Shown piece by piece: positions 1 to 64,000 of a stretch of 64,000 nucleotides of DNA. The DNA is taken from contig NZ_CP085839.1 in assembly GCF_020715565.1 (NCBI RefSeq), positions 1,302,001-1,366,000 on the forward strand, given 5' to 3'. The position numbers and the translations under genes are program-made. Source of the DNA: Nocardioides sp. Kera G14. Lineage in GTDB: Bacteria; Actinomycetota; Actinomycetes; Propionibacteriales; Nocardioidaceae. The notes below the pieces were generated by a model. It ran no database searches and had not been told where the DNA came from. It was given only the letters and a program-made list of their open reading frames with translations. Each line of letters starts with the position of its first letter. Position 1 is the stretch's first letter.

Positions 1-429
1 GGTCCCGCATTGCAGGCCACCCTTCGGCTGAGGCTGGCAATGGCTCCGTACGACGTCCGCTTCGGCCTCGGCCGCGGGACGGTCACGGTCCTCAGTGAAG
101 AGCCACGCGTGGAGGACGGCCCCGGTTGGTGGGCTGCACGGGCCGCCATCGAGGAGGTCGCCACCCTGCAGCGCCGTGCGGCCACGCGGTCGGTCCGCAC
201 GCTCTTCGACGACCCGGCCGTCAATGCGGCCCTTCTTCTCCGCGACGAGCTCCTCGCCCAGCTGGGTGACCACGACATGTCGGTGCTCTCCGACATGATC
301 TCAGGAATGAGTCAGGAGCAGATCGCCGCGCGCCTGGGGGTGAGCCCGTCCGCGGTCTCGCAGCGCGTGCGTCGCGCCAGCCTGGGCGTGCTGCTCCGCT
401 CCGACGAGCTGCTCGGCGGCCTCGCATGA
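1..429 (+). CDS. SatD family protein, C-terminal part (5' end outside window)
   Basis: The frame is open from the first base of the window, so the gene starts upstream and only its last 142 codons are visible. The visible part has the layout I associate with SatD-family proteins: a WWAARAAIE segment, a charged helix with RTLF, then a C-terminal helix-turn-helix with MSQEQIAARLGVSPSAVSQR, similar to sigma-70 region 4 or a LuxR-type HTH. The role of SatD is poorly defined, and the HTH suggests DNA binding. The stop codon overlaps the next gene (ATGA), so the two are probably translated together. The family call rests on recalled similarity; the HTH is seen directly. Confidence 0.65.
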   Translation, partial: GPALQATLRLRLAMAPYDVRFGLGRGTVTVLSEEPRVEDGPGWWAARAAIEEVATLQRRAATRSVRTLFDDPAVNAALLLRDELLAQLGDHDMSVLSDMISGMSQEQIAARLGVSPSAVSQRVRRASLGVLLRSDELLGGLA

Positions 430-1169
430 TCTGGCTCGGGCTGCTCCTGCTGGGTCTCGGCATCGCCGACCTGCTGCATTCGGGGCGGCCGCTCCGGTGG
501 ATGCCTGAGATCCTCGCCGCGCTGGTCACTGTCGGCGCCGGGCTCCTGGCGGGTTATAGCGACGCGAGTGAGGTGCTCGGCGAGGTCGCCGTCGCATTTG
601 TGGTGCTGGCCTGGGGGAGCGCGGTCCGTCAGGGTTTCGGGCGAAGACTTCCCGGCCTGCCGCTCTCCGTGCTCGCCCTCGCCGTGGTGGGCGCGGTGCT
701 CGTCAGCCCGCTCGGCGACAGCTCGGGCGGCCCGCTCGGCGACTGGTTGTCGCAGACCGAGGTGCCATGGCTGCGCAGCCTCGACGTGACACGTGCCGTG
801 CTGCTCCTCGGCGCCTTCGTCGTGCAGGGCTCCACCGGCAATGTCGTCGTACGCCTCATCCTGCAGGCCACGCACACCGTTCCTCCCGCTCCCGCCGAGC
901 AGCGCGAGGCCGGTCCGAGACTCAAGGGCGGCCGCCTGCTCGGCCCGATGGAGCGGCTCATCATCGTCGGCCTCGGGCTGTCCGGGAGCTTCACGGCGAT
1001 CGGCATCATCGTCGCCGCCAAGGGCCTGCTCCGCTTCCCCGAACTGCAGGCCGCGCGCGACGCGCACGAGGGCCCGAGCATCACCGAGGTGACCGAGTAC
1101 TTCCTCGTCGGCAACTTCGTCTCCTGGACCTTCGCACTCACCACGCTGGCCGTCATCGCGCACCGATAG
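426..1169 (+). CDS. Multi-pass membrane protein of unknown function, coupled to the SatD-like gene
   Basis: The product is 247 residues long and mostly hydrophobic, with about seven predicted membrane segments: near residues 2-19, 28-45, 50-68, 75-92, 120-145, 178-203 and 218-244. The first segment begins at the start codon, and no cleavable signal or known catalytic motif is visible. It overlaps the upstream HTH gene by four bases, so the pair may be a regulator plus membrane partner. It ends 10 bases before glnA, and its stop codon lies inside a small hairpin that also covers the glnA start. I do not recognise the family and assign no function. Confidence 0.75.
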   Translation: MIWLGLLLLGLGIADLLHSGRPLRWMPEILAALVTVGAGLLAGYSDASEVLGEVAVAFVVLAWGSAVRQGFGRRLPGLPLSVLALAVVGAVLVSPLGDSSGGPLGDWLSQTEVPWLRSLDVTRAVLLLGAFVVQGSTGNVVVRLILQATHTVPPAPAEQREAGPRLKGGRLLGPMERLIIVGLGLSGSFTAIGIIVAAKGLLRFPELQAARDAHEGPSITEVTEYFLVGNFVSWTFALTTLAVIAHR

Positions 1170-1181
1170 GGTCAGCCCTAT
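1166..1181 (+). promoter_or_regulatory. Small hairpin spanning an upstream stop codon and the glnA start codon
   Basis: ATAGGG and CCCTAT form a perfect 6-bp stem with a TCAG loop. The TAG stop of the upstream membrane-protein gene lies in the left arm, and the A and T of the glnA ATG lie in the right arm. No clear Shine-Dalgarno precedes glnA. Ribosomes finishing the upstream gene would open the stem, so the arrangement fits translational coupling. The structure is seen in sequence; the function is inferred. Confidence 0.4.
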
Positions 1182-2523
1182 GGGTAAGCAAGAGGACTTC
1201 GTCCTGAGGGCGCTCGAGGAGCGCGAGGTCCGATTCGTGCGGCTGTGGTTCACCGACGTGCTCGGGTTCCTCAAGTCCGTGGCGGTGGCGCCGGCCGAGC
1301 TGGAGGGCGCGTTCGCGGAGGGCATCGGTTTCGACGGCTCGGCGATCGAGGGCTTCAGCCGGATCTCCGAGTCCGACATGCTCGCCAAGCCCGACCCGCA
1401 GACCTTCCAGATCCTGCCCTGGCGCGAGACGGGGCCCGGCCCGTCGACGGCCCGCATGTTCTGCGACATCGTGATGCCGGACGGCTCCCCGTCGTACGCC
1501 GACCCCCGCTTCGTCCTCAAGCGGACGCTGTCGAAGGCGGCCGAGAAGGGTTTCACCTTCTACACGCACCCCGAGATCGAGTTCTACCTCTTCAAGGGCC
1601 AGCAGATACCGGGCCAGCTGCCCGAGCCGGTCGACTCGAGCGGCTACTTCGACCACACCGCGCAGGGCGAGGGCGCTGACTTCCGCCGCGAGGCGATCAC
1701 CAACCTCGAGGCGATGGGTATCAGCGTCGAGTTCAGCCACCACGAGGGCGGTCCCGGCCAGCAGGAGATCGACCTGCGCTACGCGGACGCGCTCTCGACG
1801 GCCGACAACGTCATGACCTTCCGCACCGTCGTCCGTGAGGTGGCGCTGAGCGAGGGTGTGTGGGCCTCCTTCATGCCCAAGCCCTTCACCCAGCACCCCG
1901 GCTCCGGCATGCACACCCATGTCAGCCTCTTCGAGGGCGACCAGAACGCCTTCCACGAGGCCGGTGCCGAGTACGGCCTTTCCCAGACCGGCCGCCAGTT
2001 CATCGCCGGCCTTCTGCGGCATGCGCCGGAGATCAGCATCGTCACCAACCAGTGGGTCAACTCCTACAAGCGTCTCGTGGCGACCGGCGAGGCGCCGTCG
2101 TACATCAGCTGGGGGCACAACAACCGCTCCGCCATGGTCCGGGTGCCCATGTACAAGCCGCTCAAGGGCAACTCGACCCGGGTCGAGCTCCGCACGCTCG
2201 ACGCGGCGTGCAACCCCTACCTGGCGTTCGCGGCGGTCCTGGCGGCAGGCATGAAGGGCATCGAGGAGGGCTACGAGCTCCCGCCCGAGGCCGAGGACGA
2301 CGTCTGGTCGCTCTCGGACCGCGAGCGTCGCAGCCTGGGAATCAACGCGCTGCCGCGTGGTCTGGACGAGGCGATCTCCGTGGCCGAGGACTCCGAGCTG
2401 CTCGCCGAGACGCTGGGCGAGCACGTCTTCGACTTCGTGCTGCGTAACAAGCGTGCCGAGTGGGAGGACTACCGCCTCCAGGTCTCCGCCTTCGAGCGCG
2501 ACCAGATGCTCCCGGTGCTCTGA
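1180..2523 (+). CDS. glnA2: Glutamine synthetase type I, GlnA2-like
   Basis: The enzyme condenses glutamate, ammonia and ATP to glutamine. The 447-residue protein is collinear with actinobacterial GlnA2: an N-terminal beta-grasp region (VRFVRLWFTDVLGFLKSVA), FDGSAIEGF, the metal/ATP region HPEIEFYLF, EFSHHEGGPGQQEIDLR, the HVSLFEG loop and NRSAMVRVP. Tyr365 lies in a YELPPE motif where the adenylylation tyrosine of classical GSI-beta enzymes (YDLPPEE) would align. GlnA2-type proteins usually lack the GSI-beta features, so modification here is uncertain. glnE follows after 15 bases, the same adjacency as in Mycobacterium (glnA2-glnE). The start is the only ATG in register with homologues, but it has no clear Shine-Dalgarno and lies in a hairpin. 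Confidence 0.92.
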   Translation: MGKQEDFVLRALEEREVRFVRLWFTDVLGFLKSVAVAPAELEGAFAEGIGFDGSAIEGFSRISESDMLAKPDPQTFQILPWRETGPGPSTARMFCDIVMPDGSPSYADPRFVLKRTLSKAAEKGFTFYTHPEIEFYLFKGQQIPGQLPEPVDSSGYFDHTAQGEGADFRREAITNLEAMGISVEFSHHEGGPGQQEIDLRYADALSTADNVMTFRTVVREVALSEGVWASFMPKPFTQHPGSGMHTHVSLFEGDQNAFHEAGAEYGLSQTGRQFIAGLLRHAPEISIVTNQWVNSYKRLVATGEAPSYISWGHNNRSAMVRVPMYKPLKGNSTRVELRTLDAACNPYLAFAAVLAAGMKGIEEGYELPPEAEDDVWSLSDRERRSLGINALPRGLDEAISVAEDSELLAETLGEHVFDFVLRNKRAEWEDYRLQVSAFERDQMLPVL

Positions 2524-2538
2524 CCCGCGCACCACGGC

Positions 2539-5454
2539 ATGATCCGGCGCGCGACCAGCAGGACAACCCTCCTCCGGCTGGGGTTCGACGACCTGGAGGC
2601 CGCCGAGGCGACGCTTGCGACCCTCGGACCCTCCGCTGAGCCGCTGCTGGCGATGCTCGGCCGCACGGCGGACCCCGACCTGGCCCTCGCCACGCTCGCC
2701 CGCCTGGCCGAGGCGGAACCGGACATCCTCGACGCCGACGAAGGCTCGGCGATGCGGCTGCTCCTCGTCCTCGGGGCGAGCCAGGCGCTGGGAGAGCACC
2801 TGAGCCGACACCCCGGTCAGTGGCGTGAGCTCGAGGATCCGACGCTGGGATCCACCAGGCCGCCGGCGTACCACCTGAGGGCGCAGCTGCTGGCCGCCGT
2901 CGCCGGCAAGGAGCGCGCCGACGCGCTCGACGCACTGCGCGTGGAGTACCGCCGTCTCCTGCTGAGGCTCGCTGCCCGGGACCTGGCGCACGGCGTCCCC
3001 TTCGACGACGCCGGCGCCGAGCTCTCCGACCTCGCCTGCGGAGTCCTCGACGCCGCCCTCGCCATCGCGCGTACGACGGTGCCGGACTCGGACCAGGTCC
3101 GGCTGGCCATCATCGCGATGGGCAAGACCGGCGGCCACGAGCTCAACTACATCTCGGATGTGGACGTCGTCTTCGTCCACGAAGGGCCGGCCGAGGTGGC
3201 CTTCGCACTGGCCGCGGAGGTGATCCGCGTCTGCGGCCAGCACACCGCCGAGGGAACGATCTGGGAGGTCGACGCCGCGCTGCGCCCGGAGGGCAAGGCC
3301 GGCGCGCTGTCCCGGACGCTGAGCTCGATGCAGGCCTACTACGAGCGCTGGGCGAGCACGTGGGAGTTCCAGGCGCTGCTCAAGGCCCGTCCGGCTGCAG
3401 GGGACCTCGAGCTGGGCCGGGCGTTCGTCGACAGCGTCGCACCGCTGGTGTGGACCGCCGCCGAACGCGACGGCTTCGTCGAGGCCACGCAGGCGATGCG
3501 GCGGCGCGTGATCGAGCACATCCCGACCCGCGACGCCGACCGTGAGCTCAAGCTCGGCCGCGGCGGGCTGCGTGACGTGGAGTTCGCGGTCCAACTGCTG
3601 CAGCTCGTGCACGGCCGTGGCGACGAGGCACTCCGCGAGCCCACCACGCTCAGCGCCCTGGCCGCCCTCACCCGTGGCGGCTACGTCGGACTCGCCGACG
3701 GCGAGACGCTGCACGACGCCTACTGCTTCCTGCGCACCCTGGAGCACCGCATCCAGCTCTACGGCCTGCGGCGGACCCACCTGCTGCCGACCGACGAGCC
3801 CTCCCTGCGCAGGCTGGGACGCTCGCTCGGCTACCTCCGCGACCCGGTCGCCCGCCTGGAGCAGGAGCTCGCGGCCCAGCGCCGCGAGGTCCGCCGCCTG
3901 CACGAGAAGCTCTTCTACCGCCCGCTGCTCACCGCTGTGGCCGCGATCCCGGGCGCCGAGGCGCACCTCACGCCGGAGGCGGCCGGCAGCCGCCTCCGTG
4001 CCCTCGGGTACGCCGACCCGGATGCTGCACTGCGCCACCTCGCCGCCCTGACCTCGGGGGTCTCACGGAAGTCCGGCATCCAGCGACATCTGCTCCCCGT
4101 CCTGCTGCAGTGGTTTGCCGACGGGCCCGATCCGGACGCGGGGCTCTTCGGCTTCCGGCGGATCTCCGAGGCGCTGGGCGGCTCCTCCTGGTATCTCCGC
4201 ATGCTGCGCGACGAGGGCCTGGTCGCGGAGCGCCTCGCCCGGCTCCTGTCCACGAGCCGCTACGCCACCAACCTGCTCGAGCGCGAACCCGAGGGCGTCC
4301 GCGTCCTCGCCGAGGACCTCGCGCCCCGCCCGGCCGAGCCGCTGCGCGAGGAGATGCTGGCCGCCGCCGGGCGCCGCTCCAGCCTGGACAAGGCGATCCG
4401 CTCCATCCGCGCCGTACGCCGACGGGAGCTGCTCCGCATCGCCGTCGGTGACATCGAGGGCGGCGACCAGGTCACGGACGTCGGGGAGGGCCTCTCCCGA
4501 CTGACCGACGCGACACTGGAGGCCTCGCTCGCCATCGTGTCCGCAGCGGTCCTCGCCGAGCGCGGGGAGACGGCTGCTGAGGGGGCGCCCGCCCGGCTCG
4601 CGATCATCGCCATGGGCCGGTACGGCGGCTTCGAGCTCTCCTATGCCTCCGACGCCGATGTGCTGTTCGTCTTCCAGGCCGTCGAGGGGGCGCAGAGCGC
4701 CGATGCGTCGGCGTACGCGCTGAAGGTGGCGAGCGAGATGCGGCGACTGCTCGGTGCGGCCGGTCCGGACCCCGCCCTCGAGCTCGACGCGGACCTCCGC
4801 CCCGAGGGCCGCAGCGGCGCGCTCGTGCGGAGCCTGGAGTCCTATCGGGCCTACTACGCGCGCTGGACCGAGCCGTGGGAGGCGCAGGCGCTGCTCCGCG
4901 CCGACGCCGCGGTCGGCGACGAGGCGCTGCGCCGGGCCTTCACCGCCATGATCGATCCGATCCGGTACCCACCCGACGGGCTGACCGACGACCAGGTCCG
5001 CGAGATCCGCCGGATCAAGGGGCGCGTCGACACCGAGCGGATGCCGCGCGGCGCGGACCCGATGACGCACCTCAAGCTCGGTCGGGGCGCACTCGCGGAC
5101 ATCGAGTGGACCGTTCAGCTGCTCCAGCTCCGGCACGCCCACGAGGTCGAGGGCCTGCGCACGCCCCGCACCCTCGAGGCACTCCTGGCTGCCCGGGACG
5201 CCGGCCTGATCAGCGCCGACGGCGCGGAGATCCTCGCCGACGCGTGGCGGATGGTGAGCCGGATCCGCAACGCCGTCACCCTGGTGCGGGGCAAGCCCAG
5301 CGACCAGCTGCCCACCGACCCGCGTGAGCGCACCGCAGTCTCGACGCTGCTCGGCTACCCGGACGGCACCAGCAGCGAGCTGCTCAACGACCATCTGCGC
5401 CTGACCCGCCTCGCCAGCGCCGTTGTCGACGAGGTGTTCTGGGAGGCCGGCTGA
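2539..5454 (+). CDS. glnE: Bifunctional glutamine-synthetase adenylyltransferase/deadenylase
   Basis: GlnE attaches AMP to, or removes it from, a tyrosine of glutamine synthetase in response to nitrogen status. The 971-residue protein has the expected tandem layout. The N-terminal nucleotidyltransferase-fold domain (deadenylylation) has MGKTGGHELNYISDVDVVF from about residue 194. A helical PII-binding/linker region follows, then a second domain (adenylylation) with MGRYGGFELSYASDADVLF from about residue 692. Both keep the G-x-E-L-x-Y-x-S-D-x-D signature. Length matches the family (about 950-1000). It lies directly downstream of glnA2, and its stop overlaps the start of the next gene by one base (TGATG), giving a three-gene unit. 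Confidence 0.95.
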   Translation: MIRRATSRTTLLRLGFDDLEAAEATLATLGPSAEPLLAMLGRTADPDLALATLARLAEAEPDILDADEGSAMRLLLVLGASQALGEHLSRHPGQWRELEDPTLGSTRPPAYHLRAQLLAAVAGKERADALDALRVEYRRLLLRLAARDLAHGVPFDDAGAELSDLACGVLDAALAIARTTVPDSDQVRLAIIAMGKTGGHELNYISDVDVVFVHEGPAEVAFALAAEVIRVCGQHTAEGTIWEVDAALRPEGKAGALSRTLSSMQAYYERWASTWEFQALLKARPAAGDLELGRAFVDSVAPLVWTAAERDGFVEATQAMRRRVIEHIPTRDADRELKLGRGGLRDVEFAVQLLQLVHGRGDEALREPTTLSALAALTRGGYVGLADGETLHDAYCFLRTLEHRIQLYGLRRTHLLPTDEPSLRRLGRSLGYLRDPVARLEQELAAQRREVRRLHEKLFYRPLLTAVAAIPGAEAHLTPEAAGSRLRALGYADPDAALRHLAALTSGVSRKSGIQRHLLPVLLQWFADGPDPDAGLFGFRRISEALGGSSWYLRMLRDEGLVAERLARLLSTSRYATNLLEREPEGVRVLAEDLAPRPAEPLREEMLAAAGRRSSLDKAIRSIRAVRRRELLRIAVGDIEGGDQVTDVGEGLSRLTDATLEASLAIVSAAVLAERGETAAEGAPARLAIIAMGRYGGFELSYASDADVLFVFQAVEGAQSADASAYALKVASEMRRLLGAAGPDPALELDADLRPEGRSGALVRSLESYRAYYARWTEPWEAQALLRADAAVGDEALRRAFTAMIDPIRYPPDGLTDDQVREIRRIKGRVDTERMPRGADPMTHLKLGRGALADIEWTVQLLQLRHAHEVEGLRTPRTLEALLAARDAGLISADGAEILADAWRMVSRIRNAVTLVRGKPSDQLPTDPRERTAVSTLLGYPDGTSSELLNDHLRLTRLASAVVDEVFWEAG

Positions 5455-6173
5455 TGGCCGAGCCCTACGTGCTGATGCTCGACGGCATGGCGCAGTCGGC
5501 GGTCGACCTCGAGGACCCGACCCGGCTGCACTTCGACTACATGCGCCGCATCGGTGACGTGCTCGACCGGCTCCCTGCCGGGCCGCTGCGGATCCTGCAC
5601 GTCGGGGGAGCGGCGATGACGCTGCCCCGCTACGTCGCGACGACCCGCCCACGATCGGCCCAGATCGTGCTCGAGCCGGACCAGGCCGTGATCGACCAGG
5701 TGCGGATCGAGGCGCCACTGCCACGGCGGAGCGGGATCAGGGTCCGCGTCGTCGACGGTCTCTCCGGAATCGTCGCCGTCCGCGACGACAGTCAGGATGT
5801 CGTCATCCTCGATGCCTTCCGCGACGGTCTCGTGCCGGACGAGCTCATCACGGCCGACTTCTTCACGCAGGCGACCCGGGTGCTCGCCGACGACGGACTC
5901 CTGATCGCCAATGTCACCGACTCGGCCCCGTTCCGGCGGGCGCGCGATGCGATCGCCGCGATTCGCGTGAGTCTCCCAACCCAGCGCGCTCTCACCGTCG
6001 GGGCCGAGCCGGCGACGCTCAAGGCGAAGCGACCAGGCAACCTGGTCGTCCTCGCGGGCCTGGTGCCGGACCGGCCGTTCGGGGCGCCTGCCCCGTCGTC
6101 GTACCGCGTGTTCGAGGGGGCCGCGGCGAGCGACTCCTTCGGTGGCGGCACCGCCCGGCATCTGCCCGACTAG
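5454..6173 (+). CDS. Spermidine synthase-like SAM-fold protein
   Basis: The 239-residue protein has a class I methyltransferase/spermidine synthase core: the glycine-rich motif ILHVGGAAMTLPRYV at about residues 43-57, an acidic strand end (IVLEPDQAV) and DVVILDAFRDGLVPDEL, which corresponds to the D-A-F region of spermidine-synthase-like proteins. It lacks the complete aminopropyltransferase signatures, so the substrate cannot be named; a methyltransferase is equally possible. It starts in a TGATG overlap with glnE, suggesting cotranscription with nitrogen genes. Its TAG stop shares a CTAG palindrome with the stop of the convergent gene. Confidence 0.75.
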   Translation: MAEPYVLMLDGMAQSAVDLEDPTRLHFDYMRRIGDVLDRLPAGPLRILHVGGAAMTLPRYVATTRPRSAQIVLEPDQAVIDQVRIEAPLPRRSGIRVRVVDGLSGIVAVRDDSQDVVILDAFRDGLVPDELITADFFTQATRVLADDGLLIANVTDSAPFRRARDAIAAIRVSLPTQRALTVGAEPATLKAKRPGNLVVLAGLVPDRPFGAPAPSSYRVFEGAAASDSFGGGTARHLPD

Positions 6174-6499
6174 CGGCCGCCCAGCGCCTTCTCCAGCTCG
6201 CTCTTGCTCATGCTCGAACGACCGTGGATGTTGCGGCGCTTGGCCTCTTCGTACAGCTGTGCCTTCGTCCGCCCGCCCTCGCCCTTGTGCGAGCGCAGGC
6301 CTCCACGGCGCCCGCTCGAGATGTCCTTCGTCGAGGTGCGGCTCGCGGTACGGCTCTCGCCGTGGCGGGCACGCTCCTTGTTGACGGTCCGGGCGGCGAT
6401 CTCCTCGGACTCGTCCTCGGAGTGGCCACGCTTCTCGAGACCCTCCTTGATGTGGTCGTACTGACGTTCGCGCTTTGCGCTCCAACTACGCTGCGGCAT
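6170..6499 (-). CDS. Small basic protein with C-terminal Rho_N/SAP-like motif (plasmid stabilization protein-like)
   Basis: The 109-residue protein starts MPQRSWSAKRERQYDHIKEG and continues with a charged helix (SEEIAARTVNKERARHGE) conserved in a family usually annotated as plasmid stabilization protein. The C-terminus (TKAQLYEEAKRRNIHGRSSM followed by SKSELEKALG) resembles the Rho N-terminal/SAP-like helical motif that binds nucleic acid. It begins two bases after the stop of the PRC-barrel gene and is probably the last gene of the sigma-ANTAR-NRAMP-PRC operon. The upstream reading frame is open, but the start given here is the one that matches the family. The molecular role is unknown; chromosomal copies need not act in plasmid maintenance. 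Confidence 0.8.
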   Translation of the reverse strand: MPQRSWSAKRERQYDHIKEGLEKRGHSEDESEEIAARTVNKERARHGESRTASRTSTKDISSGRRGGLRSHKGEGGRTKAQLYEEAKRRNIHGRSSMSKSELEKALGGR

Positions 6500-6501
6500 G
6501 G

Positions 6502-7131
6502 TCAGGGGGTACCCCGCGGGTCGGTGGAGATACGGGCGACCCCCTCCGACCAGTCCAGATGGACGTGGGCCGCGTCGACCTCGAACGTGTGCCGCCCGAG
6601 CCACCGCATCGCCCGGTTGACCAGCCACGGCCCTTGGTCGGGATGTCGTCGGTAGCCGAGCAGTGCTCCGGGATGCCGCCGCCCGATGACGTACGCCGTC
6701 GCCTCCAGGTCGTCGTGCTCGAGCCGGACGTCCGTGACCGTGCCCAACGATGTGCCGTCGGCGTCGACGGCCTCCATCTGGAGCAGGTGCGAGAGCCGGT
6801 GAGGCGCGGGCAGCTTCTGCAGCACCTCCTCGCGCGGCACCCGGAGGTGGACCGCGCTGTCGATCTCGGCGACGAGGTCGAGTGGGATGCCCCACGGCTC
6901 GTCCCGGTCCGGCTGGGCCGGGGCCAGGAGGTGCCACTGCGTGGCGAGCCGGTCGGAGATCCGCGGCAGCCAGACCGCACCGCCGACGAGGAAGGCGGCC
7001 ACCCGGAGCCGCTCGCCGGAGAAGGCCAGCTCGACGTCGTCGACCTTGCCGACGAGACGTCCCTCGCTGTCGATGATCTGGCGATCCATCAACCGCAGCG
7101 CCGCGTCGATCGGCCCGTGCACGGCGGTCAT
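6502..7131 (-). CDS. Protein with two PRC-barrel-like repeats, coupled to the NRAMP transporter
   Basis: The 209-residue protein has two similar modules. Near residues 14-34 is RQIIDSEGRLVGKVDDVEL and near residues 110-130 is MEAVDADGTSLGTVTDVRLE, both typical PRC-barrel beta strands. PRC-barrels are small beta domains found in photosynthetic reaction centre H subunits, RimM and MgtE-associated proteins. No membrane segment is seen, so it is probably cytoplasmic. The ATG overlaps the NRAMP stop (ATGA), which strongly suggests a functional pair; a regulatory or accessory role for the transporter is inferred. A longer in-frame start at 7224 lies inside the transporter gene and is less likely. 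Confidence 0.75.
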   Translation of the reverse strand: MTAVHGPIDAALRLMDRQIIDSEGRLVGKVDDVELAFSGERLRVAAFLVGGAVWLPRISDRLATQWHLLAPAQPDRDEPWGIPLDLVAEIDSAVHLRVPREEVLQKLPAPHRLSHLLQMEAVDADGTSLGTVTDVRLEHDDLEATAYVIGRRHPGALLGYRRHPDQGPWLVNRAMRWLGRHTFEVDAAHVHLDWSEGVARISTDPRGTP

Positions 7132-8351
7132 GAGCCCATCCTCGTCAGGATCATGAGTGGGATCGCCGCGACGGCGACGACGACCGTCACGACGAGGAAG
7201 AATGTGCCGAGCACGTTCACCCACGGCTTGTTGACGTGCTCACCGACGTAGTCCTTGTCGTTGGCGACGACGAGGATCGGGAAGTAGGTCAGCGGCAGCG
7301 CGATCGCCGAGAAGATCACCGAGATCTCCGTGACCATGATCGGGTCGACGGCGGTCATCAGGACGGCGACCGCGAGGAGGGTCGAGCCGAGGATGACCCA
7401 GTGGAACAGCGCGGCCTCGCGCGGCTTGACGTACTTGCCCCACTGGGCCCCGACGTACTGCCCGATGCTGTAGCCGACGCTCAGCCCCGTCTCGCACGCG
7501 GCACCGAAGGTGGCGGCCACGAAGCCGACGATCACGACGGCGAGGCCGAGCGAGCCGAGCGCGTGCTCGACCGGCTGACTCACCTGGTCGAGGGAGTCGA
7601 TCTGCATGCCCGGCAGCACCAGCCAGGTCGTGGCCGCGATCGCAACGGACAGCAGCCCGCCCAAGGGGAAGCCGATCAGCACGTTGGCCCGCATCACTCC
7701 GAGGTCTTTGGCGCTCCACTTCTCCTCCACGCCGCCGGAGGAGAAGAAGAAGACCTCGTACGGCGTCATCGCCGCGCCCAGCAGCGCCACCGCGTAGTAC
7801 GCCCACGGCATCCACTGCTCACCCTCCGGCTTGTCGAGCGTGACGGCCTGGTGGCCCAGGCCGGCCCAGTCCGGGTGGAGCTGCCAGAGCGCGACGCCGA
7901 AGACGACCAGTGCGAGTCCCAGCAGGCCGAGGCCGTTCTCGATCACGCTGAACTTCGCCTTCAGGAGCAGCAGCCAGACCAGCAGTGCCACCAGCGGGAT
8001 GACGAAGAGGTAGTTCACCGACGCCGCGAGCTCGATGGAGAGGGCGACGCCGCCGATCTCCGCGATGAAGGTCAACAGCGTGATGGCCGTCGAGGCGACG
8101 AGGTTGAGCAGCCCGATCCGCGGGCCGAGACGCTCACGGATGAGGTCGAAGACGGCGCGTCCGCTGACGGCCGCGATGCGCCCCGACATCTCCGCGAAGA
8201 GGCAGATGCCCAGGACGCCGAGGGCGGTGGACCAGATGAGCGAGGTGCCGAAGCGCGCACCCACCTCGGCGTTGGTGACGAGGTCGCCGATGTCGACGAA
8301 CCCGCCGATCGCAGTGAGGATTCCCAGCGCGACCGAGAGGTAACGCTTCAT
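7128..8351 (-). CDS. Divergent NRAMP-family metal transporter
   Basis: The 407-residue protein has about eleven membrane segments and aligns by eye with MntH/NRAMP transporters: VDIGDLVTNAEVGARFG in TM1 corresponds to the canonical DPGN region, and GAAMTPYEVFFFSSG in TM6 to the canonical MPH region. The metal-binding residues differ: TM1 D-P-G-N is D-I-G-D (residues 20-23), and the TM6 M-P-H becomes T-P-Y, removing the methionine that favours transition metals. Substrate is therefore uncertain; Mg2+ or another hard cation is possible, as reported for NRAMP-related magnesium transporters. It starts three bases after the PAS-ANTAR gene and overlaps the PRC-barrel gene. Confidence 0.85.
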   Translation of the reverse strand: MKRYLSVALGILTAIGGFVDIGDLVTNAEVGARFGTSLIWSTALGVLGICLFAEMSGRIAAVSGRAVFDLIRERLGPRIGLLNLVASTAITLLTFIAEIGGVALSIELAASVNYLFVIPLVALLVWLLLLKAKFSVIENGLGLLGLALVVFGVALWQLHPDWAGLGHQAVTLDKPEGEQWMPWAYYAVALLGAAMTPYEVFFFSSGGVEEKWSAKDLGVMRANVLIGFPLGGLLSVAIAATTWLVLPGMQIDSLDQVSQPVEHALGSLGLAVVIVGFVAATFGAACETGLSVGYSIGQYVGAQWGKYVKPREAALFHWVILGSTLLAVAVLMTAVDPIMVTEISVIFSAIALPLTYFPILVVANDKDYVGEHVNKPWVNVLGTFFLVVTVVVAVAAIPLMILTRMGS

Positions 8352-8354
8352 CCC

Positions 8355-8969
8355 TCAGACCAGGGACGGCTCTGGCGCGGTGAGGTCGTCGAGTACGGCG
8401 TCGAGGAGCTTGCGCAGCCCCGGGTGTGTGACATGGCCCTCGGTCGCGACCTGCACGACCCGCTCCGCGAGCTCCCGGACCCGGATGTTGCGGTTGCGGG
8501 ACCACCAGCGCAGCATCGCGAACGCGGCGTTGGCGTCGAGCCCGTAGGAGAGCATGAGCGCTCCCTTGGCCTGCTCGATCACGGCACGCGACTCGATCAC
8601 TCCCGAGGCGATCGCGCCGGCGGAGAGGTCGGGCGTCAGGTCCAAGTAGTAGCCCTGCAGCTTGCGAGCGTCCTTGTCGCCGTTGATCGCCTCGCCGACC
8701 ATCATCACGGTCCGCTCCTCTGTCGAGCCGTGGGTGATGATCCGGTAGTAGAGCGTGAACGGCTCACCGGTGGAGAGCGCGGAGATCAGTGTCGCTTGGA
8801 CGCGCTCGCGATCCGACTCGTGCTTGTGCGAGAGCACCAGATCGGTGGTCGGGCTGACCTCGCCGTCCTCGTAGCCGTGGATCGCGTAGACCCCGGCGTC
8901 CCACGTCCAGCGCTCGGCCGCATGGTCATAGACGAAACGGCCGACTTGTCGAGAAGTGGGGAGACTCAT
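8355..8969 (-). CDS. PAS and ANTAR domain regulator
   Basis: The 204-residue protein has an N-terminal PAS domain (about residues 10-112, with VYAIHGYEDGEVSP and the later FTLYYRIITHGSTEER) followed by an ANTAR RNA-binding domain (about 118-180, AVIEQAKGALMLSYGLDANA, then AFAMLRWWSRN). ANTAR proteins bind hairpin RNA and act as transcription antiterminators; the PAS domain is a likely sensor. The start codon lies in the loop of a perfect 17-bp inverted repeat, and the first residues (MSLPTSRQ) are encoded by its distal arm. The gene follows the sigma-factor gene and precedes the NRAMP gene, so it could regulate its own operon. The family call is secure; RNA target and ligand are unknown. Confidence 0.9.
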   Translation of the reverse strand: MSLPTSRQVGRFVYDHAAERWTWDAGVYAIHGYEDGEVSPTTDLVLSHKHESDRERVQATLISALSTGEPFTLYYRIITHGSTEERTVMMVGEAINGDKDARKLQGYYLDLTPDLSAGAIASGVIESRAVIEQAKGALMLSYGLDANAAFAMLRWWSRNRNIRVRELAERVVQVATEGHVTHPGLRKLLDAVLDDLTAPEPSLV

Positions 8970-8998
8970 GGAGGCTGCCTACCCACTTCTCGACAAGT
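8944..8998 (-). repeat. Perfect 17-bp inverted repeat with the PAS-ANTAR start codon in its loop
   Basis: The arms ACTTGTCGAGAAGTGGG (8944-8960) and CCCACTTCTCGACAAGT (8982-8998) are exact reverse complements, separated by 21 bases. In minus-strand RNA the stem begins four bases after the sigma-factor stop codon. The loop holds the ATG of the PAS-ANTAR gene at 8969-8967. The stem is far stronger than needed for a chance structure. It may be a translational switch, an ANTAR target, an attenuator or a DNA operator. The repeat is seen directly; the role is inferred. Confidence 0.85.
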
Positions 8999-9002
8999 TG
9001 AA

Positions 9003-9818
9003 TCATGCGGCGTCGGCCAGCACCGAGACGTCGTCTCCGAGCGCGGTGCGCAGCGTTGCCATGATCCGCTGCAGCAGGCGGCAGACCTGAACCTGCGTGA
9101 CGCCCAGGTCGTCCGCGATCTCCTGCTGCGAGCACCCGCGGTAGAACCGGAGCGCCAGGATTCGGCGGTCACGCGGCTTCAGCTCGCGGCAGGCTGCCGC
9201 CAGCAGGGCCACGGTCTCCGCCTGACGGAACCCGTCGTCGTCGTCGGCGAGGGTGTCAGCCGGCGTCGGGTGATCGGGCTCCGAGCCCCCGTCATCGAGG
9301 GAGACCGGCGCATAGCAGCCGCCGCAGTCGAGGGCCTGACGGACCTCGTCCTCGGTGCTGCCGATATGGCCGGCGATCTCTGCGGGCGTCGGGGTGCGCC
9401 CCAGCAACTGGGTGAGCTCATCGTGGGCGGGGAAGATCTCCGCCTGCAGCTCTTGCAGTCGGCGCGGGGGCCGCACGGTCCAGGCGACGCCGCGGAAGTG
9501 ACGCTTCAGCTCGCCGAGCACCGTCGGAATGGCGAAGGCGAGGAAGTTGGAGCCCACTTCTGGGTCGAAGCCGTGTGCAGCCTTCGTGAGTGCGAGGTAG
9601 GCGACCTGCTCGAGGTCCTCCGGCGCCTCGCCGCGGTGCGAGTAGCGGCGGGAGAGTCGGCGAGCCAGCGGCAGGTGGATCCGCACCACCTCGTTGAGGA
9701 TCTCCAGTCGCTCGGCGCCATCGGTTGCGGCCGCCTTCAGGAGGAGATCGTGGGTGACATCGTCGTTCGTGGTGCTGGTGGACTTGGAACTGTTGGACGT
9801 GGATACAGAGGTGAGCAT
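9003..9818 (-). CDS. SigB/SigF-family RNA polymerase sigma factor
   Basis: The 271-residue protein has sigma-70 region 2 (LARRLSRRYSHRGEAPEDLE, then QVAYLALTKAAHGFDPEVG), region 3 (FPAHDELTQLLGRTPTPAEI) and region 4 (CRELKPRDRRILALRFYRGC followed by SQQEIADDLGVTQVQVCRLL). No ECF-type truncation is seen; the spacing is that of the general-stress SigB/SigF/SigG group. No anti-sigma factor (RsbW) is adjacent, unlike in many SigB operons. A GTTT-N15-GGATAA promoter of SigF type lies about 60 bases upstream, suggesting autoregulation. GGGAGG six bases before ATG is a good ribosome binding site. It heads a probable five-gene operon. Confidence 0.92.
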   Translation of the reverse strand: MLTSVSTSNSSKSTSTTNDDVTHDLLLKAAATDGAERLEILNEVVRIHLPLARRLSRRYSHRGEAPEDLEQVAYLALTKAAHGFDPEVGSNFLAFAIPTVLGELKRHFRGVAWTVRPPRRLQELQAEIFPAHDELTQLLGRTPTPAEIAGHIGSTEDEVRQALDCGGCYAPVSLDDGGSEPDHPTPADTLADDDDGFRQAETVALLAAACRELKPRDRRILALRFYRGCSQQEIADDLGVTQVQVCRLLQRIMATLRTALGDDVSVLADAA

Positions 9819-9878
9819 GTGAGCCTCCCGAGAGGTCTTCGCTCTGTGTGGCGGGGGGTTGGGCCACGTCGTTGAAGC

Positions 9879-9903
9879 TTATCCAGTTTGCTCAAGCCCA
9901 AAC
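9879..9903 (-). promoter_or_regulatory. SigF/SigB-type promoter of the sigma-factor operon
   Basis: On the minus strand GTTT (9903-9900) and GGATAA (9884-9879) are separated by exactly 15 bases, close to the actinobacterial SigF consensus GTTT-N15-GGGTAT. It sits between the GT9 gene and the sigma gene and points to the latter, leaving a leader of about 55 bases. Dependence on the encoded sigma factor itself is inferred. Confidence 0.6.
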
Positions 9904-9911
9904 CTGCTCGT

Positions 9912-10742
9912 TCAACTCAGCCAGACATCGAGCTGTTTGGAGGCGTCGACCAGGACGTCGTCGACCTCGCGTGGTGTCGGGCCTCCTGACACGACGATCG
10001 CCGGAGTTCGGTACGCCGACGCCAACTGCGCCACGTCGGGATCCCCGGTGACCACCAGCTCCGCTCCTGCAACGAGACTCGCGAGGTCGCGAAGGTCCGT
10101 CCGGCCGGCCAGGACGGCGCTGCCGGGAAGGCCGGCGAGCGCCCCGACCGCCATGGCCCTGGCGCGCTCGGTCTCACCGCCCGTGAGCACCACGTCGCGG
10201 TGGCGCCCGACGGCCCAGGCCACGGTCGCGAAGCGGGTCGCGGGCCAGCGCGCCTCAGGTGTCGTGGCGCCGACGTGCACGACGACCGGTCGTCCGCCGG
10301 AGCGGGGCCGCGGCGGCCACGGCTGGGCCAGCGCACCGTCGGACGGGTCGGTCGGGACGCCGAAGGCCTCCTCGACCAGCCGGCACCAGCGCTGGGCGTC
10401 GTGGCCGCGGGGGAGTTGCTGCGCGTCGTAGCCGACGATGCGCTCGGGTGAGAGCGCCTGCAGCGGTTCCTTGCTGCGCCAGGTCATCCCGTGCAGGTCG
10501 ACGGCGACGTCGGGCGGTGCGCCCGTCCAGTCGATCGGACCGAGGCCAGCGGTGGGGATCAGTCGGTCCGCGACGCCGGAGAGCTCGACGAGGGCGTCGA
10601 CCTCCTCCGGTGCCGCGAGCACGATCTCGTGATGGGGCAGGGCGCGACGCATCGCACGCATCGCCGGTACGGCCACGATCAGGTCACCGACGCCCCGGGC
10701 GCAGAGCACGAGTGCCCGGAGCCGCGGCCCCGCAGCACTCAT
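9912..10742 (-). CDS. Glycosyltransferase family 9 (heptosyltransferase-like), copy A1
   Basis: The 276-residue protein has the GT9 layout: an N-terminal Rossmann half beginning LRALVLCARGVGDLIVAVPA, followed by MRAMRRALPHHEIVLAAP, and a C-terminal nucleotide-binding half with VVVHVGATTPEARWPATRFA, VVLTGG and VVTGDPDVAQLASAYRTPA. GT9 enzymes use ADP-heptose or related donors and usually sit at the inner membrane face. It is clearly paralogous to the gene at 49572-50513 (same GVGDL/GLGDL start, RALPxHEIVLAAP, VDLHG). It is shorter at the C-terminus and has ASAYRTPAIVVSGG where the other has ASAYGIPSVLLFGP. It overlaps the upstream GT9 by four bases. Confidence 0.85.
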   Translation of the reverse strand: MSAAGPRLRALVLCARGVGDLIVAVPAMRAMRRALPHHEIVLAAPEEVDALVELSGVADRLIPTAGLGPIDWTGAPPDVAVDLHGMTWRSKEPLQALSPERIVGYDAQQLPRGHDAQRWCRLVEEAFGVPTDPSDGALAQPWPPRPRSGGRPVVVHVGATTPEARWPATRFATVAWAVGRHRDVVLTGGETERARAMAVGALAGLPGSAVLAGRTDLRDLASLVAGAELVVTGDPDVAQLASAYRTPAIVVSGGPTPREVDDVLVDASKQLDVWLS

Positions 10743-11734
10743 CGGACCTCGCTGAGGGCTCCGGCGTTCAGACGCGTGTGCGTGAGGTGGTCGACTGCAC
10801 CGAGGACGTCGTCCGTCGTGACACCGGTGAGGCGGGGGTCTCCGAGGAGGGCCGACGGCACGCCGTACGGCGTCCAGCGGCGGGGCGGCACGGTCGGTGC
10901 GACCAGCGAGACGACCGGCGTGCCGACGGCGGCCGCCAGGTGTCCGGCTGCGGTGTCGCCCGCGAGCACGACGTCCGCCTCCGCCATCACGCGCGCGAGA
11001 TCGGCGACGTCGGTGTGGCCACCGAGATCGCGTGCGGAGCCGTCGGCGATCCGGGCCGTGCTGCGCGCCTCGTCGGGACCACCCGTGACGACGACCTGGT
11101 GCCCCGCCTCGGAGAGCTCCTCGCGCAGTTGCCGGAACCGTGCCACCGGCCAGCCCTGCGCGTCGGAGTCCACGCCGGGATGCAGCACGACGAAGTTGCC
11201 CGGCGGCAACAGCTCGGGCCGTCGCGGCGGGAGCGTGAGCTCGGGCAGGTCGTCGGTGAGCTCACCGCCACAGGCGAGTGCCAGACGCAACGAGTCCTGG
11301 ACCTCGTGGAGGTCCGTGTCGTGCGTGAGGCAGAGGTCGAGCAGCCCCGCGGCGTCATCGGAGCTGATGCCGCCGACCCACGGGATGTCGGCCTGGCTGA
11401 GCACCAGGGTCGTCGGCAGTGACGACTGGTGGAGCGACGTGAAGATGACCGCCTCGTCGAAATGACGGAGGCGGAGCTCTGCGGGCAGTGAGCCGACCTC
11501 CGGGAAGGCGATCTGGGGGTAGGCACGGGTGATCGGTGGCGTGGGTGCGATCCAGGGCGCCTCCCACGTGATGACCTCGTCGACCGACGGCAGCAACTCG
11601 GCCGCGGCCCGCGCCGACGGGCTGCAGACCAGGGCGAGGTGATCACAGGTGGCGCGCAGCGCATGGAGGGCACGCGAGGTCAACAGCAGGTCCCCCATGC
11701 TGTCGAGGCGCACGGCCACGCGGCGTGTAGTCAT
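10739..11734 (-). CDS. Glycosyltransferase family 9 (heptosyltransferase-like), copy B1
   Basis: The 331-residue GT9 protein starts MTTRRVAVRLDSMGDLLLTS, continues with AVIFTSLHQSSLPTTLVLSQ in the N-terminal half and has FVVLHPGVDSDAQGWPVARF, VVVTGGPDEA and VVLAGDTAAGHLAAAVGTPV in the C-terminal half. It is a paralogue of the gene at 53738-54778, which shares VRLDSMGDxLL, AVIFTSxHQSxLPTxLVL and HLTAAVGTPVVSL. Thus the A/B pair found here is repeated in the heptose cluster 40 kb away. It is transcribed divergently from the peroxiredoxin gene. The sugar transferred is unknown; the shared ancestry suggests the same donor. Confidence 0.87.
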   Translation of the reverse strand: MTTRRVAVRLDSMGDLLLTSRALHALRATCDHLALVCSPSARAAAELLPSVDEVITWEAPWIAPTPPITRAYPQIAFPEVGSLPAELRLRHFDEAVIFTSLHQSSLPTTLVLSQADIPWVGGISSDDAAGLLDLCLTHDTDLHEVQDSLRLALACGGELTDDLPELTLPPRRPELLPPGNFVVLHPGVDSDAQGWPVARFRQLREELSEAGHQVVVTGGPDEARSTARIADGSARDLGGHTDVADLARVMAEADVVLAGDTAAGHLAAAVGTPVVSLVAPTVPPRRWTPYGVPSALLGDPRLTGVTTDDVLGAVDHLTHTRLNAGALSEVR

Positions 11735-11783
11735 GGCCCGTGTCGTGCCCGATCGGCCCCGCTGTCATACGGGGAGCGCTACC

Positions 11784-12260
11784 GTGGCGAACATGACGAC
11801 GCGCCCCCTTCCGGTCGGTACTCCGGCCCCGGGCTTCACGCTGCCGGCGCAGGACGGACACCCGTTGTCGCTCGCGACGCTCCTCGCCTCCGGGCCTGTC
11901 GTGCTCTTCTTCTACCCGGCCGCCGAGACTCCGGTGTGCACCAAGGAGGCCTGCCACTTCCGGGACCTGGCCGCTGACTTCACCGCCGCCGGAGTCCAGC
12001 GTCTCGGGATCAGCAAGGACTCCGTCCAGAAGCAGGCGGGCTTCGCGGCGCACCACGAGCTGGACTACCCGGTGCTCTCCGACCCGTCGGGCGCTGTGGC
12101 GGCGTCGTACGGCGTCAGGCCGGCGCTCTTCGGCAGGATCGGTCCGTTGCAGCGGACGACCTTCGCGATCGGCGCGGACGGCGTGATCAAGGCCGTGGTG
12201 CAGGGGATGCTCAAGGCCGAGATCCACGCCGATGAGGCTCTGGCGGCCCTCCGCCACTAG
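11784..12260 (+). CDS. bcp: Peroxiredoxin, Bcp/PrxQ type thiol peroxidase
   Basis: The enzyme reduces hydroperoxides with electrons from thioredoxin. The protein has the thioredoxin-fold start GTPAPGFTLPAQDGHPLSL, then FFYPAAETPVCTKEACHF, which holds the peroxidatic cysteine and a resolving cysteine five residues later (CTKEAC), the 2-Cys Bcp arrangement. LGISKDSVQKQAGFAAHHEL and LSDPSG follow. The start given is GTG at 11784, because GGGGAG lies seven bases upstream; the ATG at 11793 is the alternative and would shorten the protein by three residues. It stands alone, divergent from the GT9 pair. Confidence 0.88.
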   Translation: MANMTTRPLPVGTPAPGFTLPAQDGHPLSLATLLASGPVVLFFYPAAETPVCTKEACHFRDLAADFTAAGVQRLGISKDSVQKQAGFAAHHELDYPVLSDPSGAVAASYGVRPALFGRIGPLQRTTFAIGADGVIKAVVQGMLKAEIHADEALAALRH

Positions 12261-12298
12261 GGTGGAGGCATCGGCTCGCCCCGTCCCACCGCGAGTTG

Positions 12299-12375
12299 GA
12301 CCCATGTCGACTCAGTCCATGGGTGAACCACACGGTTCCTTCGGTGGGTGAAACGCACAGAAACCTGGTTTCCCC
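12299..12375 (+). promoter_or_regulatory. Structured leader of the DEAD-box helicase: three successive hairpins, no Shine-Dalgarno
   Basis: Three inverted repeats follow one another: ACCCATG/CATGGGT (12300-12306 and 12318-12324), GAACC/GGTTC (12325-12338, 4-nt loop) and GAAACC-T-GGTTTC (12360-12372). Two near-identical 15-mers, GGGTGAACCACACGG at 12321 and GGGTGAAACGCACAG at 12346, also lie here. The probable TTG start follows three bases after the last repeat, with no purine-rich ribosome site. Such a leader fits helicase autoregulation or cold response, which is inference. Confidence 0.5.
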
Positions 12376-13827
12376 TTGTCCTTCGACACCCTCGGCGTGC
12401 CCGCACGCCTCCTGACCATCCTCTCCGGGCTCGGCATCACCGAGCCCACGCCGATCCAGGCCGCGACGCTGCCCGATTCGCTCGCCGGTCGTGACGTCCT
12501 CGGCCGTGGCCGCACCGGCTCCGGCAAGACCTACGCCTTCCTCCTCCCCGTGGTCGCCCGCCTCGAGGGCGGCCGCGCCAAGCCCAAGGCCCCGCGCGCG
12601 CTGATCATGGCCCCGACGCGTGAGCTCGTCGGCCAGATCGACGCCGCGCTCGCCCCGCTGGCCGCCGCTGCCGGCCTCTCGACCCGCACGATCTTCGGCG
12701 GCGTGGGCCAGGGACCGCAGGTGGACGCGCTGCGCAAGGGCGTCGACATCGTCGTCGCCACCCCCGGTCGCCTCGAGGACCTGCTCCAGCAGGGCCACGT
12801 GACCCTCTCCGGCGTCGAGATCACCGTCCTCGACGAGGCCGACCACATGGCCGACCTCGGCTTCCTGCCGGCGGTCAAGCGCATCCTCGCGAAGACCCCG
12901 ACCGACTCGCAGCGCCTCTTCTTCTCCGCGACGCTGGACAACGGCATCAACGTGCTCGTCAAGCAGTTCCTCTCCAACCCGGTGACGCACGAGGCCGACT
13001 CGGCCCAGTCCCCGGTCGGGACGATGGACCACCACGTGCTGCACATCGAGCGTGACCACCGGCTGGCGATCCTCACCGACCTCGTCAGCGCGCCCGGCCG
13101 CACGGTCGTCTTCACCCGCACGAAGCACGGCGCCAAGGGCTTGGCCAAGCAACTCAACCGCAACGACGTCCCCGCCGTCGAACTGCACGGCAACCTCGGT
13201 CAGGGGGCCCGCACCCGCAACCTCGAGGCCTTCCACTCCGGTCGCGCGACCGTCCTCGTGGCCACTGACATCGCGGCCCGTGGCATCCACGTCGACGACG
13301 TCACCCTCGTCATCCACGCCGACCCGCCGTCGGAGCACAAGGCGTACCTGCACCGCTCGGGCCGAACCGCCCGCGCGGGCAAGGCGGGGACCGTCGTCAC
13401 GCTGATGACGTCGGACCAGCGCAATGACGTACGCGACCTCACGAAGGCCGCTGGGATCAAGCCCACCACCACCCGCGTGGACGGTCTGCGTCACCCGATC
13501 CTGGCCGAGCTCGCCCCGGGGGAGCGCACGCGTCCCGGCGCACTCGTCTTCGAGGAGGTCCAGCAGCAGCGCACGACCGGCTCCTCGGCGCGTCGTCGTG
13601 CCCGCGTTGCTGCCGACCGCGCCTCGAACGGCGGCGCGAAGCCGGCGGCCAAGTCCGGCAAGCCGGCTGCCAAGAGCGGCGGCAGGCCCACCGGTCAGGG
13701 TGGCGGTAAGAGCGCCAGCGGCCAGGGCGGCCAGGGTGGCAACCGCTCGCGGGGCCGCTCCCGATCCGCCTCCGGCAGCAGCGGTGGCAGCTCACACAGC
13801 GCCGCGTCGTTCAGCGGCCGCCGCTGA
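12376..13827 (+). CDS. DEAD/DEAH-box RNA helicase with low-complexity basic tail
   Basis: The 483-residue helicase has an N-terminal Q-motif region (GITEPTPIQAATLPDSLAGR), Walker A GRTGSGKT at about residues 45-52, motif Ia PTRELV, motif II DEAD (LDEADHMADLG), motif III SAT, motif V VATDIAARGIHV and motif VI HRSGRTARAG. After about residue 385 the tail is low-complexity, rich in Ala, Lys, Gly, Arg and Ser (KPAAKSGKPAAKSGG), like RNA-binding tails of RhlE-type helicases. The frame has no ATG near the conserved start: an in-frame TGA lies at 12349 and TTG at 12376 is the only candidate, so initiation is unusual. TCAGCGG/CCGCTGA forms a hairpin over the stop codon. Confidence 0.9.
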   Translation: MSFDTLGVPARLLTILSGLGITEPTPIQAATLPDSLAGRDVLGRGRTGSGKTYAFLLPVVARLEGGRAKPKAPRALIMAPTRELVGQIDAALAPLAAAAGLSTRTIFGGVGQGPQVDALRKGVDIVVATPGRLEDLLQQGHVTLSGVEITVLDEADHMADLGFLPAVKRILAKTPTDSQRLFFSATLDNGINVLVKQFLSNPVTHEADSAQSPVGTMDHHVLHIERDHRLAILTDLVSAPGRTVVFTRTKHGAKGLAKQLNRNDVPAVELHGNLGQGARTRNLEAFHSGRATVLVATDIAARGIHVDDVTLVIHADPPSEHKAYLHRSGRTARAGKAGTVVTLMTSDQRNDVRDLTKAAGIKPTTTRVDGLRHPILAELAPGERTRPGALVFEEVQQQRTTGSSARRRARVAADRASNGGAKPAAKSGKPAAKSGGRPTGQGGGKSASGQGGQGGNRSRGRSRSASGSSGGSSHSAASFSGRR

Positions 13828-13865
13828 TCCGTCGGCTCTTCACCCGCGTCTGGTTTGCTGGTCCC

Positions 13866-14255
13866 ATGGCCAGCAAGAAGAAGCTCAAGTCGCAGGTGAA
13901 GCAGGCCGAGGAGAAGGCCGCCAGGTGGAAGGACCGGGCCAAGAGTCTCGAGACGGAGACCCGCAAGGCCTCCAAGCAGCTCAGGAAGCTGACGAAGAAG
14001 CTCTCCGCCGGTACGTCGACGGCTGCTGAGGCCGTCGGCGACGCGATCGCCGAGGCCGGTGCCGAGGTCGTCCTCGACAGCCCGGAGGGTTCGGTCGAAC
14101 AGGCCGCCACGCCTGACCTCGCCGAGGTCGGGATCTCCGCCGGCGGACCGGACGAGACCTGGACCCTCGCCGCTCTGCGCGCCGAGGCGAAGGAGCGCGG
14201 TGTCACCGGCTACAGCCGGAAGTCGAAGGCCGAACTGCTCGCGCTGCTCAGCTGA
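13866..14255 (+). CDS. Small coiled-coil protein with C-terminal Rho_N/SAP-like motif
   Basis: The 129-residue protein starts with a Lys/Glu-rich helix (MASKKKLKSQVKQAEEKAAR up to about residue 48) likely to form a coiled coil. An acidic, Ala-rich linker follows, then a C-terminal module, TWTLAALRAEAKERGVTGYS followed by RKSKAELLALLS, that matches the Rho N-terminal-like helical motif. A second protein in this window (6170-6499) ends in the same kind of motif. A nucleoid- or RNA-associated function is plausible, but I do not recognise a characterised homologue. The ATG is preceded by TGGTCCC rather than a strong ribosome site. A strong terminator follows. Confidence 0.7.
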   Translation: MASKKKLKSQVKQAEEKAARWKDRAKSLETETRKASKQLRKLTKKLSAGTSTAAEAVGDAIAEAGAEVVLDSPEGSVEQAATPDLAEVGISAGGPDETWTLAALRAEAKERGVTGYSRKSKAELLALLS

Positions 14256-14274
14256 GGGACTCCGGACACGACGA

Positions 14275-14307
14275 CGCCCGGGTCACGAGAGGTTCGTGAC
14301 CCGGGCG
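14275..14307. terminator. Strong bidirectional hairpin terminator between convergent genes
   Basis: CGCCCGGGTCACGA (14275-14288) and TCGTGACCCGGGCG (14294-14307) form a perfect 14-bp stem with a GAGGT loop. It lies between the Rho_N-like gene (plus) and the DUF6458 gene (minus) and could stop both. The T-run is weak, as is common in high-GC actinobacteria. Confidence 0.85.
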
Positions 14308-14324
14308 TTCCGGTCTGCGACGAG

Positions 14325-14567
14325 TCAGACGTCGTAGTGGTCGCGCTCGGCGACGCTCTGCGTGCCGTCACGGTGGGTGACGGTCTCCGTCGTGCGGCCG
14401 CGGCGGCCGCGGTTGAGGGTAAGCGCCTGCAGCAGCAGGAGGACGACTCCGACGGCCGCAAGGATCCAGCCCACGGTGGTCAGCTCGATGCCGTTGATGT
14501 TGTCCTGGACCGCCAGGGCGAGGATCAGCCCCACAGCGATCAGGAATCCACCGAATCCGTAACCCAT
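14325..14567 (-). CDS. DUF6458 family small membrane protein
   Basis: The 80-residue protein has two membrane segments (about residues 2-21, FGGFLIAVGLILALAVQ, and 31-50, TVGWILAAVGVVLLLLQAL) joined by the short loop NINGIELT. A charged tail ending in RDGTQSVAERDHYDV follows. This layout is that of the actinobacterial DUF6458 family, whose function is unknown. AAAGGAG seven bases before ATG is a clear ribosome site. It is monocistronic, facing the terminator at 14275-14307. Confidence 0.8.
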   Translation of the reverse strand: MGYGFGGFLIAVGLILALAVQDNINGIELTTVGWILAAVGVVLLLLQALTLNRGRRGRTTETVTHRDGTQSVAERDHYDV

Positions 14568-14654
14568 GATGTGCTCCTTTGCTCAGGTCGTCGGTGACGA
14601 CGCAAAGGGAAGTTTCCGGCCGCATGCGATTGATACCTACTGGCCGGCAAAGGT

Positions 14655-15680
14655 TCAGGCGGTGCTGGCCCGCACCACGAGCTCCGTCGGCATCCGCAGG
14701 TGTCGCTCGACCCGCTCGCCGGCCAGCTGGGCGAGCAGCAGCTGGAGGGCGGCGCGTCCCATCTCGTGGAGCGGCTGCGAGATCGTGGTGAGCGGCGGAA
14801 CGCCGTTGGCGGCCTCGGGGATGTTGTCGAAGCCGATCACGGAGAGGTCACCCGGCACGTCGAGCCCGAGGGAGTGGGCGACCTCGATCACCTTGAGCGC
14901 CGAGAGGTCGTTGGCGGCGAAGATCGCCGTGGGTCGCTGGTCGGCCGGCAGGCGGAGCAGCTCGTGCGCCGGCGCCTCAGCCGTATCGGGGCGATAACCA
15001 CCGACCCGCATCAGGTCGGGATCGGCGGCCAGGCCCGCCTCGGTCAGGGCGGCCCGGTAACCGTCCTCACGCAGGCTCGCCGACCTCAGGTCCGGGCGAC
15101 CGCCGAGGAAACCGATCCGGCGGTGGCCGAGGGAGAGCAGGTGCTCGGTCGCGAGCCTGGCGCCGTGGGCGTTGTCGGCGTCGACGGTCGCGGGGCCGTC
15201 GGGGCCGGTGTGCGGGTCGATCGCCACGACGGGGATACCGCCCTGGTCGGTGATGAGCATCGAGGGGGTGACGACTATCGCGCCGTCGATGAGGGTGTGG
15301 CCGAGCCGGGAGAGGGAGCGCCGCTCCCAGCCGCTGCGGCTGTGCACATCGGTGCTGCCGGCATGGGCCATCAGCTCGTAGCCCGTGCCCTCGAGACCTG
15401 AGGAGATGCCCTTGAGCAGTTCGGCGGAGTAGGGCTCGAACTCGGCGACCAGGACGCCGATGACGCCGGTGCGCTTGCGACGCAGGCTCGAGGCGATGAG
15501 CGAGGACTCGTAGCCGAGCTCGTCGATGACGGCGAGCACGCGCTCGTTGGTCGCCGGGCTCACGCCGTACCGCTCGTTGATCACCTTCGACACGGTCGCG
15601 ACGGAGACCCCGGCGGCGCGCGCGACGTCGGAGATGGTCACCCTTCCGGAGCGACTGCGCTCGCCCGACGTGCTCGTCAT
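14655..15680 (-). CDS. LacI-family transcriptional regulator of the xylo-oligosaccharide locus (BxlR-like)
   Basis: The 341-residue protein has an N-terminal LacI HTH (VTISDVARAAGVSVATVSKV, then INERYGVSP) with the hinge LIASSLRRKRTGVIGVLV. The periplasmic-binding-protein-like effector domain follows (DGAIVV, ATEHLLSLGHRRIGFLGG, AIFAANDLSALKVIEVAHSL, VIGFDN). The ATG at 15680 gives a usual N-terminus; an in-frame TTG at 15731 would add 17 residues. It is divergent from a sugar ABC operon and a GH3 glycosidase, the order of bxlR-bxlEFG-bxlA in Streptomyces. A perfect palindrome in the shared intergenic region is its likely operator. The inducer is probably a xylo-oligosaccharide (inferred). 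Confidence 0.9.
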   Translation of the reverse strand: MTSTSGERSRSGRVTISDVARAAGVSVATVSKVINERYGVSPATNERVLAVIDELGYESSLIASSLRRKRTGVIGVLVAEFEPYSAELLKGISSGLEGTGYELMAHAGSTDVHSRSGWERRSLSRLGHTLIDGAIVVTPSMLITDQGGIPVVAIDPHTGPDGPATVDADNAHGARLATEHLLSLGHRRIGFLGGRPDLRSASLREDGYRAALTEAGLAADPDLMRVGGYRPDTAEAPAHELLRLPADQRPTAIFAANDLSALKVIEVAHSLGLDVPGDLSVIGFDNIPEAANGVPPLTTISQPLHEMGRAALQLLLAQLAGERVERHLRMPTELVVRASTA

Positions 15681-15717
15681 GGGGGGACCGTAGCGGATCC
15701 CGCCACCCCATGGCGCG

Positions 15718-15731
15718 TTGGATCGCGCCAA
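15718..15731. promoter_or_regulatory. TTGG-N6-CCAA inverted motif, nearly identical to one upstream of gap
   Basis: TTGGATCGCGCCAA lies between the LacI gene and the ABC operon. TTGGACCGCGCCAA occurs at 28053-28066 between the channel gene and gap, differing at one of 14 positions including the six spacer bases. Both are in divergent intergenic regions, which suggests one regulator acting at both; its identity is unknown. Confidence 0.4.
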
Positions 15732-15738
15732 TGGAAAA

Positions 15739-15752
15739 CGTTATCGATAACG
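15739..15752. promoter_or_regulatory. LacI-type operator palindrome
   Basis: CGTTATCGATAACG is a perfect 14-bp palindrome with the central CG typical of LacI-family operators. A TTGACA hexamer (15754-15759) starts two bases after it and could be the -35 box of the ABC operon, so a bound repressor would block that promoter. Confidence 0.7.
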
Positions 15753-15853
15753 ATTGACATCGAATGCGGGATGGACCACTCTCTGACCGAGCTTGTGGCC
15801 TACGTCACAGCGTGCGAATCCCGGGTCCGACCCACCAACGAGAGGTAATTTCA

Positions 15854-17152
15854 ATGAAGAAGTTCCGCACTGCGGCGCTTGCTGCGATGTGCGTCGGTGC
15901 CTTGTTCACCGCGTCAGCGTGTGGCAGCAGCGACGATTCCTCCGCCGAGGGTGGCAAGACCACCCTGACGCTGTGGACCAACTCGACGACCGGTCCCGGC
16001 GTGCAGTACTTCAAGGACGCCGCTGCGGCGTACCACACGGCTCACCCCGACGTCACGATCAAGGTCCAGAGCGTCCAGAACGAGGACCTCGACGGCAAGC
16101 TGCAGAGCGCTCTCCAGGCGGGCAAGGGCACCGCCCCTGACCTCTTCCTGCAGCGCGGCGGCGGCAAGCTCCAGGCCATGGTCAACGCCCACCAGGTGCT
16201 CGACATCACCGACTCCATCTCCGACGACGCCAAGGCGAAGATCGCCGAGGGCACGTGGAACACCGAGAACGTCGACGACAAGACATACGCCATGCCGGTG
16301 TCCATCACGCCGGGCGGCTTCTGGTACAGCAAGGACGTCTTCCAGAAGGCCGGCATCACCACGCCGCCCACCACGATCGCCGAGATGCAGGACGCCGACA
16401 AGAAGCTCTCCGCCTCCGGTGTCGCGCCGATCGCCCTCGGTGGCAAGGACGCCTGGCCGGCCGCGCACTGGTACTTCTGGTTCGCGCTGCGCGACTGCAG
16501 CCAGCAGACCCTCAACGACACCGCCAAGAGCCTGAAGTTCGATGACGACTGCTGGACCAAGGCAGGTGAGGATCTCGAGGCCTTCGCCGCGACCAAGCCG
16601 TTCCAGGAGGGCTTCCTCAACACGCCCGCCCAGCAGGGCGCCAGCTCCTCGGCCGGTCTCGTCGCCAACCACAAGGCGGGCTCGGAGCTCATGGGCGCCT
16701 GGGACCCCGGCGTGATCGCGTCCCTGACGCCGGACCAGAAGCCGCTTGCGGACCTCGGCTTCTTCCCGTTCCCGGCCACCGACGGTGGCGAGGGTGACCC
16801 GGCCGCGATCATGGGTGGCGCTGACGGTTACTCCTGCTCGGCGTGGGCCCCGAAGGCGGAGTGCACCGACTTCCTGAACTTCCTCGCCACCGCGGACCAG
16901 CAGAAGGCCTACGCAGAAGCCTTCAACGCGATCCCGGTCAACCAGGATGCCCAGACGGCCGTCACGGACCCGTCCCTCAAGGCGGCGATGGACGCCGCGA
17001 ACAACGCCCCGTACGTCTCCCTGTGGCTTGACACCCTCTACGGGCAGAACGTCGGCAACGCGCTCAACGGCGCAGTCGTCGACCTCCTCGCCGGCAAGGG
17101 CTCCCCGGAGGACATCATCAAGACCGTGGACCAGGCCGCGGCCAAGGGGTAA
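15854..17152 (+). CDS. Sugar ABC transporter substrate-binding lipoprotein (BxlE-like)
   Basis: The 432-residue protein has a lipoprotein signal (MKKFRTAALAAMCVGALFTA, then SAC) with the lipidated cysteine at residue 23. A family 1 extracellular solute-binding fold follows (TLTLWTNSTTGPGVQYFKDA, APDLFLQRGGG, YAMPVSITPGGFWYSKDVF, GADGYSCSAW). GAGAGG lies eight bases before the ATG. It is the first gene of an operon with two permeases and a GH3 glycosidase, so xylobiose or xylo-oligosaccharides are the likely ligand. This is inferred from the bxl-like gene order and the neighbouring xylA/xylB. Extra cysteine pairs (RDCSQQ...DDDCW, SCSAWAPKAEC) may form disulfides. Confidence 0.9.
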   Translation: MKKFRTAALAAMCVGALFTASACGSSDDSSAEGGKTTLTLWTNSTTGPGVQYFKDAAAAYHTAHPDVTIKVQSVQNEDLDGKLQSALQAGKGTAPDLFLQRGGGKLQAMVNAHQVLDITDSISDDAKAKIAEGTWNTENVDDKTYAMPVSITPGGFWYSKDVFQKAGITTPPTTIAEMQDADKKLSASGVAPIALGGKDAWPAAHWYFWFALRDCSQQTLNDTAKSLKFDDDCWTKAGEDLEAFAATKPFQEGFLNTPAQQGASSSAGLVANHKAGSELMGAWDPGVIASLTPDQKPLADLGFFPFPATDGGEGDPAAIMGGADGYSCSAWAPKAECTDFLNFLATADQQKAYAEAFNAIPVNQDAQTAVTDPSLKAAMDAANNAPYVSLWLDTLYGQNVGNALNGAVVDLLAGKGSPEDIIKTVDQAAAKG

Positions 17153-17159
17153 TCGATCC

Positions 17160-18119
17160 ATGAGTGCCACCCAGGGCGGCGCGAGAACCCTCCCGCGCCG
17201 CCGTGGGCTCGGGTGGGGCCAGCGCGCAGAGATCGCGCTGCTCTCCGGGCCCGCCATCCTCGTGTTCCTGACGTTCGTGATCCTTCCGGTGATCATGGCC
17301 GTCTATTACGGCTTCTACCGGTGGCAGGGCTACGGCCCGCCGACAGACTTCGTCTGGTTCCAGAACTACAAGGTCATCCTGACCGACCCCGACTTCCGCA
17401 GCGCCGTATGGCACAACGCCGAGATCGTGATCCTGTCACTGCTCATCCAGGGGCCGATCGCGATCCTGCTCGCGCTGCTGCTCAACCGGAAGATCCGCGG
17501 CCGCTCACTCATCCGCGTCCTGGTCTTCGTCCCGTGGGTCGTCTCCGAGGTGATCGCCGGCACCGGGTGGAGCCTGATGCTCCCCGTGCAGGGCGCGATC
17601 AACCACCTGCTCACGGGCCTGCATGTCTTCGGCCATGTGCACATCGACTGGATGGGCAACACGCACCTCGCGATCTGGACGCTGATGGGCATCCTGACGT
17701 GGAAGTACATCGGCTTCGCGGTCATCCTGTTGATGGCGGGCCTGCAGAACATCCCCGAGGAGCTCTACGAGGCCGCCTCGATCGACGGTGCCACCTACTG
17801 GCAGCAGCAGCGGCGGATCACCCTGCCGCTGCTCGGACCGACCATCCGGATCTGGATGTTCCTCTCGATCATCGGCGCCCTGCAGCTCTTCGACCTCGTC
17901 TACATCATCTGGGGCCAGTACAACACCAGCGTCGCGGGCGTCTCGACCATGGCGACGTACATGTACCAGAACGGCAAGCTCGCCGGTAACTACGGCTACG
18001 GCAACGCGGTCGCGGTGACGCTCTTCGTCATCTCCCTCATCGTCGCGGTCGCCTACCAGCGCCTCATCCTCCGTCGCGACATGTCCGACGGCACCACAGA
18101 AGGAAGGAAGGCGCGATGA
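17160..18119 (+). CDS. Sugar ABC transporter permease (BxlF/MalF-like)
   Basis: The 319-residue permease has six membrane segments and the cytoplasmic EAA loop (EELYEAASIDGATYWQQQRR followed by ITLP) that contacts the ATPase. The first segment is LLSGPAILVFLTFVILPVIM. It starts eight bases after the binding-protein gene and overlaps the second permease by four bases. No ATP-binding subunit is encoded nearby, which fits the actinobacterial habit of sharing a MsiK-type ATPase encoded elsewhere. Confidence 0.93.
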   Translation: MSATQGGARTLPRRRGLGWGQRAEIALLSGPAILVFLTFVILPVIMAVYYGFYRWQGYGPPTDFVWFQNYKVILTDPDFRSAVWHNAEIVILSLLIQGPIAILLALLLNRKIRGRSLIRVLVFVPWVVSEVIAGTGWSLMLPVQGAINHLLTGLHVFGHVHIDWMGNTHLAIWTLMGILTWKYIGFAVILLMAGLQNIPEELYEAASIDGATYWQQQRRITLPLLGPTIRIWMFLSIIGALQLFDLVYIIWGQYNTSVAGVSTMATYMYQNGKLAGNYGYGNAVAVTLFVISLIVAVAYQRLILRRDMSDGTTEGRKAR

Positions 18120-19012
18120 GCACGCTCGTCCTCGACACGCCTGCCGACGTCCCCGCCCACGGCGGTCCGAACCGACGCCGCAGGAAGGGGGAGAGGCTCG
18201 CGTGGGGAAGCCCCACGACGTACTTCGTCGCCCTCGTCGTCGTGGCGCTCACATTGGCGCCCGTGGTCTACATCGTCCTCGGCGGCTTCCGGGACAACTC
18301 GCAGATCACGGTCCGTCCGGCCGGCCTACCGAGTCCGTGGCGGCTCTCCAACTACGGCGACGTCCTGAGCAGCTCGACGTTCTGGACCGAGTTCGTGAAC
18401 TCGACGATCGTGGCGGCGGCGACGACGGTCCTGGTCGCGGGCTTCGGAATCTCGGCGAGCTACGTGCTCGCCCGCTATCGGTTCCGCGGTCGAGGTGCGA
18501 TGTTCGCGCTCTTCGCCTCGGGCCTGATGTTCCCGATCACCGTCGCCATCACGCCGCTGTTCCTGCTGCTCAAGGACCTGGGCCTGCTCGACTCCCGGCT
18601 CGGCGTGATCCTTCCGCAGGTCGGCTTCGCGCTGCCGACGACCATCATCATCCTGGTGCCGTTCCTCAAGGCCATCCCGCAGGAGATCGAGGAGGCGGCG
18701 GCCGTGGACGGCTGCAGCCGGCTCTCCTTCTTCGCCCGGATGGTGCTGCCACTGTCGCTGCCCGGCCTGTTGACGACGGGCATCCTGACCTTCGTCGCCA
18801 GCTGGAACAGCTACATGCTGCCGCTCTTCGTGCTGGCCGACCCGGGCAACTTCACCCTGCCGCTCGGCGTCCAGCAGTTCAGCTCCCAGTACTCGCAGGA
18901 CACCGCCAAGGTGCTCGCCTTCACGTCGCTCTCGATGCTGCCGGCGCTGCTCTTCTTCACCCTCTTCGAGCGTCGCATCGTCGGTGGTCTCCAGGGAGCG
19001 GTGAAGGGATGA
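18116..19012 (+). CDS. Sugar ABC transporter permease (BxlG/MalG-like)
   Basis: The 298-residue permease has a basic N-terminus, a first membrane segment near residues 36-58 and the EAA motif IEEAAAVDGCSRLSFFARMV LP at about residue 197 onward. It is the MalG-type partner of the preceding permease. It overlaps both neighbours by ATGA junctions (18116 and 19009), so transporter and glycosidase form a single translational unit. The substrate is inferred to be xylo-oligosaccharides. Confidence 0.93.
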   Translation: MSTLVLDTPADVPAHGGPNRRRRKGERLAWGSPTTYFVALVVVALTLAPVVYIVLGGFRDNSQITVRPAGLPSPWRLSNYGDVLSSSTFWTEFVNSTIVAAATTVLVAGFGISASYVLARYRFRGRGAMFALFASGLMFPITVAITPLFLLLKDLGLLDSRLGVILPQVGFALPTTIIILVPFLKAIPQEIEEAAAVDGCSRLSFFARMVLPLSLPGLLTTGILTFVASWNSYMLPLFVLADPGNFTLPLGVQQFSSQYSQDTAKVLAFTSLSMLPALLFFTLFERRIVGGLQGAVKG

Positions 19013-21417
19013 CGTCGACACCACTCCGGGCGATGCCGCAGGTCTCGGACCGAGTCGCCGACCTGCTCGCGCGGATGACGCTCGAGGAGAAGCTCGCACA
19101 GATCGTCGGCTTCTGGGTCGACCACGGTGGCGAGGTCGTCGCACCGATGGCAGACGAGATGACATCGGGCCTGCCGACGAAGCTCACCGACGCCACCGTG
19201 AACGGACTCGGCCACTACACCCGTGTCTATGGCACCCGCCCGGTCGACCCGGCCGAGCGTGCTGCCTGGCTCGCCGCGGAGCAGCGCCGCCTCCGTACGT
19301 CGACCCGGCTCGGCATCCCCGCGCTGGTGCACGAGGAGTGCCTGACCGGCCTTGCCGCGTGGAAGGCGGCCGCCTTCCCGACGCCACTGGCCTGGGGTGC
19401 GACCTTCGACCCCGACGCGGTCGAGGAGATGGCCCACCTCATCGGCTCCGACATGCGCGCGCTCGGCATCCACCAGGGGCTCGCCCCGGTGCTCGACGTG
19501 ATCCGGGACCCGCGGTGGGGTCGAACCGAGGAGGCCATCGCGGAGGACCCGTACGTCGTCGGCACGATCGGGACGGCGTACGTCCGCGGGCTGCAGGCGG
19601 GCGGGGTGCACGCCACGCTGAAGCACTTCGTCGGCTACTCCGGCTCGCGCGCCGGGCGCAACCACGCCCCGGTCTCCGCCGGCCCGCGGGAGCTCGCCGA
19701 CGTCTTCCTGCCGCCGTTCGAGATGGCACTCCTCGACGGTGGCGCGCGCTCGGTGATGAACTCCTACACCGACATCGACGGCATCCCCGTCGCCTCGCAC
19801 ACCGAGCTCCTCACCGGCCTGCTGAGGGAGAAGTGGGGCTTCGACGGCGTCGTCGTCGCGGACTACTTCGCCGTGGCGTTCCTCGCCGTCATGCACGCCA
19901 TCGCCGCCGACCGCGGCGAGGCGGCGGCCCTCGCGCTGGAGGCCGGCATCGATATCGAGCTGCCCACGGGTGACGCGTACCTCGCGCCGCTCGCCGCTCT
20001 GGTCCGGGCCGGCACGGTCGACGAGTCGCTCATCGACCGGGCGGTGTCGCGGGCGCTCAGCCAGAAGGAGGAGCTCGGGCTGCTCGACGGCGTCGACTTC
20101 GAGGCGCCGGAGTCGATCGACCTCGACAGCCCGACGCACCGCGAGCTCGCCCGGCGCCTCGCCGAGGAGTCCGTGGTGCTGCTCTCCAACAACGGCGTCC
20201 TGCCGCTACGGACCGGCCACGGCGACGCGCCCTCACGCGTCGCCGTGATCGGCCCGAACGCCGACCGGGCCGAGGCCCTGATGGGCTGCTACTCCTTCGC
20301 CAACCACGTGCTCGTGCACACGCCCGACGTCCCGCTCGGCATCGAGGTGCCGACGATCGCCGAGGCGCTGCGCACAGAGCTCGGCGCCCAGCTCGACGCC
20401 GAGATCGTCGTGGAACGCGGGTGTGACGTGGAGAGCGAGGACCGCTCCGGCTTCTCGGCCGCGGTGGCTGCGGCGAGCTCGTCCGACGTGGCGATCCTCG
20501 TGATGGGCGACCAGGCCGGTCTCTTCGGCCGCGGCACCGTGGGCGAGGGCAACGACGCGGAGTCGCTCGACCTCCCGGGCGTGCAGCGTGAGCTGGTCGA
20601 GGCCGTGGTCGCCACCGGCACCCCGGTCGTCCTCGTGCTCGTCACCGGCCGCCCGTACGTCGTCGGGTGGGCGCTCGACGGAGCCGACGTTCCGGCCGCG
20701 GTCGTCCAGTCGTTCTTCCCCGGCGAGGAGGGTGGTCCGGCGATCGCCCGCGTGCTCTCGGGTGCGGTCAACCCGTCGGGCAGGCTCCCCGTCAGCCTGC
20801 CGCGGGCGTCGGGCGCCCAGCCCTACTCCTACGCCCAGCCGCTCCTCGGTGGACCGTCGGAGGTGACGAGCACGGATCCCACGCCGGTGCGCTCCTTCGG
20901 CTTCGGCCTGTCCTACACGTCCTTCGGGTACAGCGAGCTCACGGCGGCGCCCGAGGCTCCGACCGACGGCAGCGTCGAGATCTCGGTGCGGGTCACCAAC
21001 CACGGCTCGGTCGCCGGCACCGACGTCGTACAGCTCTACGGACGTGACCTGCTCGCCTCAGTCGTCCGGCCCGTGGTCGAGCTGCTCGGCTACACCCGGG
21101 TGACGCTCGAGGCGGGGGAGTCCAAGGTCGTGCGGTTCACCGTGCCGACGCGGCGTTTCTCCTTCACCGACAGGGCTCTGGAGCGTGTGGTGGAGCCGGG
21201 CGACGTGGAGATCTGGGTCGCCGCCTCCGCCGGTGAGAAGGTCGACCGCGTCGTCGCCGAGGGCATCGCCGACACGTCGACGACGACCGACGACATCGAC
21301 CCCCCGACGGCCCGCGTCGACCGGGTGCGGGTGCGACTGACCGGCGACGTCCACCGGGTCACCCAGTCCGACCCGCGCGTCGTCACTGCCGTGGTGGAGT
21401 CAGCTCCCACTCGGTGA
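19009..21417 (+). CDS. Glycoside hydrolase family 3, probable beta-xylosidase (BxlA-like)
   Basis: The 802-residue cytoplasmic enzyme (no signal peptide) has the GH3 N-terminal TIM-barrel domain (RMTLEEKLAQIVGFW, IPALVHEECLTG, APVLDVIRDPRWGRTEE, LKHFVGYS), with the nucleophile Asp285 in GFDGVVVADYF. The GH3 C-terminal domain follows (VVLLSNNGVLPL, VILVMGDQAGLFGRGTVGEG-like region) and a fibronectin III-like end (VTNHGSVAGTDVVQLYGRD). HEECLTG is common in beta-xylosidases and related beta-glucosidases. Context (xylA, xylB, bxl-like transporter) supports splitting of imported xylobiose to xylose. The far upstream in-frame extension runs through the permease gene and is rejected. Its end overlaps the convergent epimerase gene by 35 bases. 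Confidence 0.9.
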   Translation: MTSTPLRAMPQVSDRVADLLARMTLEEKLAQIVGFWVDHGGEVVAPMADEMTSGLPTKLTDATVNGLGHYTRVYGTRPVDPAERAAWLAAEQRRLRTSTRLGIPALVHEECLTGLAAWKAAAFPTPLAWGATFDPDAVEEMAHLIGSDMRALGIHQGLAPVLDVIRDPRWGRTEEAIAEDPYVVGTIGTAYVRGLQAGGVHATLKHFVGYSGSRAGRNHAPVSAGPRELADVFLPPFEMALLDGGARSVMNSYTDIDGIPVASHTELLTGLLREKWGFDGVVVADYFAVAFLAVMHAIAADRGEAAALALEAGIDIELPTGDAYLAPLAALVRAGTVDESLIDRAVSRALSQKEELGLLDGVDFEAPESIDLDSPTHRELARRLAEESVVLLSNNGVLPLRTGHGDAPSRVAVIGPNADRAEALMGCYSFANHVLVHTPDVPLGIEVPTIAEALRTELGAQLDAEIVVERGCDVESEDRSGFSAAVAAASSSDVAILVMGDQAGLFGRGTVGEGNDAESLDLPGVQRELVEAVVATGTPVVLVLVTGRPYVVGWALDGADVPAAVVQSFFPGEEGGPAIARVLSGAVNPSGRLPVSLPRASGAQPYSYAQPLLGGPSEVTSTDPTPVRSFGFGLSYTSFGYSELTAAPEAPTDGSVEISVRVTNHGSVAGTDVVQLYGRDLLASVVRPVVELLGYTRVTLEAGESKVVRFTVPTRRFSFTDRALERVVEPGDVEIWVAASAGEKVDRVVAEGIADTSTTTDDIDPPTARVDRVRVRLTGDVHRVTQSDPRVVTAVVESAPTR

Positions 21418-22348
21418 CCGACTCGAACCGCTCGCCGGGTCGCAGGACCGTGGACGGGAAGTCCGGGCGGTTCGGTGAGTCGGGGAAGTGCTGGGTCTCC
21501 AGGCACAGGCCGGCGCGCTTCACCAACGGTGCGCCGGCCTTGCCGAGGAACGAGCCGTCGAGGACGTTGCCGGAGTAGAACTGCACGCCGGGCTCGGTGG
21601 TGCGCACCGTCAGGCGACGGCCGCTGCAGGGGTCGTCGACGATCGCAGCGGTCTTCAGCTCGCCCGGGATGCCGAGCACCCAGGTGTGGTCGAACTCGAT
21701 GTCGTCGCCGATCACGACGCCGTCCCGGAGGTCATAGGAGCCTGCGACCGGTACCGGGGAGTCGGCGAGGGGGATCGCGGTGTCGTCGACGGGGATCCAC
21801 TCGTCGGCCGGGATCGTGATCACGTGGTCGGCGATAGTGCGCCGGGCGTCGCCGTGCAGGTTGACGTACGCATGGTTGGTCAGGTTGACCACGGTGGGCG
21901 CGTCCGTCACCGCGGCCAGGTGCTCTCGTACGACGGCACCCTCGACGCTCCACGTCGTCGTGACCTCCAGCCGGCCGGGAAAGCCCATGTCACCGTCATC
22001 CGAGACCAGTCGCAGGGTGGCACTCGTCGCGGTGTGCTCGAGAACCTCCCACTCGCGGCGGCCGAAGTGCTCGGGGCCGCCGTGCAGCGCGTTCGGCCCG
22101 TCGTTGACAGGCACCTGGTGGCGCACGCCGTCGAGGGTGAAGCGACCGGCGGCGATCCTGTTGGCGTATCGGCCGACCGTCGCACCCAGGAACGGGTGGT
22201 CATCCTCGTAGTCGGACGGGTCGTCGAAGCCGAGCATCACGTCGGCCCAGGTGCCGTCGCGGTCCGGGCACTCGAGGCTCTGCACCGTGGCTCCGTGGCT
22301 CAGCAGGCCGAGGCGCAGCTCATCGGTGGACAGCTGGAGGCGGGTCAT
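21383..22348 (-). CDS. galM: Aldose 1-epimerase (mutarotase)
   Basis: The 321-residue enzyme interconverts alpha and beta anomers of aldoses, here probably xylose released by the GH3 enzyme. GalM signatures are present: GATVGRYANRIAAGRFTLDG, NALHGGPEHFGRREWEV, the catalytic His region TVVNLTNHAYVNLHGD, EFDHTWVL and PGVQFYSGN followed by LCLETQHFPDSPN. The catalytic Glu is expected in LETQHFPD. It overlaps the upstream ROK regulator gene (ATGA at 22345-22348), so the two are cotranscribed. Confidence 0.92.
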   Translation of the reverse strand: MTRLQLSTDELRLGLLSHGATVQSLECPDRDGTWADVMLGFDDPSDYEDDHPFLGATVGRYANRIAAGRFTLDGVRHQVPVNDGPNALHGGPEHFGRREWEVLEHTATSATLRLVSDDGDMGFPGRLEVTTTWSVEGAVVREHLAAVTDAPTVVNLTNHAYVNLHGDARRTIADHVITIPADEWIPVDDTAIPLADSPVPVAGSYDLRDGVVIGDDIEFDHTWVLGIPGELKTAAIVDDPCSGRRLTVRTTEPGVQFYSGNVLDGSFLGKAGAPLVKRAGLCLETQHFPDSPNRPDFPSTVLRPGERFESVTEWELTPPRQ

Positions 22349-23514
22349 GCGGGGCTCCTGAGGGCGAGGTAGGAGGCAGGGTCAGCGACCACCCGGCGTA
22401 CGACGCTGCCGGCGGCACCGCGGACGGCGGCCTCCGTGCCGAGGCGGGAGACGACGATACGAGGCGCGGTGCCGTGGCGGCGCAGGGTGGTGCCGACCGA
22501 GGGGAGCAGCCACGTCGAGAGCTCGGCGAAGAGGCCGCCGAGGACGATGGCGCCGGGGTCGAGCAGGTTGGTCACCGACGCGATCGCGACACCGAGGTGC
22601 TCACCCGCCGCCGCGACGGCCTCGAGGGCGACGGTGTCGCCGGAGACGCAGCGGGCGTACAGCTCCTCGGGGGTGTCGACGCCGGCCGCGGCCAGGATCG
22701 CCTCCTGCCCGGCGAGGCGTTCGAGGCAGCCACGGCCGCCGCACGAGCACTCCGGGCCCTGCGCGTCGAGGACGAGGTGGCCGAGCTCGCCGGCGCGCCC
22801 GTGGGAGCCGCGGAAGAGCTCACCACCGAGCACGATGCCGGAACCGATGCCGATTTCGGCCGAGACGTGGACGAAATCGCGTCCGGCCTCGCCGGTCCAG
22901 AGCTCACCGAGCGCTGCGAGGTCTGCCTCGTTGTGCACCGTGGTGCCCAGCGGAGTGTCCGGGACGGCGGGCACAAGGGTCACGTCCGACCACCCCAGGT
23001 TCGGTGCCCGTACGACGCCCGCGGGCTCCACCACGCCGGGGACCGCGAGCGACGCGCCGGCCAACGGGAGGCCCTGCTCGCGGGCCGATTCGGCCGCCGC
23101 GGTCGCGAGCTCCGCCACCGCCGCCTGGACCTCCTCCGCGCTGCGCCTGCGGTTGTCGACGGTGACGACGTGGCGGTAGCGGACCGTGCCGGTGAGGTCG
23201 ATCAGCATCGCAGCCAGGTAGTCCACGTTGATCTCGAGGCCCAGGCCAGCAAGGCCCTGCGGGCTGAGTGCGAGCGCCGTGCCGGGGCGCCCGCGGTCAC
23301 CCGCGGACACCGTCGACGTCTCAGCGACGAGACGCGCAGCGAGGAGGTCTGCCACGAGTCCGGACACGGACGACTTCGTGAGGCCGGTCAGCACGGCGAC
23401 CTGGGCCCGTGTGGCCGGGGTGTGGTCGGCGATCGCGCCGAGCACGAGGGCGAGGTTGCTCGCGCGCATCCCGGCATGCTGGACGGGCAACAGGGGTGTG
23501 CTCCGGGTCACCAT
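22345..23514 (-). CDS. xylR: ROK-family transcriptional regulator (XylR-like)
   Basis: The 389-residue protein has an N-terminal winged HTH (ATRAQVAVLTGLTKSSVSGL followed by VADLLAARLV) and a ROK sugar-kinase-like domain with GLGLEINVDYLAAMLIDL, EIGIGSGIVLGGELFRGSHG and the zinc motif GHLVLDAQGPECSCGGRGC-L (residues about 250-269). It is divergent from xylA, typical of XylR repressors that respond to xylose. A TAATAT hexamer lies six bases before its ATG, so the transcript is probably leaderless. The operator-like palindrome at 23524-23544 overlaps that promoter, so autoregulation is likely. Confidence 0.9.
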   Translation of the reverse strand: MVTRSTPLLPVQHAGMRASNLALVLGAIADHTPATRAQVAVLTGLTKSSVSGLVADLLAARLVAETSTVSAGDRGRPGTALALSPQGLAGLGLEINVDYLAAMLIDLTGTVRYRHVVTVDNRRRSAEEVQAAVAELATAAAESAREQGLPLAGASLAVPGVVEPAGVVRAPNLGWSDVTLVPAVPDTPLGTTVHNEADLAALGELWTGEAGRDFVHVSAEIGIGSGIVLGGELFRGSHGRAGELGHLVLDAQGPECSCGGRGCLERLAGQEAILAAAGVDTPEELYARCVSGDTVALEAVAAAGEHLGVAIASVTNLLDPGAIVLGGLFAELSTWLLPSVGTTLRRHGTAPRIVVSRLGTEAAVRGAAGSVVRRVVADPASYLALRSPA

Positions 23515-23523
23515 GTGGGTATA

Positions 23524-23544
23524 TTAGTCCAAAACCTGACCTAA
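23524..23544. promoter_or_regulatory. XylR-type operator between xylR and xylA, overlapping the xylR promoter
   Basis: The 21-bp sequence starting TTAGTCCAAAA and ending GACCTAA is an imperfect palindrome (TTAG..CA...TG..CTAA), like ROK/XylR sites. On the minus strand the adjacent TAATAT lies six bases before the xylR ATG. It could control both divergent genes. Confidence 0.5.
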
Positions 23545-23581
23545 AGGACGGCAGTGACGCCGTCGACCGAAAGGAATCGTC

Positions 23582-24742
23582 ATGGCGACGGAGTACAAGG
23601 CCACCCCCGAGGACAAGTTCACCTTCGGTCTCTGGACCGTCGGCTGGGAGGGGGTCGACGTCTTCGGCGGCGCCACCCGCCCCGCGATGGACCCGGCCCA
23701 CGCGGTCGGCAGGCTGGCCGAGATCGGCGCCTACGGTGTCACCTTCCACGACAACGACGTCTTCGCGTTCGACGCCGACCAGGGCGCCCGCGAGGCTGCG
23801 ATCAAGAGCTTCCGCGATGCGGTGGACGCCCACGGCCTCAAGGTCCCGATGGTCACGACCAACACCTTCAGCCACCCGATCTTCAAGGACGGTGGCTTCA
23901 CCAGCAACGACCGTCGCGTGCGTCGTTTCGCCCTCGGCAAGATCGCCAAGAACATCGACCTCGCGGCCGAGCTGGGCGCCGAGACCTACGTCTTCTGGGG
24001 CGGCCGTGAGGGCGCCGAGAGCAACTTTGCGAAGAACATCGGCGACGCGCTGGACCGGTTCCGCGAGGGCTTCAACACCCTGACGGCGTACGTCAAGGAG
24101 CAGGGCTACGACCTTCGCTTCGCGATCGAGCCGAAGCCCAACGAGCCCCGCGGGGACATCCTGCTCCCGACGATCGGTCACGCCCTCGCCTTCATCGAGT
24201 CCCTCGAGGACTCCGAGATGGTCGGTCTCAACCCGGAGGTGGGCCATGAGGAGATGGCCGGTCTCAACTTCGCGGCCGGCGTCGCGCAGGCGCTGTGGCA
24301 CGGCAAGCTCTTCCACATCGACCTCAACGGCCAGCACGGCCCGCGTTTCGACCAGGACCTCCGCTTCGGCGCGGGCAACCTGCGCGGTGCGTTCAACCTC
24401 GTCGACCTGCTCGAGTCCAGCGGCTACACCGGCCCTCGTCACTTCGACTTCAAGCCGCCGCGGACCGAGGACGAGGAGGGCGTCTTCGCCTCGGCCGCCG
24501 GTTGCATCCGGAACTACCTGATCTTCAAGGAGCGTGCTGCGGCCTTCCGCGCCGACCCCGAGGTCAAGGCGGCCATGGAGCGCTCCGGCCTGGATGAGCT
24601 CGCGACCCCGACGCTCGCCGAGGGTGAGTCGCTCGCGTCCGTGCGCGAGGAGAGCTTCGACATCGACGCGATGGCCAAGCACGGCTTCGCGTTCGAGCAG
24701 CTCGACCAGCTCGCCATGGACCACCTCCTCGGCGTCCGGTGA
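23582..24742 (+). CDS. xylA: Xylose isomerase
   Basis: The 386-residue enzyme converts D-xylose to D-xylulose. It is the short (class I) actinobacterial type: [20 protein letters not shown] at the start, catalytic His56 and Asp59 in FHDNDVF, metal ligands in [27 protein letters not shown] and the FDQDLRFG region, and HFDFKP. AAAGGA lies about seven bases upstream of the ATG. The stop overlaps the GTG start of xylB. It is divergent from the ROK regulator, which probably controls it. Confidence 0.97.
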
Positions 24743-26127
24743 CGCTGGTCGCCGGGGTCGACTCCTCGACCCAGTCCTGCAAGGTCGTCATCCGCGACGC
24801 CGAGTCGGGCCGCCTCGTGCGGTCCGGCTCGGCGCCGCACCCTGACGGCACCGAGGTCCACCCCGACCACTGGTGGGAGGCCCTGCAGAACGCCATCGCC
24901 GCCGCCGGAGGCCTGGACGACGTCGAGGCCATCGCCGTCGGCGGCCAGCAGCACGGCATGGTCTGCCTCGACGCGGCCGGTGACGTCGTACGCCCGGCGC
25001 TGCTGTGGAACGACACCCGCTCGGCCGAGGCCGCCGCCGACCTCAACGCCGAGCTTGGGCCGGAGGTGTGGGCAGAGGCGGTCGGCTCCGTGCTGGTCGC
25101 CAGCTTCACGATCACCAAGCTCCGTTGGCTTCGTGACCACGAGCCCGAGGCTGCGGCGCGCGTCGCTGCGGTCTGCCTGCCCCACGACTGGCTGACGTGG
25201 AAGCTCTCCGGCTCCACCTCGCTCGAGGACCTGGTGACGGATCGCTCCGATGCCAGTGGCACCGGCTACTGGTCGGCCACGGACGGTTACCGGCGCGACC
25301 TCGTCGAGCGGGCCTTCGGCCGTGCCGGCGTGATCCTGCCGCGCGTTCTCGGCCCGGCCGAGTCGGCGCTCCGGACCCCGGGTGGGGCTCTGCTCGGTCC
25401 CGGTGCGGGCGACAACGCGGGTGCCGCCCTGGGCTTGAGCGCCGTCCCCGGTGACGTGATCGTCTCGATCGGCACCTCAGGCGTCGTCTCGGCAGTCTCC
25501 ACCACGCCTGCCCACGACCCCAGCGGCACCGTGGCCGGCTTCGCGGATGCGACCGGTCACCACCTGCCCCTCATCGCGACGCTCAACGCCGCGCGTGTCC
25601 TGGCCTCGACCGCGCAGCTGCTCGGCGTGGACCTCGAGTCGTTCTCCGAGCTCGCACTCAGCGCGCCGTCCGGCGCCGGCGGTCTCGTCATGGTGCCCTA
25701 CCTCGAGGGGGAGCGGACGCCGAACCTGCCGCACGCCAAGGGCGCGGTCCACGGCCTCACCCTCACGACCTCCTCACCGGCGCACCTCGCGCGCGCTGCG
25801 GTCGAGGGGCTCCTCTGCGGGCTCGCCGACGGCATCGAGGCGATGGTCGGCCAAGGCGTCGCGGTCGAGCGCGTGATCCTGATCGGGGGAGGCGCGAAGT
25901 CCGAGGCGGTGCGCCGGCTCGCGCCCGTCGTCCTCGGACACCCCGTCGTCGTGCCAGAACCGGGGGAGTACGTCGCCGACGGAGCCGCCCGCCAGGCGGC
26001 CTGGGTCCTCTCCGGAGCCGACGAGGCCCCAGTCTGGGAAGCATCCGGCACGGAGACCATCACCGCTCCTGCCGACCCGTCGGTCCGCGCGCAGTACGCC
26101 GCCGTGCGTGATATGACGATCCGATGA
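24739..26127 (+). CDS. xylB: Xylulokinase
   Basis: The 462-residue FGGY-family kinase phosphorylates D-xylulose to D-xylulose 5-phosphate. It shows [20 protein letters not shown] (phosphate loop), [15 protein letters not shown] (substrate loop), [33 protein letters not shown] and the C-terminal [20 protein letters not shown] with [11 protein letters not shown]. The start is GTG in a GTGA overlap with xylA. Its end overlaps the alditol oxidase gene by ATGA, making a xylA-xylB-oxidase operon. Confidence 0.96.
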
Positions 26128-27374
26128 GTGCCGGATCGACCTGGGCGGGCAGCCACGACTACCTCGCGCGTGAAGTGCTGAGCCCCACGACCGTCGACGA
26201 GGTCGCCGAGATCGTCGCCCGCGAGCCGCAGGTGCGCGCGCTCGGATCGCGGCACTCGTTCACCGACGTGGCCGACTCGGCGGGGGTGCTGGTCTCCCTC
26301 GCCGCACTCGACACAGCGCCGGAGCTGGTCGGAGACACCGTCCGTGTCCCCGGCGGCATGCTCTACGGCGACCTCGCGCTCTGGCTGCACGAGCGCGGTC
26401 GTGCGCTCGCCTCGATGGCGTCCCTTCCGCACATCTCCGTGGCCGGCGCGGTCGCCACCGGCACCCACGGCTCCGGCGTCAGGAACGGCTCGCTGGCCGC
26501 TGCGGTCAGCGCGGTGGAGCTCGTCGACGGCCGGGGCCAGGTCGTCCGGATCGCCAGGGGAGATGCCGACTTCGACGGTGCCGTGGTCGCCGTCGGAGCG
26601 CTCGGGATCGTGACGGTCGTCGAGCTCGACACCGTCGAGGCATACGACGTCTCCCAGGCCGTCCACGAGGGGCTGACGTGGCAGCGGCTGCTCGAGGACC
26701 CGTGGCGCCTCCTCGCCTCGGCCTACTCGGTCTCCGTCTTCACGCGCTGGACGGGCGAGGAGGTCGGCCAGGTCTGGACGAAGGAGCGCGGCTCGGTGCC
26801 CGCGATCATCGACGGACTGACCCCGGCGGCCGAGCAGCGCCACATGATTCCCGGCATGGACGCCTCCCTGACCACGCCCCAGCTCGGCGAGCCCGGGCCG
26901 TGGCACGAGCGGATCCCGCACTTCCGCCATGGGTTCCTGCCGAGCAGCGGCGACGAGCTCCAGACCGAGTACCTCGTGCCCAGGGCCCAGGCCGCCCGGG
27001 CGCTGGCGGGCGTGCGCCAACTCGCCGACGAGATCGAGCCGCTTCTGCACGTGACGGAGCTCCGCACGATCGCAGCCGACCAGCTCTGGCTGAGTGGCGC
27101 CTACGACACCGACGCGCTGGCGATCCACTTCACGTGGCTCAAGCGTCCGGCCCAGGTGGCCGCGCTGTTGCCGCGCCTCGAGGTGCGGTTGCTCCCGCTC
27201 GGCGCACGCCCCCACTGGGGCAAGGTCTTCGACGCCACGGCACCACAGCTTGGGCCGCTCTACCCGCGCATGACCGACTTCCTCCAGCTGGCCGCGCGGT
27301 TCGACCCGTCCGGCCGCTTCGTCAACGCGTGGACCGCGCGCGTGTTCGGCGGTCAGTCAGACGGCGGCGCCTGA
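26124..27374 (+). CDS. FAD-dependent alditol (xylitol) oxidase, AldO-like
   Basis: The 416-residue protein closely resembles Streptomyces alditol oxidase AldO in length and motifs: [15 protein letters not shown] with the His that covalently carries [23 protein letters not shown] followed by SG in the FAD domain, AAYSVSVFT-type segment, [14 protein letters not shown] and the C-terminal HWGKVF with the catalytic Lys. AldO oxidises xylitol or sorbitol at C1 to the aldose with H2O2 release. In an operon with xylA and xylB it would let xylitol enter as xylose. A related sugar-lactone oxidase (VAO family) is the alternative. Confidence 0.88.
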
Positions 27375-28045
27375 CGTTCATCGCGCCTGGGCCGGGCCAG
27401 CGCGACGAGCCGTGCGACGACGAGGGCCACGTAGAACACCCCGGCGGTCTGCTCGATCATCGTCACCGACCGGGCATGGGGAAGCACCGGCACGATGTCG
27501 GAGAGCCCCACCGAGGTCATCGTGGTGAAGGAGAGGAAGAGCAGGTTGAACCAACTCTGGTCGTCGCCGTACGACCCCGGCCAGACGACCTGGACCGCCG
27601 CGTAGAGGTACGCGAACGCCCATGCCACGACGGTGAACGCGGCCGCGGTGGCGAAGAGTTCGTCGCGCGTGACCTCGTCGTCGTGGAAGAGGTAGCGAAG
27701 CAGTGCGTAGGAGACGAAGAGGTAGAACGGCACGTGCAGCGTGGCCGAGACCAGCACCACCCAGTCGGCCCCCGGGGAGACGGCCTCCCAGACCGCGAAG
27801 ACCATCGCGGGCACACCGAAGAGGACTGCGATCCAGTTGAGCGCCGGCGTCCGGCGTACAGCGGCCACGGCCGTGAAGACGAGGAGCAACTGCAGCACGC
27901 CGAGCCCGACGCGCCCGGCCGTCGAGCCCTGGAGGAACGGCCACAGCAGGATCGCCGCGAGCTGGCCGATGAGAAGGACGGCCGAGGGGTGCTGGCGGAC
28001 GGCCTCGACAGGTCTCATGCCACGCATCATCCCAAACCCACCCAT
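27353..28045 (-). CDS. Ion channel protein with atypical filter (Ion_trans_2-like)
   Basis: The protein (230 residues from the ATG at 28045) has about five or six hydrophobic segments. The last pair encloses a pore-like loop, NLLFLSFTTMTSVGLSDIVP, followed by a helix (VTMIEQTAGVFYVALVVARL). This matches two-TM K+ channel domains, but the filter reads T-S-V-G-L-S-D (residues 177-183) rather than T-V-G-Y-G-D, so ion selectivity is uncertain. ATGs at 28030 and 28018 are alternative starts. Its end overlaps the convergent oxidase gene by 22 bases. A palindrome (28051-28068) lies just upstream, in the space shared with gap. Confidence 0.72.
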   Translation of the reverse strand: MGGFGMMRGMRPVEAVRQHPSAVLLIGQLAAILLWPFLQGSTAGRVGLGVLQLLLVFTAVAAVRRTPALNWIAVLFGVPAMVFAVWEAVSPGADWVVLVSATLHVPFYLFVSYALLRYLFHDDEVTRDELFATAAAFTVVAWAFAYLYAAVQVVWPGSYGDDQSWFNLLFLSFTTMTSVGLSDIVPVLPHARSVTMIEQTAGVFYVALVVARLVALARPRRDERQAPPSD

Positions 28046-28050
28046 CGGAA

Positions 28051-28068
28051 AATTGGACCGCGCCAATT
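28051..28068. promoter_or_regulatory. AATTGG-N6-CCAATT palindrome between the channel gene and gap
   Basis: The perfect arms AATTGG and CCAATT flank ACCGCG. The 14-bp core TTGGACCGCGCCAA is almost identical to 15718-15731 upstream of the LacI/ABC operon. It is a probable operator in the divergent promoter region of a central carbon gene; the regulator is unknown. Confidence 0.5.
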
Positions 28069-28103
28069 CGTGATCTCGGTGCCAAGCCCTACCGTTTGCG
28101 CAC

Positions 28104-29537
28104 GTGACTCAGGACCACTTCTCTGACTGGCAGCACGCGCAGGAGCTCGCTGAGGCGATGATCCCGATCGTGGGACGGCTCTACCGCGAGCGCGACGTGA
28201 CCATCCGCATCCACAGCCGCTCGCTGGTCAACAAGTCGGCCATCGACGTCCTGCGCACGCACCGCTTCGTCCGCCACATCGAGGGCTATGAGCTCTCGAT
28301 CGACGACACGTCTGCTATCCTGCAGGCGGTCGCCGCCCTCGACCTCGGCGCCGCGACGATCGACATCGGCCGTCTCGCCGTCGCCTACGCCGCAAGCGAC
28401 GAGGGCCTCTCCGTCGAGGAGTACGTCGCCCGCGAGCTCGCCGACGCCACCGGGGAGAACAAGCTCGCCGACGTCGGCGGCAAGGACGTCGTGCTCTACG
28501 GCTTCGGCCGCATCGGCCGCCTGGTCGCGCGGCTCCTCGTCGAGAAGGCCGGCTCCGGCAACGGCCTGCGCCTGCGCGCCGTCGTGGTGCGCAAGGGCGG
28601 CGAGAACGACCTCGTGAAGCGCGCCTCGCTCTTCCGCCGCGACTCGATCCACGGCCACTTCAACGGCTCGATCACGATCGACGAGGAGAACTCGACGATC
28701 ATCGCCAACGGCAACGCGATCCGGTTCATCTACGCCTCCGACCCGTCCGACGTCGACTACACGGCGTACGGCATCAACGACGCGATCCTGATCGACAACA
28801 CCGGCCGCTGGCGTGACCGTGAAGGGCTCAGCCAGCACCTCCGCCCCGGGGTCGACAAGGTCGTCCTGACCGCGCCGGGCAAGGGCGACATCCCCAACAT
28901 CGTCCACGGCGTCAACCACGAGGGCATCGACCCCGCCGAGCGGATCCTCTCCTGCGCCTCATGCACGACGAACGCCGTCGTGCCGGCGATCAAGGCGATG
29001 GAGGACGCGTTCGGCATCCGGTCCGGTCACGTCGAGACTGTGCACTCCTTCACCAACGACCAGAACCTGCTGGACAACTACCACAAGGCCGACCGTCGCG
29101 GCCGGTCCGCGCCGCTCAACCTCGTCATCGTCGAGACCGGTGCCGCCTCCGCGATCAAGAAGGCGCTGCCCAACCTCGAGGCCACCATCTCCGGCAACGC
29201 GATCCGCGTGCCCACGCCGGACGTGTCGATGGCGGTGCTCAACCTCAACCTGAAGCAGGCGACGACCCGCGACGAGGTCTTCGCGACCCTGCGCCAGGCC
29301 TCGCTCGAGGGGCCGCTCAAGCGCGCGATCGACTTCACCTCGGCCGCCGACGCCGTGTCGACGGACTTCATCGGCTCCCGGGCGGCGACGGTCGTGGACG
29401 GCAACGCGCTGATCGTCAACGACGACAACGCGATCCTCTACCTCTGGTACGACAACGAGTTCGGCTACTCGACCCAGGTGCTGCGGGTCATCCAGCAGAT
29501 CTCGGGTGTTGAGTACCCGGAGCTGCCGAAGTCCTGA
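28104..29537 (+). CDS. gap: Glyceraldehyde-3-phosphate dehydrogenase, long actinobacterial form
   Basis: The 477-residue enzyme has an N-terminal helical extension of about 125 residues (WQHAQELAEAMIPIVGRLYR onward) typical of long-form actinobacterial GAPDHs such as corynebacterial GapB, then the NAD-binding Rossmann start VVLYGFGRIGRLVARLL. The catalytic Cys287 lies in LSCASCTTNAVVP, with HSFTNDQN, the substrate loop RRGRSAPLN and C-terminal WYDNEFGYSTQVLR. Long forms can favour gluconeogenic flux or NADP; the cofactor cannot be settled by eye. The start is GTG without a Shine-Dalgarno, and TACCGT ends nine bases upstream, so the mRNA may be nearly leaderless. Confidence 0.93.
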   Translation: MTQDHFSDWQHAQELAEAMIPIVGRLYRERDVTIRIHSRSLVNKSAIDVLRTHRFVRHIEGYELSIDDTSAILQAVAALDLGAATIDIGRLAVAYAASDEGLSVEEYVARELADATGENKLADVGGKDVVLYGFGRIGRLVARLLVEKAGSGNGLRLRAVVVRKGGENDLVKRASLFRRDSIHGHFNGSITIDEENSTIIANGNAIRFIYASDPSDVDYTAYGINDAILIDNTGRWRDREGLSQHLRPGVDKVVLTAPGKGDIPNIVHGVNHEGIDPAERILSCASCTTNAVVPAIKAMEDAFGIRSGHVETVHSFTNDQNLLDNYHKADRRGRSAPLNLVIVETGAASAIKKALPNLEATISGNAIRVPTPDVSMAVLNLNLKQATTRDEVFATLRQASLEGPLKRAIDFTSAADAVSTDFIGSRAATVVDGNALIVNDDNAILYLWYDNEFGYSTQVLRVIQQISGVEYPELPKS

Positions 29538-29559
29538 GGCCGGGCGGCCGGCGCCGGGG

Positions 29560-30789
29560 TCAGTGCTTCTTGTGACCCTTCCCCTTGCCCTTGGCCTTGC
29601 CGTGCTTGGCCTCCACCACCTTGGTCTTCGCCTTCGCGTGGCCGTGGCCCTTGGCCTTGGCCTTCGCCTTGGCCTGCGGCGCCGGGCGCGACGCGCGGTG
29701 GGACTGCGTGGAGGTGGTGGCGGGGACGACCTCGGCTGCCGGGCTGACCGCGGGTGCGGTCGGCGCCGGCGCGATCACCTGGTCCGGGGTCGTCGGGCTG
29801 ACGTCGTCGGCATCGCCTGAGGGCTGGACCGCGCCGAAGGCGACCGCCGCTGCGGCGGCCAGCCCGGCGATCGCGGTCCCGGTCACGAAGAACGAACGCA
29901 GCCGCCGCCGACCTCGGACAGGCTCGAGCTGGGGCGGTGGGGCCGCGGGGGCGGCCGGCACGACGGCGTACCGACCGGTCTGGCCGGGAGCGCCGCGCAG
30001 GCGCGCCGCCACCTCCTCGGCCGAGGGCCGCTCGACGGGTCGGTACGCCGTCATGTAGGTCAACAGCGTGCGCCACTCCACCGGCAGCTCGGACGGGATA
30101 TGCGGGTGCCGGGTAAGGCGGGCGATCGCGGCCTCGGCCGCGGGACCGGGGAAGGCCCGGACACCGGTGAGCGCCTCGAGCAGCACCAGGCCGAGGGAGT
30201 AGATGTCGGTGGCCTCGGTGATCGCCTGGGCGCGGACCTGCTCGGGTGAGACGTAGGCCGCGGTGCCGATCGCGATGCCGGTCTGGGTGTGGCGGGCGGT
30301 GTCGCCCATGAGCCTCGCGATGCCGAAGTCGACGAGCTTGGACTGGTCGTCGCGGCCGATGAGCACGTTGCCGGGCTTCACGTCGCGGTGCACGATGCCG
30401 CGCGCGTGGGCGTAGGCCAGGGCGTCGGCGACCTGACTGCCGATCAGACGCACGCGGTCAGGCGCCATCGGACCACGCTGGATGAGCTCGCGCAGCGTCG
30501 GTCCCTCGACCAGCTCCATCACGAGGTACGGGCGCTCGTCCGCCCCGAGGTTGACCATGCCGGCGTCGAGGACGGGGACGAGGTGTGGGTGCGAGAGCCC
30601 GGCCAGCGTGCGGGCCTCGAGCTCGAAGCGGGCGCGGTCGCGGCGGTCGTCGGGGCTCTCGCGGAGCACCTTGACGGCCACCGGGCGCTCCAGCAACCGG
30701 TCCGTGGCGCGGTAGACATCTGCCGTCCCGCCACGACCGAGGGCCTCACCGAGCAGGTAGCGCCGCCCGACCACGCGTCCGTCGTCCAT
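29560..30789 (-). CDS. Membrane Ser/Thr protein kinase with Lys/His/Ala-rich extracytoplasmic tail
   Basis: The 409-residue PknB-type kinase has the glycine loop LGRGGTADVY, Lys40 (VAVKVL), catalytic HRDVKPGNV, DFGIARL and activation-segment GTAAYVSPEQ. A basic stretch and one membrane segment (about residues 285-312, SFFVTGTAIAGLAAAAAVAF) follow. The outer part is a Pro/Ala/Thr linker ending in about 40 residues of Lys, Ala, Gly and His repeats (for example KAKAKAKGHGHAKAK). No PASTA repeats are present, so it does not look like a peptidoglycan sensor of the PknB type. The ATG at 30789 gives the normal N-terminus; upstream in-frame codons are less likely. It is divergent from the ACAD operon. 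Confidence 0.92.
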   Translation of the reverse strand: MDDGRVVGRRYLLGEALGRGGTADVYRATDRLLERPVAVKVLRESPDDRRDRARFELEARTLAGLSHPHLVPVLDAGMVNLGADERPYLVMELVEGPTLRELIQRGPMAPDRVRLIGSQVADALAYAHARGIVHRDVKPGNVLIGRDDQSKLVDFGIARLMGDTARHTQTGIAIGTAAYVSPEQVRAQAITEATDIYSLGLVLLEALTGVRAFPGPAAEAAIARLTRHPHIPSELPVEWRTLLTYMTAYRPVERPSAEEVAARLRGAPGQTGRYAVVPAAPAAPPPQLEPVRGRRRLRSFFVTGTAIAGLAAAAAVAFGAVQPSGDADDVSPTTPDQVIAPAPTAPAVSPAAEVVPATTSTQSHRASRPAPQAKAKAKAKGHGHAKAKTKVVEAKHGKAKGKGKGHKKH

Positions 30790-30818
30790 ATCGCAACGGG
30801 AGATACCCCGCCGACCCA

Positions 30819-30853
30819 TGACGATCCCCACCGAATCAGTTGTGGGATCGTCA
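30819..30853. promoter_or_regulatory. Inverted repeat between the kinase gene and the ACAD operon
   Basis: TGACGATCCC (30819-30828) and GGGATCGTCA (30844-30853) are exact reverse complements with 15 bases between them. The right arm ends four bases before the ATG of the acyl-CoA dehydrogenase gene. It may be an operator for the divergent promoters or an RNA hairpin at the start site; the function is inferred. Confidence 0.5.
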
Positions 30854-30857
30854 GGGC

Positions 30858-32081
30858 ATGGACGTCACCCTCTCCGCCCGCGCCCAAGAGCTGCTCGGCC
30901 AGGTCACGGAGTTCATCGCCACCGAGATCGAGCCGGTCGAGGCCGACTATCACCGGGAGATCGCGCAGCGCCGGGCGGCGGGGCAGGGCGAGAACTGGCT
31001 GGAGCTCCCCGTGATGCGCGAGCTCCAGGCCAAGGCACGGGCCCAGGGCCTGTGGAACCTCTTCCTCCCTGAGGACCATGGCGGGCTCTCGAACGTGGAC
31101 TATACGCCCATCGCCGAGCAGACCGGACGTTCGTTCATCGCGCCGTACGTCTTCAACTGCAACGCGCCCGACACCGGCAACATGGAGGTGCTGCTGCGCT
31201 ACGGATCGGACTTGCAGAAGGAGGAGTGGCTCGAGCCGCTGCTCGACGGCCGGATCCGCAGCGCCTTCCTCATGACCGAGCCTGCGGTCGCCTCCTCCGA
31301 CGCGACCAACATGGAGCTCACCGCGGTCCTGGACGGTGACGAGGTCGTGCTCAACGGCACCAAGTGGTTCTCCACCGGCGTCGGCCATCCCGACTGCGAG
31401 ATCCTCATCGTGATGGCGCTCTCGGCCCCCGAGGCCGATCGCCACCACCGGCACTCGATGATCCTCGTGCCCCGCTCAACCCCCGGCGTGACGGTCGAGC
31501 GGATGCTCACGACGATGGGGTACTTCGACGAGCCGCACGGGCACGGAGAGGTCTCGCTCACCGACGTGCGCGTGCCGCAGGGCAACGTGATCTCGGGGCT
31601 CGGCGAGGCCTTCGCGATCGCGCAGGGACGGCTCGGCCCCGGCCGCGTCCACCACTGCATGCGCCTGATCGGGCTGGCCGAGAAGGCGCTCGAGCTTGCG
31701 GTCGTGCGCGGCACGTCGCGGCAGGCCTTCGGCAAGCCGTTGATGAACCTCGGCGGCAACCGCGAGCGCCTCGCCGAGGCGCGGATCGCGATCGAGTCGA
31801 CCCGACTCCTGGTGCTCAACGCCGCCTGGAAGCTCGACGTCGGTGGTCCGATGAACGCGATCAGCGAGGTCTCGCAGATCAAGGTCGCCGCGCCTCGGAT
31901 GGCACTCGACGTGATCGACTTCGCGATGCAGATCCACGGCGGCGCCGGGCTCACCGACGACTTCCCGCTCGCCGCCGCATGGACGGGTGCGCGGTCGCTG
32001 CGTTTCGCGGACGGCCCCGATGAGGTGCATCTCGGCATGGTCGCGAGGCTCGAGCTGATGAAGCACGGGGCCTCGCGATGA
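30858..32081 (+). CDS. Acyl-CoA dehydrogenase family protein (ACAD10/11- or LvaC-like context)
   Basis: The 407-residue flavoprotein has an N-terminal helical domain (LLGQVTEFIATEIEPVEADY), the FAD/substrate motifs AFLMTEPAVASSDATNMEL and WFSTGVGHPDCEILIVM, and the C-terminal domain (GRVHHCMRLIGLAEKALELA, RQAFGKPL, QIHGGAGLTDDFPLA). Length and motifs fit the ACAD group that is fused or linked to an APH-type kinase. Here the kinase gene is three genes downstream in the same operon. In mammalian ACAD10/11 and bacterial LvaC, phosphorylated 4-hydroxyacyl-CoA is the substrate; whether that holds here is inference. The stop overlaps the first SDR gene (ATGA). Confidence 0.88.
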   Translation: MDVTLSARAQELLGQVTEFIATEIEPVEADYHREIAQRRAAGQGENWLELPVMRELQAKARAQGLWNLFLPEDHGGLSNVDYTPIAEQTGRSFIAPYVFNCNAPDTGNMEVLLRYGSDLQKEEWLEPLLDGRIRSAFLMTEPAVASSDATNMELTAVLDGDEVVLNGTKWFSTGVGHPDCEILIVMALSAPEADRHHRHSMILVPRSTPGVTVERMLTTMGYFDEPHGHGEVSLTDVRVPQGNVISGLGEAFAIAQGRLGPGRVHHCMRLIGLAEKALELAVVRGTSRQAFGKPLMNLGGNRERLAEARIAIESTRLLVLNAAWKLDVGGPMNAISEVSQIKVAAPRMALDVIDFAMQIHGGAGLTDDFPLAAAWTGARSLRFADGPDEVHLGMVARLELMKHGASR

Positions 32082-32887
32082 GCGCCCGCGCAGGCCGGAC
32101 GGTCCTGATCACCGGCGGCGCCTCCGGGCTCGGCGCAGCCCTCGCCGCCGAGTTCCTCGCCCGGGGTGACCGAGTCCTCGTGACCGACCGGGTGTCGACG
32201 TACGACGGCACCGGTGCTTCCTACCTCAAGCTCGACGTGACGTCGGACGAGGACTGGGAGTCTGCGCGCGCCTGGGTCGAGCAGCAGTGGGGCGGGCTCG
32301 ACGTCCTGGTGAACAACGCGGGCATCGCGACCGGCGGCAGGATCGACGTCGTGACGCTCGAGGAGTGGCAGGGCGTCATCGACATCAATCTGCTGGGCGT
32401 GGTGCGTGGATGTCGCACCTTCACGCCGATGATGAAGGCCGCGGGGAGTGGCCAGATCGTCAACACCGCAAGCCTCGCCGGGCTCGTCCACCCGCCGGCG
32501 ATGGCCTCCTACACGGCGGTCAAGGCCGGTGTCGTGGCGCTGAGCGAGTCGCTCTCGTACGAGCTGGCGCCGTTCGGCATTGCGGTCTCGGCGGTGTGCC
32601 CCGGTTTCTTCCGCACCAACCTCGCCTCCTCGCTGCACGGCTCGGACACGGCCCTCGACAAGGTGGCCGCCCGCCTGATCGAGCGGGCGCCGCTCGACGC
32701 GACGCAGGTCGCCGCCGAGGTGATGAAGGGGATCGATGCGAAGCGGATGGTCATCCTTCCCGACAAGGCGGCGCGCAGGGCCGTGATGACCAAGCGCTTC
32801 GCGCGCCCCCTCTACGACCGGGCGCAGCGGAAGTTCGGCGCACGCCTGCAGGCCATCACGACGCGCAACCAGAAGGAGACGTCATGA
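32078..32887 (+). CDS. Short-chain dehydrogenase/reductase
   Basis: The 269-residue classical SDR has TGGASGLG for NAD(P) binding (residues 9-16), NNAG, catalytic Ser in NTASLAGL and YTAVK (Tyr-x-x-x-Lys). LVTDRV at the end of beta-2 with Asp suggests NAD(H) preference. It overlaps the ACAD gene and the next SDR gene by ATGA junctions. In this operon it may oxidise or reduce a hydroxyacyl/ketoacyl intermediate; no substrate can be read from the sequence. Confidence 0.87.
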   Translation: MSARAGRTVLITGGASGLGAALAAEFLARGDRVLVTDRVSTYDGTGASYLKLDVTSDEDWESARAWVEQQWGGLDVLVNNAGIATGGRIDVVTLEEWQGVIDINLLGVVRGCRTFTPMMKAAGSGQIVNTASLAGLVHPPAMASYTAVKAGVVALSESLSYELAPFGIAVSAVCPGFFRTNLASSLHGSDTALDKVAARLIERAPLDATQVAAEVMKGIDAKRMVILPDKAARRAVMTKRFARPLYDRAQRKFGARLQAITTRNQKETS

Positions 32888-33639
32888 GCAAGGGAACGAT
32901 CCTCATCACCGGCGCGAGCTCGGGGCTGGGTGAGGAGATGGCGCGCCAGTTCGCCGACCTCGGCTACGACCTCGGCCTGTGCGCGCGGCGCACCGAGCGG
33001 CTCGAGGCGCTCGCCGCGGAGCTCACCGGTGCTCACCCGGGCCTGCGCGTCGAGGTGAAGGCGCTCGACGTCAACGACGACGAGGCCGTCTTCCGCGTCT
33101 TCCGCGAGTTCGCGGCCGACTTCGGGACCCTCGACCGCGTCGTGATCAATGCCGGGCTGGGCAAGGGTGCGCCGCTCGGCACCGGGCGGTACGACGCCAA
33201 CAAGCAGACCGCGATGACGAACTTCGTCGCTGCGCTGGCCCAGACCGAGGCCGCGATGGAGATCTTCCGCGCCCAGGGCGCCGGTCACCTGGTGATGATC
33301 AGCTCGATCTCGGCCCTGCGTGGCATGCGCAAGACGATCACGACGTACGCCGCCACCAAGGCCGGTGTCGCCGCACTCGCCGAGGGCCTGATCAACGAGA
33401 ACGTGAAGGCCAAGGGCATCGACGTCTCGATCATCTACCCGGGCTACATCCGCTCGGAGATGAACGAGAAGGTCGCGCAGCAGACCAAGTTCATGGTCGA
33501 CACCAAGACGGGAGTCGCGGCCATGGTGGAGGCGATCGAGAAGCGCAAGCAGAAGGCCTACGTGCCGTCGTGGCCGTGGGTGCCGATCGGCTTCGCGTTG
33601 AAGAACGCGCCCATGTCCGTCGTCCGCAAGCTCTTCTGA
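32884..33639 (+). CDS. Short-chain dehydrogenase/reductase
   Basis: The 251-residue SDR has TGASSGLG, Arg residues after beta-2 (LCARRTERL), which favour NADP(H), NAG, catalytic Ser in MISSISAL and YAATK. The C-terminus has a hydrophobic/basic segment (PSWPWVPIGFALKNAPMSVV). It begins in an ATGA overlap, and its stop overlaps the next ATG (TGATG). It differs from the preceding SDR in predicted cofactor. A pair of SDRs with different cofactors could catalyse opposite steps. Confidence 0.87.
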   Translation: MSKGTILITGASSGLGEEMARQFADLGYDLGLCARRTERLEALAAELTGAHPGLRVEVKALDVNDDEAVFRVFREFAADFGTLDRVVINAGLGKGAPLGTGRYDANKQTAMTNFVAALAQTEAAMEIFRAQGAGHLVMISSISALRGMRKTITTYAATKAGVAALAEGLINENVKAKGIDVSIIYPGYIRSEMNEKVAQQTKFMVDTKTGVAAMVEAIEKRKQKAYVPSWPWVPIGFALKNAPMSVVRKLF

Positions 33640-34736
33640 TGGCTGACGACAAGCCCGGTGAGGTCGCCGGCGCACGGCCGGTGAGGGACGAGGACGCCTT
33701 CGACGTCGTGGCGGTCGACGCGTGGCTTCGTGCCCATGCCGACGGTGAGGCATGGGGCACGGGCGTGCCCGACGTGCGCCAGTTCTCCGGTGGCGCCTCC
33801 AACCTGACCTACCTGCTCCGCTATCCCGCCCGCGACCTGATCCTCCGCCGCCCGCCGGCGGGCACGAAGGCCAAGGGCGCCCACGACATGGGTCGCGAGT
33901 TCCGGATCCAGTCCGCGCTCGCGCCCGTCTTCCCGTACGTCGCTCCGATGGTCGGCCACTGCTCGGACGAGAGCGTCATCGGTTCGGAGTTCTACGTGAT
34001 GGAGCGGGTCGTGGGCTCGATCCCGCGGATGGACTTCACCCGGCCCCTGACCGAGTCCCAGGTGCGCGATGTCTGCACGAACACCCTCGACCTCCTCGTC
34101 GCGCTGCACGCCGTCGACCCGGCGGCGGCCGGCCTCGGCAGCCTCGGCAAGGGCGACGGCTATGTCGCCCGTCAGGTCTCCGGGTGGACCGAGCGCTATC
34201 GGAAGGCGATCACGCCGAACGTCGGGGACTGGGCGCCCGTCATCGCCTGGCTCGAGGCCAACCAGCCTGCCGACGTCGCGGAGTGCCTCATCCACAACGA
34301 CTTCCGCTTCGACAACGTCGTGTACGACGACGCCGATCCGACGCGCCCGATCGCCCTGCTGGACTGGGAGCTCGCGACCGTCGGCGACCCGCTGATGGAC
34401 CTCGGCAGCTCGCTGGCCTACTGGATCGAGGCCGGTGACGACGACGCGATGCAGCTGCTGCGGATGCAGCCGACCACCACGCCGGGCATGCTCACCCGTG
34501 CTGAGGTCGTCGCCTACTACTGCGAGCGGGCAGGCCTCAGCGTGACGCCCGAGCAGTGGACCTTCTACGAGGTCTTCGGGCTCTTCCGGCTCGCGGGCAT
34601 CGCCCAGCAGATCTACTACCGCTTCCACCACGGGCAGACGACCAACAAGCGGTTCGAGCCGTTCTGGATGATGGTCAACCTGCTCGAGGAGCGGTCACGC
34701 GCCCTGATCGGCGCCGAGCCGGCCGGGCACTTCTGA
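33639..34736 (+). CDS. APH-type phosphotransferase (ACAD10/11 kinase-domain or LvaA-like)
   Basis: The 365-residue protein has the aminoglycoside-phosphotransferase/choline-kinase fold: RQFSGGASNLTYLLRYPARD and LILRRPP (nucleotide-binding lysine region equivalent), MERVVGSIP, catalytic loop LIHNDFRFDNVV (H-x-D-x-x-x-x-N) and metal motif LLDWELATVGDPLMD. This is the family fused to ACAD in human ACAD10/11 and found as LvaA in levulinate catabolism, where it phosphorylates a 4-hydroxyacyl substrate. Linkage to an ACAD here supports a similar role rather than antibiotic resistance. Junctions on both sides are one-base overlaps. Confidence 0.85.
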   Translation: MADDKPGEVAGARPVRDEDAFDVVAVDAWLRAHADGEAWGTGVPDVRQFSGGASNLTYLLRYPARDLILRRPPAGTKAKGAHDMGREFRIQSALAPVFPYVAPMVGHCSDESVIGSEFYVMERVVGSIPRMDFTRPLTESQVRDVCTNTLDLLVALHAVDPAAAGLGSLGKGDGYVARQVSGWTERYRKAITPNVGDWAPVIAWLEANQPADVAECLIHNDFRFDNVVYDDADPTRPIALLDWELATVGDPLMDLGSSLAYWIEAGDDDAMQLLRMQPTTTPGMLTRAEVVAYYCERAGLSVTPEQWTFYEVFGLFRLAGIAQQIYYRFHHGQTTNKRFEPFWMMVNLLEERSRALIGAEPAGHF

Positions 34737-35392
34737 TGGGTGTGCTGCACCTCGTCCGGCACGGGCAGGCCTCGTTCGGCGCCGATGACTACGACGTGCT
34801 CTCGACGCTGGGACACGAGCAGTCCCGGCTCCTCGGGCGCAGCCTCGCCGCTCGCGGGCTCGTCCCCGAGCGGATCGTCCGCGGCGAGATGCGGCGCCAC
34901 CGGGAGACCCTCGAGGGGATCCTCGAGGGTCTCGGTGGTGCGGCAGACGGGGTGCCGGTCGAGGTGGACGCCGGCTGGGACGAGTTCGACTTCGGCCACG
35001 TCATCGACGTCCACCACGCCAGCGGTGAGGCCCTCGACACCGGTGGTGATGTGCAGGCCTTCTTCGAGCAGGCGACGAGCCGCTGGTCAGGCGGGGCCGC
35101 AGACCACGAGTACGACGAGAGCTTCTCCGCCTTCGTCGCGCGGGTCGGAGCAGCGGCCGAGCGCAGCGCCGCAGCGGGCGAGAACGTGCTGGTCGTGACG
35201 TCGGGCGGCCCGATCGCACTGGCGGCCTCGTCGCTGCTCACGGGCGATCCGTCGCTCTGGATGCGGCTCAACCGCGTCGCGGTCAACACCGCGGTGACCA
35301 AGGTGATCAGCGGCCGTGCAGGACTGACGCTGTCGACGTACAACGCCTATCCGCACCTGGAGCACGAGCGGGCGCTGGTCACCTACCGCTGA
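34736..35392 (+). CDS. Histidine phosphatase superfamily protein
   Basis: The 218-residue protein has the N-terminal catalytic motif LHLVRHGQAS (RHG), GEMRRHRETLEGI, and a late VVTSGGPIALAASSLL. In the latter, VTSGG replaces the usual V-T/S-H-G-G, so the second catalytic His appears substituted by Ser; activity may be altered. It is the last gene of the ACAD operon and overlaps the kinase gene by one base. Its end overlaps the convergent glycosylase gene by 10 bases. The substrate is unknown; removal of phosphate from a by-product of the kinase is possible. Confidence 0.82.
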   Translation: MGVLHLVRHGQASFGADDYDVLSTLGHEQSRLLGRSLAARGLVPERIVRGEMRRHRETLEGILEGLGGAADGVPVEVDAGWDEFDFGHVIDVHHASGEALDTGGDVQAFFEQATSRWSGGAADHEYDESFSAFVARVGAAAERSAAAGENVLVVTSGGPIALAASSLLTGDPSLWMRLNRVAVNTAVTKVISGRAGLTLSTYNAYPHLEHERALVTYR

Positions 35393-36165
35393 GCCGGGTC
35401 GGGCTGGCAGTGCGGGCAGAAGTACGCCGGCCGCGGCCTTCCTTCGGGCTCGCCCATGCTGATCCGCACGACCATCGTGCCGCAGCGGTGGCAGGGCCGA
35501 CGGTCGCGACCGTAGACAGCGTTCTCCGGTGGCCGGCGCGTGCGGATCGACTCCTTCAGCTTGAGCCGGCCGATCTGCATCATCCGGGGGAGCCGCTCGT
35601 CGACTGCGCGGACCGTCGTCTGCGGATGGACGCCCATGGCGTAGAGCGTCTCGGCCGCCCAGATCGTGCCGAGCCCAGCGACGGCACGCTGGTCGCGGAG
35701 CGCGTCGAAGATGGCCATGTCGTCGAGGAGTCGCAGCCGACGTACGGCCTCGGCCTCGTTGTCGGCGGTCCACTCCGGCGAGAGCAGGTCAGGGCCCAGA
35801 TCCCTGTAGACGCTGGGCTCTTGGGCCCGGGGCAGCAGCTCGACGACGCCGAGCAGGATGCCGAGCGCCTGCGTGGCGGCGGTTTCGAGGACGACTCGCA
35901 CCGTGTGTGCGGGGCTCGGCCAGCGTTGCCCCACTGGGATCGCGCGCCAGACGCCGTCCATCTTGAGGTGGGTGTGGAGCGTCCAGTCGTCGCCGATGTG
36001 GGTGAGCAGGTTCTTGCCGTACGTCGTCGTGCCGGTCACGATCTCGCCGCTGAGGTCGACCGTCGCGAATCGGGGGACACGGAAGTCGGTGCGGGTGAGG
36101 GCATGCCCGGCGAGGGCGCGGTCGAGTGTCCGGGCCGTCTTCCAGACCATGTCCCCCTCAGGCAT
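35383..36165 (-). CDS. Fpg/Nei-family DNA glycosylase (Nei2-like)
   Basis: The enzyme excises oxidised bases and cuts at abasic sites. The start is placed at 36165 so that Pro2-Glu3 (M-P-E-G-D) are the catalytic N-terminus after Met removal. An ATG three codons earlier exists and would block that chemistry. The 260-residue protein has the beta-sandwich (YGKNLLTHIGDDWTLHTHLK), the H2TH region (DQRAVAGLGTIWAAETLYAM) and a C-terminal C4 zinc finger (CHRCG ... CPHC). Nei2-type enzymes are common in actinobacteria. It lies 18 bases after lhr, so two nucleic-acid enzymes form one unit. Confidence 0.9.
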   Translation of the reverse strand: MPEGDMVWKTARTLDRALAGHALTRTDFRVPRFATVDLSGEIVTGTTTYGKNLLTHIGDDWTLHTHLKMDGVWRAIPVGQRWPSPAHTVRVVLETAATQALGILLGVVELLPRAQEPSVYRDLGPDLLSPEWTADNEAEAVRRLRLLDDMAIFDALRDQRAVAGLGTIWAAETLYAMGVHPQTTVRAVDERLPRMMQIGRLKLKESIRTRRPPENAVYGRDRRPCHRCGTMVVRISMGEPEGRPRPAYFCPHCQPDPAQR

Positions 36166-36183
36166 CGCTGTCACCCATCGCCG

Positions 36184-39100
36184 TCACCCATCGCGCAGCC
36201 TCAGGCCCCTGGGCGTGCTGGAGAAACCGGCCTCTCCGAGCGCCTCTCTCAGTGGGGTCTTCGCGCCCAGGAGCTGCTCGCCGTCGGCCTTCTCGAGGGT
36301 GACCCGTCCGAGCGCGCCGCGGTGGGCGACGGCCGCGAGCTCGGTGGTGGCGGCCTTGAGCTGCTCGGGGTCCTCGGTCCAGGAGAGCAGGGTGCGACCG
36401 CCCTTCTCGACGTAGAGGACGAGCTCGCCGTCGACCAGCACGACGACGGCGCCGGCCTTGCGGCCGGGGCGGTGGCCGGTGCCGTCCCGAGGCGGCGGCC
36501 AGGCGAGCGCGGCGCCGTAGGGGTTGGCCGGATCGGTCGCGGCGAGCGCTTGGGCCGTGCCGGTGGGGCTGGTCGCACGGAGCCTGTCGACCGCGCCGGG
36601 CAGGGCGAACTGCGCGGCCCCGAGACCCTCGACGAAGTAACCCCGACGGCAGCGGCCGGAGTCCTCGAAGGCGGTGAGGACCGTGTAGAGCCCGGCGAAA
36701 CCGCCGGGTGCGTTCTCCGCCGCGACCGCGCCGCGGGTCAGGATGCCGTGGCGCTCGAGGAGCTGATCGGTCAGGTAGTGCGCCCGCCTCGTCGGGTCGG
36801 TGTCGGTGGCGGGCAGGAGGGCCCAGCGACCGGCGGCCTGCGGAACGCTGAAGCGTGGGCTCGGCCTGGCCATCCTCCCCATGGCTCGTGCGCGGGGCGG
36901 AGTCCGGCGTGGCCGGTGCGTCGCCTTGCCCGTCTTCGTGAGGGCACGGAGCGGCGCGAGGCTGTCGTTGCCGATCCGACCGGCCCAGACGAGCTCCCAC
37001 AGCGCCTCGGCCAGGGCATGGTCGTCGGAGCGGCCGAGCGAGGAGGCGAGGTCACGGAAGAACCAGGCGCCGCCGGGCGTGAGCGCCTCCAGGAGCGCTG
37101 TGGCCAGCTCGCTCTCGGGCTCGGTGGGCTGCGGCAGGGTCAGGGCCGCGGTGTCGGCGAGATGGAGTGAGACCCAGCCGTCACCCGAGCCGAGCGGGCC
37201 ATGCCCGGCCCAGAGGACCTCACCGGCCGTGGTGAGCTCGTCGAGCATGCTGGGCTCGTAGTCGCTGACCCGGCCGGGAAGCACGAGGGTCTCCAGTGCG
37301 CTGGCGGGCAGGGGGCAGCCGGCGAGCTGCTCGACGGCCTGGAGGACTCCGTCGACGCCACGGAGTCGACTGCTCCCGACGTGCTGCCAGCTCGGCAGGA
37401 AGCGGCCGAGTGCGGCGGGCTCGACCGGCTCGACCTCATGTCGCAGGCGGGCAAGGCTGCGTCGGCGAAGGATCCGTAGGACCTCGGGGTCGCACCATTC
37501 GGTTGCGGTCCCAGCAGGGCGGAACTCGCCCTCGAGCAGGCGCCCGGTGGCGCTGAGCCGCGTCAGGGTGTGTCGGACCACAGCGACACCCAGCCTGAAG
37601 CGGGTCGCCACGTCGTCGGCGGTGAAGGGGCCGTGGCAGCGGGCGTAGCGGGCGACCAGGTCGCCGAGCGGCTCCTCCACCGGCTCGGCGAAGACCGCAG
37701 GAACGCCAGCAGGGACTGGGGTTCCGAGTGCATCGCGAAGCCGGCCGGTGTCCTCGACGACCGCCCACCGTGCTTCGCCGGCGACCCGGACCTCGACGAT
37801 CCGCCGGGTCGCCTCCAGCTCCGTGAGCCAGGCGCTCGCGTCGCCGTCACTCCGGGCCTCGATCTCGTGGCCGGACAGCGGGCCGATCAGGCGGATCATG
37901 TCGATGAGCTGCTCGGCGTTGCGGGCCCGCCGTTCCGGCGCCAGCCGCTGCAGTTCGAGCTCCAGCTCGTCGAGCACCGTCGGGTCGAGGAGCTCGCGCA
38001 GCTCGGCCCGCCCGAGCAGCTCGGCGAGCAGGCCCTGGTCGAGCGTGAGGGCCGCGGCCCGGCGCTCGGCCACAGGGGCGTCACCCTCGTACATGAACTG
38101 GCCGACGTACCGGAAGAGGAGGGCACGCGCGTACGGCGACGGCGCGGAGGTGGCGACCTCGGCGACGGTGATCTCGCGGCGCTGCACGCGCTTCAGGAGC
38201 TGGATGAGCGCGGGCAGGTCGTAGACGGCGCGCAGGCACTCGCGCACCGCCTCGAGCACGATCGGGAAGGTCGGGTAACGGCCGGCGACGGCGAGGAGCG
38301 CGGCCGAGCGCTGGCGCTGCTGCCACAGCGGACTGCGCCGGCCGGGGTCGCGGCGGGGGAGCAGCAGGGCCCGCGCGGCACACTCGCGGAAGCGCGACGC
38401 GAAGAGGGCCGACCCCGTCACCTCCTCGGTGACGAGCGCCTCGATCTCGTCGGGCTCGAAGAGGACCAGCTCGGCACCGGGCGGCTGGTCGGTCTCGGTG
38501 TCGGGGATGCGGATCACGATGCCGTCGTCGGAGGCGACCGCGAGTCCGCCGCCGGCACCCAGGCCGTAGCGCTCGCGCAGCCGGGCCTCGATCGCCAGGG
38601 CCCACGGCTCGTGGACGGGCGTGCCGTAGGGGGAGTGCAGTACGAGGCGCCAGTCGCCGAGCTCGTCGCGGAAGCGTTCGATCAGGATCGTGGTGTCGCT
38701 GGGCACGACCCGCGTCGCCTCGGACTGCTCGGCGAGGTAGTTGACCAAGTTGGTGGCGGCGTACTCGTCGAGTCCACCCTCGCGTGCCTGCGCGACGGCC
38801 TTCTCCCTCGGCAGCGCGGCGAGGGTGCGGGTGAAGGAACCGATCGCCTCGCCGAGCTCGACGGGGCGGCCGAGGCTGTCGCCCTTCCAGAACGGCAGCC
38901 GCCCGGGCACTCCCGGTGCGGGCGTGACGATCACCCGGTCGTGCGTGATCTCCTGGATCCGCCAGCTGGTGGCGCCGAGTGCGAAGACGTCGCCGACCCG
39001 CGACTCGTAGACCATCTCCTCGTCGAGCTCCCCGACGCGTCGGCCGGTGCCCTCACCGACGAGGTAGACCGCGAAGAGGCCGCGGTCGGGGATGGTGCCC

Positions 39101-40710
39101 CCGCTGGTGACGGCGAGCCGCTGTGAGCCCGGCCTGCCGGTGAGTGTGTTGCTTGCTCGGTCCCAGACGACGCGCGGCCGCAGCTCGGCGAACTCCTCAC
39201 TCGGGTAGCGCCCGGCCAGCAGGTCGAGGGTCGCCTCGAACGCGCTGCGCGGCAGTTGGGTGTACGGCGCCGCCCGCCGCACCGCGTCGAAGAGCTCGTC
39301 GACCGGCCACGGGTCGAGCGCTGTCATGGCGACGATCTGCTGGGCGAGGACGTCGAGCGGGTTGGCCGGCACACTGAGCGACTCGATCGCGCCCTCACGC
39401 ATGCGCTGCACGGTGACGGCCGTCGGCACGAGATCGCCACGGTGCTTGGGGAAGAGCACGCCGTGGCTGGTCTCTCCGACCTGGTGACCTGCGCGGCCGA
39501 TCCGCTGCAGGGCAGACGCGATGCTCGGCGGTGCCTCGATCTGGATGACCAGATCCACCGCACCCATGTCGATGCCGAGCTCGAGGCTGCTCGTCGCCAC
39601 GACGGCCGGGAGCCGACCGGACTTGAGGTCGTCCTCGATCTGGGCGCGCTCCTCCTTCGACACCGAGCCGTGGTGGGCGCGCGCGATCAGCGGGGGGAGC
39701 TCCGCCGCCGCTGGTTGAGGTGCGAGCGAAGCGAGCCTCGAAACCCCGGACTGTGCCATCACAGCAGCAGGCGGCCCTGGGATCTCACCGTTGGACGCGA
39801 TCTCGTTGAGCCGTGCCGTCAGGCGCTCGGCCAGTCGGCGGGAGTTCGCGAAGACGATCGTGGAGCGGTGCTCCGCGATGAGCGCCGCGACCTGCTCCTC
39901 GACGTGCGGCCAGATCGAGCTCGACCGGCTCGGATCGTCGCCCTCGCCGTCGTACTCCTCGGGGGCCGTCATGTCCTCGATCGGCACCACGACCTTGAGG
40001 TCCCAGCTCTTGGTGGCGGGCGGCGCGACGATCTCGACGGGCGCGGCGCCGCCGAGGAAGCGTGCCACCTCGTCGAGCGGCCGGACCGTGGCGGAGAGGC
40101 CGATCCGCTGTGCCGGCTGGGGGAGGAGCACGTCGAGCCGCTCGAGGGTGAGGGCGAGATGGGCGCCGCGCTTCGTGCCGGCGACCGCGTGGATCTCATC
40201 GACGATGACGGTCTCGACGTGCCGCAGCGTCTCCCGGGCCTGGCTGGTGAGCATCAGGAAGAGCGACTCCGGCGTCGTGATGAGGATGTCGGGCGGCGTC
40301 GCGATGAGCTTGCGTCGGTCGTTGGCCGGCGTGTCTCCGGAGCGGATCCCGACGCGCACGTCACTGACGGTGGTGCCGAGCCGGTCGGCCGTATGTCGGA
40401 TCCCGGCGAGTGGCGCGCGGAGGTTGCGCTCCACGTCGGTGCCGAGCGCCTTGAGCGGGCTGAGGTAGAGGACGCGGGTGCGCTCGGTCTTCTCGGGGGT
40501 GGGCGTCGTCAGCAGCCGGTCAAGCGCCCAGAGGAACGCCGACAGCGTCTTGCCGGATCCGGTCGGCGCGACGACCAGCGCATGCCTCCCGTGGCCGATG
40601 GCCTCCCAGGCTCCGGCCTGCGCCGGTGTCGGGGCTTCGAAGGCAGCCTCGAACCACGCCCGCGTGGGCTCGCTGAACCTGCTGAGTGGCACAGGCCCAT
40701 CCTTGCTCAC
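36184..40710 (-). CDS. lhr: ATP-dependent helicase Lhr (long helicase-related)
   Basis: The 1508-residue superfamily 2 DNA/RNA helicase has Walker A APTGSGKTLSAF near residue 45, LSPLKALGTD, DEIH (VDEIHAVAGTKRG), SAT, SSLELGIDMG and QRIGRAGHQ, then the long Lhr C-terminal region of winged-helix and Lhr-CTD domains. Length matches Lhr (about 1500). GTG at 40710 is chosen because the conserved start (LSRFSEPTRAWFEAAF) follows closely; the upstream open frame runs into the DUF1501 gene. A CCACC-GACA-GGTGG hairpin (40712-40725) lies just before the start. An REP-like palindrome inside the gene encodes an extra 11 residues (about 323-333). Confidence 0.93.
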   Translation of the reverse strand: MSKDGPVPLSRFSEPTRAWFEAAFEAPTPAQAGAWEAIGHGRHALVVAPTGSGKTLSAFLWALDRLLTTPTPEKTERTRVLYLSPLKALGTDVERNLRAPLAGIRHTADRLGTTVSDVRVGIRSGDTPANDRRKLIATPPDILITTPESLFLMLTSQARETLRHVETVIVDEIHAVAGTKRGAHLALTLERLDVLLPQPAQRIGLSATVRPLDEVARFLGGAAPVEIVAPPATKSWDLKVVVPIEDMTAPEEYDGEGDDPSRSSSIWPHVEEQVAALIAEHRSTIVFANSRRLAERLTARLNEIASNGEIPGPPAAVMAQSGVSRLASLAPQPAAAELPPLIARAHHGSVSKEERAQIEDDLKSGRLPAVVATSSLELGIDMGAVDLVIQIEAPPSIASALQRIGRAGHQVGETSHGVLFPKHRGDLVPTAVTVQRMREGAIESLSVPANPLDVLAQQIVAMTALDPWPVDELFDAVRRAAPYTQLPRSAFEATLDLLAGRYPSEEFAELRPRVVWDRASNTLTGRPGSQRLAVTSGGTIPDRGLFAVYLVGEGTGRRVGELDEEMVYESRVGDVFALGATSWRIQEITHDRVIVTPAPGVPGRLPFWKGDSLGRPVELGEAIGSFTRTLAALPREKAVAQAREGGLDEYAATNLVNYLAEQSEATRVVPSDTTILIERFRDELGDWRLVLHSPYGTPVHEPWALAIEARLRERYGLGAGGGLAVASDDGIVIRIPDTETDQPPGAELVLFEPDEIEALVTEEVTGSALFASRFRECAARALLLPRRDPGRRSPLWQQRQRSAALLAVAGRYPTFPIVLEAVRECLRAVYDLPALIQLLKRVQRREITVAEVATSAPSPYARALLFRYVGQFMYEGDAPVAERRAAALTLDQGLLAELLGRAELRELLDPTVLDELELELQRLAPERRARNAEQLIDMIRLIGPLSGHEIEARSDGDASAWLTELEATRRIVEVRVAGEARWAVVEDTGRLRDALGTPVPAGVPAVFAEPVEEPLGDLVARYARCHGPFTADDVATRFRLGVAVVRHTLTRLSATGRLLEGEFRPAGTATEWCDPEVLRILRRRSLARLRHEVEPVEPAALGRFLPSWQHVGSSRLRGVDGVLQAVEQLAGCPLPASALETLVLPGRVSDYEPSMLDELTTAGEVLWAGHGPLGSGDGWVSLHLADTAALTLPQPTEPESELATALLEALTPGGAWFFRDLASSLGRSDDHALAEALWELVWAGRIGNDSLAPLRALTKTGKATHRPRRTPPRARAMGRMARPSPRFSVPQAAGRWALLPATDTDPTRRAHYLTDQLLERHGILTRGAVAAENAPGGFAGLYTVLTAFEDSGRCRRGYFVEGLGAAQFALPGAVDRLRATSPTGTAQALAATDPANPYGAALAWPPPRDGTGHRPGRKAGAVVVLVDGELVLYVEKGGRTLLSWTEDPEQLKAATTELAAVAHRGALGRVTLEKADGEQLLGAKTPLREALGEAGFSSTPRGLRLRDG
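39713..39745. repeat. REP-like palindromic element inserted in frame in lhr
   Basis: The 33-bp segment runs from GGTTGAGG through GCGAGCGAAGCGAGC to CCTCGAAACC, with terminal GGTT/AACC and GAGG/CCTC arms. I recall this palindrome as a frequently dispersed element in Nocardioides-type genomes. Here it adds V-S-R-L-A-S-L-A-P-Q-P to the Lhr protein between two helicase motifs without breaking the frame. Dispersal is recalled knowledge; presence and frame are seen. Confidence 0.7.
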
Positions 40711-40730
40711 GCCACCGACAGGTGGAGGGA

Positions 40731-42062
40731 TCAGGACATGAGGCCGAGGGTGGTGCGGGTGTAGTCGGAGCCGAAGAGGGCCGAGGGGGAGCGCCCGGGG
40801 AATCGCGAGGAGATGACGTCGGCGAGGACGTCGCGGTAGTCGGTGGTGACCTGGAGGTCGTCGTCCACCAGGCTGGAGCTCGGGGTGCTGAGCGTGGGCC
40901 ACGTGCCGTAGTACCGGCCGCCGCGGACGCCGGCGCCGAAGAGGAGCATCATGTTTCCCCAGCCGTGGTCGAGGCCGTGCGCGGAGTTCTCGGTGAGGCG
41001 GCGGCCGAACTCGCTGATCGTCACCACCGTGACGCGCTTGCGCTCGGTGCCGAGGTCGGTGAGGAACGCGTCGAGCGCGCTCGCGAGGGCGGTGAGGTTG
41101 CGGGCCATCCCACCTGAGGTGAGGGTGCCGTAGTCGGTGTGGAAGTCCCAGGAACCGTAGTCGAGTGCGACGGTCTCGACTCCGACGCCGGACTTGATCA
41201 GCTGGGCGGTGTCCTTGAGTGCCGCACCCAGGTCGGTCGCGGGCCAGGCGGTCGGATAGACGGCGCCGTTGGCCGGGGCGTACGTCGCCGTCGCGGTCGA
41301 GGTGAGGCGGCTGGTGATCGAGAGGGCGCTCGTCGCACCGGCGCGGAGCATGGTGGCCGTGCGGGCCGGCACGCTGCTGGGGATCGTGTTCCAGACGCTC
41401 CCGAGGGAGCTGCGGCGATGGGCCTGCCAGGTGGCGTCGTCGGACCCTGGCACGGCACCGGTGAGGGTGAGGTCGGCGAGCCTGTCAGCCGCGAGCGTGT
41501 CGACCGATCCGCTCGTCAGGGTGGGTGCCGTGGTCGAGCCGAGGAAGGTGGCCGAGAGCGGGTCGTCGGCGCTGCTGCCGAGCTCGACGAGACGGTTGAC
41601 CCAGCCCTGGCGCAGGGTCGAGGTCGGGTCGGCGTCCTCGATCGCCTCCATCGCGGAGAAGTGGCTGCGGTTGGGTCGGATCATGCCGGTGGCGGTCACG
41701 GCCGCGAACTCGCCGCTGGTCCAGTACTTGGCCAAGGGCGCGAGCGCGGGGTGCAGGCCGAACATCGAGTCGGCGCAGATCAGGTTGGCCTTGGGGATCG
41801 CGATGACCGGGCGTTTGGCGTAGTACGCCGGGTCGCCGTGCGGCACGACGACGCCCATGCCGTCGATCGCGCCGCGCAGCGAGAGGACGACGAGCACGTT
41901 GCCGGTGGCTGAGGGCGCGCCGGCGTAGGCGACGTTGCGCAGGGTGTCGCCGAAGACGGACGTGACCGCGGCGGCACCGGCGGTGAGGCCGGCCGCCGCG
42001 AGGAGACGGCGACGGCTCAGTACGAGGGTCGCCTCGTCGCAGCAGGAGTCGGGGTTCGTCAT
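40731..42062 (-). CDS. DUF1501 protein with Tat-type signal
   Basis: The 443-residue protein has an N-terminal twin-arginine-like signal (LSRRRLLAAAGLTAGAAAVT) and a DUF1501 body: LVVLSLRGAIDGMGVVVPHG, FGLHPALAPL, DYGSWDFHTDYGT, VTISEFGRRLTENSAHGLDH followed by G. DUF1501 belongs to the alkaline-phosphatase/sulfatase-like fold, and the Asp/His residues in these motifs could bind metal. It is almost always paired with DUF1800, here the upstream gene seven bases away. Function is unknown; an exported enzyme acting at the cell surface is likely. A possible DosR-like site lies upstream of the pair. Confidence 0.9.
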   Translation of the reverse strand: MTNPDSCCDEATLVLSRRRLLAAAGLTAGAAAVTSVFGDTLRNVAYAGAPSATGNVLVVLSLRGAIDGMGVVVPHGDPAYYAKRPVIAIPKANLICADSMFGLHPALAPLAKYWTSGEFAAVTATGMIRPNRSHFSAMEAIEDADPTSTLRQGWVNRLVELGSSADDPLSATFLGSTTAPTLTSGSVDTLAADRLADLTLTGAVPGSDDATWQAHRRSSLGSVWNTIPSSVPARTATMLRAGATSALSITSRLTSTATATYAPANGAVYPTAWPATDLGAALKDTAQLIKSGVGVETVALDYGSWDFHTDYGTLTSGGMARNLTALASALDAFLTDLGTERKRVTVVTISEFGRRLTENSAHGLDHGWGNMMLLFGAGVRGGRYYGTWPTLSTPSSSLVDDDLQVTTDYRDVLADVISSRFPGRSPSALFGSDYTRTTLGLMS

Positions 42063-42069
42063 CGGGGCC

Positions 42070-43839
42070 TCAGTAGGTCAGGTGGAGGGGGTGGTCCAAC
42101 AGGATGGACAGCGCACGGATGCCGAGCCAGTCGCTGAGTGCGGTGACCTGCCAGCTGCCGGGCTTGAGGACGGTGGTGGGGGTCATGCCGAGGGCCTCGG
42201 CGAAGGCGGACACCGTGGTGGCGTCGACGTCGCGGCCGAGCAGCTTCTGGGCGGCGAAGTGGGCGTAGCCGGCCACGGTGGTCGTGCCGTTGCTGAGGTC
42301 GGGCACGAAGTCGCCGGGATCGCGGTAGGTGATCCTCCCGGTGGGCCACCAGCCGCCGAGCAGGCAGGCGTGGGTGCGGAAGGTGGCGATCATCCGGCCG
42401 CCGGAGGTGTAGGCGTCGGCCGTGTCGGGGCGCCCGTCCGGCCGGGGCCAGCTGTACGGGATGCCGCCGGCGTATCCGTAGGCGAGGGTGTGGGCGGCGT
42501 CGTCGGATGCGGCCGGTGCCTGCACGGTGATGCCGAGCGCGCGCATGGTGGCGACGAAGTCACCCATCGGGGTGCGGACCTTGGCGTGCATCGAGGCGCT
42601 GAACTCGGGGTGGCGCACCAGAGCCCGAAGCACCGCCGACAGGTCGGTGTCGTTGGCCTGGTAGACGGCGGTCAGGTCCGCGATGAGGGCGGCGCTGGGG
42701 GAGTCGGAGACGAACCGTGTGGCGAGCTTGGTCATCAACCGACGGGCGGTGTTGGGGTGGCGCGCGAGGTGGGCGAGGAAGTCCTTCGCGGTCTGACCAC
42801 CCTGCCCCGAACCGTCGGAGGTGAAGCCCTGGACGGAGACCGCGGTCTTGTTGTGCCTGCTGTCGACGTACGTCGGGTCCCAGACCGGCGGGTTGGACCA
42901 GGCGTTGCAGGTCCAGCCCGAGAGCAGCTTGGCCGTGGCCTTGACGTCGGCCTCGCTGTAGAAGCCCACGCCGACGGTGTGGAGCTCGAGCAGCTCACGG
43001 GCCTGGTTCTCGTTGACCGCAGTGGCGGTCGAGGTGGCGGTGCCGAGATAGGTGAGCATCGCCCCGCTCAGGCTGGCCTTGGTGAGGAGGTCGCTGAACG
43101 AGCCGAGGGCGCCTGCGCGGATGATCGCGTCGTAGTCCTGCCGCCAGTACCAGCCGTCGGCGGTGACCGGGACATGCAGGTGGTCGGAGAGGAACTCCAC
43201 CATCGCCTCGAAGACCTGGCGCTTGCTGGTCAGGCGGCGCATCAGGGCCAGGTTGCCCAGGGCGAGGCCGTACTCCCAGCTGCCGGCCGACTGGGCCTGC
43301 TCGCTGGCCTTCCGCTCGGCCGGCGTGTCGGAGAGGAGGGTGTACCACGACGCGGCGGCGGTTGCGGCGCTCGACTCGGCGATCGCGGCCGGTGTGAGCT
43401 GCTGGTCGAACCACGCCAGTGACCCTCCGGCGGCGGTCATCTCGGCGGCCTGCGCGGCCGTCCAGCCGCCGGTGAAACGAGCGCACATGTGCGCGACGTC
43501 GACGCTTGTGGTCGCGGTGTCGGTCGCCATGTCGGTCGTCGTGGGGGCGGGAGTGGGGGTGGCCGGGACCGGCGTCGGAGTTGCCGGCGCCGGGGGCGTT
43601 GCCTGGGCGGCCTTCGTGGCTGCGGCCTTCGCCTGGGCCTTCGCCTTGGCCTTCGCCCTCGCCTTTGCTCGCTTCGCTGCGGCGCGGGCCTTCTTGCGTG
43701 CCTTCTTGCGCTTCTTCTTCGCCTTCGTGGCGGAGGCCGGCTCGGCAAGTCCCAGCCATGCGGCTGCGCCGGCAAGCGTCGGTACGCCCGCGCGCGACAG
43801 CACGCGTGCGAGGCCTCCCGAGATCGGTGTGTCCACCAT
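42070..43839 (-). CDS. DUF1800 protein with Lys/Ala-rich segment after the signal peptide
   Basis: The 589-residue protein has a probable signal peptide (hydrophobic stretch GVPTLAGAAAWLGL, AxA-type end PASA near residue 37). A stretch of about 45 residues follows that is almost only Lys, Ala and Arg (AKKKRKKARKKARAAAKRAK), then a Pro/Thr linker. The DUF1800 body comes after that: FLSDHLHVPV, NENQARELLELHTVGVG, LLSGWTCNAW, FLAHLARHPNTARRLMTKLA and VRTPMGDFVATMRALGI. DUF1800 is of unknown function and pairs with DUF1501. The basic stretch resembles the tail of the kinase at 29560-30789 and may bind anionic wall polymers or DNA (inference). Confidence 0.9.
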   Translation of the reverse strand: MVDTPISGGLARVLSRAGVPTLAGAAAWLGLAEPASATKAKKKRKKARKKARAAAKRAKARAKAKAKAQAKAAATKAAQATPPAPATPTPVPATPTPAPTTTDMATDTATTSVDVAHMCARFTGGWTAAQAAEMTAAGGSLAWFDQQLTPAAIAESSAATAAASWYTLLSDTPAERKASEQAQSAGSWEYGLALGNLALMRRLTSKRQVFEAMVEFLSDHLHVPVTADGWYWRQDYDAIIRAGALGSFSDLLTKASLSGAMLTYLGTATSTATAVNENQARELLELHTVGVGFYSEADVKATAKLLSGWTCNAWSNPPVWDPTYVDSRHNKTAVSVQGFTSDGSGQGGQTAKDFLAHLARHPNTARRLMTKLATRFVSDSPSAALIADLTAVYQANDTDLSAVLRALVRHPEFSASMHAKVRTPMGDFVATMRALGITVQAPAASDDAAHTLAYGYAGGIPYSWPRPDGRPDTADAYTSGGRMIATFRTHACLLGGWWPTGRITYRDPGDFVPDLSNGTTTVAGYAHFAAQKLLGRDVDATTVSAFAEALGMTPTTVLKPGSWQVTALSDWLGIRALSILLDHPLHLTY

Positions 43840-43865
43840 GTGTCTACTGTCGGCGAGCTCGGGAG

Positions 43866-43908
43866 CGATTCTGAATCGTCACCGGCGCTTTGGGACCAAA
43901 GTCCCACG
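43866..43908 (-). promoter_or_regulatory. DosR-like box and -10 palindrome upstream of the DUF1800/DUF1501 pair
   Basis: TTTGGGACCAAAGTCCCACG (43889-43908) matches the DosR consensus TTSGGGACTWWAGTCCCSAA at 15 of 20 positions, including the full GGGAC-N4-GTCCC core. On the minus strand a CAGAAT hexamer (43873-43868) lies downstream, so the box would overlap the -35 region, the usual activator position. CGATTC-T-GAATCG (43866-43878) is a second perfect palindrome over that hexamer. Regulation by a DosR-type regulator is inferred. Confidence 0.5.
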
Positions 43909-43926
43909 CGTTCTGGCCGACCGGTC

Positions 43927-45129
43927 TCAGGCAGGCAGGGCCTTCCGGTCCGAGAGCGAGGCACGGGCGCCGTCACGCTTGCCGGCGTTGGCTGCGGGGG
44001 CGGACCAGTCCGAGGTCTGCGGCCCGGTCCAGCTGCCCCGGACGCCGCGCTGCTTGAACTCATAGGCGACGTAGTCGTCGAGCTGGAGCTGCTTCTCCCG
44101 AAGTGCGAGGGCCGTGCCCGCGCCCGAGGCGCCTTCGAGCTCGGCGACGAAGGCCGCGTCCTGTGCGGCCTCGCGCGCCTCGACCAGCCGGCGTCCCACC
44201 TCCTGCGCCCAGGACCGGCAGTAGGAGATCCGGGCGCTGGCACCATGGAAGCCGGAACGCTTGTGCTGCGGGCTCGCGAGGTACGCGTCGGAGTCGCGCA
44301 TCATCATGGGTGCGAGATGGGCGAAGAGCGCGTCGGCGACGTCGAGGTCCTCGGCGAAGCCGTAGAAGGTCACGAGGTAGTTGCCGCGCACCGTCGCCTC
44401 GACTCCTTGGCCGTGGGCGATCTGGAAGGCGAGGACGACGAGCAGGTTGCGCAGCCGTGAACCGCCGGCGAGCCGGAGGTCGACCTCCCGCGTCGTCGGC
44501 GTGACGGCCTGGGAGCGGTCAGCCTGCTTCGCCCGAGCGCGTGCCAGGTCGATGCTGTGCTCGGTCGCGAGGGTCTCGGCCTTGGCGAGATAGGTGTCGC
44601 GCTCCGCCGTCGTGCCGGCCTTCTCCGCATGTGCGAGCAGCTTGCTGATCTTGTCGAGCAGGGACTCCTCGCACCGCCCGCTGTCCACGCGCTGGGCGAA
44701 TGCGGCCTGGAGGTGGTCGGCCACACGCTCCCAGCCGAGGGTCTCCAGCAGCTCGACGAAGGTGCTCCGGAAGAGCGGACCGTGCCCCGCCTCCGGCGCA
44801 AGGTGGTGAGCGAGCTCGTGAAGCACGGTGGCCTGGTTGAGCGCCCATACCCCGCCGGACTCGAATGTCGGAAGCGCGATAGTGCGGGTGGCGGCGTCGT
44901 ACTCCGCCTTGAGCGCACCCTTGCGCGCCCGCACCCGCGGCGTGCTCAGCGGCTCCTCGCCCCGGGCCCGACGGGCGGCGTTCACACGGGCCATCGCCGC
45001 CTCGACGAAGGGCACCGCATCGCGCCACTCACCGAAGCGCAGGTTGGCCGACTCGGCCGACGGGTCAGCGGCCCACGCCGCGATCCAGGCATCCTCGGCG
45101 GCGTACACCAACTCGGTCTGCGAACTCAC
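43927..45129 (-). CDS. Putative zinc metallopeptidase-like protein with DUF2786 domain
   Basis: The 400-residue protein has an N-terminal metallopeptidase-like part with TVLHELAHHLAPEAGHGPLF (HExxH at about residues 104-108). A DUF2786 helical domain follows at about 155-195 (LLDKISKLLAHAEKAGTTAE, then ERDTYLAKAETLATEHSID), and a C-terminal region with FYGFAEDLDVADALFAHLAP. DUF2786 proteins are common in actinobacteria and phages and uncharacterised. No signal peptide is present, so it acts in the cytoplasm. It is transcribed alone; the next upstream gene is 33 bases away. Confidence 0.8.
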   Translation of the reverse strand: MSSQTELVYAAEDAWIAAWAADPSAESANLRFGEWRDAVPFVEAAMARVNAARRARGEEPLSTPRVRARKGALKAEYDAATRTIALPTFESGGVWALNQATVLHELAHHLAPEAGHGPLFRSTFVELLETLGWERVADHLQAAFAQRVDSGRCEESLLDKISKLLAHAEKAGTTAERDTYLAKAETLATEHSIDLARARAKQADRSQAVTPTTREVDLRLAGGSRLRNLLVVLAFQIAHGQGVEATVRGNYLVTFYGFAEDLDVADALFAHLAPMMMRDSDAYLASPQHKRSGFHGASARISYCRSWAQEVGRRLVEAREAAQDAAFVAELEGASGAGTALALREKQLQLDDYVAYEFKQRGVRGSWTGPQTSDWSAPAANAGKRDGARASLSDRKALPA

Positions 45130-45162
45130 GCGGCGAGCATGCCAGTCACCACGGACAGAACC

Positions 45163-45615
45163 TCAGCCGCGCTCCGCGGCGGCCTTGAGGTCGGCGAGTC
45201 CCTTGTCGAAGTCCTTCCCGATCGCCCGGTCGAAGAAGAGCTTGCCCAAGACCGTGAAGGCGAGGTTGCGCTCGCCCGACATCGTCCAGGTCACCTCGGT
45301 CGCGGGACCTGTCGGCCGGAGCGTGAAGATCACCTTGTTGCTGGCCTTGAAGGGCTTGACGAACTCCAGGTCGATGGCGATCGCGTCCGCGGTCGACAGC
45401 GTGATGGTCATCGTGCCGGAGCCGGCCTTCTTGCCCTCCCAGGCGTAGTGGGCGCCGGTGCCGGCGTCTGGGCCGTCGTAGCTGCGGGTCAGGGCGGGGT
45501 CGATCTTCTCCCACGGCGACCACTGCGGCCACTGGCGGAAGTCGTTGATCAGCGCGTGTACGGCGGCGATGTCCGCATCGATCGTCGTCGAGCGGCTCGT
45601 GGCGAAGGCAGGCAT
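45163..45615 (-). CDS. SRPBCC-family (polyketide cyclase/Bet v1-like) protein
   Basis: The 150-residue protein has the START/Bet v1 pattern: an N-terminal strand (SRSTTIDADIAAVHALINDF), RQWPQWSPWEK, DAGTGAHYAWEGKKAGSGTM and a C-terminal helix (FDRAIGKDFDKGLADLKAAA). The fold forms a hydrophobic ligand pocket. Homologues are annotated as polyketide cyclase, but no polyketide genes are near, so the ligand is unknown. Confidence 0.85.
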   Translation of the reverse strand: MPAFATSRSTTIDADIAAVHALINDFRQWPQWSPWEKIDPALTRSYDGPDAGTGAHYAWEGKKAGSGTMTITLSTADAIAIDLEFVKPFKASNKVIFTLRPTGPATEVTWTMSGERNLAFTVLGKLFFDRAIGKDFDKGLADLKAAAERG

Positions 45616-45645
45616 GGGCCTGAGATTAGTGGCGCGACGGCGTGC

Positions 45646-47010
45646 TCAGGCGCCGTAGATGCGGCGGATGAGGTCGAGGTGTTCTTCGGTGATCTTGTGG
45701 GTGCCTCGGTTGTTGACCAGGCGGATCAGGCCGTGGGGTGTGGTCCAGAGGTAGGCATCAGGGCCGAGCTGTTCCACTTGATAGTTGAGGTGGGTTTTGG
45801 CTCGGTGTGAATGTCGACTCAAGGGTGCGTCGTTGTGGTCGCCGGTCTGCCCGGGCGGTCCACCCGCATCAGGTGGGACGTAGGGGGTGGCGTGGTCGTG
45901 GTCGACCCGGCTGGCCTCGCTCCCGCTGTTGTGGGGGAAGACGGGGCCGGTGGTGCGGAGCATGGTCCGCTCCTTCACCGTGGCGGGGTGTTCGTAGGCG
46001 CTGATGTGGGTGCCGGTGTTGAGGTCGATGACCGGTTTCACGGTCACGTCGGAGTGTCCGAGGAGCTGGGTGACCTGCTGGAGGAGCAGTGGTCCGAGGT
46101 CGCTGCTGCGGGCGACACCGCCTGCCCCTTCCAACGCGGCCTGGTGGAGGTGGAGGAAGAGGACAGCCTTGTGTCGGCGGGCGGCCTTCTTGGTGTCGGG
46201 CTCTTCTGCCGCGGCGTCTTCGTCGAGGAGTCCGAGGAGCGCGGCGAGGTCGTAGGGGCGTGCGAGCCATCCGAACGCGGCAGCGCGGAGTTCGTCCATC
46301 GACGGGTCGTCACCGAGTTCGGGGTGATGCTGCTTCCGGAGGTCGGGGTCGGCTTTGAGGATGTCGGCGACGCGTTGGCAGGTGGCGTCGAACCAGATCG
46401 CGTCGGCGGCCTCAGTGCGGGCGAAGATCTCCCGCAACCCGGCACCGGCCTCCTCGTCACGACGTGCGAGCCACACACCCTTCTGCTGCTTCACGGCCTC
46501 GAGCTCTGCCACGCGGAGTGCTTGGTCGGCCTTGATGATCTCGGCTTCGGCGAGCTGCAGCAGCTTCCCGTTCGGGAGGTCGACGGCCTGGGCGAGGACG
46601 ACGTCGAGGTAGGCGACCGAGATGACCCCGAGCTTGCGGGACATCGACGCGATCTTCCGGGCCACCCAAGGTTCAACCTGGAGGAGTTTCGTCGCCAACC
46701 AGAGTCCGGGGAGCCGGTGCCGCAGGTCCAACACATCAGCCATCAGCGACCGGGTGGCGTAGACGTGTTCACCCCGCGCGACGGCGAGCTCCTCCAGGCA
46801 CAGGTCCCGCACCGGGGGCGTCCCATCGCCACCGAGGGTGATCATGCGGTCCCCGCCCGGTACCGAGATCTCGGGCTCGATGGAGTGGAGGTCGGCCCAT
46901 CGCAGGGCGAGGTCGAACTCCTCCACGGCCACTGAGCGTCGGTCCTGGACGGCCCATTCGGCGCGCGACAGCACGTCGGCTGCGGTGAGTTCCGAGAGGG
47001 CGAGCGACAT
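45646..47010 (-). CDS. DUF222/HNH protein of the 13E12 repeat family, SOS-promoter controlled
   Basis: The 454-residue protein has a DUF222 region (about residues 30-320, with HRLPGLWLATKLLQVEPWVA and KIASMS) and a C-terminal HNH-type end (RVDHDHATPYVPPD, RHSHRAKTHLNY). Members of this family are multicopy in actinobacteria (13E12 in Mycobacterium), often under LexA control, and may be mobile or selfish nucleases. Here a LexA box fills the spacer of its promoter, and the mRNA is probably leaderless. Codon use looks slightly less GC-biased than that of its neighbours, compatible with transfer. Nuclease activity is not shown. Confidence 0.88.
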   Translation of the reverse strand: MSLALSELTAADVLSRAEWAVQDRRSVAVEEFDLALRWADLHSIEPEISVPGGDRMITLGGDGTPPVRDLCLEELAVARGEHVYATRSLMADVLDLRHRLPGLWLATKLLQVEPWVARKIASMSRKLGVISVAYLDVVLAQAVDLPNGKLLQLAEAEIIKADQALRVAELEAVKQQKGVWLARRDEEAGAGLREIFARTEAADAIWFDATCQRVADILKADPDLRKQHHPELGDDPSMDELRAAAFGWLARPYDLAALLGLLDEDAAAEEPDTKKAARRHKAVLFLHLHQAALEGAGGVARSSDLGPLLLQQVTQLLGHSDVTVKPVIDLNTGTHISAYEHPATVKERTMLRTTGPVFPHNSGSEASRVDHDHATPYVPPDAGGPPGQTGDHNDAPLSRHSHRAKTHLNYQVEQLGPDAYLWTTPHGLIRLVNNRGTHKITEEHLDLIRRIYGA

Positions 47011-47016
47011 GTCGCC

Positions 47017-47045
47017 ATTCTATCGAACAAACATTCGAATCACAA
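47017..47045 (-). promoter_or_regulatory. Promoter with LexA (SOS) box in its spacer, leaderless start of the 13E12-type gene
   Basis: On the minus strand the -35 TTGTGA (47045-47040), a 17-base spacer and the -10 TAGAAT (47022-47017) are followed after six bases by the ATG. The spacer contains TCGAATGTTTGTTCGA (47038-47023), one mismatch from the actinobacterial LexA site TCGAAC-N4-GTTCGA. LexA binding would block this promoter. Confidence 0.8.
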
Positions 47046-47059
47046 GGTGTTGCCGCAGG

Positions 47060-47506
47060 TCAAACCGCCTTTTCCACGGAGGTTGGAACGACCTCGTCGC
47101 CGACCCGGATCTCGCCGCCGGTGAGCAGTCGGAAGCACGTGCCGGCCCGGCGGCGCAGGGCCGCGGCGGCGCCGGGGGCGATGGTGTCGTCGAGGATCCG
47201 GCAGGGCGCGGCGATCCGGACCACCTCCAGCTCGACGTCGCCGATCCGAAGCCGCTCGCCGGGCTTGGTCGGCACCGGCCCGACGTCGACGGTGATGTTG
47301 CGGCGCGTCTGGCCGGGCTGGAAGTCCAGGCCGAGGTCGGCCGCGGCGAGGTCGAGGTCGTCCTGCGCCTGTAACGTGACGTGCCGATGACGGGCGCCGT
47401 GATAGCGATCGCCGACCAGTCCTTTGCCCGCTTCGGCGGTCACGGCGTCGACGTACTTCACGGGAAGGCGACGCCCAGGAGCGATGTGGATGGCGGTCAC
47501 CCTCAT
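47060..47506 (-). CDS. MOSC domain protein
   Basis: The 148-residue protein is a single MOSC domain: VTAIHIAPGRRLPVKYVDAV, KGLVGDRYHGARHRHVTLQA, QTRRNITVDVG and the conserved cysteine in RIAAPCRILDD. MOSC proteins carry activated sulfur or handle molybdenum cofactor-linked reactions, as in YiiM and the C-terminus of Moco sulfurase. A molybdoenzyme gene lies 14 kb away, but no direct link is visible. Confidence 0.88.
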   Translation of the reverse strand: MRVTAIHIAPGRRLPVKYVDAVTAEAGKGLVGDRYHGARHRHVTLQAQDDLDLAAADLGLDFQPGQTRRNITVDVGPVPTKPGERLRIGDVELEVVRIAAPCRILDDTIAPGAAAALRRRAGTCFRLLTGGEIRVGDEVVPTSVEKAV

Positions 47507-47536
47507 GTTCTGACCCTAGTCGGGTAAGCCGACGAC

Positions 47537-47902
47537 ATGACCGTCTCGAGATTCGCCGACCTCCCCGTCGCCGGCCTCGACCGTCAATGGGACGGCGACG
47601 CCGCGGAGAAGCGCGTCCGGAAATGGGCTAAGGCGGAGGACGGCCCGAACGCCGACTACCGCAAGGCGCACGTCTGGTACGACGGCGACCGGAAGGACCG
47701 CTTCACGGCGTACAAGCTCCTCATCGCCGACGTCATCGACGGCGAGCTCCGCGTCGTCCCACGCGGCGTCATGGCCGCAGGCAACGTCATGGACGGCGCC
47801 CGGGGCGGTGTCGACCTGCCCAAGGAGGACATCGAGCGGGTGAAGTCCCACCTCGCCAAGTACTACGAGAAGTTCGACCGCCAGGCACCGTGGAAGGAAT
47901 GA
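47537..47902 (+). CDS. Small protein resembling the C-terminal domain of phage prohead-protease-type proteins
   Basis: The 121-residue protein has the pattern VRKWAKAEDGPNADYRKAHV, then WYD, FTAYKLLIADVIDGELRVVP, RGVMAAGNVMDGARGGVDLP and VKSHLAKYYEKFDRQAPW. I associate this pattern with domains next to phage capsid maturation proteases, but here it stands alone without protease or phage genes. It is followed after one base by an SDR gene. Function is unknown. Either a phage domain has been domesticated or this is the ancestral cellular form. Confidence 0.6.
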   Translation: MTVSRFADLPVAGLDRQWDGDAAEKRVRKWAKAEDGPNADYRKAHVWYDGDRKDRFTAYKLLIADVIDGELRVVPRGVMAAGNVMDGARGGVDLPKEDIERVKSHLAKYYEKFDRQAPWKE

Positions 47903-47903
47903 G

Positions 47904-48662
47904 ATGAGCAGCACCACAGCAGAGCTCCAGGGTCGCGTAGCCCTCGTCACCGGCGGAGGCAGCGGCCTGGGCCGTGCGATCAGCCAGCTCTTCGCCGAGT
48001 CCGGCGCGCACGTGATCGTCGCCGACATCGACGCCTCGGGAGCGGAGCAGACGGTGAAGCTCATCGGCGACCTCCCCGACAAAAGCGGCACCGCAGAGGC
48101 GGTGGAGCTGGACATCACCGACCGTGCGGCGGTCGACCGTGTGATCGGCGAGGCGGCGGACCGGCACGGAGCCGCCTTCGACCTGCTCATCAACAACGCG
48201 GGCACGGACCGTGGTGCCGACCTGGTCGACATCGACGACGACCAGTGGCACGGCGTCTTCGGCGTCAACGTCGACGGCCCGATGTACCTCAGCCGCGCGT
48301 TCGTGCGCCACCGCAAGGAGGCCGCGCCGGACGGCCTGGCGGACATCGCCTGTGTCGTCTCGATCAGCGCCCTCACCGTCGGCGCAGGCGCGGGTGCCTA
48401 CAACGCCTCCAAGGCCGCGCTGCTCAAGCTGGTCGAGGTCATGCAGACCGAGGCGCGCGAGCGGGAGTGGCCGGTACGGGTCAGTGCGATCAACCCGGCC
48501 GCCATGGCCACTCCGATGATGGACCAATGGGGCCTGCCCGAGGAGCGGATGATGGACCCGACCGTCGTCGCCAGCCTGATCCGGTTCGCGATCACGCTGC
48601 CCCCGGAGGGCGTGCTCCAGAGCGCAGTCATCACGCTGCGCAACGAGAGCTATCCCCGATGA
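47904..48662 (+). CDS. Short-chain dehydrogenase/reductase
   Basis: The 252-residue classical SDR has LVTGGGSGLGRAISQLFAES, Asp at the end of beta-2 (VADIDASG, NAD preference), NNAGTDRG, catalytic Ser in SISAL and Tyr in YNASK. GAATG-type spacing puts its ATG one base after the preceding stop, and its stop overlaps the next gene (ATGA). The C-terminus ends NESYPR without a membrane anchor. The substrate is unknown. It may belong with the nucleotide-sugar epimerase gene that follows. Confidence 0.86.
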   Translation: MSSTTAELQGRVALVTGGGSGLGRAISQLFAESGAHVIVADIDASGAEQTVKLIGDLPDKSGTAEAVELDITDRAAVDRVIGEAADRHGAAFDLLINNAGTDRGADLVDIDDDQWHGVFGVNVDGPMYLSRAFVRHRKEAAPDGLADIACVVSISALTVGAGAGAYNASKAALLKLVEVMQTEAREREWPVRVSAINPAAMATPMMDQWGLPEERMMDPTVVASLIRFAITLPPEGVLQSAVITLRNESYPR

Positions 48663-49615
48663 GCGTCGACCTCGCCGGCGCGCGGGTGCTCGTCACCGGT
48701 GGCGCCGGATTCGTCGGGTCGTGGCTCTGCGAGCGGCTGCTCGACGAGGGCGCCACCGTCTGGGCGGTCGACTCCTTCATGACCGGATCGCCGGACAAGG
48801 TCGCCCATCTCGTCCGACGCCCCGGCTTCACGCTGGTGGAGGCCGATGTGAGCGAGACGATCCCGGACCCCGGGGGCGTCACCCATGTCATGCACCTCGC
48901 GTGTCCGGCCTCGCCGGTGCACTACCTCCGGCTCCCTCTCGAGACGCTGCGCGTCGCGAGCAACGGCACCGTGAATGCACTCGAGCTCGCTGAGCGGCAC
49001 GGCGCCCGGCTCGTGCTCGCCTCCACCTCGGAGGTGTACGGCGACCCGCTGGAGCACCCGCAGCGGGAGAGCTACTGGGGCAACGTCAATCCGATCGGGC
49101 CGCGCAGCGTCTACGACGAGGGGAAGCGGTTCGCCGAGGCCACGACCATGGCCTTCCACCGCGAGCGTGGCGTCGACGTCGGCATCGCGCGGATCTTCAA
49201 CACCTACGGACCCAGGATGAGCGTCGATGACGGCCGGGTCGTGCCGACCTTCCTCCACCAGGCACTGCAGGGCAAGCCACTCACGGTGGCCGGCGACGGC
49301 TCGCAGACCAGGTCGCTGTGCTGGGTCGAGGACACCGTCGACGGGCTCGTCCGGCTGGCCTGCTCGAACGAGGTCGGACCGGTCAACCTCGGCAACGACG
49401 CCGAGACCACCATGCTCGAGCTGGCCGAGACGGTCGTGCACCTCACCGGTTCGCGGTCGTCGATCGAGCACGTCGCGCTACCCCAGGACGACCCCAAGGT
49501 GCGGCGGCCCGACATCTCGCACGCCCGCCGCACGCTCGGCTGGGTGCCGACCATGACCGCCGAGGAGGGCCTCAAGCGGACGGTGCGATGGATGGAGGAG
49601 CTGCTCGCCGGCTGA
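48659..49615 (+). CDS. NAD-dependent nucleotide-sugar epimerase/decarboxylase (UXS-like)
   Basis: The 318-residue extended SDR has RVLVTGGAGFVGSWLCERLL, LACPASPVHYLRLPLETLRV, STSEVYGDPLEHPQRESYWG, catalytic YDEGK (in PIGPRSVYDEGKRFAEA) and ARIFNTYGPRM. The ACPASP and YDEGKR features are typical of UDP-glucuronate decarboxylase and close relatives. It converges on the heptose operon, overlapping its last gene by 44 bases. It may provide UDP-xylose or modify another sugar of the same glycan. The UXS-like call is good; its exact substrate is not certain. Confidence 0.85.
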   Translation: MSVDLAGARVLVTGGAGFVGSWLCERLLDEGATVWAVDSFMTGSPDKVAHLVRRPGFTLVEADVSETIPDPGGVTHVMHLACPASPVHYLRLPLETLRVASNGTVNALELAERHGARLVLASTSEVYGDPLEHPQRESYWGNVNPIGPRSVYDEGKRFAEATTMAFHRERGVDVGIARIFNTYGPRMSVDDGRVVPTFLHQALQGKPLTVAGDGSQTRSLCWVEDTVDGLVRLACSNEVGPVNLGNDAETTMLELAETVVHLTGSRSSIEHVALPQDDPKVRRPDISHARRTLGWVPTMTAEEGLKRTVRWMEELLAG

Positions 49616-50513
49616 GCTGCCGGGTCGCGGCGGCCAGTACCTCGTCGACCGTGATCTCCAGCAGGGCCGGATCGGGGTCCGTCGCGTGCGGGTCTCCGAC
49701 GCCGGTCCCGTGCCACAGCACCGTGTGCGGCCCCGGCGGCGGTCCCCAGCGTGAGGGCGGCGTCGGACCGAAGAGCAGGACCGACGGGATGCCGTACGCC
49801 GACGCCAGATGCGCCATGCCGGTGTCGCCTGCGACCACGAGTCGGGCCTCGGCGGTCAGCGCCGCGAGCTCGGCCAGGTCGGTCCGTCCGGCCAGCACCG
49901 CCTCGGCCGGAAGGCCGGCCTGTCGGCGTACCTCCTCGGCGAGGGGAGCCTCGTCGGGGGAGCCGGTGATCACCACCTGTTCGCCGCGAGACGCGAGCGC
50001 AGTGGCGACGGTGGCGAAGCGCTCCGCCGGCCAGCGACGGCTGCCGGAGGCGGCCCCCGGGTGCACGACGACGGTGTCGGGCGCAGGGGAGCCGACCGCC
50101 GGTGGGTCGAGCGCGACGTCGTCGGCATCGGCCTCGACCTCGAAGGCGGAGCCGATCAGGCGGCACCAGCGGACGCGTTCGTGCTCCTCCGGGTCCCACG
50201 TGGACAGGTCATAGCGCAGCAACAGACGCGGCAACAGCGCCTCGACCAGCGTGCGGCTCGCGGGGCCGTTGCCGTGCAGGTCGATCCCGACGTCCGGCGG
50301 CGGCCCGTCCCAGGCGACCGGCTCAAGCTCAGCCGTGGGGATCAGGCGGTCGACCGCATCGATCAGCTCGACCAACGGTCGCTGAGCCGCCGGCGCAGCA
50401 AGCACGATCTCGTGGTCGGGCAGGGCACGACGGAGCGCCCGCAGGGCGGGGACGCCGGTGAGGAGGTCACCGAGCCCGATCGCGCGGTAGACCAGCGCTC
50501 TCGGTCGGGTCAT
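49572..50513 (-). CDS. Glycosyltransferase family 9 (heptosyltransferase-like), copy A2, last gene of heptose operon
   Basis: The 313-residue GT9 protein starts MTRPRALVYRAIGLGDLLTG, continues with RALRRALPDHEIVLAAPAAQ, VGIDLHGNGPAS, then HPGAASGSRRWPAERFATVA, VVITGSPDEAPLAEEV and VVAGDTGMAHLASAYGIPSV. It is the paralogue of 9912-10742, but keeps a fuller C-terminal donor site (AGDTGMAHLA). It is coupled by ATGA to the HldE-like gene, so an ADP-heptose donor is the natural assumption. In Gram-negatives such enzymes add heptose to lipid A-Kdo; here the acceptor is unknown. Confidence 0.88.
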   Translation of the reverse strand: MTRPRALVYRAIGLGDLLTGVPALRALRRALPDHEIVLAAPAAQRPLVELIDAVDRLIPTAELEPVAWDGPPPDVGIDLHGNGPASRTLVEALLPRLLLRYDLSTWDPEEHERVRWCRLIGSAFEVEADADDVALDPPAVGSPAPDTVVVHPGAASGSRRWPAERFATVATALASRGEQVVITGSPDEAPLAEEVRRQAGLPAEAVLAGRTDLAELAALTAEARLVVAGDTGMAHLASAYGIPSVLLFGPTPPSRWGPPPGPHTVLWHGTGVGDPHATDPDPALLEITVDEVLAAATRQLSRRAAPPSIAPSA

Positions 50514-51895
50514 GCCTGGGTGCGCGCCGACTCGACGAGCCGTGTCGTCGAGCGGCCACTGAGGTACGGCAGCACGACGGCCTGCCCGCCCCATTCGCGC
50601 AGCAGCGCGGCCTCCGGCAGCTCGGCGCCGGCATAGTCACCGCCCTTCGCCCACACGTCGGGCCGCAGCTCGCGGATCGCCTCGACGGGAGTGTCCTCAT
50701 CGAAGACCACGACCTCGTCGACACACTCGAGCGCGGCCAGCACGCGGGCACGATCGTCCTGGGTCACCAGCGGCCGGGCCGATCCCTTGAGCCGGCGCAC
50801 GGAGTCGTCGGAGTTGAGGCAGACGACGAGGCAGTCGCCGAGTGCCCGGGCCGCCTCCAGGGTGGCGATGTGGCCGGCATGGACAAGGTCGAAGCAACCG
50901 CCGGTCGCGACCACGGTCCCGCCGGCGGCGCGCACCCGCTCGACCACGCCCGGCCCCCCGGCGTCCGGTCTCGCCAAGCCGTACGCCGCCGCGCCGCCTG
51001 CTGCGACGAAGGCCGCGGCGGCCGTCACCGCCTGGTGCACGGCCTCGAGCGTGACGGCGCCACCGGCCATGGCGGCGAGCACGGCGGTCGCGAACCGGTC
51101 ACCGGCCCCGCACGTGTCTACCGCATCCACGACGGGTGCCGGGATGATCGACGGCGAGGGCTCACCGCGGCTGAGTAGCGCGCCCTTCGCGCCGAGTGTC
51201 ACGCAGACCGCGTGGGCCTGCCAGTGCTCGACGAGGGTGGCGGCCTGCTCGCTCGCGACGGCGAGCTCCGTCCGTGGCCGCCGTGACGGGCCGGTGGGCT
51301 CAGGAGCGCGAGCGACACCGGCCGCGAAGCCGGTCGCCTCGTCCCGGTTGGGCGTCACCAGTCGGACTCCCTCGACGGGTTCGGCGCCGCGCGGATGCGG
51401 GTCCCATACGACCGGCGCGCGCACAGCGCCGAGCGCGTCGCGCAGCTCAGGCACCGACGTCACACCGTTGCCGTAGTCGGCCACGAGCACACCGTCCGCC
51501 TCGGCGATCGCCTCCAGGGCGGCGTGGGTCACCGGGCCGATGACGCCCGGCCTGCCCTCGTCGAGGCGCAGCAGCGACTGGGCGGCAGCGCGGACGCGAC
51601 GTTTGATCGGGGTACTTCCGCTGTGGTGCAACGCCACGACGCGGACGCCGGCCTGCTCGAGCAGCGCGGTCAACCGGCCGCTGCCCTCGTCCCCGGCGAC
51701 CGCGGTCACCAGGGTGACGTCGTGCCCGTCGGCGGCGAGGAGTGCGGCGGCGAGGCCCGCCCCGCCGGGGCGCGGCCGCTCCTCGAGCTCATCCAGGACG
51801 GGTGCGGGGGCGTCCGGCATCAGGCGTCCGGCGCGACCGATGAGGTCGATGTCGAGCAGCGAGTCCCCGACCACCACGAGGCGCTGAGGGGTCAC
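50510..51895 (-). CDS. hldE: Bifunctional heptose 7-phosphate kinase / heptose 1-phosphate adenylyltransferase (HldE-like)
   Basis: The 461-residue protein fuses a PfkB-type kinase domain with a nucleotidyltransferase domain, as in HldE. The kinase has VVVGDSLLDIDLIGRAGRLM, PGGAGLAAALLAADGHDVTL, VVWDPHPRG, VTPNRDEATGFAAGV and catalytic DTCGAGDRFATA. The nucleotidyltransferase starts near residue 325, with ATGGCFDLVHAGHIATLEAA (H-x-G-H), LNSDDSVRRLKG and PVEAIRELRPDVWAKGGDY. The GTG start overlaps the gmhA stop (GTGA). It would phosphorylate heptose 7-phosphate at C1 and, after dephosphorylation, transfer a nucleotide. Adenylyl donor is assumed from the family; a guanylyl variant (HddC type) has a different fold. 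Confidence 0.92.
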   Translation of the reverse strand: MTPQRLVVVGDSLLDIDLIGRAGRLMPDAPAPVLDELEERPRPGGAGLAAALLAADGHDVTLVTAVAGDEGSGRLTALLEQAGVRVVALHHSGSTPIKRRVRAAAQSLLRLDEGRPGVIGPVTHAALEAIAEADGVLVADYGNGVTSVPELRDALGAVRAPVVWDPHPRGAEPVEGVRLVTPNRDEATGFAAGVARAPEPTGPSRRPRTELAVASEQAATLVEHWQAHAVCVTLGAKGALLSRGEPSPSIIPAPVVDAVDTCGAGDRFATAVLAAMAGGAVTLEAVHQAVTAAAAFVAAGGAAAYGLARPDAGGPGVVERVRAAGGTVVATGGCFDLVHAGHIATLEAARALGDCLVVCLNSDDSVRRLKGSARPLVTQDDRARVLAALECVDEVVVFDEDTPVEAIRELRPDVWAKGGDYAGAELPEAALLREWGGQAVVLPYLSGRSTTRLVESARTQA

Positions 51896-52521
51896 GACGC
51901 CGCCTCGATGTCCTCGGCCGAGCGGCGGGTCCGCGACACGCCGACACCCAGCGTGCGGTCCACGGCGGCACAGAGGATGTGGAGACCGACGAGGTGCAGC
52001 TCCTGCACCGTGGCGGTGTAGGGGGCATCGACCGCGCAGTACTCGGTCGCGTGCTCGGCGAGCGGGTTGGGCAGCGGGCCGGTCATCGCCCACACCTCGA
52101 GGCCGGCCTTCCTGCCCCGGGCCGCGGCCGCGACCATGTTCTCCGACCGGCCGCTCGTGGACATCAGAACCAGGACATCACCCGGACGCCCGTGCGCCTC
52201 GACCTGCCGGGCGAAGAGCTCTGTTGGCGGGTAGTCGTTGATGATCGCCGTGAGACTCGACGTCTCCGAGGTCAGGCAGATGGCCGAGTAGGGCGCCCGG
52301 TCCTCGCGATAGCGGCCCACCAGCTCGGCGGTCAGGTGCTGGGCCTGCGCGGCACTCCCGCCGTTGCCGGCCGCGAGCAGGCGGCCCCCGCCCTCGAGGA
52401 CGGAGGTCAGCCGTACCCCCCAGTCGTCGAGTACGTCGACACACCGGCCGAACCTGTCCAAGGCTCGGGAGAGCTCGGCGAGGTGCTCGTGGTCGCACGG
52501 TGTGTGCAGCGGGCGGGTCAT
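51892..52521 (-). CDS. gmhA: Phosphoheptose isomerase (GmhA-like, SIS domain)
   Basis: GmhA turns sedoheptulose 7-phosphate into D-glycero-D-manno-heptose 7-phosphate, the entry to all nucleotide-activated manno-heptoses. The 209-residue protein is the usual length and has LLAAGNGGSAAQAQHLTAEL followed by VGRY, the SIS signatures AIINDYPPTELFARQV, LVLMSTSGRSENMVAAAARG and the C-terminal catalytic region ATVQELHLVGLHILCAAVDR. It overlaps neighbours on both sides by four bases. With hldE and the gmhB-like domain it completes a pathway, so a true heptose role is likely rather than another SIS function. Confidence 0.92.
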   Translation of the reverse strand: MTRPLHTPCDHEHLAELSRALDRFGRCVDVLDDWGVRLTSVLEGGGRLLAAGNGGSAAQAQHLTAELVGRYREDRAPYSAICLTSETSSLTAIINDYPPTELFARQVEAHGRPGDVLVLMSTSGRSENMVAAAARGRKAGLEVWAMTGPLPNPLAEHATEYCAVDAPYTATVQELHLVGLHILCAAVDRTLGVGVSRTRRSAEDIEAAS

Positions 52522-53741
52522 CGGACTGCCTCCTTCGTCGGGGCGACGCGGCTTGCGACCACGTCCTCGTAGATCTCTTCGGTGCGGGCCACGACGTTCC
52601 TCCAGTCGTAGAGCGCGATGGCACGCTCACGACCCGCCTCGCCGTAGCGGCGGCACCGCTCCGGGTCGGCCAGGAGGCTGCCCAAGACCTCGGCGAGCTC
52701 CTCCGGCTCGCGCGGCGGCACCAGTTCACCGGTGGTTCCGGGGACGACGGTGTCGAGGAGGCCGCCGACGGCGGAGCCGACGACCGGCCGGCCGCAGGCC
52801 ATCGCCTCGAGCGGCACGATCCCGAACGGCTCGTACCAGGGCACGGTGACGACGACGTCCCCACTGCGCATCAGGGCAGGCACGTCGTCCCGCGCCACGC
52901 TGCCCACGAAGCGCACGCGGTCGCCGACGCCGAGCCGCTCCGCGAGGGACTGCAGGCGCTTGGCCTCGGGGTCGGCGACCGCGGTGACACCCGAGGAGCC
53001 GCCGGCCACGACGAGCTCGACGTCGCAGCCGCGCCGCACCAGCCGGGCCAGTGCCTCGATGACGTTGCCGACGCCCTTCCGGGTCACGAGCCGGCCGACG
53101 GAGACGAGCCGCTGGCGCCCCTCCGGGTCGAGCCGGGGGCCCGGTCGGAAGAGCTCGGTGTCCACGCCACAGGGGACGATGTCGGCTCGGCAGGGCGGCA
53201 GGCCGAGCGCCCGCAGTTCCGCGACCTCGTCGCTGCAGGTCGCGATCACCCGGTCGACCTCCCGGCACAGCCGCTCCTCCAGCCTGATCCGCGAGGGCGG
53301 GCTGGTGTCGAGGCGGCCCTGGTGGCGTCGCTTGACCGAGCCGAGTGCATGGAAGGTCTGGAGGAGTGGGATGTCCGTCCCGCGCACGCCGAGGCGGGAG
53401 GCGAGGCCGCTCATCCAGAAGTGGGCGTGCACGATGTCGGGGCGCTCCCTCGTCCACTCCTCCCGCAGCCGCATCCCGAACTCCGTCATGTGCGGCAGGA
53501 GCTCGTCCTTCGGCACGTCGGTCGGTGGGCCGGCGGGGACGTGGTGGACGACGTACCCCTCCGGTGCGCGCACCCGGTCGGGAAGGGTCACCGAGTCGCG
53601 CCGGGTGTGCACCACGACCTCGTGGCCGCGCGCGGCCAGGCCACCGGCGAGGGCCGCGACATGCACGTTCTGCCCGCCGGCGTCCGCCCCGCCCAGTGCG
53701 GCGAGAGGGTTGGCGTGCTCGGAGACGAGCGAGATTCTCAT
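52518..53741 (-). CDS. Glycosyltransferase family 4
   Basis: The 407-residue GT-B enzyme begins MRISLVSEHANPLAALGGAD and AGGQNVHVAALAGGLAARGH, which matches the N-terminus of sucrose-synthase/MshA-like GT4 proteins. The donor half has VSVGRLVTRKGVGNVIEALA, FVGSVARDDVPALMRSGDVV, VPWYEPFGIVPLEAMACGRP (the E-x7-E motif) and GTTGELVPP. The ATG at 53741 overlaps the previous gene (ATGA); the longer frame upstream is not conserved. It probably adds one sugar of the heptose-containing glycan. Donor and linkage cannot be read. Confidence 0.9.
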   Translation of the reverse strand: MRISLVSEHANPLAALGGADAGGQNVHVAALAGGLAARGHEVVVHTRRDSVTLPDRVRAPEGYVVHHVPAGPPTDVPKDELLPHMTEFGMRLREEWTRERPDIVHAHFWMSGLASRLGVRGTDIPLLQTFHALGSVKRRHQGRLDTSPPSRIRLEERLCREVDRVIATCSDEVAELRALGLPPCRADIVPCGVDTELFRPGPRLDPEGRQRLVSVGRLVTRKGVGNVIEALARLVRRGCDVELVVAGGSSGVTAVADPEAKRLQSLAERLGVGDRVRFVGSVARDDVPALMRSGDVVVTVPWYEPFGIVPLEAMACGRPVVGSAVGGLLDTVVPGTTGELVPPREPEELAEVLGSLLADPERCRRYGEAGRERAIALYDWRNVVARTEEIYEDVVASRVAPTKEAVR

Positions 53742-54778
53742 GAGGCGCTCCTGGTGCTCAGGGTGATCAGTCGGTCCGGGAGCCCGCAGAGATGGACGAC
53801 GGCATCGATGACGTCGCGCGGTTGGACCGAGCTGAGACAGGGGTGGCCGGGCACGGGGCAGGTGAGCGCGCGCGTGTCCCGGCAGGGCGCGGCCTGGTCG
53901 CCGAGGAGCACCCGGTCGACGCCGTACGGCGCCCACCGGACGGCCGGCACCGTCGGTGAGTAGAGGGAGACCACGGGAGTGCCGACCGCGGCAGTGAGGT
54001 GGGCCGGGCCGGTGTTGCCGACGACCACCGCTTCTGCGCGGTCGAGCACCCCGGCGAGCTCCTCGAGGTCGAGCAGCCCACCGAGGTCACGGCCCTCCTC
54101 GCCGGCGACGTACGCCGTCAGCTCCTGCTCCGAGCGACCACCGGTCACGACCACACCGAAGCCGGCCTCGACCAGGCCTGAGCAGGCCGCGCGGAAGTGC
54201 CCGGCCGGCCAGGCGCGGGCCGGTGCCGACGTACCGGGGTGGAGGACTACATAGGGGCGGGGGAGGGATTCGGGCGGTCGGATCCGCTCGGGCCGCACCG
54301 CGAGTCGGCCGTCGTCGCCCGCGGGCAGCGCTCCGCCGCAGGCGGTCGCGAGCGAGAGCGCCCGCTCGGGTTCCGGGAGGTCATCGTCGATGCGGTGCCG
54401 GAGGTCGAGGAGGGAGCCCGGGTAGTCGACGCTGATCGCACCGATCCACGACACGCCGGCGAGGCGCAGCACGAGCGCGGTCGGCAGGGGCGACTGGTGG
54501 AAGCTGGTGAAGATCACCGCGCGGTCGTAGCCGCCGTCGGCGATCGTGGCCCGAAGCCCCTCCACGGAGGAGGGGTCGACGGGCGGGGGATCGGCCAGCA
54601 CCCATGGCGCCGACCAGCAGAGGACGTCGTCGACGCCGGGCAGCAGCGCGGCCGCGGTCCGGCCTAGCGGACCGCAGAGCAGGGTGACGTGGTCGCTGGT
54701 CGCGGCCAGCGCACGGAGGGCCGGCCCCGCGAGGAGGACGTCACCCATGCTGTCGAGGCGTACGGCGAGCGTCCTCAC
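53738..54778 (-). CDS. Glycosyltransferase family 9 (heptosyltransferase-like), copy B2
   Basis: The 346-residue GT9 protein begins with GTG (VRTLAVRLDSMGDVLLAGPA) in a GTGA overlap with the upstream fusion gene. It has AVIFTSFHQSPLPTALVLRL, YVVLHPGTSAPARAWPAGHF, GVVVTGGRSEQELTAYVAGE and VVVGNTGPAHLTAAVGTPVV. A cysteine-bearing loop near the C-terminus (APCRDTRALTCPVPGHPCLS) resembles the segment seen in ADP-heptose:LPS heptosyltransferases and is absent from the paralogue at 10739-11734. That difference suggests this copy is the one with a canonical acceptor/donor site. Confidence 0.88.
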   Translation of the reverse strand: MRTLAVRLDSMGDVLLAGPALRALAATSDHVTLLCGPLGRTAAALLPGVDDVLCWSAPWVLADPPPVDPSSVEGLRATIADGGYDRAVIFTSFHQSPLPTALVLRLAGVSWIGAISVDYPGSLLDLRHRIDDDLPEPERALSLATACGGALPAGDDGRLAVRPERIRPPESLPRPYVVLHPGTSAPARAWPAGHFRAACSGLVEAGFGVVVTGGRSEQELTAYVAGEEGRDLGGLLDLEELAGVLDRAEAVVVGNTGPAHLTAAVGTPVVSLYSPTVPAVRWAPYGVDRVLLGDQAAPCRDTRALTCPVPGHPCLSSVQPRDVIDAVVHLCGLPDRLITLSTRSAS

Positions 54779-56274
54779 CGCGCGCCTCTCAGGACGTCCT
54801 CCACGACGTCGGCGAGTGAGGCGGCGGCACGGGGCGCGCCGGCGATCTCCTCGGGGCGCGTGACCGGGGTCGGCACGAGGACGGCGTCGACCCCGGCGGC
54901 TTCAGCAGCCTCGAGGTCGGCACCGATGTCACCGATCATGAGGGCCCGGTCGGGCGCGACCCCGGCGTCGGCGAGCGCCTGCTTGATCATGCCGGGCGCC
55001 GGCTTGCGGCACTCGCAGCCGTCGTCCGGCCCGTGCGGACACGTGTAGACCGCCTCGAACGGCCCAAGGAGTTCGGCGACGCGGGCGTTGACCGCGTCCA
55101 CCTGATCCGGCGTGATGAGGCCCCGGGCGACGCCGGACTGGTTGCTCACGACGGCCAGCCGGATGCCCTCGCGGCGGAGCCGGTCGAGCGCCTCGCGGGC
55201 GCCCGGCATGGGCCGCACCTCGGCCGGGTCGCCGTTGTAGGGGACGTCCTCGACGAGTGTCCCGTCGCGGTCGAGGAGGACGAGCTCGGGAAGTCCGTGC
55301 CACGGCCCGGCGCCGCGGTGACGCAGCGCGCCGAGCGCCGAATGCCACGTGGCGGCGAAGGGGATCGCGGCGCTGGTCAGCAGCATCCGGCGTACCTCGG
55401 CGCGATCGCGAGGACCGGGTGCGATCCGGCGCCAGGCGAACTCGCCGGTGCCGCCCAGCCAGCCGAGTGCTCCGACTGCCGCGACCGCCGGACGGCGGGT
55501 GACGAGACCGGCCACGGCCACGGCCGCGGCACCGGTGAGGGCGACGTGCGTCCACCGGCGCCCGACCGGTGCGGCCGCCCGCCGCTGCCAGCCCGGTCCG
55601 TGCACGGCCCGCATGAGGTAGTCGTCGGCGTTGCCCTTCTGCTGCCGGAGGCTGGCGAGGTCATCGGCCGGGCGCACGGGATGGGTGACGTGACGGCGTC
55701 CGGTGACCACGCGACCCTGCTCGGCGCCCAGCCGCATCGCCAAGTCGGCGTCCTCGCGGAAGGCACGCGGGAAGCGCTCGTCGAAACCGCCGACGCGGGA
55801 CAGCTCCTCACGCCGGAAGCTCATGTCCGCCGTGATCCACTGCGACGTCTCGAGCCCGGCGGTGCCGCGCTCCCAGTCGGTCGGCCGTCGGTCGGTCGGG
55901 AGCGGAACCGTGAGGAGACCCTCGGACCCGGAGACGTCATGGCCCTCGACGGCTGCGAGGTCCTCCGCCAGCCGCTCGTACCAGTCGTCGTCGGGCAGCA
56001 CGTCGTCGTCGAGGAACGAGACCCACGGCGTGCGGCTGTGACGCCAGCCGATGTTGCGCGCACGCGCGGGGCCGCCACCACCGCTGCGCACGACGGTGAC
56101 GTCGAGGTCGTACGGCGTCACCTCGATCGGCGTCGCGCCCGGATCCGGTCGGTCGTCGACGAGGATGACCGGAGCGTCGACGGGCCGCGTCTGGCGGGCG
56201 AGGGAGTCGAGGAGGACGTGCAGGCTCGCGCGGCCCATCGTGGGCACGACGATGGTCGTGTGCGGCGTGCTCAT
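54775..56274 (-). CDS. Fusion of family 2 glycosyltransferase and GmhB-like heptose bisphosphate phosphatase
   Basis: The 499-residue protein has an N-terminal GT2 domain (about residues 1-225: TTIVVPTMGRASLHVLLDSL, VILVDDRPDP, GPARARNIGW, SFLDDDVLPDDDWYERL, ADMSFRREELSRVGGFDERF, then PRAFREDADLAMRLG). A hydrophobic middle with two or three membrane-like segments (about 250-310) follows. The C-terminal HAD-IIIA phosphatase domain is like GmhB: VLLDRDGTLVEDVPYNGDP, VVSNQSGVARG, the zinc motif C-P-H-G ... C-E-C, RKPAPGM and MIGDIGADLEAAEAAG. GmhB removes the C7 phosphate between the two HldE reactions. It overlaps neighbours by four bases on both sides. Confidence 0.9.
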   Translation of the reverse strand: MSTPHTTIVVPTMGRASLHVLLDSLARQTRPVDAPVILVDDRPDPGATPIEVTPYDLDVTVVRSGGGGPARARNIGWRHSRTPWVSFLDDDVLPDDDWYERLAEDLAAVEGHDVSGSEGLLTVPLPTDRRPTDWERGTAGLETSQWITADMSFRREELSRVGGFDERFPRAFREDADLAMRLGAEQGRVVTGRRHVTHPVRPADDLASLRQQKGNADDYLMRAVHGPGWQRRAAAPVGRRWTHVALTGAAAVAVAGLVTRRPAVAAVGALGWLGGTGEFAWRRIAPGPRDRAEVRRMLLTSAAIPFAATWHSALGALRHRGAGPWHGLPELVLLDRDGTLVEDVPYNGDPAEVRPMPGAREALDRLRREGIRLAVVSNQSGVARGLITPDQVDAVNARVAELLGPFEAVYTCPHGPDDGCECRKPAPGMIKQALADAGVAPDRALMIGDIGADLEAAEAAGVDAVLVPTPVTRPEEIAGAPRAAASLADVVEDVLRGAR

Positions 56275-57917
56275 CGACTCCTCCGCACGACGAAGGGGCC
56301 GATGGCGAGCAGTGAGACGGGCGCGGAGCCGAAGCACTCGAGCGCGTCGCGCGGGTCGTCCACCATGGGGCGGCCGGCGGTGTTCAGGCTGGTGTTGACG
56401 ACGACCGGGATCCCGCTGCGCGCCTCGAACTCGGTGAGCATCCGCGCGACCAGCGGCTCCTGCTCCGGGTCCACGGTCTGCACGCGCGCGGTCCCGTCGA
56501 CGTGCACGACGGCCGGGATGCGGTCGCGCCAGTCGGGGTGCACGTCGTGGACGAAGAGCATGTACGGCGACGGGATCGGTCCGCGGGAGAAGATGTCGCG
56601 GGCTCGGTCGAGCAACACCATCGGCGCCACCGGCCGGAACTGCTCGCGTCCCTTGACGTCGTTGAGTCGTTCGAGGTTCTCCCGGCGGCCCGGGTGTGCG
56701 AGCAGGGAGCGGTGGCCCAGGGCCCGCGGACCGAACTCGCTGCGCCCCTGGAACCACGCGACGACACCGTCGGCAGCCAGGCACTCGGCGACCTCGACCG
56801 CGACGTCGTCCGGTCGCTCGTAGGCCACCTGGGCGGTCCGGAGCCAGCTCTCGATCTCGTCGTCGCTCCAGCCGCGTCCGAGGTCGGCGCCGGTCATCGG
56901 CGTGAGGGCGTCACCGGCCTCGGCGGCCACGTGGAGAGCGCTGCCGAGTGAGGTGCCGGAGTCGCCGGCGGCGGGCTGCACCCACACGTCGTCGTACCCG
57001 CTCTGTTCCAGAATCACGGAGTTGGCCACGCAGTTGAGGGCGACGCCGCCCGCGAGGGTCAGGTGCCGGCTCCCGGTGCGGGCGCGGAGTCCACGGGCGA
57101 GGTCGACCAGCACCTCCTCGAGCCGCTTCTGCACGCTCGCCGCGAGGGCGGCGTGGTCCTCGGTCCACTCCTCGCCGGAGTCCAGACGCTTCGCGAAGGA
57201 CTGCCAGTCGATGCGCTCGGTCACGAAACCGCCCTCGTCGGTGGCTCGGATCCGCTCACGAAGCTGGTCGAGGAAGCGTGGCTCGCCGTACGACGCCATC
57301 GCCATGACCTTGTACTCGTCGCTCGACCGCAGGAACCCGAGGTGCTCGGTGAGGTCCTCGTAGAGCAGGCCGAGGGAGTGCGGCAGCTCCTGGGTGTAGT
57401 GGGTGGTCAGCCGACCGTCCCCGGAATAGGTGCCCGACAGGTGGCTGGCGCACTCACCGCGGCCGTCCAGGACGAGCACATCCGTGGCCTCGCCAGAGCC
57501 CACCCACGGCGCCGCGAGCGCGCTCGAGGCGGCGTGCGCGACGTGGTGCGGCACGAAGCGGACCTGCTCGGGGTCGAGCCCGGGCAGTGCGGTCGCGAGG
57601 AAGCCGGGCGCCTCGCGGGCATAGGTCTGGCGCAGGTGGTCCCACGGGTCGAAGAGGCCGAGCTCCTCGGCCGGCCGCGCGAGGCCCACGTCGAAGGAGT
57701 AGGTGACGGCGTCGAGCTGTCCGACGTCGAGACCCGCCTCCGCCAGGCACCAGCGCGCAGAGAGCTCGGGAAGCTCCCAGGCGGCGAACGGCACGGGCCG
57801 GTGCCCGTGCTTGCGGCGCGAGAAGCGCTCCTCCTCGGCGGCAGCGACGGTCCTCCCGTCCACCACGAGGGCGGCGCTGGGGTCGTGGAAGAGCGCGTTG
57901 ACGCCGAGGATCTTCAT
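56271..57917 (-). CDS. O-carbamoyltransferase, NodU/CmcH family
   Basis: The 548-residue protein has the two-domain structure of the family: an N-terminal Kae1-like ATPase/carbamoyladenylate domain (MKILGVNALFHDPSAALVVD, FVPHHVAHAASSALAAPW, VLVLDGRGE, LTLAGGVALNCVANSVI) and a YrdC-like C-terminal domain (VVAWFQGRSEFGPRALGHRS, REQFRPVAPMVLLD, VNTSLNTAGRPMVDDPRDAL). These enzymes move a carbamoyl group from carbamoyl phosphate to a sugar hydroxyl. In Pseudomonas LPS core (WapO) the target is a heptose. It is the first gene of the seven-gene heptose operon. Confidence 0.93.
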   Translation of the reverse strand: MKILGVNALFHDPSAALVVDGRTVAAAEEERFSRRKHGHRPVPFAAWELPELSARWCLAEAGLDVGQLDAVTYSFDVGLARPAEELGLFDPWDHLRQTYAREAPGFLATALPGLDPEQVRFVPHHVAHAASSALAAPWVGSGEATDVLVLDGRGECASHLSGTYSGDGRLTTHYTQELPHSLGLLYEDLTEHLGFLRSSDEYKVMAMASYGEPRFLDQLRERIRATDEGGFVTERIDWQSFAKRLDSGEEWTEDHAALAASVQKRLEEVLVDLARGLRARTGSRHLTLAGGVALNCVANSVILEQSGYDDVWVQPAAGDSGTSLGSALHVAAEAGDALTPMTGADLGRGWSDDEIESWLRTAQVAYERPDDVAVEVAECLAADGVVAWFQGRSEFGPRALGHRSLLAHPGRRENLERLNDVKGREQFRPVAPMVLLDRARDIFSRGPIPSPYMLFVHDVHPDWRDRIPAVVHVDGTARVQTVDPEQEPLVARMLTEFEARSGIPVVVNTSLNTAGRPMVDDPRDALECFGSAPVSLLAIGPFVVRRSR

Positions 57918-57937
57918 GGGTAGAGCCGTGCCCGGTG

Positions 57938-57949
57938 AGAAGCGCTTCT
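57938..57949. promoter_or_regulatory. Perfect 12-bp palindrome in the divergent promoter region of the heptose cluster
   Basis: AGAAGCGCTTCT is its own reverse complement and lies 21 bases upstream of the carbamoyltransferase start, in the 62-base space shared with the divergent glycosyltransferase. It is a good candidate operator for coordinated control of both units. Confidence 0.45.
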
Positions 57950-57953
57950 AAAC

Positions 57954-57978
57954 ATCGCCCGAATGGGCACAGGGCGAT
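57954..57978 (+). promoter_or_regulatory. Hairpin covering the ribosome site of the GT4 gene at 57980
   Basis: ATCGCCC (57954-57960) and GGGCGAT (57972-57978) form a perfect 7-bp stem with an 11-base loop. The right arm contains AGGGCG, the likely ribosome binding site for the ATG at 57980, so translation may be gated. The role is inferred. Confidence 0.4.
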
Positions 57979-57979
57979 C

Positions 57980-58930
57980 ATGCGGATCCTGCTGTGGCAC
58001 GTGCACGGTTCCTGGACCACGTCGTTCGTCCAGGGACGCCATGACTATCTCCTTCCTGTGACCCCCGATCGGGGCCCCGACGGCCTGGGCCGCGCGCGGA
58101 CGTGGGACTGGCCGACGAGCGTGCGCGAGGTGCCTTCGGAGGAGCTCGCGAGCGAGCCGGTCGACCTCGTCGTCCTGCAGCGGCCGCACGAGCTCGAGCT
58201 CGCCGCCCGGTGGCTGGGGCGGCGTCCCGGTGAGGACGTGCCGGCGGTGTACGTCGAGCACAACACGCCCATGGGTGACGTGCCCGACACCCGGCACCCC
58301 CTGGCCGACCAGCGTGCGATCCCGATCGCCCACGTGACCGGCTTCAACGACCTGATGTGGGACGCCGGGGAGGCACGGACGGTCGTGATCGACCACGGCA
58401 TCGTCGATCCCGGCCTCCGCTACACCGGCGAGTTGGACCATGCCGCGGTCGTCGTCAACGACCCGGTCCGGCGCGGACGCTCCGTCGGTGCGGACCTCGT
58501 GCCGGTCCTCGCCGACGCTGTGCCGGTGGACCTCTTCGGGATGCGGGTCGACCAGATGCCGCAGCAGGCCGGCCTGACGACGTACGAGGATCTGCCGCAG
58601 GAGCAGATGCACTCCGAGCTGGCCCGACGACGGGTCTACGCCCACCTCAGCCGCTGGACCTCACTCGGCCTCTCCCTGCTGGAGGCGATGCACCTCGGCA
58701 TGCCCGTCGTGGCGATGGCGGCGACCGAGGCGCCGCGGGCCGTCGTGCCAGGCACGGGTGAGCTGGTCACCAGCCCAGCCGCCCTGGTCGAGGCCGTACG
58801 TCGACTTGTCGATGATCCGGAGAGGGCCACCGAGACCGGGCGGGCCGCGCGACAGCACGTGCTCGAGCGCTACGGACTCAAGCGCTTCCTCGACGACTGG
58901 GACGCGGTCCTGGAGGAGGCAGCACGATGA
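57980..58930 (+). CDS. Glycosyltransferase (GT4-like), divergent from the heptose operon
   Basis: The 316-residue protein begins MRILLWHVHGSWTTSFVQGR HDYLLPV and has a GT-B donor half: AHLSRWTSLGLSLLEAMHLG followed by MPVVAMAATEAPRAV, GTGELVTSPAALVEAVRRLV and a C-terminal helix (YGLKRFLDDWDAVLEEAA). The acceptor half is shorter than in typical GT4 enzymes. The ATG at 57980 is chosen over an upstream ATG at 57935 because AGGGCG precedes it and the family start aligns. It overlaps the FAD/Rieske gene by ATGA. It is probably part of the same glycan system, expressed from the opposite strand. Confidence 0.82.
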   Translation: MRILLWHVHGSWTTSFVQGRHDYLLPVTPDRGPDGLGRARTWDWPTSVREVPSEELASEPVDLVVLQRPHELELAARWLGRRPGEDVPAVYVEHNTPMGDVPDTRHPLADQRAIPIAHVTGFNDLMWDAGEARTVVIDHGIVDPGLRYTGELDHAAVVVNDPVRRGRSVGADLVPVLADAVPVDLFGMRVDQMPQQAGLTTYEDLPQEQMHSELARRRVYAHLSRWTSLGLSLLEAMHLGMPVVAMAATEAPRAVVPGTGELVTSPAALVEAVRRLVDDPERATETGRAARQHVLERYGLKRFLDDWDAVLEEAAR

Positions 58931-60453
58931 GCGAGTTGATCAAGGAGTCCTACTGGGTGGATTCGGCACCTTCGCCGTCGCACCCACCGCTGGCGGAGGA
59001 CCTCACGGTCGACGTGGCGGTAATCGGCGCCGGCATCGCGGGCGTCTGCACGGCGTGGGAGCTCGCGCGCACCGGTAAGCGGGTCGCGCTCCTCGAGGCG
59101 GACGAGGTGCTGACGGGCACCACCGGTTACACGACCGCCAAGGTGAGCGCCCTGCACACGCTCCGGTATGCGGAGATCCGCAGGGCCTTCGGTGCCGAGG
59201 GAGCAGCGACCTATGCGACAACGCAGCAGGGAGCGATCGAGCGTGTCGCCGAGGTGGTGGCGGAGCTGGGGATCGACTGCCAGTTCGAGCGGGTGCCGGC
59301 GTACACGTGGGTCGAGTCCGAGGGCCAGCTCGCGAAGATCCACAGCGAGGTGGAGGCGGCCACGGAGGCGGGCCTGCCGGCGAGCTTCGTCACCGAGTCC
59401 GACCTGCCGTTCCCCATCGCCGGTGCGATCCGGGTCGAGGACCAGGCACAGTTCCATCCGCGCGCCTACCTTCTGGCGCTCCTCGACGACCTCCGGAAGC
59501 ACGGTGGGCAGGTCTTCGAGCACACCCGGATCCATGGGCTGGAGGAGGGCGAGCCGTGCCGGGTTGTCAGCGAGTCGGGCCACACCGTGACCGCGGCCGA
59601 CGTCGTCGTCGCCACGCACTATCCCGTCTTCGATCGGGCGATGCTCTTCGCGCGGCTCGTGCCACATCGCGACCTCGTCATCGCCGCGGTGATCCCCGAG
59701 GTCCAGGACCCGAAGGGCATGTACATCACTCCGGAGCAGGGCATCCGCTCCGTCCGCACTGCGCCGTACGGCGAGGGCGAGCGGCTCCTCATCGTGACCG
59801 GTGAGGGCTTCACGCCCGGCGAGGGCGAGGTCGAGCCGCGCTACCAGGCACTGGCCGACTGGACGAGTGAGCGCTTCCCGGGCGCCCGGCTGACCTACCG
59901 CTGGTCGGCGCAGGACACGAGCACGCCGGACGGCATCTCCTACATCGGCCCCTTCCATCTCGGCGCCCGCCATACCTGGGTCGCAACCGGCTTCGGTGGG
60001 TGGGGGATGACCAACGGTGTCCTCGCCGGCCAGCTCCTCACCGCGCTGATCAACGGCGAGAGCCCGTCGCACGCGGGCCTCTACGACCCGCGACGGATCC
60101 ACCCGCTCAAGGAGGCCGTGCCGATGCTCAAGGCGCAGGCCAAGGTCGCGGGCCACATGGTCGGCGACCGCCTCCGTTCGTACGTCGGCTCCGTGGACGA
60201 CATCGCGCCCGGCCAGGGTGCCGTCGTGCGGGTCGACGGCGAGCGCTGTGCCGTCTACCGCGACGACGCGGGCCAGTGCCACGCCGTCTCAGCGACATGC
60301 ACCCACCTCGGGTGCCTGGTCAACTTCGACGACGCCGAGCGCAGCTGGGTCTGTCCGTGCCACGGCTCGCGCTTCGCCACCGACGGTTCCGTGCTGCACG
60401 GTCCGGCGACGAAGCCGCTCAGAGCTGTGAGCGCACCCCCGGCTCCTCACTGA
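58927..60453 (+). CDS. DadA-type FAD oxidoreductase with C-terminal Rieske domain
   Basis: The 508-residue protein has a FAD-binding N-terminus (VAVIGAGIAGVCTAWELART with GKRVALLEADEVLTGTTGY after it), a D-amino-acid-oxidase-type middle and FGGWGMTNGVLAGQLL near residue 355. A C-terminal Rieske [2Fe-2S] domain (about 415-500) follows with ligands C-T-H in ATCTHLGC and C-x-x-H in CPCHGSRF. The fusion passes electrons from flavin to an iron-sulfur cluster. Its substrate is unknown; glycine/sarcosine-type amines are typical of DAO folds. It is cotranscribed with the glycosyltransferase upstream, which may be incidental. Its end overlaps a convergent gene by 35 bases. Confidence 0.9.
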   Translation: MSELIKESYWVDSAPSPSHPPLAEDLTVDVAVIGAGIAGVCTAWELARTGKRVALLEADEVLTGTTGYTTAKVSALHTLRYAEIRRAFGAEGAATYATTQQGAIERVAEVVAELGIDCQFERVPAYTWVESEGQLAKIHSEVEAATEAGLPASFVTESDLPFPIAGAIRVEDQAQFHPRAYLLALLDDLRKHGGQVFEHTRIHGLEEGEPCRVVSESGHTVTAADVVVATHYPVFDRAMLFARLVPHRDLVIAAVIPEVQDPKGMYITPEQGIRSVRTAPYGEGERLLIVTGEGFTPGEGEVEPRYQALADWTSERFPGARLTYRWSAQDTSTPDGISYIGPFHLGARHTWVATGFGGWGMTNGVLAGQLLTALINGESPSHAGLYDPRRIHPLKEAVPMLKAQAKVAGHMVGDRLRSYVGSVDDIAPGQGAVVRVDGERCAVYRDDAGQCHAVSATCTHLGCLVNFDDAERSWVCPCHGSRFATDGSVLHGPATKPLRAVSAPPAPH

Positions 60454-61039
60454 CGTCCAGTGCGGCCCCGGAGCGGCCGAGCGGCAGGACGGTGCGCGAC
60501 CGGCTGCCTTCCAGTTCGAGTGCCAGGGCGGCGTACAGACTGACGATGGCGAGCACGAGACCGACCCAGGCTGCGGTCTGCATCCAGCCGCGGCCACCGT
60601 CGATCTCGGCGATGCCGGTGAGGATGAACCGGACGGCGCTGAGCGTGATCACGGCAGCGGGCACCAGCTTGGCGGTGGCGGCCGCAGCGGGCACCAGCAG
60701 GGCGATGCCGGCACAGATGACGAGCACCCCGAGCCCGTCGCTGAGGGCACCGGGCGCCGACGTGAGCGTCGCCAGGCAGACTCCGCCCCACGTGCCGGAG
60801 AGGAGGCCCATCCCGGTCGCGGCGACCGGATCGCGGGAGAGGAATCCCATGAGGCAGGCGACCAGCTGGAGAGGGACGGTCAGCACCAGCACGCCGAGCG
60901 CGATGGTGCGGCCGTCGGTGGCGGGGATCCACGTCAGCTGCAGCGCGGCGAAGGCGGTGGTCGCGACGGTGAGAGCGAGGAAGCCCAGGGGCAGCGAGGT
61001 GGCGAGCGGGCGCAGGACCACGTGTGTGGTGGCGCTCAT
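60419..61039 (-). CDS. Six-TM membrane protein, possibly GPR1/FUN34/YaaH-like
   Basis: The 206-residue protein has about six membrane segments. The first region (PLATSLPLGFLALTVATTAF) resembles the NPxPLGL-type start of acetate/succinate transporters of the GPR1/FUN34/YaaH family, but the consensus Asn-Pro is not intact. It starts in an ATGA overlap with the upstream CxxCH protein gene and is the last gene of the molybdoenzyme operon. The family link is tentative; a simple integral membrane protein of unknown role is the safer reading. Confidence 0.6.
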   Translation of the reverse strand: MSATTHVVLRPLATSLPLGFLALTVATTAFAALQLTWIPATDGRTIALGVLVLTVPLQLVACLMGFLSRDPVAATGMGLLSGTWGGVCLATLTSAPGALSDGLGVLVICAGIALLVPAAAATAKLVPAAVITLSAVRFILTGIAEIDGGRGWMQTAAWVGLVLAIVSLYAALALELEGSRSRTVLPLGRSGAALDVSEEPGVRSQL

Positions 61040-61524
61040 GGCGTCACCATCGCCTGGGCCGCGGTCTCCTTGACCTTGGCGTTGGCCCAGCGCATCTGGC
61101 GCAGCGTCTCGGGATGGCAGCCCTTGCAGACCGCGAGCAGTTCGCGGTCCTGCAGGGCCTGTGCGGTCTGGGCCAGCACCTCCCAGTCGAGGGAGACACC
61201 GGCGGCGGTCTTGTGGATGTGGCGCAGGTCGACGAGGAGCAGCACGGCCGGCTCGTGGAACCGCCCCAGCATCTCGGCGCCCTTCTGCTTGATCCGGGCG
61301 AGGACGGTGGACTCGTCCTCCGACTCGCCGTCGAGCTCGAGGCCGTGGTCCCGACCGACCCGCGCCAGCTCCTGTACGTGCTTCTGCGACCAGCGCGCGA
61401 TGTCCCGAGCGACGTGGAAGATCTCGTGGTCGGCCTTCTGCTGGGCGCTCAGGCTCAGCAGAGCGCCGGCCAGGTCGTTCTCGGCGCGGTGCAGCTCCTC
61501 GATGGCTGCGGCGACCTTGGTCAT
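61036..61524 (-). CDS. Helical cytoplasmic protein with a CxxCH motif, linked to the molybdoenzyme
   Basis: The 162-residue protein is predicted to be almost entirely helical, with spaced Glu/His residues (EELHRAEND, ADHEIFHVARDIARWSQKHV, GRFHEP, LRHIHKT) reminiscent of ferritin- or hemerythrin-like bundles. Residues 133-137 are C-K-G-C-H, the sequence used for covalent haem c, but no signal peptide is present, so standard haem attachment outside the membrane is unlikely. It overlaps the molybdoenzyme gene and the following membrane protein gene by four bases on each side. It may be an electron-transfer or maturation partner. I do not recognise a characterised family. Confidence 0.7.
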   Translation of the reverse strand: MTKVAAAIEELHRAENDLAGALLSLSAQQKADHEIFHVARDIARWSQKHVQELARVGRDHGLELDGESEDESTVLARIKQKGAEMLGRFHEPAVLLLVDLRHIHKTAAGVSLDWEVLAQTAQALQDRELLAVCKGCHPETLRQMRWANAKVKETAAQAMVTP

Positions 61525-64000
61525 CGTGTGCCTCCTGCCGCGGTGAGCTCCGCATCGGCGATCTGCTCATCGGCCAGGGCGCTCGCGGCGCCGTGTGTCG
61601 CCGGGACGGAGGTGTCGACCGGCTTCGAGGCGGTCGTGGTCGGGGCGGCGGACGGGGTGCCCTCGCCGGCCTCCACGCGGACGGCGGCGGCCGCGGCGGT
61701 CTTGAAGATCGGCTGCTTCGACGCCGGATCCCAGTCGGTCAGCGTGAGCTCGTTGGCGGCACGGTCGTGCCGCTCGGGGTCGTCAGCGGGAATGTCGAGA
61801 TCCCAGTAGCCGTAGTGGAACGGCAGGAAGAGCACGCCGTCGCGGATGCCGCTGACTCGCAGCCTGGCGCGGACCGCGCCCCGCGGGGTGGTGACCTCCA
61901 GCAGGTCGCCCTCCGCCCAGCCGTGGGCGGCGGCGTCGGCGGTCGATGCCTCGACCCACACCTCCGGCGCGGCGGCCTGGAGCTGGGGTGCGCGGCCCGT
62001 CTTCGTGCGGGTGTGGAAGTGGTAGAGCGTGCGGCCGGTGATCAGCCGGAACGGGAACTCCTCGGACGGCGGCTCGTGCGGCGGCAGGTACTCCGCGGCC
62101 TTGATGACGGCTTTGCCCTGCGGGTTGAGCGCCTTGTACTCGGTCGGCTCGACCGGCGCGCCGGTGACGAGGTCGCGACCGTAGCTCTCGCACTGGTCAG
62201 GGTGCGACCAGAAGGCGCCGTCGACATAGATGTGCTCGGTGCCGTCGGGATGCTCGTCGTTGCACGGCCACTGGATGCCGCTGCCACCGCGCAGCTTGTC
62301 GTAGCTCAGGCCGCTGTAGTCGCACGGTCTGCCGCGACTGCACTCCTTCCAGCCCTCGAAGGCGCCCTCGGCGTCGCTCCACTTCACCAGCGGGGCGCCG
62401 TCCTTGTCGCGGAGGTCGAGTCGGTGGGCGTAGTCGATCAGGATGTCGAGGTCGGCCCGCGCCTGCCCGGGCGGCTCGACCGCCTTCTCCGACAGGTGCA
62501 CGGTCCGGTCGGCGTTGGTGAAGGTGCCGGTCTTCTCGCCCCACGTGGCCGCCGGCAGGACGACGTCGGCGAGCTGTGCGGTCTCGGTGAGGAAGAGGTC
62601 CTGCACGACCAGGAAGAGTCGCTCCTGCCCGAGGATCGAGCGGATCCGTCGCAGCTCCGGGAGGGACACCGCCGGATTGGTCCCCGTCACGTAGAGGAAG
62701 CGGATCGAGCCGTCCTCGACGTACCGCAGGATCTGCATGAGGTGGGTTGGCGAGCTGTAGTGGGGGATCTGCATCGGGTCGATGTTCCAGACCTTCGCGA
62801 GCTCCTTGACGTGCTCCTCGTTGGCCCAGTTGCGGAAGGCCGGCAGGTCGCCGTCGGCGCCGCACTCGCGGGTGTTCTGCGCCGTGGGCTGGCCGTTCAT
62901 CTGCAGGATGCCGCACCCGGGACGGCCGAGCATGCCGCGCAGGATGTGGATGTTGTTGACCTGGACGGCGGCCGCGGTGGCCTGGTGGGACTGGTAGAAG
63001 CCCTGCAGCACGGTCGACATGAGTCGCTCGGCGGAGCCGATGACCTCGGCAGCGCGCCGGATGTCGTCGGCCGGGACGTCGCAGACGTCGGCGGCCCGCT
63101 CGACCGTGTGGCCGTCGAGCATCTTCTGCAGCTCGGCGAAGCCCACCGCGTGCGCCTCGACGTAGTCGTGATCAACCCGGCCGTGGTCGAGGAGCTCCCG
63201 CAGGAGCGCATTCATCAGCATGACGTTGGTGCCCGGTCGGGGTGCGAGGTGGACGTCGGCGTGCCGGGCGACCATCGTCTCGCGTGGGTCCACGCACACG
63301 ATGCGCGGAGGGTTGGGACCGGCGAGCCGGTCGAGGATGCGGGTCCACAGGACCGTCTGGGTCTCGGCCACGTTGTGGCCGTAGAGGCAGATCGTGTCGG
63401 CATGGTCGATGTCGGTGTAGCTGCCCGGCTGGCCGTCGCTGGCGAAGGACTCCTTGAGCGCGGCGGCGGCCGTCGCGGTGCAGAGCCGGGTGTTGCCGTC
63501 GACGTGGTTGGTGCCGATGCCGCCGTGGGCGATCAGGCCGAGCGTGTAGTACTCCTCGAGGAAGAGCTGGCCAGTCGTGTAGAAGCCGACCGAGCTCGGA
63601 CCGCGCTCGGCGAGCAGCTCCTTGGTCCGGCCTGCGACGGCCGCCATCGCGGTCTCCCAGTCGGTCTCGACCAGCTGGCCGTCGCGGCGGATCAGTGGCG
63701 TGGTGAGCCGGTCGGGGGAGTTGTTGGCCTGCCAGCCGTAGAGGTCCTTGGGGCCCAGTCGCCCGTGGTTGACCCGGTCGACCCCACGGCCGCGTACGCC
63801 GACGATGCGCTCGTCCTTCACCGCGATGTCGAGCGCGTCGCCGTTGGAGTGCAGCAGCGAGGCGGACTGCACCCACCGGTCGACGTCGTCCGGGTCGACC
63901 CCGTCGGCGAGATGGGAGTCCACCCGGATCGGCCACGCCTCGCCGGCGGCGTACGGAGTGCGGGTTCCCCAGGGCGCGGCGATGCGGTCGGTCGTGGCCA
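61521..64000 (-). CDS. Molybdopterin oxidoreductase (nitrate reductase/formate dehydrogenase fold) lacking N-terminal Fe-S cysteines; start one base outside window
   Basis: The frame stays open to the window edge. The last two bases there, TG on the minus strand, would complete an ATG or GTG start at 64001-63999, giving MATTDRIAAPWGTRTPY as the likely N-terminus, about 826 residues. The protein has the DMSO-reductase-family body: LYGWQANNSPDRLTTPLIRR, WETAMAAV, GNTRLCTATAAAALKESF with a cysteine likely to bind Mo, YVTGTNPAVSLPELRRI, DVVLPAATWGEKTGTFTNAD and a C-terminal dinucleotide domain (LITGRTLYHFHTRTKTGRAP). Where homologues carry the C-x-x-C-x-x-x-C of a [4Fe-4S] cluster, this protein has S-L-L-H-S-N-G-D. 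The substrate is unknown. Confidence 0.88.
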   Translation of the reverse strand, partial: ATTDRIAAPWGTRTPYAAGEAWPIRVDSHLADGVDPDDVDRWVQSASLLHSNGDALDIAVKDERIVGVRGRGVDRVNHGRLGPKDLYGWQANNSPDRLTTPLIRRDGQLVETDWETAMAAVAGRTKELLAERGPSSVGFYTTGQLFLEEYYTLGLIAHGGIGTNHVDGNTRLCTATAAAALKESFASDGQPGSYTDIDHADTICLYGHNVAETQTVLWTRILDRLAGPNPPRIVCVDPRETMVARHADVHLAPRPGTNVMLMNALLRELLDHGRVDHDYVEAHAVGFAELQKMLDGHTVERAADVCDVPADDIRRAAEVIGSAERLMSTVLQGFYQSHQATAAAVQVNNIHILRGMLGRPGCGILQMNGQPTAQNTRECGADGDLPAFRNWANEEHVKELAKVWNIDPMQIPHYSSPTHLMQILRYVEDGSIRFLYVTGTNPAVSLPELRRIRSILGQERLFLVVQDLFLTETAQLADVVLPAATWGEKTGTFTNADRTVHLSEKAVEPPGQARADLDILIDYAHRLDLRDKDGAPLVKWSDAEGAFEGWKECSRGRPCDYSGLSYDKLRGGSGIQWPCNDEHPDGTEHIYVDGAFWSHPDQCESYGRDLVTGAPVEPTEYKALNPQGKAVIKAAEYLPPHEPPSEEFPFRLITGRTLYHFHTRTKTGRAPQLQAAAPEVWVEASTADAAAHGWAEGDLLEVTTPRGAVRARLRVSGIRDGVLFLPFHYGYWDLDIPADDPERHDRAANELTLTDWDPASKQPIFKTAAAAAVRVEAGEGTPSAAPTTTASKPVDTSVPATHGAASALADEQIADAELTAAGGTR

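Follow-up and report, generated by a model that had tools for sequence, protein, structure and literature searches.

A probable short Nocardioides form of the cwg operon

The window, a 64,000-nucleotide stretch of DNA from a Nocardioides species, carries a shortened, Nocardioides form of the cwg operon, an actinobacterial system that was already known. Judging from the encoded enzymes, its product is predicted to be a surface sugar chain bearing heptose and carbamoyl groups. We estimate a probability of about 0.78 that this Nocardioides form specifies a short envelope glycan with heptose, made by the path that its genes suggest. Gene content, catalytic residues, conservation, the GT9a fold and the identity with the cwg gene order were computed; substrates, sugar order, acceptor, export and function were inferred.

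The core is a run of seven minus-strand genes (49572-57917) whose six junctions, with the starts chosen, are each an exact 4-base overlap, as the initial annotation had described, and their family assignments were confirmed with Pfam and NCBIfam. The features are as follows.

47904..48662, + strand: SDR oxidoreductase (Pfam adh_short), an optional neighbour outside the cwg order
48659..49615, + strand: UDP-glucuronate decarboxylase / UDP-xylose synthase (UXS)-like SDR (cwgA homologue by order), convergent with the operon; 335 bits to UXS1 (PDB 4gll)
49572..50513, - strand: GT9b, predicted heptosyltransferase (cwgJ homologue by order); PF01075, 95.9 bits
50510..51895, - strand: HldE, heptose-7-phosphate kinase and heptose-1-phosphate nucleotidyltransferase (cwgI homologue); GTG start, TIGR02199, motifs
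51892..52521, - strand: GmhA, sedoheptulose-7-phosphate isomerase (cwgH homologue); TIGR00441 below cut-off, PDB matches, residues
52518..53741, - strand: GT4 of MshA / sucrose-phosphate-synthase type (cwgG homologue by order); PF00534/PF13439, PDB 6kih and 3c4q
53738..54778, - strand: GT9a, predicted heptosyltransferase (cwgE homologue by order); PF01075, GT9 fold
54775..56274, - strand: fusion of GT2 and GmhB-type HAD-IIIA (cwgC-cwgD homologue by order); PF00535, HAD matches
56271..57917, - strand: NodU/CmcH/TobZ-type O-carbamoyltransferase (cwgB homologue by order); PF16861, PF02543
57938..57949, no strand: perfect 12-base palindrome AGAAGCGCTTCT, a possible operator in the 62-base divergent intergenic region
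57980..58930, + strand: divergent GT4 (cwgF homologue by order); PF00534, 51.7 bits, synteny

The module is larger than the seven genes, as both the UXS-like gene and the divergent GT4 gene, whose start is most likely the ATG at 57980, belong to it. To the extent of 49572..58930 given by the initial annotation, the convergent UXS-like gene, lying mostly beyond these coordinates, has to be added. Likewise, the GmhB-like phosphatase domain listed there is present, as the C-terminal half of a protein that as a whole is a GT2-HAD fusion. Missing from that list were the gene resembling UDP-xylose synthase, the GT2 domain and a further pair of GT9 genes that also lies in the window. The stop of the SDR gene at 47904-48662 and the start of the UXS-like gene share 4 bases. 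A role in anti-phage defence was considered and dropped, as PADLOC gave no match among the nine module proteins.

The cwg ('cell wall glycan') operon of Streptomyces coelicolor consists of twelve genes (cwgA-L, SCO6179-6190) with a published sigma-E promoter and belongs to the sigma-E/CseBC regulon; it was described in Streptomyces in 2002 by Hong et al., as cited in PMC6767563, and in the portions of the cwg literature consulted its product is still a predicted cell wall glycan only. The S. coelicolor cwg promoter found an exact match in one genome (G748). In five of the six regions examined, the published promoter precedes ten activities in the order UXS-like, carbamoyltransferase, GT2, HAD, GT9, GT4, GT4, GmhA, HldE and GT9 (cwgA-J by order), the UXS-like gene being the first behind the promoter in five regions. 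The best DNA matches of the promoter-bearing regions to named Streptomyces loci were 76-77% over 2.7 kb in five of six and 75% over 1.1 kb in the remaining one (L164); together with the exact promoter match, this leads us to assign these regions to Streptomyces. All ten cwgA-J activities are present in the window, the seven operon genes in the same order, and the carbamoyltransferase is 72-74% identical to its positional counterpart downstream of the cwg promoter (48-64% for the other genes). The probable homology to SCO6179-6190 was assessed through the promoter sequence and the SCO labels; the labels of SCO6186 (phosphoheptose isomerase) and SCO6187 (bifunctional synthase/transferase) fit, while 'dehydratase' for SCO6182 has no obvious fit.

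The two systems have ten homologues in common and differ in several respects. GT2 and HAD are fused in Nocardioides and encoded separately in the promoter-bearing cwg regions, and the UXS-like gene and one GT4 gene flank the Nocardioides operon separately on the opposite strand. Outside Nocardioides, most of the relatives with a homologue of this divergent GT4 gene have it within the operon, where it separates GT9a from GT4. A pair of GT2 genes (cwgK and cwgL by order) ends the cwg operon, following GT9b in one of the regions (L162); at the window locus this pair is absent, and the convergent UXS-like gene comes after GT9b. Furthermore, whereas a sigma-E promoter and induction by vancomycin characterise S. 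coelicolor cwg, no cwg-like promoter was seen by eye in the 62-base divergent intergenic region.

Heptose synthesis enzymes

The gene set for the GmhA-HldE-GmhB route to nucleotide-activated heptose, proposed in the initial annotation, is complete and its catalytic residues are kept, which supports a predicted full path from sedoheptulose 7-phosphate to nucleotide-D,D-heptose. The residues compared for the four heptose activities are catalytic ones, and conservation was read from family alignments of only those homologues that cover most of the query. The positions of Escherichia coli GmhA residues S55, E65, Q172 and H180 are retained in 67 of 67 homologues, and that of D169 is not. The PDB matches of GmhA are phosphoheptose isomerases (best E 1e-32). 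In the fusion protein, the GT2 domain occupies about residues 1-230 and the HAD-IIIA domain, a predicted heptose-1,7-bisphosphate phosphatase, about 330-499; the HAD half matched PDB 4pnh (E 9e-24), and its aspartate and zinc-ligand residues are conserved.

Among the heptose models, only TIGR02199 (rfaE_dom_II) exceeded its curated NCBIfam cut-off, with 188.8 bits for HldE against 181.5. The models for GmhA (TIGR00441, 144.5 against 209.45 bits), GmhB (PRK08942, 125.6 against 178 bits for the HAD half), the HldE kinase domain (rfaE_dom_I) and full-length HldE scored below theirs. The GAGD and HxGH motifs of HldE are conserved, and the window protein reads YLSGRSTT, thus containing the GRSTT (STTR5-type) motif, whose meaning in the HldE transferase is treated in PMC11461863 and PMC11573728; by script pattern, GRST is present in 62 of 82 HldE homologues. 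When the genome was searched for the epimerase HldD, eight SDR matches were obtained, none above cut-off. The UXS-like SDR was rejected as a heptose epimerase, considering that its best match is UDP-xylose synthase and that TIGR02197 gave only 62.2 bits.

Glycosyltransferases, carbamoyltransferase and UXS-like enzyme

Both GT9 proteins contain PF01075. The structure model of GT9a, the one of the two that was modelled, shows the GT9/heptosyltransferase fold and has WaaF and WaaC as its nearest folds; at the positions of K192 and D261, GT9a carries Arg and Asn. The cut-offs of the LPS heptosyltransferase equivalogs were not reached (best 66 bits for GT9a and 89.5 bits for GT9b against cut-offs of at least 134.6). 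Identity with E. coli WaaC/F/Q is about 23-33% in the main local alignments. In GT9b, the positions of D13 and D261 are Asp in 40 of 40 sequences and that of E222 is Glu or Asp in 40 of 40. GT9a and GT9b are predicted to be heptosyltransferases.

The assignment of the NodU/CmcH O-carbamoyltransferase was confirmed as TobZ/GdmN-type by Pfam and by matches to solved carbamoyltransferases (best 7xb6, E 9e-88, with TobZ and GdmN also among the matches). The UXS-like protein is similar over its whole length to UDP-xylose synthase, the function predicted for it; its match to solved UXS1 spans residues 7-312 and includes the STSEVY and YDEGK motifs. For the GT2 domain, membrane anchoring was considered as well; the GT2-HAD linker has a borderline hydrophobicity of 1.48 in the window, and 28 of 62 relatives reach at least 1.6.

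Distribution and conservation

A search for the gene set across relatives, as the initial annotation had advised, found all nine module genes in 10 of 10 same-genus regions, in a synteny display that hides weaker overlapping matches. A core of HAD, GT9a, GT4, GmhA, HldE and GT9b was present in each of 9 regions from more distant relatives, and this recurrence argues against a chance assembly. An eleventh HldE-positive genome of the genus (G030) has HldE, GT9b and UXS on a short contig. Genes similar to this HldE were found in 12 of the 118 genomes of the genus; among 396 genomes of the phylum, the number rises from 25 at E 1e-100 to 48 at E 1e-40, where partial matches are counted. One set of relatives was collected by an HldE motif scan and is enriched for close homologues; some loci are redundant (a single genome accounts for L019, L092 and L132, a single contig for L020 and L093), so locus counts are not counts of independent species. 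A GT9a-type gene was found in 11 of 12 HldE-positive and 0 of 106 HldE-negative genus genomes (Fisher test), an association that owes as much to operon linkage as to function. The SDR gene at 47904-48662 was too sparse for a core part and is regarded as optional, since its homologue occurs in 6 of 10 genus regions, adjoining the module in five, and at 7 of 77 loci.

The host is indeed without LPS as far as LpxC, which was not found, can tell. The premise that heptose genes do not belong in a Gram-positive bacterium nevertheless fails, given the spread of HldE of this kind in Actinomycetota, the published actinobacterial NDP-heptose synthetases and the heptose antibiotic septacidin, and the description of the operon in 2002.

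Proposed product and alternative explanations

In the proposed path, GmhA would turn sedoheptulose 7-phosphate into D,D-heptose 7-phosphate, from which the HldE kinase domain would form the 1,7-bisphosphate, the HAD half of the fusion would take off the 7-phosphate, and the HldE transferase domain would yield ADP-D,D-heptose, perhaps also CDP- or UDP-heptose in view of the STTR5 motif. The heptose would stay D-glycero-D-manno because no C6 epimerase was recognised. For UDP-xylose, the UXS-like enzyme would draw on UDP-glucuronate that a chromosomal UDP-glucose dehydrogenase provides. Heptose may be attached by the GT9 pair and other sugars by the GT2 and the two GT4 enzymes, and the carbamoyltransferase would cap the chain. 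As none of the module proteins is a polymerase, flippase or transporter, the product is more likely a short oligosaccharide, linked to a lipid or attached to a polymer, than a long polymer. The surface-glycan reading of the initial annotation stands, by homology to the sigma-E-controlled cwg operon.

The sugar might instead be a hexose, with an HldE-like enzyme, a GT9 and the carbamoyltransferase giving carbamoylated mannose or similar. A combination of this kind, with a GT9 and a carbamoyltransferase beside an RfaE-like enzyme, is a feature of the bleomycin cluster. Bleomycin itself carries 3-O-carbamoyl-D-mannose (PMC8787198). While the sub-threshold GmhA and GmhB scores would suit such a glycoside, the same operon encodes a complete GmhA with four invariant active-site residues and a GmhB-type phosphatase, and the HldE transferase domain exceeds a heptose-specific cut-off; we consider a hexose unlikely. 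We hold it just as improbable that the heptose enters a secreted small molecule or glycoside of septacidin or hygromycin type, with no envelope glycan. Streptomyces septacidin is built from NDP-heptose, as stated in the sections seen of PMC11461863 and PMC10948575, and the patchy distribution of the operon within the genus would agree with a secreted product. However, no NRPS/PKS scaffold gene is present among the 35 different reading frames of the window that were put through Pfam, the same core spans many actinobacterial families, and the S. coelicolor cwg operon is placed by the sources, as far as consulted, in the cell-envelope stress regulon. Supply of NDP-heptose for Aah/TibC-like protein O-heptosylation is very improbable.

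Relation to other heptose systems

The module shares its enzyme families, most compared catalytic residues and the GT9a fold with the Gram-negative ADP-heptose/LPS core system (GmhA-HldE-GmhB-HldD, WaaC/F/Q), from which it differs in a host without LpxC and with no HldD above cut-off. NDP-heptoses are known immune agonists from Gram-negative bacteria; if our reading is true, a sizeable share of actinobacteria makes them for envelope use. The septacidin and hygromycin B pathways of Streptomyces, in the excerpts consulted, likewise derive heptose from sedoheptulose 7-phosphate in an actinobacterium, in contrast serving a natural product and not a multi-glycosyltransferase glycan operon. The NDP-heptose synthetases of actinobacteria in the surveys of Tang et al. 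(2022, and 2024 as described in two commentaries) have a nucleotidyltransferase with the same GRSTT motif in a tridomain protein, whereas in Nocardioides the isomerase and the kinase/transferase are encoded by two genes that overlap by 4 bases. In the listed titles and abstract starts of open-licence papers, no report of heptose in the cwg product or actinomycete walls was found. The analysis puts forward D,D-heptose, xylose and carbamate as likely building blocks of the cwg glycan, establishes that the gene set spans many actinobacterial families and names core and optional genes, which makes cwg chemistry directly testable.

Divergent intergenic region

The palindrome was rejected as an exactly shared operator, as among 13 intergenic regions compared, three of them covered only in part, AGAAGCGCTTCT occurs only in that of the window. 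Its core AAGCGCTT is present in 5 of the 13.

Gene content and active-site residues

The module comprises seven minus-strand genes, a convergent gene and a divergent gene:

48659-49615, plus strand: convergent SDR resembling UDP-glucuronate decarboxylase/UDP-xylose synthase (UXS)
49572-57917, minus strand: O-carbamoyltransferase (carb), GT2+HAD fusion, GT9a, GT4, GmhA, HldE and GT9b
54775-56274, minus strand: the fusion of GT2 and GmhB-type phosphatase (HAD) among these seven
57938-57949: perfect 12-base palindrome AGAAGCGCTTCT between the operon and the divergent GT4 gene
57980-58930, plus strand: divergent GT4 (GT4div)

The seven overlapping genes of the initial annotation are real, each of the six junctions being an exact 4-base overlap, and the families listed above follow from Pfam and NCBIfam matches. 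In the PDB searches, the carbamoyltransferase matched solved carbamoyltransferases (TobZ and GdmN among them), the HAD half of the fusion heptose-bisphosphate phosphatases, GmhA phosphoheptose isomerases, and the N- and C-terminal domains of HldE a heptose 7-phosphate kinase (4e84) and a "putative cytidylyltransferase" (5x9q), respectively. The sole heptose-specific curated cut-off passed was that of TIGR02199, by the HldE transferase domain (188.8; cut-off 181.5). Other heptose-model scores of the module proteins lay under their curated NCBIfam cut-offs, as might be expected if the models were built mostly on Gram-negative proteins. The fusion of GT2 with the phosphatase, found in 26 loci (separate GT2 in 36, separate HAD in 30), ties heptose synthesis to glycan assembly.

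Residue positions were numbered by alignment to the E. coli K-12 proteins, and we assume the catalytic or zinc-binding roles of those compared. In the GmhA family, the S55, E65, Q172 and H180 positions were kept in 67/67, and that of D169 was not, being mostly Ala. The GAGD aspartate of HldE was present in 81 and the HxGH histidines in all of 82 homologues, while the HAD part retained D11 and three zinc cysteines in 45/45, and D13 and the zinc histidine in 44/45 each.

The C-terminal motif of the window HldE is YLSGRSTT. By search pattern, 62 of the 82 homologues had GRST (first place Tyr in 60, Leu in 2), 11 GHST and one GYST; eight did not match, at least two of which read GRSST. According to PMC11461863 and PMC11573728, arginine at the GRST place marks nucleotidyltransferases whose products include CDP- and UDP-heptose as well, although the motif reported there has F or L first, where the homologues here mostly have Tyr.

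Distribution and conservation of the module

HldE of the window type was found at E 1e-40 in 12 of 118 Nocardioides genomes, and GT9a-type genes at E 1e-30 in 11, every one HldE-positive. Across 396 Actinomycetota genomes, HldE was detected in 48 at E 1e-40, partial and more distant hits included, and in 25 at E 1e-100; leaving aside the window's own, GmhA lay beside HldE in 23 of these 24, and the remaining one was on a short contig. In the HldE tree, the Nocardioides copies (14 tips, two pairs of them from the same genome or contig) and two MAG sequences (Nocardioidaceae, Dermatophilaceae) formed one clade with support of 0.985, which points to inheritance within the lineage, accompanied by losses or local transfer, rather than to numerous independent acquisitions. 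In two Pyrinomonadaceae MAG loci (L087, L088), a GmhA match sits between two HldE segments, all three collinear over roughly 2 kb, which is the arrangement that a non-actinobacterial tridomain NDP-heptose synthetase should show.

All nine genes of the module were present in the 10 same-genus regions retrieved, although in two of them the contig stops within the SDR. When six flanking window genes were searched in these regions, only one matched, weakly (27% in the region L138). The SDR matched the UDP-xylose synthase UXS1 (335 bits), and similar genes at E 1e-40 occurred in 24 of the 118 Nocardioides genomes, namely 13 HldE-negative genomes and 11 of the 12 that have HldE; the twelfth of these (G004) missed the threshold, and its contig ends in that gene. 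In nine more distant regions, HAD, GT9a, GT4, GmhA, HldE and GT9b were found in 9/9 and the carbamoyltransferase in 7/9. Among 77 loci with a length of 15.9 kb or more, some cut by contig ends and duplicates included, we counted HldE in 76, GmhA in 75, GT4 in 74, GT4div in 62, GT2 in 59, carb and GT9a in 56 each, HAD in 54, UXS in 49 and GT9b in 39. Many operon versions outside Nocardioides have a short-chain dehydrogenase gene (Pfam adh_short; for example, L142:11350-12063) between HldE and GT9b.

The palindrome resembles LacI-family operators. Its core, AAGCGCTT, occurs in 5 of 13 corresponding intergenic regions compared, the window's own counted, and a CAAAC-like string recurs close to it.

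Relation to the cwg operon

The published 29-base sigma-E promoter of the Streptomyces coelicolor "cell wall glycan" operon (cwgA-L, SCO6179-6190) was searched with up to two mismatches in 392 genomes from the genus to which G451 belongs, which we take as Streptomyces, and matched in seven, exactly in one (G748). Six of the seven promoter-bearing regions, L148 among them, were examined, with that of G656 left out. In five, the homologues behind the promoter are arranged as UXS, carb, GT2, HAD, GT9a, GT4div, GT4, GmhA, HldE and GT9b, with 213-258 bases separating the first promoter base from the start of the first match; in one region (L163), GT9a and HldE each match in two pieces. The sixth (L164) gave only homologues of GT2, part of HAD and GT4. 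GT2 and the phosphatase are separate genes in the promoter-bearing regions. In region L162, two further GT2 genes after the ten bring the total to twelve, whereas the window module has neither. Since ten homologues stand in order behind the published promoter, the module is, as judged from gene content and order, a cwg operon without the two terminal GT2 genes.

The cwg operon was described in Streptomyces in 2002 (Hong et al., cited in PMC6767563), and its induction by vancomycin is reported. In PMC5839063, SCO6186 is called a phosphoheptose isomerase, SCO6187 a bifunctional synthase/transferase and SCO6182 a dehydratase. Apart from that wording for SCO6186, the accessible text of the literature searched, cwg papers included, does not name heptose as part of the product. 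The module is real and well conserved, and belongs to a known, chemically uncharacterised type. While the carbamoylated heptose chemistry put forward in the initial annotation is plausible, its surprise at heptose genes in a Gram-positive organism is largely answered by this prior work.

Proposed pathway and alternatives

LpxC was not found in the host genome (3.47 Mb, one contig), while the same search was positive in 4 of 14 control genomes, which supports the earlier view of a host without LPS. A search of this genome for ADP-heptose 6-epimerase gave eight hits, none over the cut-off. The genome encodes a UDP-glucose 6-dehydrogenase, which matches one of known structure at 594 bits and can provide UDP-glucuronate.

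With enzymes identified by homology, S7P would be converted to D,D-heptose 7-phosphate, the 1,7-bisphosphate, the 1-phosphate and NDP-D,D-heptose; the GT9 pair would transfer the heptose, and the GT2 and GT4 enzymes would extend the chain, perhaps with xylose, with O-carbamoylation as a further step. The substrates, order, acceptor and export in this scheme are what we infer. Because polymerases, flippases and transporters are absent from the module proteins, the favored product is a short oligosaccharide carried by a lipid or a pre-existing polymer.

Both GmhA and the GmhB-type phosphatase speak against a hexose route of the bleomycin kind, which is therefore disfavored. That the operon makes a natural product is likewise disfavored, given how widely it is conserved and that its Streptomyces counterpart is under envelope-stress control, and heptosylation of protein has little support.

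Other features in the window

9912-11734, minus strand: second GT9 pair, adjacent genes with a 4-base overlap
40731-43839: adjoining DUF1501 and DUF1800 genes

The second GT9 pair consists of diverged paralogues of GT9a (47% identity) and GT9b (52%). Its GT9b-like member reads GDPDVAQ where GT9b has GDTGMAH, and may for that reason be inactive. In a search of the 118 Nocardioides genomes with the GT9a-like member, a copy outside the operon was found only in this genome. DUF1501 and DUF1800 genes are usual partners.
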